From a virus: 26,493 bases of DNA. Made by a program: the position numbers and the translations under genes. The notes beneath the pieces were generated by a model that saw nothing but the letters and a program-made list of their open reading frames with translations, had not been told where the DNA came from and searched no databases. How positions within the stretch are numbered: position 1 is the stretch's first letter; each line of letters opens with the position of its first letter. Positions 1-26,493 of this stretch are shown here, in pieces. Location of the stretch: positions 1-26,493 of IMG/VR virus record IMGVR_UViG_3300036884_000038. One strand, written 5' to 3'.

Positions 1-280
1 TGAAGCGGTAGTTCTTTCCGGCCACCAGATTGACTGACAATCCTGTCACGGCTGCCAGGGCGGTATCACTGGTCTTGTCGAAGTCCGCCGTTGTTCTCAC
101 CTGCAAAGTCGGTACCATCAGGTCTTGCAAGTTGACCAGCGACAGGATAGCCGCCTGCAGATTGGCAAACGTGATATCTTTGCTCTCAGGCACGGCGCCA
201 GGGGTAACGACGGCTCGCAAGTAATCCGTCAACGCCAGTGTTGCCGTCAAATTCAGTAGTTCCTCTTTTGTATCAGCCAT
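1..280 (-). CDS. Tail accessory/fibre-like protein, N-terminal part (runs off left edge)
   Basis: Only the first 93 codons are present; the frame is open to the left edge. The start follows an AAGGAG ribosome site just downstream of the stop of the LamG tail gene. The protein begins MADTKEELLNLT and closely matches the full 199-residue protein encoded at 25664-26263, so it is a paralog or allele of that gene. Its position right after the tail tip gene suggests a baseplate or fibre component. Function is inferred from context only. Confidence 0.8.
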   Translation of the reverse strand, partial: MADTKEELLNLTATLALTDYLRAVVTPGAVPESKDITFANLQAAILSLVNLQDLMVPTLQVRTTADFDKTSDTALAAVTGLSVNLVAGKNYRF

Positions 281-510
281 AATAAGCTCCTTAGAAAGCT
301 ACGCCAGCGGGAGAACCATTTGGCGTTCCCACTATTCCGAATACGTTATCGAGTACCGGCAGGTCAACTGTCAGTGTGTGCCCCACGTAGTTTGCCAGTT
401 CTGGCGTTCGCACACACGGTCCCTGGAAGATCAGGCTATAGTCCAGCGGCCCAACCGCCGCCGATGGTACACCGCCGTTATAAAGGGTGGCCACTTCCAC
501 TGGGGTCAGG
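1..510. repeat. Left copy of a diverged 510-bp terminal direct repeat
   Basis: This stretch aligns without gaps to 25984-26493. By hand I count about 57 mismatches, all in positions 1-384; positions 385-510 (126 bp) are identical. It covers the 5' part of a tail accessory gene and the 3' end of the LamG tail gene. Many differences fall at third codon positions and both reading frames stay open, so both copies look like functional coding sequence rather than sequencing error. It may be a circular-genome overlap joining two alleles, or a true tandem duplication. Confidence 0.9.
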
Positions 511-2579
511 ATGCGGTTGTAAATGCGGATATCTTTCAGCCATCCCCCGAAAGGCAATGAATAGGCACTGCCAGCAAAATACGAATTTCCCAATACAAAT
601 ACTGATCCCAAAGAAGTTCTATAATCTCCCGAAGGGGTAGTAAATGTTGTGGCTACTGGAGATCCCCATATATACATAATGGGGGGAACAAAACTTGACA
701 TATCGCCCGTGATAACTACATGTGCCAGAGAAGTGAGAGAAATGGTTACGGCTGTGGGTTTTATGGTCATTCCGCCACTAAATCGGTTACTTGTAAAATT
801 TACTGTTGTATTATTGTTGTTCATCCAAACATAAAAGCCGTTCACCAAATCATAATCTGACAGAAGCATTTGAGGGTTGGCGTTGTTGTCATCGGAATGC
901 ATCCAAAAACTTATCGCGAATTTGCTTAGGATATCCATAGCAGGCAAATCACCAAAGTTCAAAGCATCATAAGATCCTCTTGTAAACTCCACTCCCACCG
1001 GCGACAACGCCCCATTTGTAACCGACAACATCTTCTTGACCGCCAGGACAACATTAATCTGCCCGGTCAGGCCCAAGGCAAAGTTCACAGCCTGCACGTA
1101 GAACCAATCGTTGATGGAATATTGGGCGTCGATCACCTGTACCAGGCTGCCTACGTCAATGTTCAGGAACAGTCGCATTGTGGCGTCTGAGATATTGGCA
1201 TCAAAGCGGAGACTATTTACCCTGGTGTGAGGGGCCTTGTTTGCTTCCAATATGCCAGCCCCCACCATTTCCCCCAAGTCCGTATCCTGCTGGTACACCT
1301 GGTCAATATTTAGATCCTGGTAACCGTAGATTTGTTCCGAGCTCGTGTTCTCCAGAACAGCCGACATATTGTCATCCTGGTAGATCGGCAGGCCCCGGAT
1401 CTTCATCCAGGTGATATAGCCTGTTTGGGTATAGGTATTGGTTAGAGTAATCGTTGCCTTTGCGCTCGAAAATGTACAGTTCAGTGTCAGGTAAGCCGTA
1501 ATATCTATCCCGCTTCCATCCGCCGCCGTGTTGAACAGATAATCTGTCGTCGCAACCGGATCGACCAGGCCCACGCCGCTGATCTCCTTGCCGCTCAATG
1601 GATTGCGGAAGGTATAGTGATGTACCCTTGCCGCTCCCGATGCAATTTTGATCGGCTTGTCCGTCCCCAAAGTCCACAGGTTTACCAGCGACGTTCCTAA
1701 CGTTTTTGGGTAGGCATTGATGGTTATTCGGTTGATGATATTCTCAGCATAAGTTTCGTCGACGGCATTGAGCATATTATTGAGGATTGCCGCATCCGTC
1801 AAGGCCGGAATGATCTTGTCGGTGGCGCTATTAGCTTTCAGGATATGATCGGTGGCGTTATTCGCCTTCAACAGGAAACCATCATCTACTTTTAGTCTAG
1901 GTATTCGAGAGAGAGCGTTCAACCCATTGCGGTGAGTATTGTTCTCGAACACCAATGTTTCTCCGAACGTCCGGTCGTGCTGCAGATAACAATAACCCAT
2001 TTCCGATTGAGCCAGCTTGTTGAACTCTTCGTAGGCTGTGGTTCGAACGCTGACGGCATCGAACAGGGAGGGGAATAACGTGTTGCCGATATCCAGGAGC
2101 TGCGCTTGGGGTTTGAGGGGCATGGCAGCTACGATGGTTGCGATGGCCTGATCAGCGCTGATATTGTAAGTTACCTGAGGATCTAAAAGAGGGTACTTTG
2201 AAGCAAACTCCAACCAATCCAGGCAGGTCACTTCTACGGTCAATGGTGTCTGAGGTTCGTTATGAGGAACCAGGGTATCCACACGGCCACGGAAACGAAT
2301 ATAACTCACGCCATCATAGACGACGGTAAACTGGACTGGCGTACATTTCCCCCAACCGGCAACAGGGCTGCCAACCTCAGGTAGATAGAGCGCCGCAGAA
2401 TTATCAAGGGTGAAGGTTAACTGTCCGACGTTGGCCATTCGTGTCTCAGGGCGATTGTCCGTGAAACCCCAGAAGGCGACGAAAGGACTGATGATGCAGT
2501 CGGCGGTGATATCCTGCCAGTTTGCACCGTCATAGAATTTCAACGTCCAGGAGTCAGGGTGAACATTCTGGAAGGTCAT
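291..2579 (-). CDS. Tail tip/baseplate protein with C-terminal LamG-like domain
   Basis: 762 residues, following the tape measure gene with an ATGA overlap (2576-2579). Residues about 1-540 look like a baseplate or tail hub protein: beta-rich, beginning with a distal-tail-like domain (FYDGANWQDI; later a VEVTCLDWLEFA segment). Residues about 540-760 resemble a LamG/concanavalin-like carbohydrate-binding domain, ending in the typical GGWLKDIRIYNRILTPVEVATLYNGG motif split as GGWLKDIRIYNR plus EVATLYNGG. Such domains usually bind host-surface sugars. A short near-repeat (LLKANNATDHILKANSATDK region) lies in the middle. No separate Dit gene is seen, so this protein may combine the distal tail, hub and receptor-binding roles. 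The exact division of roles is inferred. Confidence 0.75.
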   Translation of the reverse strand: MTFQNVHPDSWTLKFYDGANWQDITADCIISPFVAFWGFTDNRPETRMANVGQLTFTLDNSAALYLPEVGSPVAGWGKCTPVQFTVVYDGVSYIRFRGRVDTLVPHNEPQTPLTVEVTCLDWLEFASKYPLLDPQVTYNISADQAIATIVAAMPLKPQAQLLDIGNTLFPSLFDAVSVRTTAYEEFNKLAQSEMGYCYLQHDRTFGETLVFENNTHRNGLNALSRIPRLKVDDGFLLKANNATDHILKANSATDKIIPALTDAAILNNMLNAVDETYAENIINRITINAYPKTLGTSLVNLWTLGTDKPIKIASGAARVHHYTFRNPLSGKEISGVGLVDPVATTDYLFNTAADGSGIDITAYLTLNCTFSSAKATITLTNTYTQTGYITWMKIRGLPIYQDDNMSAVLENTSSEQIYGYQDLNIDQVYQQDTDLGEMVGAGILEANKAPHTRVNSLRFDANISDATMRLFLNIDVGSLVQVIDAQYSINDWFYVQAVNFALGLTGQINVVLAVKKMLSVTNGALSPVGVEFTRGSYDALNFGDLPAMDILSKFAISFWMHSDDNNANPQMLLSDYDLVNGFYVWMNNNNTTVNFTSNRFSGGMTIKPTAVTISLTSLAHVVITGDMSSFVPPIMYIWGSPVATTFTTPSGDYRTSLGSVFVLGNSYFAGSAYSLPFGGWLKDIRIYNRILTPVEVATLYNGGVPSAAVGPLDYSLIFQGPCVRTPELANYVGHTLTVDLPVLDNVFGIVGTPNGSPAGVAF

Positions 2580-4423
2580 CGTATAACGTTCCTTGCCATT
2601 GCAGCAATAAACGATCTGGTCATTCGGTCGTAGTCCGTCCGGTCGGTTGAAGCCGCTTGTAGCAGCATTTTGAATTGTTTGTCACTCATCCCGCCTGCAG
2701 TTTGTCCGGCTGGTGTTACCGCTACGTGTTCGCCGGAACTGACCCCCATTGGGAAGCTGTCTCCAGGATAGCCGGAGGGTACTTCAAAGTTTGCCCCGGC
2801 TGCAGCTTTGATAGGTTTGCTCCCTCCTTTAGAACCTTCTACCTGCGCTTGAGCGTATCCAACCCCACCGCCAGAATAGGTAATAGCGACATCCATGTGA
2901 CGATCGACAAATAGTTCATTCCAACTTGTCGCATAATCTTGGACGGCTTGATTGAGTACAGCTAACTTATCTTCAGCATCCTTGGAATAAAGACCGAGAT
3001 CCTCGCCGCGTTTGATATATTCCTGAGCTTCATCTGCAGTCAGACCGTTCTCCATGAGCTTGCGAAGTAGGATATCCTGCCCTATCTTAGCCGTGGCAGT
3101 GTCATAGGCGGTTTGAACAGCCTTGATAGCAGTCTGATCATCCTGAACGTTCTGTATCAATCCCTTGATCTTTGTTCCAGTTTCCGCATAACCTTGTAGG
3201 CGGGCCTTGGCTAGAGCAACCTCGTCGGCGCCCTCTTTCTTGTTGGCAGTTGATAGGTCGGCATGGTATGTATCCGTGGCAGCCTGAACCTTATCCAGGT
3301 CGGTGAGAGCTGTTTCGTAATTGGTGGTAACTGTTACCGTTACGTTTTTATTGCTCAAGCCTTTAATTAGAGCAGCGTTCTCTTCCAGTTGATGAGCTTG
3401 TACTTGGTCAGCCGCCGTCATATCTTTAATATTTTGCAGTTGTGTCGGAGCAATGGTATTGTAGTAGTCAATTTGTTGGTTTTCGTGAAGCTGAGACTGA
3501 ATCTTCGCTTCAATTCCTGCCCTATAACCAGGATCAACCATCATGGCCGCCTGCATCTGATCGACATTCAGACCTTCAGCCTTTGCCACTTCGTTAGTCG
3601 CATCCGCCAGATCCTTGAAAAACTGAATATCAGAAGCATATTTATCCAGAAGTGAGGCAAGAAAATCGTTCAAGGTTTTCAAAGGTGGAGTTAAGGTTTC
3701 ACCGATACTCACTGATAAATTATCTGAACTGACTTTCAGCCTGTCAGAACCATCACTGGCCATTTCCATGGCCTGGGCCGTGCCTCCGAATTTCTTTTCT
3801 ACTATATCCAGGATAATTCCCTGAGCAGCGGCCAGGTTATTTTCTGCTACGAAATTATCTATCTGTGTTTTCTGGTCGGCATCGAAGCGAATACCCACCC
3901 GGCTAAGGGCAGTCAGGCCATTGGTGGGATCGTTCAGCGCCAACCCCAGAGCCTTGGTAGCACTCTCCACACTGCCAAAGACCGTTTGAAGATCAAAGGC
4001 GTCTTTGACGGCTCTCGGGAAAACATTATCGCTGATATTCGTAAAGGTCAGCATCATGGACTCCGAGTCCATAACGACCTCTTTGGTAACACCATCCTGG
4101 CGAGAAAGTTCGTCCGTGAGTTGTTTGAGTTCGTTGGCAGTCACGCCAGCATCTCCGCCAGTGGCCTTCAAGATTGCGTCTTGCTTGGCCTGGGTCATAT
4201 TGAAAGCATCCGCAGCCTGTTCAGCGGCGATCAGGTACTTACCCACTTCCTGAGCGGCCTTCGTGAGAACGGCTATCCCAGCGGTGGCTCCTACGGCTTG
4301 CGCGCCTAAGCCCTGGATGGATGATTGCGTTCCATCCGTAGTCACACCAGCCTTCTGCATATCAGAAATATACTGGCCCACGTCAGCAACGAGTTTAGCG
4401 CCTAAGTTTAGAATAGATGGCAT
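2576..4423 (-). CDS. Tail tape measure protein
   Basis: 615 residues, the longest alanine- and helix-rich protein in the tail block, placed between the tail tube and tail tip genes, where tape measure genes lie. The N-terminus (LGAQAVGATAGIAVLTKAAQ) and long charged helical stretches (residues about 200-480) fit a tape measure. Known tape measures span about 0.15 nm per residue, which would give a tail of roughly 90 nm. The start is three bases after the stop of the preceding gene and in the same frame, separated only by TAA and one proline codon. It overlaps the next gene by ATGA. Confidence 0.85.
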   Translation of the reverse strand: MPSILNLGAKLVADVGQYISDMQKAGVTTDGTQSSIQGLGAQAVGATAGIAVLTKAAQEVGKYLIAAEQAADAFNMTQAKQDAILKATGGDAGVTANELKQLTDELSRQDGVTKEVVMDSESMMLTFTNISDNVFPRAVKDAFDLQTVFGSVESATKALGLALNDPTNGLTALSRVGIRFDADQKTQIDNFVAENNLAAAQGIILDIVEKKFGGTAQAMEMASDGSDRLKVSSDNLSVSIGETLTPPLKTLNDFLASLLDKYASDIQFFKDLADATNEVAKAEGLNVDQMQAAMMVDPGYRAGIEAKIQSQLHENQQIDYYNTIAPTQLQNIKDMTAADQVQAHQLEENAALIKGLSNKNVTVTVTTNYETALTDLDKVQAATDTYHADLSTANKKEGADEVALAKARLQGYAETGTKIKGLIQNVQDDQTAIKAVQTAYDTATAKIGQDILLRKLMENGLTADEAQEYIKRGEDLGLYSKDAEDKLAVLNQAVQDYATSWNELFVDRHMDVAITYSGGGVGYAQAQVEGSKGGSKPIKAAAGANFEVPSGYPGDSFPMGVSSGEHVAVTPAGQTAGGMSDKQFKMLLQAASTDRTDYDRMTRSFIAAMARNVIR

Positions 4424-4426
4424 GGG

Positions 4427-4705
4427 TTATTCCTTTGGCCCTAAGGCAATGGTCATCAATTCCATCATCTGTTTGTTGGCCTTCCAACCATCCAGGTCAG
4501 GCGGAGGCGGAGGTGGCTGGCGGGATTTGGCAAGAGCATCCAGGGCGGCCAACATTGATTGAAACGCTAACTGCTCCTTGATAAGCAGCCCGGTCAGCCA
4601 TTCCACCATAGTCGATACCAGGTGAGTGGCGAACTTAAAGCGAAACGTTCGCCAGGCCACCCAGCGCGCCAGTCGTTTCGGGGTCATCTTAGACAGGCGG
4701 GGCAT
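4427..4705 (-). CDS. Small tail protein, possible tail assembly chaperone
   Basis: 92 residues: a basic helical N-terminus (MPRLSKMTPKRLARWVAWRTF), a hydrophobic helix, a run of six prolines (residues about 64-69) and a helical C-terminus. It lies between the tail tube and tape measure genes, where siphophages usually encode assembly chaperones. The classical gpG/gpGT -1 frameshift product is not evident: I see no clear slippery heptamer, and the next gene is in the same frame. Only two bases separate it from the tail tube stop, so it is probably translated by coupling. The function rests on position alone. Confidence 0.6.
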   Translation of the reverse strand: MPRLSKMTPKRLARWVAWRTFRFKFATHLVSTMVEWLTGLLIKEQLAFQSMLAALDALAKSRQPPPPPPDLDGWKANKQMMELMTIALGPKE

Positions 4706-4707
4706 GT

Positions 4708-5133
4708 TTACGCCCAGGCGATTGCGCCAGAGATATCCAGGGTCACATCAGCCGACAGAGCGGGTTTGACGCCACTCTTGAAGGCAACTTCACTCACGTA
4801 GGCTGAGAAGGTGCACATGGAAGCATCCGGCCAGACCATCTGGAAGTTTCTGAAGGTCTTCAACCGCCAGTCCTTGACCAATCCAGCCGCATTGGAATGG
4901 GTGGCATTGGAAGGCACAAAGTTCACAGGAAACTTGACCTGGCCCACCGACTGGATGGTTGGAATGGACTCTTCCATCCCGCCAGATGAGTGGGAAGTCA
5001 CAACTTCCATGTTGGATTTCAGATCCGGACCGGCGATATCGCCAACTTCGGCGATGAGGGTAAATACCTCAGGGGTAGCAGCATCGCCCCTTTTCAGTTG
5101 GGTTAAATAACTTGCAATTGCAGGGGTGGTCAT
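4708..5133 (-). CDS. Major tail (tube) protein
   Basis: 141 residues with an AAGGAGA ribosome site. The sequence pattern (N-terminal LTQLKRGDAATPEVFTLIAEVGDI, a GPDLKSNMEVVTSHSS segment, and a beta-rich C-terminus ending LSADVTLDISGAIAW) matches short siphophage tail tube proteins, which begin with a description of the tube subunit's input series and end with a strand of this type. It sits two bases upstream of the chaperone-position gene and before the tape measure. Tube subunits stack in hexameric rings around the tape measure. The family assignment is by recognition, not by alignment. Confidence 0.75.
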   Translation of the reverse strand: MTTPAIASYLTQLKRGDAATPEVFTLIAEVGDIAGPDLKSNMEVVTSHSSGGMEESIPTIQSVGQVKFPVNFVPSNATHSNAAGLVKDWRLKTFRNFQMVWPDASMCTFSAYVSEVAFKSGVKPALSADVTLDISGAIAWA

Positions 5134-5164
5134 AATATTTTCTCCTTGTTACATTTGATAGGTG

Positions 5165-5536
5165 TTACATAGCTTCTTTGATGCACCAGAACTTTACATC
5201 TGTTCCGCCTGCATTAATGGTGATGACGACAGTCCCGTTGGATTGATTGAACCCAGCGGGTTGTATCTTGGGAAGGACTGACAATAGCCCAATCCCTACC
5301 GTATAGACGATATCCCCTAGACGGTTGAAGCCATTGAGGACACTCTTGACGGTGATGACCTGCGAGGCAGCGCCACCCTTGACGAGAATGATCTCATTCC
5401 CATCACAAGGGAAACTCACGCCATCTGCAGCGGTGGTGGCAGATTCGCCCACACCAATATCCAACGACAGAGCCGTTGGAGGCAGGGTTGGGTAATTCTT
5501 GGGCATTTGAAAGACGGTAAGCGGTACGACAGCCAT
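5165..5536 (-). CDS. Neck/tail-region structural protein, paralog of the adjacent gene
   Basis: 123 residues with an AAGGAG site before ATG. It is a clear paralog of the next gene upstream (5547-5918): both are 123 residues, start with a Val/Leu-rich strand then QMP-x-x-YP, contain DGxxFPxxGxEIIxV-type segments and a PxxQPxGxxNxxG motif, and end in a beta strand. Small beta-sandwich proteins in this position are often tail terminators or virion decoration proteins. I do not recognise the family, so the role is left open. Confidence 0.65.
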   Translation of the reverse strand: MAVVPLTVFQMPKNYPTLPPTALSLDIGVGESATTAADGVSFPCDGNEIILVKGGAASQVITVKSVLNGFNRLGDIVYTVGIGLLSVLPKIQPAGFNQSNGTVVITINAGGTDVKFWCIKEAM

Positions 5537-5546
5537 TGGTTACTCC

Positions 5547-5918
5547 TTAATCAGAAAGTTTGAGAACGATGAACTCCACGGCTGTGTCTGAAGCAACCAT
5601 GTGGAGATTTCCAGATGGATTAGCCCAACCCTGAGGTTGGAACTGTGGCAGCATCATGTATTCGCCTGCTCCCAGGGAGTAGGTCGTGACATCGCCGGTG
5701 CGACTGAATGGATCAGCGTAACTGGTGACGGTCAGGGTCTTGGCTCCAACAGCGCCATTATGCACGATCACGATCTCTTTGCCGGTGACGGGAAACTCAG
5801 CCCCATCAGCGCACGAGGCGCCAGCAGGTGTGAATGCGATGTCCCACAGGTTAGCCGCCGGTTGCAGCACAGGATATTTCGCCGGCATTTGATACGGGGT
5901 CAAAGTTAAAGCAGTCAT
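5547..5918 (-). CDS. Neck/tail-region structural protein, paralog of the adjacent gene
   Basis: 123 residues, beginning MTALTLTPYQMPAKYP. The stop codon of the upstream DUF3168-like gene lies within its AAAGGAGTAA ribosome site, so the two are closely coupled. It pairs with the 5165-5536 gene as an equal-length tandem duplicate. Predicted mostly beta. Its location between tail completion genes and the tail tube suggests a virion protein. Function is otherwise unknown. Confidence 0.65.
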   Translation of the reverse strand: MTALTLTPYQMPAKYPVLQPAANLWDIAFTPAGASCADGAEFPVTGKEIVIVHNGAVGAKTLTVTSYADPFSRTGDVTTYSLGAGEYMMLPQFQPQGWANPSGNLHMVASDTAVEFIVLKLSD

Positions 5919-5921
5919 AAT

Positions 5922-6281
5922 TTACTCCTTTGTGGCCATAAAGCCAATTTCTACACGAACATAATTTAGGTCGGTAACGTCCTCAAGACCATCCGTCCGA
6001 CCTTCAACAAACATATTGTTACGATTGATCACGTCTTCCAGGGCATTGGCGATACTGTCGGCAACGTCGCTGGTGGATGACCAGCAGGTGAACTGCCACC
6101 TTGGAAAGGTTACCACCGTCTTGGAGTGAGTGTACTCCTTGGCCGTGCTGACACGCTGGAAGACGATGTTAGGAAGGACAGCCGTCTTGGGCATGCGGTT
6201 ACGATAGATACGAGTAGAGACCAGGGTCGCAAGTGTGACGTCCATCTTCAACATGGTCAAGAGGTCTTGGGCGATGGTCAT
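5922..6281 (-). CDS. Tail completion/terminator protein, DUF3168 (gp17-like)
   Basis: 119 residues. The layout fits DUF3168 and gp17-type tail terminator proteins: an N-terminal helix (IAQDLLTMLKMD), then VSTRIYRNRMPKTAVLPNIVFQRVS, a conserved FTCWSSTSDVADSIANALEDVI helix given here in two parts (FTCWSSTSD and VADSIANALEDVI), and a final strand. It overlaps the gp10-like gene by ATGA. Members of this family cap the tail tube and join it to the neck. Confidence 0.7.
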   Translation of the reverse strand: MTIAQDLLTMLKMDVTLATLVSTRIYRNRMPKTAVLPNIVFQRVSTAKEYTHSKTVVTFPRWQFTCWSSTSDVADSIANALEDVINRNNMFVEGRTDGLEDVTDLNYVRVEIGFMATKE

Positions 6282-6628
6282 GGTATTTGTTTCTCCATTT
6301 CCTTGCTCATCTCCGTCTCGATTTCATCCATGTGTTCGTCGATGGCAGGCCGCAGGTACGGTTCAGCCGCCATCTTAGAAGTACCAAATTCCACGAACGA
6401 GGCATAATCAGCCGCATAGCCCACAATAGGGCTGGTATCCTCTCTATCAAGCTGCCCGGTGCTGCGAAGGAAACCTGTGTCCACTGGAGTGTTGATGAGA
6501 GCATATCTCAGGATCACCTTGGCTCCAGCCAACAGGATATTGAACAAGTTCTCGCCTTGGGCTGCCTTGATAGCATTAGCCAACCTTTCGTCTTGCTTAC
6601 CCCAGTCACCTACTAAAATCACTTTCAT
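6278..6628 (-). CDS. HK97 gp10-like tail completion protein
   Basis: 116 residues. It contains the ALINTPVDTGFLRSTGQLD pattern followed by GYAADYASFVEFGTSKMAAEPYLRPA, shown here as GYAADYASFVEFGTSK and AEPYLRPA. That motif order (PVDTG-LR then Y-x-x-FVEFGT then P-Y-L-RPA) is diagnostic of HK97 gp10 and related minor tail or neck proteins. It follows a 13-codon micro-ORF whose stop overlaps this start (ATGA), and its own stop overlaps the DUF3168-like gene. Confidence 0.85.
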   Translation of the reverse strand: MKVILVGDWGKQDERLANAIKAAQGENLFNILLAGAKVILRYALINTPVDTGFLRSTGQLDREDTSPIVGYAADYASFVEFGTSKMAAEPYLRPAIDEHMDEIETEMSKEMEKQIP

Positions 6629-6666
6629 CGTTCTCCGCCGTCTGTTGGAACAAATATTTTAGTCAT
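6625..6666 (-). CDS. 13-codon micro-ORF coupled to the gp10-like gene
   Basis: It starts with ATG seven bases after a strong AGGAG site, encodes MTKIFVPTDGGER and stops in an ATGA overlap with the gp10-like start. The gp10-like gene itself lacks a comparable ribosome site, so this micro-ORF may serve as a translational entry for it. It could also be the remnant of a longer neck gene disrupted by the neighbouring tailspike. Whether the peptide has a function is unknown. Confidence 0.4.
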   Translation of the reverse strand: MTKIFVPTDGGER

Positions 6667-6790
6667 GATAAACTCCTACATTCAAGGTTAACTTATTTCT
6701 TCGCCATCCTCTGTACGCTGGTTTGCAATACCAACCGCCAGTCAATTGATTGTCGTCCCAAATTGAGACATCGGGGAGTAATGCGTTCAT
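6659..6790 (-). CDS. Small hypothetical ORF (43 residues)
   Basis: It starts ten bases after the tailspike stop and encodes a 43-residue peptide beginning MNALLPDVSIWDDNQL, rich in Trp and basic residues (YRGWRRNK). The ribosome site is weak, but it fills an otherwise empty 170-base gap and overlaps the micro-ORF at 6625-6666 by eight bases. It may be real or a remnant. I recognise no family. Confidence 0.35.
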   Translation of the reverse strand: MNALLPDVSIWDDNQLTGGWYCKPAYRGWRRNKLTLNVGVYHD

Positions 6791-6800
6791 TTCATATCTT

Positions 6801-8420
6801 CTATGTTCCTGCCGTCATCTGTCTCATAATGTTTCCGGCCTGGTTGATAGGAGCCAAGAAACACACAACTTGATTTCCTAAAGTTACATCAGCTCCAGTA
6901 ATGGTATATAGATTGCCACTCTGTTTTAATGTCAGACCTGCACCCGTATTTCTAATCCCAAATGGACGAGAGGCAATGATCTGAGCGATGTTCTTAGTTT
7001 GAGAAGTCATATACATTGAGTCGCTGCCAATATTGATTATTGTATTAGCACTTGCGTCGTAATAAAGAATTTCCCTATTGAACAAATTGTCAAGCAAAAC
7101 CTGTTTAGTCATATCCGCTACACCTACTTTTATCCATCCCTTGTACACAAGTGGAGAGTCGTTATAGGCAGTCCGGTAACTTCCTGTTGTTGTAATGGTT
7201 TCGTTATTGGTTATTGTAACCCCGGCTGTACAGCCATCCGGCACAGTTATACCGATCAACGGATAGTTTGTAGAGACCACCATCTTGTTATTGTGGATAG
7301 CATAAGTACCGCCGTTGTCTGAAACTACCAACCCGATAAAACCTTCAAAGTTGGATGACGCTCCTGCATCGTCCAGTTGGTTGCCGGAAATCTCGTAATT
7401 TCCTGGCCCCATATAACATTGAATCATGTAGTGTCCACTACCGCCGTCCCATCCATCACCAATCTTATTGTCCTTTATCGCGATATTTGCGAATAGCGAT
7501 GGATTTCCCACCCTGTCCATAATTAAAATACCGTCGGCTGTATATAAACCGGAAATATGATTATTATAGATACGTGTCTTAACTAATTGGTGGACTTCAT
7601 TGTCCACCCAAATAGGGGTATTTCCTGCCAAGACCGATGTATTTTGAATCTGATTGTCATGAATATCTAAATAATATCCACCACATTCGCAAGGTTGCCA
7701 AACATCCTTGAAAATATTGTTATGGATATTGACACATGTGGGCACAATTATGGATATTCCGTCATGTCCTAAATTGTCAAATAAATTGCTTGATATTTCA
7801 AAGTCTTTCAATAGTCTATCAGAATATATTTGTTCGACACGTCCGGATCTGAATACACAATCTTTTACGCAACCTCCGACAACCCCCATGAGCCCTATTG
7901 CACCATTGTATCGTTCATCCCATGCATCGCCAATGCCCCAAATTCCCAGAAAGGTCATACCAAAGCATCGGAAATTATGTACTTGCAACCCACTTTCTGT
8001 TGGTATTCCTGCCACTACCGCGCGGACTCCAGTGTTGAATACTCGGATTAGGCCACCACCGTAAGGAGAAGCCCATAAATGTGTGACTGGATTGAAGTCG
8101 TCTGACACGTCATCCGTGTAAAGTGTTGCTCCATATCCCATCACAGTTACATTATCTTGCCAGATGTGGAAACCATGCGCTATTTTAAATATTTTGTTGG
8201 GTGGAAAGAATAATGTTCCTCCTATTGAAGGAATATCGGCGGCTGCTGCCTCTAACGCCGCTGTATCATCATGTATACCATCCCCAACCGCGCCGTAATC
8301 CATGACATTGAAAGATACCTTTCGTTCTTCCGAATCAATCAAATCGGCAAAATTCGCCTCGCTGGGAATGTCGCCAGTGTTGAAATATCCTTTTAGCGTT
8401 GTTTTATCTTGTGTTGTCAT
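6801..8420 (-). CDS. Tailspike with right-handed beta-helix (pectate lyase 3-like)
   Basis: 539 residues. The N-terminus has the virion-attachment motif common in phage fibres (LKGYFNTGDIPSEANFADLI, residues 9-28). It is followed by the pectate lyase 3/glycosidase signature YGAVGDGIHDDTAAL (residues 42-56) and then repeated N-N and D-N-turn strands typical of a beta-helix (ISSNLFDN, IHNNIFKD, IYNNHISG, IKDNKIGDG, ISGNQLDD, ITNNETI). Such tailspikes cleave or bind capsule or O-antigen polysaccharides. The placement is odd: it interrupts the connector/tail completion genes rather than following the tail tip gene. Base composition looks more AT-rich than its neighbours, suggesting acquisition. 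Confidence 0.85.
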   Translation of the reverse strand: MTTQDKTTLKGYFNTGDIPSEANFADLIDSEERKVSFNVMDYGAVGDGIHDDTAALEAAAADIPSIGGTLFFPPNKIFKIAHGFHIWQDNVTVMGYGATLYTDDVSDDFNPVTHLWASPYGGGLIRVFNTGVRAVVAGIPTESGLQVHNFRCFGMTFLGIWGIGDAWDERYNGAIGLMGVVGGCVKDCVFRSGRVEQIYSDRLLKDFEISSNLFDNLGHDGISIIVPTCVNIHNNIFKDVWQPCECGGYYLDIHDNQIQNTSVLAGNTPIWVDNEVHQLVKTRIYNNHISGLYTADGILIMDRVGNPSLFANIAIKDNKIGDGWDGGSGHYMIQCYMGPGNYEISGNQLDDAGASSNFEGFIGLVVSDNGGTYAIHNNKMVVSTNYPLIGITVPDGCTAGVTITNNETITTTGSYRTAYNDSPLVYKGWIKVGVADMTKQVLLDNLFNREILYYDASANTIINIGSDSMYMTSQTKNIAQIIASRPFGIRNTGAGLTLKQSGNLYTITGADVTLGNQVVCFLAPINQAGNIMRQMTAGT

Positions 8421-8424
8421 ATTA

Positions 8425-8874
8425 TTACCTTATTTTTGAGTAACCAACCTTACTGTAACCAACGATAAAATATAGAGACTCAGCACTTATGGAGGTTGGG
8501 AAAATCTTAGACAATGGCACGACCATACAAGTTCTGAAATAGACAGGTGGAGCAGAAACGTAGAACAACTCATTGGGAAGGGAATCGTTCCTGGAGTGCA
8601 AAGATATGCGATCTCCGACACTTAGCGACAAGGCAGAGTTACATCGCAAGAGATCATCGCACTTACCGATATCAATCTGACCGAGACCATAAGCCTGGGT
8701 AGAGGTGGGATTAAAGATACTGCCTTGTTTCGGCGCGCCGTCCAGGAACACTGAAATAAGCCCACCATCAACATCGGGGATTTCAGTAAGGATACCAATA
8801 AGAAACCAGTCAGCATAACTGGAGTCCTGCTCAGCCACCATAGACTTGACTTCGCCTGAACGGATTGGCTTCAT
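8425..8874 (-). CDS. Head-tail joining/neck protein (hypothetical)
   Basis: 149 residues. The start overlaps the connector gene by ATGA. The beta-rich middle (GILTEIPDVDGGLISVFLDG; LSLSVGDRISLHSRNDSL) looks like an OB-type or stopper fold, and the order connector, this gene, gp10-like, DUF3168 (ignoring the tailspike) is the standard head-tail joining order, in which this slot is the stopper. The C-terminus has a short internal repeat, VGYSKVGYSKIR. The function is inferred from order. Confidence 0.6.
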   Translation of the reverse strand: MKPIRSGEVKSMVAEQDSSYADWFLIGILTEIPDVDGGLISVFLDGAPKQGSIFNPTSTQAYGLGQIDIGKCDDLLRCNSALSLSVGDRISLHSRNDSLPNELFYVSAPPVYFRTCMVVPLSKIFPTSISAESLYFIVGYSKVGYSKIR

Positions 8875-9287
8875 GCCAGGTCACCGTAATTCAATCTGCC
8901 ATAAGGGTTGTCAGGATAATTAACGGTCCCTACGGCAATCTGGAAGGCGGAGTAATATCCAGCGGCATCCTGTTCAGCCAATTCCAACTGCTTGAGGATC
9001 ATGTCGTGCATTTGGTTTCGGTGGTAACTGGCGGAGCCATCGCTGTAAGCGTAATCGGCTGCCACCTGTTTTACGGCAGCTTTCCACGCTTCCACGCGGG
9101 CGATCTTGCGGATCTTGTCTATGTCAGTGGCGTCAGCAATATCTGTAATGCCATAAACGAGCATGGCATCATTGACAGGTTCAGCCAACTTGGCTAAGGT
9201 CATGTCTATGGCCAGGGCAACGTCGCCCAATTCAGCCAACATGAAAGTAGCCAGAGAAATTTCGGTGTAACTGGTCGGTATACTCAT
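8871..9287 (-). CDS. Head-tail connector (adaptor) protein
   Basis: 138 residues from the second of two near-adjacent ATGs; the first ATG (9291-9293) abuts the AAGGAG site too closely. Predicted all-helical, with MLAELGDVALAIDMTLAKLA and a KIRKIARVEAWKAAVKQVAADY segment, as in gp6/gp15-type adaptors that bind the portal. It lies directly after the capsid gene, and its ribosome site lies in an RNA stem described separately. It overlaps the neck gene by ATGA. The identity is based on fold impression and position. Confidence 0.6.
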   Translation of the reverse strand: MSIPTSYTEISLATFMLAELGDVALAIDMTLAKLAEPVNDAMLVYGITDIADATDIDKIRKIARVEAWKAAVKQVAADYAYSDGSASYHRNQMHDMILKQLELAEQDAAGYYSAFQIAVGTVNYPDNPYGRLNYGDLA

Positions 9288-9291
9288 TGAC

Positions 9292-9350
9292 ATTCTCCTT
9301 GGCTGAGCCAGAGGAGGGCTGGCTCAGCCTCACCCAGCCACCAGGAGAAT
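9292..9350 (-). promoter_or_regulatory. mRNA stem-loop between capsid and connector genes that sequesters a ribosome site
   Basis: There is a perfect 11-bp inverted repeat (GGCTGAGCCAG at 9301-9311 and CTGGCTCAGCC at 9319-9329) with a 7-base loop. It is enclosed by a second perfect 8-bp pair (ATTCTCCT at 9292-9299 and AGGAGAAT at 9343-9350). In the mRNA the outer stem contains the connector gene's AAGGAG site, and the 5' arm starts two bases after the capsid stop codon. The loop reads CCCTCCT, itself complementary to AGGAG. No T-run follows, so it is not a classical terminator. It probably lowers and couples connector translation relative to capsid protein. Confidence 0.75.
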
Positions 9351-9352
9351 GG

Positions 9353-10414
9353 TTAGGCTATAACACAATCAAGCCAGCCAGCATTGATAGCATTGCAAGC
9401 GCCGTTAGTACGGCAGTTGACGCCAATGCCAAACTCCGCTTCCATGCTTTCCCCACCAAAGGGATGAGCAGAGAAGTTCCCGGCCATGCGCAGGCCCTGC
9501 AGAGCGCCAGCCGATGAACGCTGGCGGAAGGCCAACGGTTTACGGCTATCACCGGCGTCATAGGCCATCTGATAGTTCGCAGGCATCCAGGGTTTGACCC
9601 ATACCTCAGCCCCACCCAACAGACCGATGGCGCGGTTGTTAGCCGCGATACCACGAATGCTGGTGCGCTGGATAGGAGTAGAAGTATCGGCCGGAAGAGT
9701 GTAGCGCACGTCCACGTAGGCGCTGAAGCCCACAAAGCCACGTACAGCCGCTTCCTGAGCCACGTTGATGGCCAACCGCGGATCGGTGGTATGTCCATGT
9801 TCCAGGACATTGCTGATCAGGGTGGTCAGATTGGCTACAACCATAGGGGTTGCGCCGCTATAATGCTGGTGTGTTCCGAGGAAGACCGTACCATCCGGAG
9901 GCGCGGGCGGCACAATGCCATCGTTGTTGCAGAAGCGCTTGACGTGCAAAGTGATGTTATCCACGTTCAAGTCAACGAAGTCATAGTTGGCGTCATCTTC
10001 GAGGCAGGCTTTCTTGATCTGGCGGATGATCTGGCGCAGGTGCGCTTTCTCAGCATCCAACTGACGCTGAGCCACATCAGCCACGGTAGCATTTTCCAGC
10101 CATCGTTCGGTCCAGCCGGTATTGTACTGGAAGTCTTTGAGGGGGAAGCAGACTTCAGCTCCGCTTACCTGCTTTTGACCAGGAGCGCGACCCAGAGGAT
10201 CGACTTCGGTCATGTCAGCGACGTTTGATCCGCCCTGAATGCGGCGTGCGTCGCTCGTGATCTCACACAACTCTTGCATCATGGTGTTCACAATGTCGTT
10301 ATGCGCGGCTAAGTCAGCCCGCAGCACTTCGGCAATTGTGGTCAAGCCAAATGCTTTCGCATTAGCGAAACGAGTTGCGATCAGGTCGTCAATATTGTAA
10401 AGTCCAGTTGTCAT
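9353..10414 (-). CDS. Major capsid protein
   Basis: 353 residues starting at MTTGLYNIDDLIATRF, preceded by GGATAGGAGTAATAAC; an ATG seven codons upstream would lack such a site. It follows scaffold and capsid-cement genes and precedes the connector, the standard place of the capsid gene. The N-terminal third is helical (LTTIAEVLRADLAAHND, then ENATVADVAQRQLDAEKAHL), and the rest is mixed alpha/beta with a long C-terminal domain, consistent with an HK97-type fold. No maturation cleavage site can be identified. A stable RNA structure follows its stop. Confidence 0.8.
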   Translation of the reverse strand: MTTGLYNIDDLIATRFANAKAFGLTTIAEVLRADLAAHNDIVNTMMQELCEITSDARRIQGGSNVADMTEVDPLGRAPGQKQVSGAEVCFPLKDFQYNTGWTERWLENATVADVAQRQLDAEKAHLRQIIRQIKKACLEDDANYDFVDLNVDNITLHVKRFCNNDGIVPPAPPDGTVFLGTHQHYSGATPMVVANLTTLISNVLEHGHTTDPRLAINVAQEAAVRGFVGFSAYVDVRYTLPADTSTPIQRTSIRGIAANNRAIGLLGGAEVWVKPWMPANYQMAYDAGDSRKPLAFRQRSSAGALQGLRMAGNFSAHPFGGESMEAEFGIGVNCRTNGACNAINAGWLDCVIA

Positions 10415-10424
10415 GTTATTACTC

Positions 10425-10844
10425 CTATCCACCAATCAACTTGTAATTGGTGATCATAATATCGGTTGTGTTCAGAGCCACGGCCACACCGGTACTGTCA
10501 CCGGTTTGAGCCGTATCAATCAGGCTGCCCGTGCCCAGGACATCCAGGAACAATTGCGCCCCTTTCGTCAAGCCAGCAGCACTGTCATACAAGAAGCGAG
10601 TCCCAGGACCAAACAGCGTCACGGGTTGACCTGTCAAGACGGTCCGACCAGGGCAGCCATGAAACGATCCCTTAACATCGGCAGCTGTAGCATCGCAAAG
10701 CTGGACAAGTCCAGCGCTGTCGATATAGCAGCAAGCGCCGATTGCAAGGTCATCCCCGGCAACCAGGTCGGCAATCTGTGGAGCCCATTGAGCGGTCATA
10801 GGGTCAGCAGATGCACTAGACCAAGGAATAGCAGTACCAGCCAT
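10425..10844 (-). CDS. Capsid cement/decoration protein, DUF2190-like (copy 2)
   Basis: 139 residues with a near-perfect AAAGGAGG site. The pattern of small glycine-centred beta turns (LVAGDDLAIGACCYID, GRTVLTGQPVTLFGPGTRF, LTKGAQLFLDVLGTG) resembles DUF2190-type capsid decoration proteins. It shares the segments TGQPVTL-x-GxGTRF, GAQLFL and TTDIMITN with the gene at 10971-11378, so the two are tandem paralogs. The expected role is stabilising the capsid at its surface. Confidence 0.7.
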   Translation of the reverse strand: MAGTAIPWSSASADPMTAQWAPQIADLVAGDDLAIGACCYIDSAGLVQLCDATAADVKGSFHGCPGRTVLTGQPVTLFGPGTRFLYDSAAGLTKGAQLFLDVLGTGSLIDTAQTGDSTGVAVALNTTDIMITNYKLIGG

Positions 10845-10847
10845 CGG

Positions 10848-10958
10848 TTAGCCTCCTTTCGGAGCATGTTTGTTGTACGGATGGGACTTATGCCACTTCG
10901 CCAGAGCGGAAGGCATACGTCCCGTCTTTACAGTCTTAGTGGAAGTTTTCTTAGCCAT
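10848..10958 (-). CDS. Small basic protein between the two cement genes (36 residues)
   Basis: 36 residues beginning MAKKTSTKTVKTGRMPSALA. About a third of the residues are Lys, Arg or His, and there are no acidic residues. The start has a GGGAGG-type site, and the stop TAA falls just after the AAAGGAGG site of the next gene. Conserved placement between two virion genes and high basicity suggest a DNA-associated head peptide, but this is inference. The length is below common annotation cutoffs. Confidence 0.6.
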   Translation of the reverse strand: MAKKTSTKTVKTGRMPSALAKWHKSHPYNKHAPKGG

Positions 10959-10970
10959 GATTCGCCTCCC

Positions 10971-11378
10971 CTAACTAAACTTCAGATGCAGATTGGTGAC
11001 CATGATATCGGTCGCATCGATTGCAAAAGCACAACCCACGGAATCACCTACACCCGCAGCAGTCGCCAGTTCCCCAGCCGTTACAGCACTCAGAAATAAT
11101 TGAGCGCCAGGCGTCAAGCCGGAAGCGGCATAGTGGAAGCGAGTACCCACACCGAGCAAAGTGACAGGTTGACCGATTGCTACCAGGCGACCGGTGAAGC
11201 CATGTATTTTAGCGGCTTCATTGTCCCCGGCAGCGGTTGACTTGTACACCAATCCATCAGCCGCCTTGATGTAGCAAGCATGCCCGTAAGCCAGCGCCTC
11301 ACCGGCGAATAGGCCGGTGATATGATCGGTGAAATAGGGCGGATCAACATTTACAGAATCAAGAGTTATTGCAGCCAT
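10971..11378 (-). CDS. Capsid cement/decoration protein, DUF2190-like (copy 1)
   Basis: 135 residues with AAGGAGT before ATG. It is a paralog of 10425-10844, with matching segments LFAGEALAYGHACYI, IGQPVTLLGVGTRFHY, LTPGAQLFLSAV and DATDIMVTN. It lies between the scaffold and capsid genes, as capsid cement genes often do. Two copies could decorate different capsid sites or provide alternative surfaces. Confidence in the structural role is moderate and comes from pattern and location. Confidence 0.7.
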   Translation of the reverse strand: MAAITLDSVNVDPPYFTDHITGLFAGEALAYGHACYIKAADGLVYKSTAAGDNEAAKIHGFTGRLVAIGQPVTLLGVGTRFHYAASGLTPGAQLFLSAVTAGELATAAGVGDSVGCAFAIDATDIMVTNLHLKFS

Positions 11379-11392
11379 AAAAGTTTACTCCT

Positions 11393-11839
11393 TTACATAG
11401 CCGTATAGGCACTATTTTGAGACTTGTGTTCCTTGACAGCCACGGCATTGGGAGCCGGGTTTGTGGGTTTCGGCGTTTGTGGACCAGACTCGGGAGCCGG
11501 GAAGAAGAGCTTGTCGGCGTTCTCATCAAGCCACGTCATCTGCTCTTCGGGGTCCAGTTTATCCAACAGCATGGTCACACTTGGAGGCAGTTTCTTACAA
11601 CGTTCCTCAAGTTGTTTCTTGAACAGAGCGTCGTACTTAACTGCTTTGGCCTGGAGGGTCTCTACCTGCTTGATAGCTTCAGCGCCAGCAGTGATCTGCT
11701 CCTGGTACCTGGTTTCAAGCGTCCGCCTCTGCCTTTGAAGACGATCCCGCACTAAAGCGTTGATTTGATCCCGGGTGAAAGTTTCTCCGGTGATTTCTTC
11801 CTCCCCATCAACGGGGAGTTCAGGTTCGAGTTTACCCAT
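11393..11839 (-). CDS. Capsid scaffold protein
   Basis: 148 residues, acidic at the start (ELPVDGEEEITGE), then a long coiled-coil stretch (residues about 20-90: RDRLQRQRRTLETRYQEQIT, AEAIKQVETLQAK) and a proline-rich, positively charged C-terminus. This helical architecture and the position before the capsid gene match GP20-type scaffold proteins that guide procapsid assembly. A scaffolding protease is not seen. The ribosome site is AGAGGTG. A 94-base gap upstream holds no evident promoter. Confidence 0.75.
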   Translation of the reverse strand: MGKLEPELPVDGEEEITGETFTRDQINALVRDRLQRQRRTLETRYQEQITAGAEAIKQVETLQAKAVKYDALFKKQLEERCKKLPPSVTMLLDKLDPEEQMTWLDENADKLFFPAPESGPQTPKPTNPAPNAVAVKEHKSQNSAYTAM

Positions 11840-11933
11840 GTTACACCTCTTTTTCGAATAATCCCGATGGCCTAAGCGTATTCAATAGGTTGATCGGTGA
11901 AGAAAATATGAATGCGATTTTTATCAACTTATT

Positions 11934-12287
11934 CTATTTATCCGGTATCTCAGGATTGACCGACGCTGGAATTACCCCGCCTGCATTTACCGCCTTGACA
12001 GTCACTGTCTGTGGACTAATAACGAATGTCGCCTGGTTCGCGATAAGCGCGGCGACGAATATTTTTACAAGTCCGATGGCTCCAACCTGGTCGCAAGTCA
12101 CGTAAGTCAAGACTTGCGCGCACGACAGGCCAAAGACGGCCCCGGCGGTCAGCAACAGAAGCACGGCCATACCGACCCGCTTCCATTCGCCGGTTAAAGC
12201 AGCGTACCAGGTATTCAGACCTGGCACGTAAGAAAACAACAGCGACAACACAATCGCAACGATGGATGAAAGTAATACAGCGGTCAT
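11934..12287 (-). CDS. Membrane protein, holin-like
   Basis: 117 residues with three hydrophobic segments (about residues 4-22, 37-62 and 70-90), a GGGAGG ribosome site and a strong promoter 40 bases upstream. It is the first gene of the late block. Small three-segment proteins like this are commonly holins, which open the membrane for the endolysin. Here the endolysin lies at the other end of the block (19928-20932), so the pairing is not adjacent. Two other small membrane proteins (25069-25242 and 25239-25664) are alternative holin candidates. Confidence 0.55.
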   Translation of the reverse strand: MTAVLLSSIVAIVLSLLFSYVPGLNTWYAALTGEWKRVGMAVLLLLTAGAVFGLSCAQVLTYVTCDQVGAIGLVKIFVAALIANQATFVISPQTVTVKAVNAGGVIPASVNPEIPDK

Positions 12288-12311
12288 TTAACCCTCCCAT
12301 GAATTGAACGA

Positions 12312-12355
12312 AATAACACTTTAGTTATTATAGCACGAATGGCAACAGACGACAA
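12312..12355 (-). promoter_or_regulatory. Putative late promoter with overlapping operator-like dyad
   Basis: On the minus strand, a perfect TATAAT (12327-12332) with an extended -10 TGC is preceded at 17 bases by TTGTCG (12350-12355; four of six match TTGACA). The expected start is near 12320. A dyad AATAAC-N6-GTTATT (12312-12317 and 12324-12329) overlaps the -10 and start, as a repressor operator would. It drives the holin-like gene and probably the whole late block, since no other strong promoter was noticed downstream. Confidence 0.7.
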
Positions 12356-12400
12356 ATAATTCATCGCGTTATGTAATATTCACGTCATGCCTAAAAGGGG

Positions 12401-12428
12401 TTAGTAATTCGAATTACTAATTCGAATT
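12401..12428. promoter_or_regulatory. 20-bp perfect palindrome with repeated AATTCGAATT boxes
   Basis: 12401-12420 reads TTAGTAATTCGAATTACTAA, a perfect 20-bp palindrome. A second AATTCGAATT box follows at 12419-12428, 13 bases from the one inside the palindrome. It lies between the end of the early block and the late promoter, about 80-90 bases upstream of the predicted late start, where an activator site could be. It could also form a weak AT-rich hairpin after the nuclease gene, though no U-run follows. The remainder of 12300-12433 holds no gene. Confidence 0.6.
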
Positions 12429-12433
12429 TTTGG

Positions 12434-12730
12434 TCATTCTGCATGCATCTCATCGAGCAGCGCCATGGTCGCCAGCGCCTCTTCGGCACTGTGGACTATA
12501 TCCAGCCTGCCGGGGTAAGTCAGGTGGAAGCGTTTCTCGTCCGGCGTCAGTCCTTCGCCGGGGCTTTTGACCTCGAATAGGATCGTCAATCCTGATTTGC
12601 TGCAGCACAAAATATCAGGCACGCCATTGCCAAGGTCGGCTAATGCGCCGACCGTAAAATATCCGGCGAGCAGCAGGGCGGAGACAATCTCAACATGATT
12701 ATTATCGCGGCGTCCATGCTGGCGGGTCAT
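12434..12730 (-). CDS. Small PD-(D/E)XK (VRR-NUC-like) nuclease
   Basis: 98 residues from the ATG that overlaps the previous stop (ATGA); the longer open frame upstream is not needed. The core of a PD-(D/E)XK fold is visible: Glu14 in the first helix, GVPDIL (Asp39), then LFEVKSP (Glu53, Lys55) and a TPDEKRFH helix. The size and order resemble VRR-NUC or Hjc-like phage nucleases that act on recombination or replication intermediates. It ends the early block, and with the Sak4-like ATPase it may process DNA for recombination. Confidence 0.75.
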   Translation of the reverse strand: MTRQHGRRDNNHVEIVSALLLAGYFTVGALADLGNGVPDILCCSKSGLTILFEVKSPGEGLTPDEKRFHLTYPGRLDIVHSAEEALATMALLDEMHAE

Positions 12731-12927
12731 GATTGCGCCTTCCTTCCGCCGCAATAAGCACGGTTGAACTCCGCTATCTGACAAATCATGTCGCAGTACG
12801 AATGCCCTCTCGAAACCGGACACTGGCAATATTTACACGTCCACACTTTAAGGGCAGGCTCCCGCTTGTGGTGGATCTCGAAGCGAGGTTTGTTACGCCC
12901 ATTATGCTGAACTTCCTGGGCGCTCAT
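12727..12927 (-). CDS. Small zinc-finger-like protein (66 residues)
   Basis: 66 residues beginning MSAQEVQHNGRNKPRF. The middle has CKYCQCPVSRGHSYC followed by an MIC, giving four or more cysteines in a C-x2-C ... C-x3-C arrangement that could bind zinc. It overlaps both neighbours by ATGA. Phage zinc ribbons of this size often bind nucleic acid or host proteins, but no family is recognised. Confidence 0.65.
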   Translation of the reverse strand: MSAQEVQHNGRNKPRFEIHHKREPALKVWTCKYCQCPVSRGHSYCDMICQIAEFNRAYCGGRKAQS

Positions 12928-13085
12928 GGTCTACTCCTTCCAGCTCCCACGCTTACCAGTGCCATTCCCAGCCAGGCGACGGCGAAGACGCCTACAAATA
13001 TCGCCGCGACCCACATCCAGGACAGGCCAACGATCCAGGCCAGACCGGACCAAAATAACGCGCACAAAATTGCGATGAGTATCAT
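12924..13085 (-). CDS. Small two-helix membrane protein (53 residues)
   Basis: It fills the space between the Lar-like and zinc-finger genes with ATGA overlaps at both ends (13082-13085 and 12924-12927). The peptide MILIAILCALFWSG continues in Trp- and Val-rich hydrophobic sequence with two predicted membrane segments (about residues 2-20 and 23-46) and a short basic tail. The exact fit between neighbours supports it as a real gene, although it is below common size cutoffs. Function unknown. Confidence 0.75.
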   Translation of the reverse strand: MILIAILCALFWSGLAWIVGLSWMWVAAIFVGVFAVAWLGMALVSVGAGRSRP

Positions 13086-13483
13086 GGTTGATCATCCTGT
13101 ATCCTAATATCAAGGTCACTAGCTTCCTGACTGCGCCGGTTCTTTTCCCAGGTGTCCACCTCGTCATAAAAGCCCTCTTTCCACAAACACCCGGCATCCT
13201 CAATAGCTTTTATTTGATAGTTTAGCCCGTCAATTTCATCATGGAGATTTTTTATAACCTCATGGGCATTATTGTTTTGCCAATTAATTTCATCTTCAAT
13301 TGGCCGACGATTCCAGTATTCAATTGCCTGACTTAACGAATCGCTCATCCCGCTTCTTCCGCCACATGAGCAACTAACAGACCATTGACTATATCTTTCC
13401 CTATTATTGGCTGGGCCAACAATTGTTGGCGTTCCTCCACAAAATGGACACGGTCTCAAACCCTTGACATTCGTTTCGGTCAT
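13082..13483 (-). CDS. Lar-like restriction alleviation protein
   Basis: 133 residues. The N-terminus has the Lar-family layout: LRPCPFCGGTP (C-P-F-C-GG), a second CSCGG pair at residues 38-42, and AIEYWNRRP at residues 53-61. This zinc-binding domain is known from Lar/RalR-type proteins that relieve restriction of unmodified phage DNA, though many phage homologs are untested. The C-terminal half is an extra helical, acidic extension not typical of the core domain. It overlaps the coiled-coil gene and the membrane gene by ATGA. Confidence 0.75.
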   Translation of the reverse strand: MTETNVKGLRPCPFCGGTPTIVGPANNRERYSQWSVSCSCGGRSGMSDSLSQAIEYWNRRPIEDEINWQNNNAHEVIKNLHDEIDGLNYQIKAIEDAGCLWKEGFYDEVDTWEKNRRSQEASDLDIRIQDDQP

Positions 13484-13911
13484 TTTCCTATCCTTTCCCA
13501 GTCATCACACTTGGATTTTAGTTCTGGATCAAAGCGGGCATCCCATAAACAGTGTTCGAATAAAGCATTTCCGCTTTTAATTAACGCCTCAGCCAATTTG
13601 TGGTATTCATCTGCCCAATGCGTTTCGCTTTTCAGGTCTTCCGTAAGTTCTGCGATACGCGCAACCTTCTGTGCCATCTCATATTCGGTCAATCCATGCG
13701 CCTGAATGTACTCACTTTGCTCAATAGCCTTGCACTCGGTAACCTCTAGTTCTGCGATCCTGGCGGCCTGAGCATCTCTCTCCGTCACTAACAGCGGCGT
13801 CAATTCATGGCACAACTGCCCCCAGCGAATATCGACATCCTGGTTAGTACCTCCTGGAATAGTCTCCAGGCGCTTGAACTCGGTTATACGTTCTGATAAT
13901 TTGTTATCCAT
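13480..13911 (-). CDS. Coiled-coil protein, unknown function
   Basis: 143 residues from MDNKLSERITEFKRLE, chosen because a perfect GGAGG site precedes it; an ATG four codons upstream overlaps that site. Heptad-like segments (AQAARIAELEVTECKAIEQ; VARIAELTEDLKSETHW) suggest a coiled coil containing a repeated ARIAEL motif. The stop overlaps the Lar-like start (ATGA). No catalytic motif is visible. Confidence 0.65.
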   Translation of the reverse strand: MDNKLSERITEFKRLETIPGGTNQDVDIRWGQLCHELTPLLVTERDAQAARIAELEVTECKAIEQSEYIQAHGLTEYEMAQKVARIAELTEDLKSETHWADEYHKLAEALIKSGNALFEHCLWDARFDPELKSKCDDWERIGK

Positions 13912-13931
13912 TTTTTCCTCCATTCCAACAA

Positions 13932-14039
13932 TTAACTGCTTTCCTCATCGTTGTTCGCATACCAGTCCGGGTGAGCTGCCACAGAAGCTGCCATCTTCGC
14001 CGCGATAACGTCGGCCTCGTCGGGCTGCCGGCCGGTCAT
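13932..14039 (-). CDS. Small acidic protein (35 residues) after the initiator gene
   Basis: The ATG overlaps the initiator's stop codon (ACATGACC), and the frame stays open for 35 codons (MTGRQPDEADVIAAKMAASV..., ending EESS). It is acidic and helical. The tight overlap and the absence of other genes in the 112-base gap support it, but codon evidence is slight. It could interact with the initiator. This is inference. Confidence 0.55.
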   Translation of the reverse strand: MTGRQPDEADVIAAKMAASVAAHPDWYANNDEESS

Positions 14040-14899
14040 GTTATGCCCCACTTTTCAGCATCCGCTTTATGTCTTAATCGCAAGGCTTCATCTTCGTCAA
14101 TTCCATGATTATGATCTAATGTTCCCCAGGTAGAACGCACTTGTTCAAAAGTGGGGTGCTGGCCTTTCTTGCCGCGCCAATCTTCCTGATACCACAATCC
14201 ACCTGGACCATAATCAGCACATATCTTTTCTGACGTAACTGTTTTATCTTTTGACAATAGTTTTGCCTCCTTGAATATTCGGGCCTTATTTGCTTCCAGT
14301 GATGTTTTTGATACTTTTGCAATCGCGTTAGCAATTGGGAAATAATCAAGTTTTTGGGGTACAACTTTCTTTAATTTTTCTTTTGTTATTTCTTTCTTTA
14401 TTTCTTTTGTGGGTACCATGGGGTTTACTAGTTTTATATCTACAGGTTTACTAGTTGCTCTATCTACAGGTTTACTAGTTCTAGTATCATGGGGTTTACT
14501 AGCGGCGTCCTTATTGTTATCTACAGGTTTACTAGTTGCCTTATGGAAATTGTTTCCACGACCTGCATAACGCGTCTCAAATGCTTCAGGTAACCACTTC
14601 TCAAAATACTTATTGAAGCCATATTTGAAAGACTGACCATGCGCCTCTCTAAACAATATACCTAATCGCATCAGGTTTTTGATTGCCCCAATAGTACCAA
14701 CCCGGCTCCCACCGCATTCCTCAAATTGAGTTATGCTAATAATGTCTGCCTTTTTGTTGAAGCCGTAGGTTTTGCGTAAAACCATAATAACGATACGAAA
14801 TTCGAGAGGCGCAAGGTTCGCCTTCGCCAATGTTTCTAAGATGGCATTATGGATACGAGTAAATCCACCGTTCTCGATTTGGATTTCTTCGCCAGTCAT
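14036..14899 (-). CDS. Phage replication initiator, lambda O-like
   Basis: 287 residues. The N-terminal domain (residues about 8-105) has the O-protein winged-helix signature: NGGFTRIHNAILETLAK, LEFRIVIMVLRKTYGFNKKAD and ISITQFEECGG-S. A central low-complexity linker has four SKPVD/SKPHD repeats (residues 123-154). A lysine-rich segment and a C-terminal domain (ADYGPGGLWYQEDW, TFEQVRSTW) follow. O-like initiators bind origin iterons and recruit the helicase loader; no loader or helicase gene was noticed, so host factors may be used. The linker-coding DNA contains direct repeats (see the origin feature). Confidence 0.8.
   Translation of the reverse strand: MTGEEIQIENGGFTRIHNAILETLAKANLAPLEFRIVIMVLRKTYGFNKKADIISITQFEECGGSRVGTIGAIKNLMRLGILFREAHGQSFKYGFNKYFEKWLPEAFETRYAGRGNNFHKATSKPVDNNKDAASKPHDTRTSKPVDRATSKPVDIKLVNPMVPTKEIKKEITKEKLKKVVPQKLDYFPIANAIAKVSKTSLEANKARIFKEAKLLSKDKTVTSEKICADYGPGGLWYQEDWRGKKGQHPTFEQVRSTWGTLDHNHGIDEDEALRLRHKADAEKWGIT
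14336..14535. other. Putative replication origin inside the initiator gene
   Basis: The 10-base core GGTTTACTAG occurs five times, at 14422, 14445, 14469, 14493 and 14526, spaced 23, 24, 24 and 33 bases. Three copies are extended to ATCTACAGGTTTACTAGTT. The palindrome ACTAGT recurs within them. Directly beside them (14336-14412) lies an AT-rich, strongly strand-biased tract that would suit DNA unwinding. Lambda ori has the same architecture: iterons within the O gene beside an AT-rich region. Confidence 0.65.
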
Positions 14900-14902
14900 G
14901 GG

Positions 14903-15151
14903 TTATCTGGCTTTTTTGGTTACATAATGGATTAGTGAATTTTCTCCGTTAACTATTCCCATTTCCTCATGTGGATTAATTCTCTGAATGTGTGTTTCAA
15001 TTTTCTCGATGTATTTCTTATCCCTGGAGCTGAGAGACGAAACCAGGTCTTTTGCCCATAACAGGAATTGTGTAACCCCTCTAAACTCTCTTTCCTCTTC
15101 CAGAATATTCAGACGATTGTCTTCCAGAAGTTTGTCAATTCTCTCTATCAT
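14903..15151 (-). CDS. Small helical protein, unknown function (82 residues)
   Basis: 82 residues, charged and helical, beginning MIERIDKLLEDNRLNILEEE. The ATG overlaps the stop of the DUF3102-like gene, and the stop is four bases before the initiator start. The neighbourhood suggests an early or replication accessory role, but nothing in the sequence identifies one. Confidence 0.6.
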   Translation of the reverse strand: MIERIDKLLEDNRLNILEEEREFRGVTQFLLWAKDLVSSLSSRDKKYIEKIETHIQRINPHEEMGIVNGENSLIHYVTKKAR

Positions 15152-15690
15152 GCCTGCTCTCCTAAAATAACGTCCAGGTCTTCCAGGATTGCTGCCAGGG
15201 ATTTCCGCAGCATGGTCAGGATATAGATTGCTACGCCCTGATCCTGCTCAGTCTTCGAAAGGATCGGAATAGCTCGCTGGATTGCTTCAACCCCTGCATC
15301 CATGGCCTGAACAAGTCCCTCTTTGAACCAGGTAAACATTGGCGCGGGGGGAGTGGGTAAAAGCCGTTTGGGTTTTGGATCGGCGCGGGAGATAATGCGA
15401 AGTGATTCTTTAATCGAATTTCCATTGACTAAAATTCCGGCGCGGCGGAATTTTGCTAATCGCATATAGGCGTATGCCTGACTCGTTTTGAATGTGCAAT
15501 TTGCCTCTATCCAAATAACCCATTCCCCAAATTCTACTTTTTTTTGTTGCTCTAATAACAATTGTCCGCAACGATATGCATGTTCCACGGCATTTTTCAT
15601 TCCGGCCATGGACAATTCATACTCGTGGTTTATCTCAACCACCACGTCGATCACAATTTCACCTGGTTGGATTATTACAATGTCGTTCAT
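15148..15690 (-). CDS. DUF3102-like protein
   Basis: 180 residues with a GGAAAAGGAAA ribosome site. Residues about 27-80 fit the DUF3102 pattern: a helix (MKNAVEHAYRCGQLLLEQQK), then FGEWVIWIEANCTFKTSQAYAYMRLA, split here as FGEWVIWIE and SQAYAYMRLAK. Proteins with this domain occur in phages and plasmids, often beside replication genes, and a DNA-binding role is possible but unproven. The C-terminal half is helical and follows a Pro-rich linker (LPTPPAPM). Confidence 0.6.
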   Translation of the reverse strand: MNDIVIIQPGEIVIDVVVEINHEYELSMAGMKNAVEHAYRCGQLLLEQQKKVEFGEWVIWIEANCTFKTSQAYAYMRLAKFRRAGILVNGNSIKESLRIISRADPKPKRLLPTPPAPMFTWFKEGLVQAMDAGVEAIQRAIPILSKTEQDQGVAIYILTMLRKSLAAILEDLDVILGEQA

Positions 15691-15708
15691 TTTCCTTTTC
15701 CTTTCGAC

Positions 15709-15909
15709 TTAACAAAAACCGCCTTGGTAGTGAATGTCGCCGTTCTTCCAGATCGTCGCGTTGTAGACCTCGCTGATGGGGACCTGGTTACCGCAATACT
15801 CACAAGCGACAAGTTGTATAACGTTCATGTCCGATTTTTGAACAGATTCAGTTGTATCGAATTTTGTTTGTGTTCTCACGCATTTTTCGTATAACCCTTG
15901 TTCATTCAT
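15709..15909 (-). CDS. Small CxxC protein (66 residues)
   Basis: 66 residues from MNEQGLYEKC, chosen because that ATG overlaps the stop of the upstream gene (ATGA). Contains ACEYCGNQVP, a C-x2-C pair, with further cysteines at both ends (YEKC near the start, GGFC at the end), suggesting a zinc ribbon. No family recognised. Confidence 0.6.
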   Translation of the reverse strand: MNEQGLYEKCVRTQTKFDTTESVQKSDMNVIQLVACEYCGNQVPISEVYNATIWKNGDIHYQGGFC

Positions 15910-16115
15910 TTCGTGTCCTCCGTGACAGGTTGCCACTTTTCGACGAAAGTCAGCATGTCAAAATTGTGATTGCAAACTGTTTTGGCGTATCCCCAATCAA
16001 TTGTCACCATGCGCCAATCCAGATCAACTTTTCGCACAGTTCCAGTTGATTTCGGGTTGCCTTTCATCATCACAACTTCGCCGGGAAGTAATAAACTTGC
16101 CTGTTTAGCGTTCAT
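15906..16115 (-). CDS. Small beta-rich protein (69 residues)
   Basis: 69 residues beginning MNAKQASLLLPGEVVMMKG. The pattern LLPGEVVMMKGNPKSTGTVRKVD followed by a WRMVTIDWG strand resembles small SH3-barrel or KOW-like domains in phage early regions. Overlaps both neighbours by ATGA. Function unknown. Confidence 0.6.
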   Translation of the reverse strand: MNAKQASLLLPGEVVMMKGNPKSTGTVRKVDLDWRMVTIDWGYAKTVCNHNFDMLTFVEKWQPVTEDTK

Positions 16116-16327
16116 TTCGTCTCACCTTCGGCGCGGGAAATGGCGGCGCGAAGCATTTCATATTCGGGGTGTTCTTCACCATCCTCGGTTTGCGTTAGGC
16201 CAATACCTTCCAAATATTCAACAGCCTTCTTGCACGCTTCGAGCAGGTCGGGCGCGGCGGCTATATAGAAACGCTGCCCACCATGATTTTCCGGCTCGGT
16301 TACGATACTTATAAAGAATTTGCACAT
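16112..16327 (-). CDS. Small protein sharing its N-terminus with the repeat gene (71 residues)
   Basis: 71 residues from MCKFFISIVTEPENHGGQRF; the open frame extends further upstream, but that part overlaps the preceding gene. The first 21 residues match those of the 16369-17226 gene apart from one inserted residue, and the leader sequence is also shared. The rest (LLEACKKAVEYLEGIG ... EMLRAAISRAEGE) is a helical domain resembling a common small phage protein pattern. The shared start suggests duplication of a 5' gene end followed by divergence or fusion. Confidence 0.65.
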   Translation of the reverse strand: MCKFFISIVTEPENHGGQRFYIAAAPDLLEACKKAVEYLEGIGLTQTEDGEEHPEYEMLRAAISRAEGETK

Positions 16328-16359
16328 GATATTGTCTTTCTGCCGTCTAAACGGCGAGG
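16265..16359. repeat. Direct repeat copy A (95 bp)
   Basis: This matches 17167-17258 over its whole length except for a three-base insertion (TTA) and few if any other changes. It contains the leader, the small hairpin GCCGTCTAAACGGC, the start codon and the first 21 codons of the 16112-16327 gene. The two copies are about 900 bp apart in the same orientation and flank the dipeptide-repeat gene's body, so recombination would delete it cleanly in frame. Confidence 0.9.
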
Positions 16360-16368
16360 GTAAATTAG

Positions 16369-17226
16369 TTATGGTTTCCAGATATAAACTATCTCCGCCT
16401 TTTCGCCACTGTGCAACCGCCATGTTTGGCCGTCGCAGGAGGGTACTAATCCCGCCTCCCATAATTTGACGCAGGGAGAGAAGTCATATTTATAGGTGAT
16501 GTCGAAAAATGAACTTGTGTAAGCCCAGACGCTGTCCCAGACGCTGTACCTGACGCTGTCCCAGACGCTGGCGCTGACGCTGTCCCAGACGCTGTCCCTG
16601 ACGCTGGCGCTGACGCTGTCCCAGACGCTGTACCTGACGCTGTCCCTGACGCTGGCGCTGACGCTGGCGCTGACGCTGTCCCTGACGCTGTCCCAGACGC
16701 TGGCGCTGGCGCTGTCCCAGACGCTGTCCCTGACGCTGTCCCTGACGCTGTCCCAGACGCTGGCGCTGGCGCTGGCGCTGACGCTGTCCCTGACGCTGTC
16801 CCAGACGCTGGCGCTGGCGCTGGCGCTGACGCTGGCGCTGACGCTGTCCCTGACGCTGTCCCAATTTTTCAGCCACTGAATTTGCTCATCTGTTACCTGC
16901 TCAACTTTTGGCAGTTTGAATGGATGAACAATCGGCTTGATAATTAACGGCTCTACGATCGTTTTGTAATCAAGGCCATTGAACCAATCTGCAACTTGCA
17001 CGCGGTCGTCAATACCGCTGTTGAGTTGGTCAACAACAAATTCACGTGACAATGGGTTGAACTCGTACTTATTGCACTTATCCTCGTCCAGGCCATTGGC
17101 TTTGCAAAGCAGGGAGTGGCTATCGTTTTCCTTGTCAAGATGTTCCTTGCGATATTGCCAATCACGATAGAAACGCTGCCCACCATGATTTTCCGGCTCG
17201 GTTACGATACTAAAGAATTTGCACAT
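16369..17226 (-). CDS. Protein with 56 tandem SV/SA/WD/RD dipeptides
   Basis: 285 residues from MCKFFSIVTEPENH; this start is supported because its leader is duplicated before the 16112-16327 gene. Residues 1-121 are a mixed globular domain (LLCKANGLDEDKCNKYEFNPLSREFVVDQL). Residues 122-233 consist entirely of dipeptides, mostly SV alternating with WD, RD, SA and a few RY. Residues 234-285 are a C-terminal segment with aromatic residues (DITYKYDFSPCVKLWEAGLV). The repeat is regular enough to form a solenoid or fibre, with Trp/Arg/Asp pairs on one face. I do not recognise the family with certainty. Function unknown. Confidence 0.75.
   Translation of the reverse strand: MCKFFSIVTEPENHGGQRFYRDWQYRKEHLDKENDSHSLLCKANGLDEDKCNKYEFNPLSREFVVDQLNSGIDDRVQVADWFNGLDYKTIVEPLIIKPIVHPFKLPKVEQVTDEQIQWLKNWDSVRDSVSASVSASASASVWDSVRDSVSASASASVWDSVRDSVRDSVWDSASASVWDSVRDSVSASVSASVRDSVRYSVWDSVSASVRDSVWDSVSASVWDSVRYSVWDSVWAYTSSFFDITYKYDFSPCVKLWEAGLVPSCDGQTWRLHSGEKAEIVYIWKP
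16528..16863 (-). repeat. Tandem hexamer/12-bp minisatellite (coding)
   Basis: 336 bases made of 6-base units; on the coding strand AGCGTC (Ser-Val) mostly alternates with TGGGAC, AGGGAC, AGCGCC or AGGTAC. There are 56 hexamers, equal to 28 units of 12 bp, in a non-uniform order. Because the unit length is a multiple of three, gains and losses keep the frame. The other two frames of this strand are also free of stops within the array. Confidence 0.9.
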
Positions 17227-17258
17227 GATATTGTCTTTCTGCCGTCTAAACGGCGAGG
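17167..17258. repeat. Direct repeat copy B (92 bp)
   Basis: This is the partner of 16265-16359, covering the leader and the first codons of the dipeptide-repeat gene. It lacks three bases present in copy A, which removes one residue from the encoded N-terminus. See copy A for the consequences. Confidence 0.9.
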
Positions 17259-17330
17259 AGTGATTTGGCGGCTCGGACTCTTCGTTTCGCACCATGCAGC
17301 CGATATATGATAGGTGACACCGCCAATTGA

Positions 17331-18341
17331 TTACAGCAACGCATCTTTGTCAAATTGTTCAATCGCAGCATCGAACTGCACAGTTTGCAACGGACGGCCT
17401 GCAGTACGAGCGGCCATGATTACGTCGATGGCATCCTTCTTGCGCTGCTGTTCATCCGTTAGTTTCTTTTTGGCGCTGCACAATCCCTGATATATATTTG
17501 AGAGGGCTTCAGTTGCGACTTGACCGTAAGGCATCTGATAGGTGGTAGAAAATTCATCCTCAGCCGCCTCGATAGACATTTTGGCAACTGCCTGTTCGGG
17601 CTGGGCCGGCGCGGGCTGCTTGGCGGGTTCGGGTTGTTTCGCCGGCGCACCTGAGTTCAGCCATTCCATGAGAGGAATAAAGAACTTTGCGCCCGGTTTA
17701 TTCTCGACCTTGTCAGCGAAGAAATCACAGCGGCTTTTGCTGATAATCAGGTTGTGGTCAGTATCCATATCGCCAACGATGGTAAATTCGTATTCCATGC
17801 CTTGGCGCTGAATAGGGGCCATTCCGACTTTGCGGGGAACTGACTTGCCCCGGTCATTTGTTTCGATGACGTATTCAACCTTGGTCCGCATGGTGGCTAT
17901 GATATGGCAGGATGATTGAAGCATGGCGTCAATCAGTTTGCGGTGGATAGGAGTAACGTCCTTCCAGGCGGTGTATGAGTTCCCAGATTGACTGCGCTTT
18001 GTTGCGGCGTCCACCATATCCAGTGCCCCGCCTTCACCTTCCCAGGCGTGAGACAGGCTGTCGATCACGATCACGGCATACCCGTTTTCCTCAGCCGCCG
18101 TTATCATGTCGATATAGGCTTTCGGGCTGAAACTGTCCAGGAACACCGCGTCGAAGTTGAACTTGTCACTGTAAAGGCTTGAGCTCTTGCGCTCGGTGTC
18201 AATTACGGCAATCTTTCCACCCTTTGCCAGTACAGTGGCTGCTACAAGCGCGGTATAGGTCTTCCCAGACCCTGACGGACCGTCAAGCGCAAGTCGTAAC
18301 TTGGCTTGACTTTTTACTGCTTTTACAAATGGGTTACTCAT
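17331..18341 (-). CDS. Sak4-like single-strand annealing/RecA-fold ATPase
   Basis: 336 residues. Walker A is LDGPSGSGKTYTA (GPSGSGKT at residues 21-28) and Walker B is AVIVIDSLSHAW (residues 89-100); the latter fits the phage AAA_24/Sak4 nucleotide-binding family. Residues 128-220 complete the ATPase core. A Pro/Ala-rich linker (residues about 235-250) leads to a helical C-terminal extension not typical of minimal Sak4. Sak4 proteins promote annealing in phage recombination, usually with an SSB; no SSB gene was noticed. The start overlaps the preceding micro-gene by ATGA. Confidence 0.75.
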   Translation of the reverse strand: MSNPFVKAVKSQAKLRLALDGPSGSGKTYTALVAATVLAKGGKIAVIDTERKSSSLYSDKFNFDAVFLDSFSPKAYIDMITAAEENGYAVIVIDSLSHAWEGEGGALDMVDAATKRSQSGNSYTAWKDVTPIHRKLIDAMLQSSCHIIATMRTKVEYVIETNDRGKSVPRKVGMAPIQRQGMEYEFTIVGDMDTDHNLIISKSRCDFFADKVENKPGAKFFIPLMEWLNSGAPAKQPEPAKQPAPAQPEQAVAKMSIEAAEDEFSTTYQMPYGQVATEALSNIYQGLCSAKKKLTDEQQRKKDAIDVIMAARTAGRPLQTVQFDAAIEQFDKDALL

Positions 18342-18442
18342 TTCCTCCTACCTTTCTTATCTATCGTTTGTAGCCACGTCACAAGCGCGGCCCAGAAAAC
18401 TACGATTGCCAGAACACCGAGTTCAAAGGAATAGTTGTCCAT
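18338..18442 (-). CDS. Small single-span membrane protein (34 residues)
   Basis: 34 residues beginning MDNYSFELGVLAIVVFWAA, with one hydrophobic span (about residues 8-25) and a strongly basic tail (TIDKKGRRK). The start follows the previous stop by two bases, and the stop overlaps the Sak4-like start as ATGA; its terminal codons also supply the AGGAGG site of that gene. The location is precise enough to support a real gene. Function unknown. Confidence 0.7.
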   Translation of the reverse strand: MDNYSFELGVLAIVVFWAALVTWLQTIDKKGRRK

Positions 18443-18444
18443 GG

Positions 18445-18747
18445 CTATAATCCCCACCGTACAGTTTCAGCCGTGTGAAGCTGATCAGCGCCGTCAAATT
18501 CCTCCGGATGCTCGACCGACCGATTGTACAGCCTGGTAAATTCAGTCCAGGCTTCGTCTGCCTTCCGCATTGCAGCCAGTCTGTCACCCATCAAATCTGG
18601 CGTTCTGGCCTCTTCCCGGATCGCCTCATACCGTTCGCGGGCTTTTACAATTTCTTCGACCGCCAGGCGATAAGTTTCCGCCGCCTCGCAAACGGTCAGG
18701 GGCATTGTGCTGCGTTGACTCATTTCGGGAATATCTTCTTGAGACAT
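18445..18747 (-). CDS. Hypothetical early protein (100 residues)
   Basis: 100 residues, helical and charged, with a GGAGA site before ATG. Segments such as VEEIVKARERYEAIREEA and MRKADEAWTEFTRLYNRSV suggest a helical bundle or coiled coil. It lies between the HNH endonuclease and the Sak4-associated micro-gene. No family is recognised. Confidence 0.6.
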   Translation of the reverse strand: MSQEDIPEMSQRSTMPLTVCEAAETYRLAVEEIVKARERYEAIREEARTPDLMGDRLAAMRKADEAWTEFTRLYNRSVEHPEEFDGADQLHTAETVRWGL

Positions 18748-18749
18748 GG

Positions 18750-19244
18750 CTATCTCCGTTCTATCGGGAAATTAGTTCGAATACAGTTTCCGTAATATTT
18801 TCTTGCTGCGTCGTCCCAGGCGTGAGCAGCCTCTACGGGATCAGAGAAGAATCCGATTACAGTTTCTTTTTTATTTATCCTAATTCGAGCACGCCATTGC
18901 TTTCCGGTTCCCCTAAATTTCCCATCTTTAGATACGCCTTTATAACCGGATGTATTATTCCGTTTTATTCCAAAGTTTTGGCGATTTTCTTGAGTGGTGC
19001 AGGTACGCAGATTGGATTTTCTGTCATCCAGCCTGTTGCCGTTGAGATGATCGGTTTCCATGCCCGTTGGTGTGTGATTTATTTCGCGGTGCATTCGAAT
19101 GGTTCCCCTTTTTCCATTGGGATCAGTTGGACTATTTCTTACGGCATATCCCTGGCAGCAATACCACTTCCACTGCGACAACCATTCAAAGTCATCGTCA
19201 TCAACAATAGCAACCTTGCCCTGGGTAAGCGGGATTTCTTTCAT
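18750..19244 (-). CDS. HNH homing endonuclease with AP2 DNA-binding domain
   Basis: 164 residues. The N-terminal part has the HNH3 signature: MHREINHTP, then ETDHLNGNRLDDRKSNLR (Asp65-His66 with the N-x8-N pattern). The C-terminus (residues 98-160; TSGYKGVSKDGKFRGTGKQW, AWDDAARKYYG) is a classical AP2 domain. Such free-standing genes are mobile and cut specific sites in related genomes lacking them. It sits directly after the RHH gene and replaces nothing obvious. Confidence 0.85.
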   Translation of the reverse strand: MKEIPLTQGKVAIVDDDDFEWLSQWKWYCCQGYAVRNSPTDPNGKRGTIRMHREINHTPTGMETDHLNGNRLDDRKSNLRTCTTQENRQNFGIKRNNTSGYKGVSKDGKFRGTGKQWRARIRINKKETVIGFFSDPVEAAHAWDDAARKYYGNCIRTNFPIERR

Positions 19245-19247
19245 GGA

Positions 19248-19433
19248 TTACCTGCGCTCGATTTCTTCCTCGATGGTCTGAGGTTGGGGGCGTGGCGTTT
19301 GCATCTTGAACCACTCCTGGTTGATAAGGTGTCTGATCGTACCCGACTTAGTCGGGATGCCATTTTTTACTGCAATAGCCTTCAGCCGTTGCTCAGTCTG
19401 TTCGTCAAGCTCAAAATTGATTACTTTTCCCAT
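19248..19433 (-). CDS. Ribbon-helix-helix DNA-binding protein (CopG-like)
   Basis: 61 residues starting MGKVINFELDEQTEQRLKAI, selected over an upstream ATG because AAAGGAGATCAC precedes it. A strand followed by two helices (residues 3-8, 11-22, 29-42 with the RHLINQEWF helix) fits an RHH repressor fold. The C-terminus is Pro/Gln-rich. It is the first gene of the early block, directly behind a consensus promoter containing 11-bp repeats, which suggests autoregulation. Confidence 0.75.
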   Translation of the reverse strand: MGKVINFELDEQTEQRLKAIAVKNGIPTKSGTIRHLINQEWFKMQTPRPQPQTIEEEIERR

Positions 19434-19453
19434 GTGATCTCCTTTCGTAATAT

Positions 19454-19487
19454 CTACTATTTTACTACGCATTTTCTACGCTGTCAA
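19454..19487 (-). promoter_or_regulatory. Early promoter with 11-bp operator-like repeats
   Basis: On the minus strand TTGACA (19482-19487), a 17-base spacer and TAAAAT (19459-19464) form a near-consensus sigma70 promoter for the RHH gene and the early block. On the plus strand CTAC recurs exactly every 11 bases, at 19454, 19465 and 19476, with CTACGC at the last two. Repeats spaced by about one helical turn and covering the -35/-10 region are what one expects for RHH repressor binding. Confidence 0.75.
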
Positions 19488-19507
19488 TAAGCAAAACGTA
19501 AAATTCA

Positions 19508-19533
19508 CCTATCAATTCCCTTACAATGATAGG
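19508..19533. promoter_or_regulatory. 7-bp inverted repeat in the early intergenic region
   Basis: CCTATCA (19508-19514) and TGATAGG (19527-19533) form a perfect dyad with a 12-base spacer. Next to it, GCGTT or GCGTA boxes recur at 19533, 19544 and 19554. This lies in the 260-base region (19434-19693) without any convincing gene, between the divergent early genes. It is probably a regulator site; no U-run suggests termination. Confidence 0.45.
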
Positions 19534-19643
19534 CGTTATTTTGGCGTTTTTAAGCGTATGTTTATTGGAGGATCAAATTCAGATACACAGTAAAAGTAAA
19601 ATCGCTCTACGGCCTTCCTGTGCAATCTGGTAGCCTTCCAGCG

Positions 19644-19673
19644 TGCACTTCCGCGCCCGTTTCGTGCTAGAAT
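19644..19673 (+). promoter_or_regulatory. Possible promoter for the plus-strand membrane gene
   Basis: An extended -10 (TGC TAGAAT, hexamer at 19668-19673) lies 20 bases upstream of the ATG, with a weak -35 candidate (TGCACT at 19644-19649, 18-base spacer). The expected start would leave a leader of only about 14 bases carrying GAGGG. It is the only plausible promoter found for the only plus-strand gene. Confidence 0.35.
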
Positions 19674-19693
19674 AACAGCGGAGGGAAAATCAC

Positions 19694-19903
19694 ATGACCG
19701 ACCAACCCGAAAAAGTATTCGATCCCAAACAAGGGAAAATGGCAGATAAATCAGCGGAGCAAAAGATGACACCAGAACAAATCTACATGCTGGAGAGCCT
19801 GAAACTGTTGACGAAGATAAATAACGGTGTCACCTTTTTTGTCATCCTGGCTTTAATTGGAATCATACTTGGCTTACTTGCCTACTGTTCGCCATTGCAT
19901 TAG
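19694..19903 (+). CDS. Single-span membrane protein, only plus-strand gene
   Basis: 69 residues with a GGAGGG site before ATG. The N-terminal 43 residues are hydrophilic (MTDQPEKVFDPKQG, then QKMTPEQIYMLESLKLLTKI). Residues 44-66 form one hydrophobic span (VTFFVILALIGIILGLLAYC). The predicted topology is a cytoplasmic N-terminus with a C-terminal anchor, seen in immunity, superinfection exclusion and holin-accessory proteins. It converges with the endolysin gene, with 24 bases between the stops, and is transcribed against all other genes. It may be expressed independently of the lytic programme. An antisense reading at 19536-19772 is less convincing. Confidence 0.65.
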   Translation: MTDQPEKVFDPKQGKMADKSAEQKMTPEQIYMLESLKLLTKINNGVTFFVILALIGIILGLLAYCSPLH

Positions 19904-19927
19904 TAACCTCAATACCATCCAGAAGTT

Positions 19928-20932
19928 TTACAGCGGCTTCTTAATCCAGTTTTCGATCGCTGTTATCCGCGCCTCTAGCGTGGTTGGTTCGGGCGTGGGG
20001 GGTATAACAACTGGCGGTACGACAGGGGGCACGACCACAGGCGGTACTACTACCGGCGGCGCGACCGGGGTGAAGTTCATCCACTGGTAGAGCGCATCCT
20101 TGGACTTTAGCGACAAGTCCACGTCAAAGGTTGTATTGGCATACTTTCCATTCGGCAACGTATTGATCTTGAACTGCCAGAACAGCACGTTTGCGAAGTT
20201 CAAATGATTGGGTTTCTGCGTCACGCCATTAGGGAGGTTGGCCTTCAACGCTTCCCAAGTTAGAGTAGAGGGAAGAGTAGGATAGTTCGCCGTCCACAAC
20301 GAATAGGTCGGTTCAGCATGAGCCGCCCAATCGTAGAACATATTGTCGGTACCCTGCATGCAGTAACCCTTGGCGAACCAATCGCCGGTATAGACCACCA
20401 CCGGCACATCTCGCAGGGTCTTGTTGGCCTTTCCATAAGCGATGTGTTCCAGTAACTTCGTGAACTCCGCCATGATCCACTGGCTTGAAATTACCTTCAC
20501 CTGGTCTTGGGTGATGATATGATTTTGGAACTGGTAATACTGGTTGTAGTTATCCCACCAGCGTTCCAGATCCACAGCGATGAAATAATACAACTTTCCG
20601 CTCAGCCATTCGACCAGTTTGGTATATTCCGGGTTGTCGGCCGGCTTCAGGTTCTTCAGAGCATCCAGAGATACACCATTGCCAAATTTGGCTATGACGG
20701 CAAAAGGATTAGCAAAGATGTAAGCGCCCATAGGAATACCGGCGTCGTAGGCTCCCTGGATCTTCTCGGAGAAGCCCTGGTCATACCACTTGTCTTCGCT
20801 GATTCCTTCCTGAACCTCACCGCATTTAGCGACGGCAAATGAAATATATTGCTTCAAATAATCCCAATCGACGTTCGGCTGATAATGGGATAAATCTATA
20901 CCAATCGGGTAGTCCTTCCAAACGCTAGTCAT
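19928..20932 (-). CDS. Endolysin, glycoside hydrolase family 25-like lysozyme
   Basis: 334 residues with an AAGGAGA site. The GH25 pattern is visible: GIDLSHYQPNVDWDYLK at residues 11-27, AYDAGIPMGAYIF, IAVDLERWW with the catalytic Asp121-x-Glu123, VVVYTGDWF, LWTANYP and a late VLFWQF strand. These enzymes cleave muramic acid linkages in peptidoglycan. Residues about 289-316 are a VVPP-type proline-rich linker encoded by imperfect DNA repeats, followed by a short helix (LEARITAIENWIKKPL) that may oligomerise. There is no signal peptide, so export would need a holin. It ends the late block. Confidence 0.85.
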   Translation of the reverse strand: MTSVWKDYPIGIDLSHYQPNVDWDYLKQYISFAVAKCGEVQEGISEDKWYDQGFSEKIQGAYDAGIPMGAYIFANPFAVIAKFGNGVSLDALKNLKPADNPEYTKLVEWLSGKLYYFIAVDLERWWDNYNQYYQFQNHIITQDQVKVISSQWIMAEFTKLLEHIAYGKANKTLRDVPVVVYTGDWFAKGYCMQGTDNMFYDWAAHAEPTYSLWTANYPTLPSTLTWEALKANLPNGVTQKPNHLNFANVLFWQFKINTLPNGKYANTTFDVDLSLKSKDALYQWMNFTPVAPPVVVPPVVVPPVVPPVVIPPTPEPTTLEARITAIENWIKKPL

Positions 20933-20943
20933 TTCAATCTCCT

Positions 20944-21693
20944 TTATGAATTTATTACTGGCAATTCACAGCAACGACAATTAGGATGGGTGTCCATGAT
21001 TTCATCGACATCATGGATTGTACCGTTTTCTGAAAGACAGTCTTCACAGGCATCTGCCTGGGCCAGCCATTCCCATTGACCAATATTAAAGCGCTTGAAG
21101 TTTTCCAAACTCGCGGAGCGGAAGACGTTTAACTGTTCCGTCCTGGCAATTCTCAGGGCCTTCCAGCCGATAACATCCGCCTCCTTGGTCATCAACCTGG
21201 CAGTTTCAATCGGGTTTATTCCCATGGCCGTCGAACGGATCAAAATGTCGGTGATCTTGCCAATCGTTTCAGGATAGTTTTTCGTCAGCATATCGTAGAG
21301 AGACGAACCATCCTGGCAGCGACCAATCATATTTAGAATGGCCTGGACTGGTAGGGAACGAGAAACCCAGTCCACGCCAGCCAAAGCCGGGGCCCAACCC
21401 ATGACTGCGAACGCCTTCTGTTCGGTTGAGATAATATTTACCGCCTGGTTGGCAAAAATATCCATCTGCCTTTGAGCCTGGGCAAGCATGGCCTTGTATT
21501 CGGCGGAACGAAATACCTGATTTGGTGTCAGCAATCCAGCCCGGGCTAGTTTTTGTATATAGGCGTCCAGGCCATATTGAACTATCTGCCACTTATCGGC
21601 AAGGTAGATCATTTCGTCAGCCTCACGCTGGGCCATGAGACCGCGCACCTTCTTCAGGTATTGCTCAGCCAGTTGGCGGTAACTGTCCGGCAT
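20944..21693 (-). CDS. MuF-like minor head protein
   Basis: 249 residues, overlapping the portal by 29 bases. It is helical through residue about 180; then come ARTEQLNVFRSASLENFKRF (residues 183-202) and QADACEDCLSENGTIHDVDE with THPNCRCCELPV (residues 212-246). This A-R-T-E ... C-x2-C ... H-P-N-C-R-C order is typical of the phage Mu F/SPP1 gp7 head morphogenesis family. These proteins join the portal inside the procapsid. No C-terminal toxin domain is attached. Confidence 0.85.
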   Translation of the reverse strand: MPDSYRQLAEQYLKKVRGLMAQREADEMIYLADKWQIVQYGLDAYIQKLARAGLLTPNQVFRSAEYKAMLAQAQRQMDIFANQAVNIISTEQKAFAVMGWAPALAGVDWVSRSLPVQAILNMIGRCQDGSSLYDMLTKNYPETIGKITDILIRSTAMGINPIETARLMTKEADVIGWKALRIARTEQLNVFRSASLENFKRFNIGQWEWLAQADACEDCLSENGTIHDVDEIMDTHPNCRCCELPVINS

Positions 21694-23107
21694 TGAAAGC
21701 CTGTGCTACTCTGGCAGTGTTGGCCGCATTTTCAGCCGCCCGGCCAGCTACGGCCTCGTCAATCACGTCCTGGGGGTAGCCAGCTAACTTCATGGCTGAC
21801 CCAAGAGGCAATCCGGCAGCGGTATAAATCTGCAATAAGGCAGCTCGATCAGTGTCATCCATCGGAAATACCGGGCGTGCATTGATGGTATGGTCGAAGT
21901 CGCCAGCGTCATAGGAACCAATTCCCATAAAGATATCGGCAATGGACCCCAGAGTTAGGGCATGTTTATCCGCCTTGATTAAGGCCGCTTCGAAGTTTGA
22001 ACGCGTTTCCAGCACCTTGTCTACCGTATCCCCAAGCAGCATTTCAACCGCCCGGCCAGAGATGGCGCCGGAAGTTTTCAGGTCGAAGTAAGCCAGCTCG
22101 GGTAAGTCACGTTCAATCTCGTGCATCTGGTCTTGTAGGATGGCCAGGGCATCCGCATAGTGAATATCAGGGACCAGGGCGCTCAGTGTAGACGTGCCAG
22201 GAAGGCTCAGGATCGTGTCATCTTCGATGGTAAGGGTATTTGACCCTCCAGTAACTTTAGGAGGAGGTAAAGGTTTCCCCTGGGAATCGTTGGCGTTTGC
22301 TTGGGCCACCCATAATGCCTTATTGTATCTGAACAGCATTTCATGCAAGCGGGTCGCCATTCGGTTAGCTTCGTCGATTTTATCCAGGGCATGTGCGAAG
22401 CATCCAATTCCCCAATCTTCGCCAACGTCGATGAAGCTGGCGTGAGCGAAGGGGATGAAGTCGATACCCAAAGATTTCAGAGTGTCTTGCGAAACAGGGT
22501 CTCCCAGGTAACGCTCGTCTTCCTCATATTGTCCCCTCTTATGCAGGTAAGTGGTATAGCCTTCGAGTGTCCAGATTTCCGTATGGGTTTTATCGTCGTC
22601 GGGTATATCCAACCTGATGTACGTAAGATTTCCCATCTCGTCTTCGTCATAAGCCATGACGTAACGCGGGGGGAAATATTGCTGGTGCACGGAGTCCTTA
22701 AAGGCGCTCACTGAAGTCTTGATGAACAGATCCCCATAAAGGGCGAATTGACGGACAATCAGAGACTTCTTTGCAAAGAAATTCGACCATTGCCAGATCT
22801 GCTTGATCGGGTCGATAATTTTATCATTGGCAGACACAATCGGGAGTGAAGTTCCAGGTTCCAACTTGCTGACATAGAACTCCACTACCCGGTGGGCGCA
22901 ATCCCTGAGAGGTTTCATTGCCTCATCCCATACGCCCAGGTAATAATCAGATCCAATCTGTGGGTTATAAAGGCCGTTCTGATTGTAGTAGGCATCCAAT
23001 TGCGAGTAAAAAGCTATTCGGTTCTTCAGATTGCCTTGCATCACCGGGGATTGGTGAAGCTGGAAGAAGGATAACAGGCTCGATGGAATAGTAAGTAAAT
23101 TGTTCAT
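21665..23107 (-). CDS. Portal protein
   Basis: 480 residues, in the expected place between the large terminase and the MuF gene. It begins MNNLLTIPSSLLSFFQLHQS, has a helical crown (ALDKIDEANRMATRLHEML; QDQMHEIERDLPELAYFDLK) and the FDLKTSGAISGRAVEMLLG segment common in this family, and ends in a helical, Ala-rich C-terminus. The ring of twelve copies forms the DNA entry port. It overlaps the nuclease gene by ATGA. Confidence 0.85.
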   Translation of the reverse strand: MNNLLTIPSSLLSFFQLHQSPVMQGNLKNRIAFYSQLDAYYNQNGLYNPQIGSDYYLGVWDEAMKPLRDCAHRVVEFYVSKLEPGTSLPIVSANDKIIDPIKQIWQWSNFFAKKSLIVRQFALYGDLFIKTSVSAFKDSVHQQYFPPRYVMAYDEDEMGNLTYIRLDIPDDDKTHTEIWTLEGYTTYLHKRGQYEEDERYLGDPVSQDTLKSLGIDFIPFAHASFIDVGEDWGIGCFAHALDKIDEANRMATRLHEMLFRYNKALWVAQANANDSQGKPLPPPKVTGGSNTLTIEDDTILSLPGTSTLSALVPDIHYADALAILQDQMHEIERDLPELAYFDLKTSGAISGRAVEMLLGDTVDKVLETRSNFEAALIKADKHALTLGSIADIFMGIGSYDAGDFDHTINARPVFPMDDTDRAALLQIYTAAGLPLGSAMKLAGYPQDVIDEAVAGRAAENAANTARVAQAFNAGQLPPTG

Positions 23108-23838
23108 TGATGACTCCTTGCTTTGTGGCCGTCGGCTAAAAGATTTTCCAAGAAAAGGATCAACTGACTAAAACTATCAGCCTGATCCAACTGTGGCGCG
23201 CCGGGAACTGAGAACAACTCTTCCTCAGCATCTATCAGCCACGGGTATTGTACTCCAGGCCAGGGAAGTAATATGCAATCCAACGAGCACCAGACGGCGG
23301 CCTGCGACCAGCGCGTGGGTTTGTCTACCCTTGGGTTGAAGCCCTTAAGTATCTTGGCGATATTGCCTGATAGCTTCAACGTCTGAATGGCGCCTATACC
23401 GCTGCTCTTATCTTCAATTATGATCCCGCGCAACTTGCCGTCATCGGTCTGGTAGCGGTCATGCAAGTTCTGAATGGCACTGACCAGCATGGGAAATTCC
23501 AGCCGGGCCCGGCCAATCTCAATAATCGCCAACCTGTAATCCGGTAAAAGGTCCCCTACCGTCCAAGCGGTATAAGCGGCATCTTCAGATTCAGAAGAGG
23601 CGGTATCCAGTGAAATATACCGCCCAACGCCTCCTACAAGGTCCTCAGGCAAAAATCGGTTCTTACCTTCCCACCATTCACGCTTGAATATAGATCCTGA
23701 GGGCTGTACCATGTTCCCCTGGTAGATGGTTTCGAACACCTGTGGAGGAGTAGTCCGCTGAAGTTCAAGCACCGCTTCCAACCCAAGGTGGAAAGGCCAT
23801 AATACCCGACCGTCATGCAACTTGACCAGCCTGTTCAT
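23104..23838 (-). CDS. terL: Large terminase, nuclease domain (separate gene)
   Basis: 244 residues starting at the ATG that overlaps the ATPase gene's stop (ATGA). It holds the second half of a TerL: the DGRVLWPFHLGLEAVLELQ linker segment (residues 9-27), then the RNase H-like nuclease with VGRYISLDTASSE (Asp78), GIIIEDKSSGIG (Glu142, Asp143) and QLDQADSFSQLILFL (Asp218, Asp221). These acidic residues are the probable metal-binding set that cuts the concatemer. With the ATPase gene the total is 532 residues, normal for a single-chain TerL. Confidence 0.85.
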   Translation of the reverse strand: MNRLVKLHDGRVLWPFHLGLEAVLELQRTTPPQVFETIYQGNMVQPSGSIFKREWWEGKNRFLPEDLVGGVGRYISLDTASSESEDAAYTAWTVGDLLPDYRLAIIEIGRARLEFPMLVSAIQNLHDRYQTDDGKLRGIIIEDKSSGIGAIQTLKLSGNIAKILKGFNPRVDKPTRWSQAAVWCSLDCILLPWPGVQYPWLIDAEEELFSVPGAPQLDQADSFSQLILFLENLLADGHKARSHQ

Positions 23839-24701
23839 TGTGCACCCTGTGCATCGCCTAACATCTGACCCATGAAATTTTCAGGATAATATAATTCAGC
23901 GTAACAAGGTCCATCCTGCAGCAAAGAAGTCTTGCAGATCACCCAACCCTCGCCGCTCTGCCTAATGTCAGCATAGAGGTCCGCAGCGTTCCAGGCCGTG
24001 CCTATTAAGATAACTCTTCCGCCAGATTTCAGCCTGGACAAGAACGAATTGTGGAACCATTCTTTGACGAAATGTCTCATTCCTATCGTGCGCGACAAGT
24101 TGTAGTCAATCAGGTCATCCCCTACCAGCAGGTCGGCCCGGCTGCCTACGATAGCCTGGCCGGTTCCATAACCTCTCATGCTGGGGTGTAAACGTCCCTG
24201 GGTGGCAATGCCATTGCGAGCGATACTCCATTCCGCCTGTTCCTGCTTCATGCCCCCGGCCGCGCTTATATCGGGAAATAAACTTTTCCATGTTTCGCTC
24301 TCTACCAGGCTGCGAATAGTCATCGAGCGTTTCATCGCAGTTTCAGCGTCGATTGAACCGATGATGTTATTACTCTCAGGATGGAAGGCGATATTGCAGG
24401 CCATAAAAGCCAACGCCCAGGTCGTCTTAGCGCTTTCAGGAGGGCCAATTATCAAGAGTCTCTTTATCTCAGGATTGCACATCAATTGCAGCCATAGCCA
24501 ATGATGGGCAGCCGGATAGATCGGGATACCTTTGTCGTCGCTCAAAAGCAAGGCGGCAAAGGCAGCCACGGCCTTGGGAGTCAATATCCCGATGGCCTTA
24601 TCCCGGCGGGTCGTCTCCACCAGGACTTGTTGCAGGCGACTTACTTGCAAGATCTGTCGCCGCCTTTGCAAGTCCGGTGAGATACTCTCGTAAAGCGTCA
24701 T
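23835..24701 (-). CDS. terL: Large terminase, ATPase domain (separate gene)
   Basis: 288 residues from MTLYESISPDLQ, chosen because a GGAGA site lies before it; a TTG-started extension is also possible. Walker A is GPPESAKTT (residues 86-94), Walker B is LLVGDD (191-196), and the coupling motif is GTAW (234-237). The chain ends at GDAQGAQ just before the nuclease domain. It overlaps the small terminase by 104 bases in another frame. The ATPase powers packaging through the portal. Whether it works as a two-subunit enzyme or is joined by frameshift is unknown. Confidence 0.85.
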   Translation of the reverse strand: MTLYESISPDLQRRRQILQVSRLQQVLVETTRRDKAIGILTPKAVAAFAALLLSDDKGIPIYPAAHHWLWLQLMCNPEIKRLLIIGPPESAKTTWALAFMACNIAFHPESNNIIGSIDAETAMKRSMTIRSLVESETWKSLFPDISAAGGMKQEQAEWSIARNGIATQGRLHPSMRGYGTGQAIVGSRADLLVGDDLIDYNLSRTIGMRHFVKEWFHNSFLSRLKSGGRVILIGTAWNAADLYADIRQSGEGWVICKTSLLQDGPCYAELYYPENFMGQMLGDAQGAQ

Positions 24702-25056
24702 CTGATAAGTTCTCCAAATCTGGACCAATGGCTTCCCTGATCGGGCCGCCTTCTATACCAGTTGTTTCGATTCTGGTGGAATATCCACGGTTCTTGCCTC
24801 TTGTTTTCAATACCTGGATGGCAATTTTAGCGTTACCCTTTTTGATTGCCTTATAAACCGCGTTCTCGGCATCATCCAGGAATTGTTCGCCTGCTGTCAC
24901 AAAGGCATCTCTAATCTGCTTAGACTTAGTCGATCGTGCGTAGATTGCTTGATAGCTAACGCCTAGAGATTTAGCCACCAACGTGGGGAAGGGCCCTACC
25001 TTCAATATTTTATTGACTATTATCTCAACCGAAAGCTTTATCCGTTTACCAGTCAT
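24598..25056 (-). CDS. terS: Small terminase subunit
   Basis: 152 residues with an AAAGGTG site. The N-terminal helix-turn-helix (FPTLVAKSLGVSYQAIYARS, residues 23-42) is followed by helices for oligomerisation (QIRDAFVTAGEQFLDDAENA, KGNAKIAIQVLKTRGKNRGY), and the C-terminus is acidic/Pro-rich. It lies immediately before the large terminase, as expected. The protein would recognise the packaging site; the site itself is not identifiable here. Confidence 0.75.
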   Translation of the reverse strand: MTGKRIKLSVEIIVNKILKVGPFPTLVAKSLGVSYQAIYARSTKSKQIRDAFVTAGEQFLDDAENAVYKAIKKGNAKIAIQVLKTRGKNRGYSTRIETTGIEGGPIREAIGPDLENLSDDALREYLTGLAKAATDLASKSPATSPGGDDPPG

Positions 25057-25068
25057 AAATGCACCTTT

Positions 25069-25242
25069 CTAAACGTGCACACCTATCAGCCCGAGCAACC
25101 ACACGATCAAGATGATGCACACAATCGCATACAGCACCCACCGGAACGCAGCCACAGGCGGCGGCAGCGGGATGATTCCGATGAGATACCAAACAATCGC
25201 AACGATGATTAGCACGATCAGGATTGTTACCAAGATACTCAT
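25069..25242 (-). CDS. Small two-span membrane protein, possible holin
   Basis: 57 residues from MSILVTILIVLIIVAIVWYL, because that ATG overlaps the preceding stop (ATGA). Two long hydrophobic segments (residues 2-25 and 34-55) are joined by PLPPPVAAFRW. It resembles a small family of two-span bacterial and phage membrane proteins, some of which act as holins. It precedes the terminase genes in the late block. Its function is inferred from topology. Confidence 0.65.
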   Translation of the reverse strand: MSILVTILIVLIIVAIVWYLIGIIPLPPPVAAFRWVLYAIVCIILIVWLLGLIGVHV

Positions 25243-25664
25243 TTTATGCCTCCCATGCGAATATATAAAACTGCAAGTCCCGCTGCCTGGGTAATGAACG
25301 TTCCGATTACTGCCAAAACAACCGCCCATGTCCTACCAGAGATTTTCTCTCGTTGCGCCTTCACTTCGGTGGCCAGCGCCTCGCGGGCCGCCCTGGCTTC
25401 TTCAGCCAACAAGTCCTTGGCGTCCTTCGTTTCTTTCGCCAGTAAAGCCCTGGCGTCACCTTCCTCTAGCGACCGTTTTAGATGATCAGCCACCAGTCCT
25501 TGTAAAACTCGGTGATCTTCAATCAGACCAGGCTGTCCATTGCCGTTGAGACATTTATCAAGCCGGCTCGTTGCCGATTCAATAAGGGCAAGGCGAGTGT
25601 CAATAACTCCCAGCAAAGTAGCTATTTCCGCGGTATTGCCCCGCAGTTGCGTTGTCGGGCCCAT
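25239..25664 (-). CDS. Coiled-coil protein with C-terminal membrane anchor
   Basis: 141 residues. Residues 15-105 form an alanine- and glutamate-rich coiled coil (RALLAKETKDAKDLLAEEA, RAAREALATEVKAQREK). Residues 110-135 form one hydrophobic span (TWAVVLAVIGTFITQAAGLA). The topology resembles the XhlA-type haemolysin/holin partners or spanin-like phage lysis accessories. Overlaps the upstream gene by TAATG and the next by ATGA, forming a two-gene membrane cassette. Confidence 0.6.
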   Translation of the reverse strand: MGPTTQLRGNTAEIATLLGVIDTRLALIESATSRLDKCLNGNGQPGLIEDHRVLQGLVADHLKRSLEEGDARALLAKETKDAKDLLAEEARAAREALATEVKAQREKISGRTWAVVLAVIGTFITQAAGLAVLYIRMGGIK

Positions 25665-26263
25665 TATGCTACCTCGTCTAAGAACATTGAGCTGCCCACC
25701 TTGACGGTGGACTTGGTAGCGATGCTGGTTCCCTGGGCGAACTGGACCAGGAATGTACCCCCCACACTGACTGAAATGAAACCAGTTATTTCTACATAGG
25801 GATTGGGATTAGCGCCTGCCGTCGATATAAGTCCGCCGGTTACAGAGGTGGCACGCGCCTGAACTTGACCCGACGAACCATAAAACAGATTAGCGTCAGC
25901 GATGAATACACCCGCCGTCACTGTCCCGCCACAAGTAACCTTGACCCCGCCCGAGGTGACCGACACGCAATGCAGTCGGATGGTGAAGCGGTAATTCTTT
26001 CCGGCCACCAGGTTGACCGATAACCCTGGGACGGCTGCCAGGGTGGTATCACTGGTCTTGTCAAAATCCGCTGTAGTGCGAACCTGCAAAGTCGGCACCA
26101 TCAAGTCAGTCAAGTTGACCAATGACAGGATAGCCGCCTGCAGGTTGGCAAATGTGATATCTTTGCTCTCTGGCACGGCTCCCGGGGTGACGACGGCTCG
26201 CAGATAATCCGTCAGCGCCAGTGTTGTAGTTAAGTTTAGCAGTTCCTCTTTTGTATCAGCCAT
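25664..26263 (-). CDS. Tail accessory/fibre-like protein (complete copy)
   Basis: 199 residues with AAGGAG before ATG. The first 60 residues are helical (MADTKEELLNLTTTLALTDY). The rest is a beta-rich region starting VRTTADFDKTSDTTLAAV and containing small Gly/Thr/Val strands (GGVKVTCGGTVTAG; GGTFLVQFAQGTSIATKSTV), as in trimeric baseplate or fibre tips. The first 93 residues correspond to the partial copy at 1-280. Placement after the LamG gene makes it a probable receptor-binding or fibre component. Confidence 0.65.
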   Translation of the reverse strand: MADTKEELLNLTTTLALTDYLRAVVTPGAVPESKDITFANLQAAILSLVNLTDLMVPTLQVRTTADFDKTSDTTLAAVPGLSVNLVAGKNYRFTIRLHCVSVTSGGVKVTCGGTVTAGVFIADANLFYGSSGQVQARATSVTGGLISTAGANPNPYVEITGFISVSVGGTFLVQFAQGTSIATKSTVKVGSSMFLDEVA

Positions 26264-26493
26264 AATAAGCTCCTTAGAAAGCTACGCCGGCAGGCGACCC
26301 ATTAGGAACGCCCACCACTCCGAATATATTATCAAGGACCTGCAGGTCCGCCGTCAGTGTGTGCCCGACGTAGTTTGCCAGTTCTGGCGTTCGCACACAC
26401 GGTCCCTGGAAGATCAGGCTATAGTCCAGCGGCCCAACCGCCGCCGATGGTACACCGCCGTTATAAAGGGTGGCCACTTCCACTGGGGTCAGG
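25984..26493. repeat. Right copy of the diverged 510-bp terminal direct repeat
   Basis: This is the partner of positions 1-510, ungapped, with differences concentrated in 25984-26367 and none in 26368-26493. It spans the start of the 199-residue gene and the last 73 codons of a second LamG tail gene. Joining the copies at the exact 126-bp overlap would close a circle of about 25,983 bp. Confidence 0.9.
26274..26493 (-). CDS. LamG tail protein, C-terminal fragment (runs off right edge)
   Basis: Only the last 73 codons or so are present, open to the right edge. The fragment ends with EVATLYNGGVPSAAVGPLDY and on to GSPAGVAF, matching the end of the 291-2579 protein with a few conservative changes (TADLQVLDN versus TVDLPVLDN). 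It is the second copy, or the same gene if the genome is circular. It is followed by the same AAGGAG-led accessory gene. Confidence 0.8.
   Translation of the reverse strand, partial: LTPVEVATLYNGGVPSAAVGPLDYSLIFQGPCVRTPELANYVGHTLTADLQVLDNIFGVVGVPNGSPAGVAF

Follow-up and report, generated by a model that had tools for sequence, protein, structure and literature searches.

Diverged ends of a phage contig: a very probable assembly overlap between the alleles of two strains on a circular map

Introduction

Terminal repeats of metagenomic viral contigs can be left behind by the assembler itself. CheckV attributes the common terminal-repeat lengths of such contigs to k-mer length (PMC8116208), and COBRA describes how contig ends overlap by maxK or maxK-1 where de Bruijn assemblers break, with maxK-1 for IDBA_UD only and an overlap equal to maxK for metaSPAdes and MEGAHIT (PMC10914622). 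The window analysed here spans an entire virus record (26,493 bases), IMGVR_UViG_3300036884_000038, whose two ends resemble each other over 510 bases. As we read it, its overlap is like the k-mer overlaps of circular contigs in having at its end an exact block of a size that fits a common k, a circular template and a contig broken at within-population variation, and is unlike them in extending over 384 bases of a second allele.

The other system to be considered is the T7-type direct terminal repeat, with which the window shares a same-orientation repeat at both contig ends. Phage direct terminal repeats are re-copied in every cycle, so that their copies remain identical, whereas the copies in the window carry 57 differences and differ at 15% of their first 384 bases; moreover, the region is single and internal in a relative.

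Results and Discussion

The diverged terminal repeat

Realignment of positions 1-510 with 25984-26493 confirmed the description in the earlier note, namely that the two ends align without gaps and that the roughly 57 differences lie within 1-384 and give way to a 126-bp exact block. The 57 mismatches run from position 11 to position 384, after which 385-510 and 26368-26493 are exact as far as the final base of the contig. The second copy is matched by the first at an E value of 1.8e-193, far beyond chance. The record as a whole carries no exact end repeat. Both frames are open, as had been noted (accessory frame 280..2, LamG frame 510..291), yet each gene is cut in one copy: the contig start truncates the first accessory copy, with 93 of 199 codons left, and the contig end truncates the second LamG copy, with 72 residues left. 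The two versions, referred to here as alleles A and B, are listed with the genes that they touch in Table 1, in which L010 denotes a close relative described below.

Table 1. Features at and around the contig ends
Feature	Position	Strand	Remarks
Allele A: LamG-gene 3' end and accessory-gene start	1..384	.	57 differences from 25984-26367, mostly synonymous; contig starts inside
Accessory gene, allele A, 93 codons before contig-start cut	2..280	-	
Tail protein of 762 aa, LamG/ConA-like domain at the C-terminus (residues 535-697)	291..2579	-	PF13385, E 4.6e-13; adjoins tape measure gene
A/B joining point, exact 126-bp block	385..510	.	Size expected of a k-1 overlap in a k=127 graph
LamG domain segment, truly variable part	490..980 (approximate)	-	44% aa identity to L010, flanks 84-95%
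Complete allele-B copy of the 199-aa accessory gene	25664..26263	-	Without Pfam or PHROG match
Allele B, same locus	25984..26367	.	L010 has the B state at 51/57 A/B sites
126-bp block, second copy, at the contig end	26368..26493	.	Runs on into 511 in the circular map

Block length and a toy assembly graph

A set of 80 IMG/VR microvirus contigs served as the yardstick for end-repeat lengths. Exact end repeats were present in 39 of these contigs, the commonest lengths including 121 (11 contigs), 123 (5), 99 (4) and 127 bp (2), and some imperfect overlaps had an exact block of 126 (L064) or 127 (L087) bases beside a mismatch. Set beside these peaks and blocks, the 126-bp end block of the window has a size that fits an assembly k that we infer, as we do the status of A and B as separate strains in the sample. 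A toy de Bruijn graph, in which allele B lay on the circle and allele A formed a partly covered tip, returned an end overlap of 510 bases with 57 mismatches and an exact end block of 126; its k of 127 was picked to fit, and the graph therefore demonstrates sufficiency, not proof. A strict metaSPAdes or MEGAHIT overlap at k=127 would be 127 bases, against the 126 observed.

A single-copy relative and closure of the map

Two very close relatives of the window were found in other metagenomes, L010 and L009. The first, L010 (IMGVR_UViG_3300036885_000356, 10,407 bp), is an independent contig that represents a relative and not the same genome. It matches window 17054-26435 at 99.1% identity, and past 26435 it continues unbroken through a 551-bp homologous but divergent LamG segment and then into window 995-1468. 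Because the right-end sequence of the window runs into its left-end sequence there, L010 carries the region across the end join once, single and contiguous as a strain overlap requires, with a single LamG end and a single accessory gene; in L010 the LamG frame (394 codons) and the 199-aa accessory gene lie side by side, each intact. At the 57 A/B sites L010 has the B state 51 times and the A state twice. Closing the window from 26493 to 511 gives back the 762-aa LamG protein and the 199-aa accessory protein, while closure from 26493 to 1, the join expected of a tandem duplication on a circle, ends the accessory protein at 94 aa and leaves a LamG piece without a start.

The one-copy relative, the closure that leaves both genes whole and the toy graph therefore lead to a map of about 25,983 bp, circular or circularly permuted, on which the terminal repeat is very probably an assembly overlap of two strain alleles. 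These three lines, together with a block whose size fits a k-mer, support the option of two co-existing strains among those raised in the earlier note. A real duplication is not supported, and the observed end similarity itself is correct.

Under this strain overlap, the genome would map as a circle, whether it is itself circular or is packaged as a circularly permuted molecule, and would have a single LamG tail gene with a single accessory gene after it; the sample would hold at least two strains about 15% apart over the LamG 3' end and the accessory-gene start. The assembler would have started the contig within allele A, moved past the point where A equals B, made one full turn of the genome, returned via allele B and halted on reaching the k-mer common to both (126 bases, k=127). 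On such a path, the last allele difference and k, and not biology, would fix where the exact block begins and ends.

Such a case means that strain variation can mask the overlap of the ends, so that a circular phage map which is in effect complete is recorded as a 'linear' contig; here, exact-repeat detection misses the overlap because it extends 384 bases into the second allele. Genomes of this kind would be recovered if the outer stretch of the overlap were allowed to contain mismatches, with an exact near-k block at the very end. Diverged contig ends also call for caution against calling duplication.

Differences between the two alleles

Comparison of A with B in the accessory gene gave 30 synonymous and 4 nonsynonymous codon changes (dN 0.032, dS 0.617), and the 31 variable LamG codons gave 10 synonymous and 5 nonsynonymous changes (dN 0.11, dS 0.79). 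Diversifying selection between A and B was rejected on the corresponding dN/dS values of about 0.05 (accessory gene) and about 0.14 (the 31 LamG codons). With about 40 of 49 changed codons synonymous overall, the suggestion that the differences target the part of the phage in contact with the host did not hold for A versus B. Judged by their codon changes, A and B behave as two functional alleles under purifying selection, without accelerated change at the host-contacting surface. A search of IMG/VR found no match for allele A in any other viral contig and matched allele B to L010 only; the same search gave no exact match for the 126-bp block.

Real variation between close relatives

The window and L010 share 44% amino acid identity in the LamG domain (residues 535-697), compared with 95% over residues 370-510 and 84% over residues 700-762, and several kilobases elsewhere are identical. 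At the DNA level, window 490-980 corresponds to L010 9383-9933, where the LamG domain is replaced by the 44% identical version with sharp edges in phages that are otherwise about 99% identical. The LamG domain beside the block is thus strongly divergent between close relatives. The second relative, L009 (15,454 bp, metagenome 3300037090), is 99.8% identical to window 1648-8420 and then has 3.27 kb where the window has 75 bp; the gene that follows differs at its 3' end. This extra cassette of about 3.2 kb (L009 6774-10043, at window 8421-8495) lies beside the tail spike, is absent from the window, and encodes a PKD-like protein (under the Pfam cut-off), a polysaccharide deacetylase (PF01522, E 1.7e-16) and a protein without assignment.

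Phages frequently exchange tail and surface genes as modules. It is possible, though we hold this tentatively, that near-identical phages of uncultured Anaerolineae carry a polymorphic receptor region, consisting of LamG alleles and a carbohydrate-deacetylase cassette present or absent beside the tail spike, which would be swapped by recombination while the rest stays about 99% identical, and of which the A/B alleles would form one edge.

A recombination hotspot, in which the 126-bp block would serve as a conserved homology anchor for swaps of receptor alleles, had been proposed in the earlier note; it would suit both the sharp end of the A/B difference at 384/385 and the sharp-edged LamG and tail-spike neighbour modules swapped among relatives, but it is highly improbable, as the block is not conserved in L010 (many mismatches from base 386 on), its length and position would follow from k (the length being that of a k=127 graph), the A/B changes are mainly synonymous, and the L010 and L009 breakpoints are located elsewhere. 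A special role for the block was dropped on account of its loss in L010. A real duplication, tandem or terminal, spanning the LamG end and the accessory gene, with copies that diverged within one genome, is scarcely credible: one contig does bear both copies and both frames are open, but the near relative is single-copy, the head-to-tail join breaks both genes (a 94-aa accessory protein, LamG without a start) so that the two copies are not both usable, the repeat would need to end by chance exactly 126 bp beyond the last mismatch at the contig end, and true direct terminal repeats would have stayed identical.

The accessory protein, host and other genes

Searches of Pfam and PHROG gave no family match for the accessory protein, whose relatives are those of L010 (98%), the more distant contig L099 (84%) and L005/L011 (27%). 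Its structure model is poor (mean pLDDT 49) and gives no more than a hint of helices at the N-terminus with beta strands after them. Among annotated phages, neither a DNA search with window 1-2600 nor a protein search with the LamG protein returned a match.

The host is probably anaerolinean, since Anaerolineae genomes, among them that of the isolate Longilinea arvoryzae KOME-1, carry relatives of the portal (43-46% identity) and of the terminase halves (48-53%). A closer relative, L099 (85%), is a contig binned with Methylobacillus, where it is probably misbinned. The large terminase is split into separate ATPase and nuclease genes (window 23835-24728 and 23104-23838) that overlap by 4 bases, a split retained in L010, L099, L101, L104 and the Longilinea provirus L103; literature searches on split terminases and on Anaerolineae phages yielded no paper of direct use. 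In the terminase-portal interval, L099 has a NUMOD3 / weak GIY-YIG homing-endonuclease-like gene (L099 2661-3422) that is absent from the window.

Window 16524-16862 holds a 12-bp repeat present 28 times, which encodes a repetitive protein of the DSVSAS/WDSVRDSV type, and both the L010 contig start and the L099 match ends fall near this repeat. The minus-strand genes at 16112-16462 and 16369-17295 have a near-identical segment in common (PFRRQKDNIMCKFF..IVTEPENHGGQRFY), a local duplication near the start of each gene.

Follow-up and report, generated by a model that had tools for sequence, protein, structure and literature searches.

We analyzed a viral contig of 26,493 nucleotides (IMG/VR record IMGVR_UViG_3300036884_000038, positions 1 to 26,493; hereafter the window) and found a nested, perfectly paired RNA structure in the gap between the major capsid protein (MCP) gene and the gene that follows it. 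We interpret it, with a probability of roughly one half, as a post-capsid intercistronic hairpin on the head-gene transcript: a boundary free of a U-tract that would protect the capsid message at its 3′ end and insulate translation of the two cistrons, with modest translational coupling. The interpretation builds on the structure itself and its improbability, the recurrence of hairpins at the same position and the compensatory maintenance of their stems in relatives, and the lack of a U-tract. A phage has to make hundreds of capsid subunits but few connectors from a single operon, and we know of no account of how most phages set this ratio. A hairpin that recurs with unrelated sequence and is kept by compensatory change is a simple, testable candidate mechanism for it, and its recurrence at the capsid gap offers a computational route to the same element in other phages.

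Layout of the Post-Capsid Gap

The head and tail genes of the contig are on the minus strand, and the features of the gap are listed in Table 1. The capsid gene has a Shine–Dalgarno (SD) motif, AGGAG, 8 nt upstream of its ATG. Two adjacent similar genes (10425-10844 and 10971-11378; 47% identical), probably capsid-decoration-like, come before it. On the minus-strand RNA, the sequence 3′ of the capsid TAA reads C CATTCTCCT GGTGGCTGGGTGA GGCTGAGCCAG CCCTCCT CTGGCTCAGCC A AGGAGAATG TCA ATG, and the gap from the capsid stop to the better-spaced ATG (9287) is 65 nt long. The spacing of the AAGGAG motif is 1 nt to the first ATG (9293) and 7 nt to the second (9287), which makes the latter the more likely start of the downstream gene. 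The first-pass annotation, which proposed an RNA switch at this place, had put the AAGGAG motif and the first ATG within the outer stem; both do lie in that helix, but the likelier start is outside it. The same annotation was right that the 5′ arm begins two bases past the capsid stop, on the second base after the TAA; the arm covers positions +2 to +10 and is within the footprint of a ribosome standing on the stop.

The downstream gene is likely a head–tail connector, given its position and the low-identity homologues found at the same place. It stands between the capsid gene and the HK97-gp10-like and tail terminator genes, and homologues of 30 to 38% identity follow the capsid gene in three related loci (L174, L175, and L179). 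These observations favor the label "connector" that the gene had been given, against which stands the lack of any protein family match. A BLAST comparison with the counterpart in L112 gave no match, and a structure model made from the one sequence was all-helical and of low confidence (pLDDT 49).

Table 1. Features of the gap between the capsid gene and the putative connector gene, in window coordinates
Feature	Position	Strand	Remarks
Major capsid protein gene	9353..10414	minus	ATG at 10414, stop TAA 9355-9353; PHROG 3990 major head protein, E = 6e-35
Outer helix, 5′ arm CATTCTCCT, anti-SD-like	9343..9351	minus	one base separates the arm from the capsid stop
Inner hairpin, 5′ arm GGCTGAGCCAG	9319..9329	minus	repeat search
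Inner loop CCCTCCT	9312..9318	minus	repeat search
Inner hairpin, 3′ arm CTGGCTCAGCC	9301..9311	minus	SD directly 3′; no U-tract
SD motif AAGGAG of the downstream gene	9295..9300	minus	sequence
Outer helix, 3′ arm AGGAGAATG	9291..9299	minus	SD and first ATG at 9293
Downstream gene, putative head–tail connector	8871..9287	minus	likely start 9287; alternative ATG 9293

Chance Expectation and Predicted Folding

The gap had been described as holding two nested perfect inverted repeats. Both are present, the inner helix with the 11 bp described and the outer one with 9 bp instead of 8. Besides the inner repeat, the 26.5 kb has no other perfect repeat of at least 11 bp with a loop of 3 to 12 nt, and 12 shuffles of the whole window contained none. 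Among 5,000 dinucleotide shuffles of the gap, 0.14% contained an inner repeat of at least 11 bp and 0.44% an outer repeat of at least 9 bp, while none contained both.

The gap folded with a z score of −3.1 relative to dinucleotide shuffles, a value that weakened with other cut points (−1.9 for 9270-9365). Thermodynamic folding, which the first-pass annotation had proposed as a check, preserved the outer helix but not in every case the inner one: in the fold predicted for 9270-9365, the loop bases CCCTCC pair with the upstream GGGTGAGG and the simple 11-bp hairpin is lost, so the inner part of the structure may alternate between folds. A scan with the Rfam covariance models produced no match above the gathering score in the window.

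Hairpins at the Capsid Gap of Relatives

An exact DNA search for the hairpin matched only a near-identical contig (IMGVR 3300037090_000011), and since this sole close copy has no mismatches to the window over 9270-9380, the window's own stem provides no covariation test. Capsid-based searches gave two sets of relatives: a distant set with MCPs about 25% identical, including the phages Predator, Barnyard, Patience, and Wollypog, and a closer set with MCPs 31 to 53% identical, including prophages in Chloroflexota that were found with an alignment of close relatives as the query. A single-protein MCP query against bacterial genomes gave no match, and a sample of 400 Chloroflexota genomes added nothing to the seeds except one weak match. 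Gaps and start codons of the relatives were assigned with a simple script.

In both sets, the post-capsid gap was either short (<35 nt) or longer, mostly 45 to 95 nt, with a strong hairpin in most cases. We compared the folding of these gaps with that of other gaps of the same loci in two tests that are not fully independent, the window being in both and a few loci being common to both sets: the median fold z score was −3.5 for the 37 long gaps of the closer clade vs. −0.7 for 71 other gaps (p = 6e-8) and −4.3 for the 24 capsid gaps of the distant family vs. −0.6 for 102 others (p = 5e-7). Gaps of <35 nt were found instead in 27 of the 65 closer-clade loci; these relatives, about 40% of the closer ones, have no hairpin in the gap, a point against the interpretation that we favor.

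The stem sequences are unrelated between lineages, yet the stems are maintained by compensatory changes in the pairs of relatives that could be aligned, and the hairpin as a class therefore looks like a selected, position-specific feature. The stem of L112/L225 shows 8 double changes and none broken out of 14, and that of L025/L030 shows 2 double changes; L180/L191, L191/L192, and Predator/Damien have 1 double change each and none broken, while the pair Barnyard/DrLupo was left out, its alignment not recovering the stem. The compensatory changes include G–U pairs. Conserved pairing or covariation in related phages had been named as a test of the proposed switch: the hairpin recurs and its stems are compensated, but the pairing between the 5′ arm and the SD was not enriched across the whole clade when the 5′ segment was shuffled. 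The genes downstream of the hairpin differ among relatives, which indicates that the element travels with the capsid gene and not with the gene following it.

Proposed Trapping of the SD Motif

According to the first-pass annotation, a ribosome finishing the capsid gene would melt the outer stem and so couple connector synthesis to capsid synthesis. We modeled the cost of opening the AAGGAG motif on a segment with 40 nt of flanking sequence upstream of the gap and as much downstream of the second ATG. Covering the capsid stop and 12 nt lowered the modeled cost from 3.0 to 1.0 kcal/mol, which, together with the reach of the footprint, agrees with the proposed melting; the closed state, however, was not tighter than in shuffled gaps (mean 4.15 kcal/mol), 81% of which were at least as tight. 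The contrast between the closed and covered states was exceeded by 6% of the gap shuffles (P = 0.06). The covered state was unusually open, <1% of the shuffles being equally open; the probable reason is that C-rich bases able to pair with the SD are tied up in the inner hairpin. With only the 5′ arm shuffled, the cost of opening the 16-nt start site decreased from 3.9 to 2.6 ± 0.5 kcal/mol, so the outer stem is estimated to add about 1.3 kcal/mol. When the 34 start sites of the window were ranked by opening cost, ATG 9293 came first and ATG 9287 came 11th.

The loop CCCTCCT had also been proposed as a second trap for the SD. Pairing of the loop with AAGGAG in cis would have the geometry of an H-type pseudoknot in which 0 to 2 nt must span 11 bp, and it is therefore unlikely with the stem intact; we consider such a trap sterically implausible while the 11-bp stem is closed.

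The layout of stop codon, anti-SD-like arm, hairpin, and abutting AAGGAG was found in five related loci (L177, L188, L191, L192, and L264), and a CCTCC loop is also present in L180, L191, and L192. In the capsid tree, the members of the five loci present there are scattered, together with the window, in several places, and several of them are close kin. In a subset of loci chosen post hoc for the hairpin abutting the SD, 6 of 9 have an anti-SD arm, compared with 2 of 16 (p = 0.01), and 4 of 9 have an anti-SD loop, compared with 0 of 16 (p = 0.01). The combined on/off contrast in the SD-abutting loci gave p = 0.03, again post hoc and owing in part to L204, which is without the arm; in most of the abutting relatives, the contrast is about 1 kcal/mol or less. 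As most relatives retain the hairpin without SD trapping, trapping is not the shared function of their hairpins. The models leave it possible in the window and in some of its kin, and the RNA switch as originally described is partly supported.

Other Features of the Contig and Its Relatives

The terminase large subunit is divided between two genes that overlap (window 23104-24728), an ATPase half (24728..23835) corresponding to positions 274-488 of phrog_38 and a nuclease half (23838..23104) corresponding to positions 483-709. The contig ends (1-510 and 25984-26493) align without gaps over 510 bp at 89% identity and form a diverged end repeat, which may reflect either strain variation on a circular map or a partial duplication. 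In the tail region, the adjacent genes 5165-5536 and 5547-5918 encode two 123-aa proteins that are similar by eye, and a tandem repeat array (16524-16863) inside the gene 16369-17295 codes for DSVSAS/RDSVWDSV-like repeats. The contig L008, otherwise >99% identical to the window, carries a 3.2-kb insertion of three genes (5378-8650, against window 8420-8496) that separates the tail-spike-like gene from gene 8425, whose 3′ end has been replaced; the sequences point to a recent module exchange. In L180 and L191, the place of the connector just after the capsid hairpin is taken by tiny basic proteins of 42 aa (MPKALEKKIRRTARHKGLKGKALNKY...).

A Proposed Boundary Hairpin and Its Alternatives

In the interpretation that we favor, the hairpin would lie as a boundary between a capsid cistron expressed at a very high level and a connector cistron with a low-copy product. 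It would shield the capsid message at its 3′ end once the downstream RNA has been cut and degraded and would stop ribosomes leaving the capsid stop from entering the connector start directly. The hairpin adjoins the connector SD, which the further 9-bp helix is predicted to pair with sequence just past the capsid stop; with a ribosome at the end of the capsid gene, the opening cost of the SD would drop by about 2 kcal/mol, amounting to a modest translational coupling. The boundary would thereby raise capsid relative to connector, with the coupling by the outer helix secondary and weak. Features expected of a protective hairpin were found, a stable hairpin closing the upstream cistron without a U-tract and a structure conserved among relatives in the form of positional recurrence and compensatory changes in their pairs. 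We infer that the hairpin works at the mRNA level and shifts the expression ratio by decay or insulation and not by termination. Either the stability of the mRNA or the insulation of translation is probably the means by which it sets the ratio of capsid to connector, and coupling may contribute further.

It is rather unlikely that the main function is to trap the connector SD until a capsid-finishing ribosome opens the outer helix. The SD and the first ATG are in the helix, its 5′ arm is within reach of the stop ribosome, and the modeled opening cost decreases when the arm is covered; the recurrence of the 5′ anti-SD arm with an AAGGAG-abutting hairpin in five loci and the excess of anti-SD arms and loops among abutting loci also suit such a switch. 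These points are offset by a closed state no tighter than shuffled sequence, a small contrast in most abutting relatives, and a likely start codon that is not in the helix, while enrichment is absent from the clade as a whole, the subset showing it was picked post hoc, and several of the loci are close kin. A leaky transcription terminator after the capsid gene, similar to T-phi between genes 10 and 11 of T7, would fit the position, as T-phi is annotated between the capsid gene and the next head–tail gene, and T-runs do follow the stem in a few relatives (L290, L175, and L045), to whose hairpins termination may apply. The sense strand just past the window hairpin, by contrast, reads AAGGAGAATG, with no T-run, and the hairpin was not among the predictions of a terminator scan of the window; in the distant set, only 2 of the 27 hairpins have at least four T in the 8 nt past the stem, the other 25 lacking such a run. 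The missing U-tract and the rarity of T-runs make intrinsic termination unlikely for the window hairpin, and we regard a terminator as quite improbable.

Lower still, we place the explanation that the repeats have no role in expression and represent a DNA-level palindrome, such as a recombination joint or a protein-binding site, or a chance repeat. The hairpin is a single case, identical in its sole close copy, and repeats are generally known to be frequent at phage module boundaries. The joint absence of the two repeats from the shuffled gaps and the enrichment of hairpins at the capsid gap over other gaps of the same loci argue against this explanation, and compensatory changes with G–U pairs suit an RNA better than a DNA operator.

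A wider generalization of the boundary hairpin can be offered tentatively. Throughout a broad group of HK97-type phages, the capsid gap may toggle between two designs, a short gap and one with a hairpin, the hairpin sequence having originated or been replaced repeatedly. The hairpin design would then be a general stoichiometry element of head operons that apparently has no name yet; a few lineages, the window among them, may have developed it into a switch gated by the ribosome, with both an anti-SD arm and an anti-SD loop.

Comparison with Known Systems

Our search of the open literature found no description of a post-capsid hairpin regularity in this group; the class of mechanism is already known. 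Hairpins without a U-tract that protect the upstream cistron have been documented in Escherichia coli operons, including malE-malF, where, as in the window, a stable U-less hairpin follows a highly expressed cistron and precedes a weakly expressed one (differential operon decay, PMC5927463). The malE-malF operon is, however, a bacterial transport operon with documented decay, whereas the window hairpin lies in a phage head operon, and a model documented for enterobacteria may not fit the RNase set of the phage's host.

Among phages, T7 similarly has a transcript element, T-phi, in the gap between gene 10 (capsid) and gene 11. T-phi lowers downstream expression, and it differs from the window hairpin in being an annotated terminator, the latter having no U-tract. 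In MS2, coat and replicase are translationally coupled by SD sequestration. The pairing partner in the window differs from that of MS2 in lying past the stop codon and not in the coat coding region, and the predicted trap is weak, but in both the downstream SD is part of a structure, in the window a predicted one, within reach of a ribosome translating the upstream coat gene.
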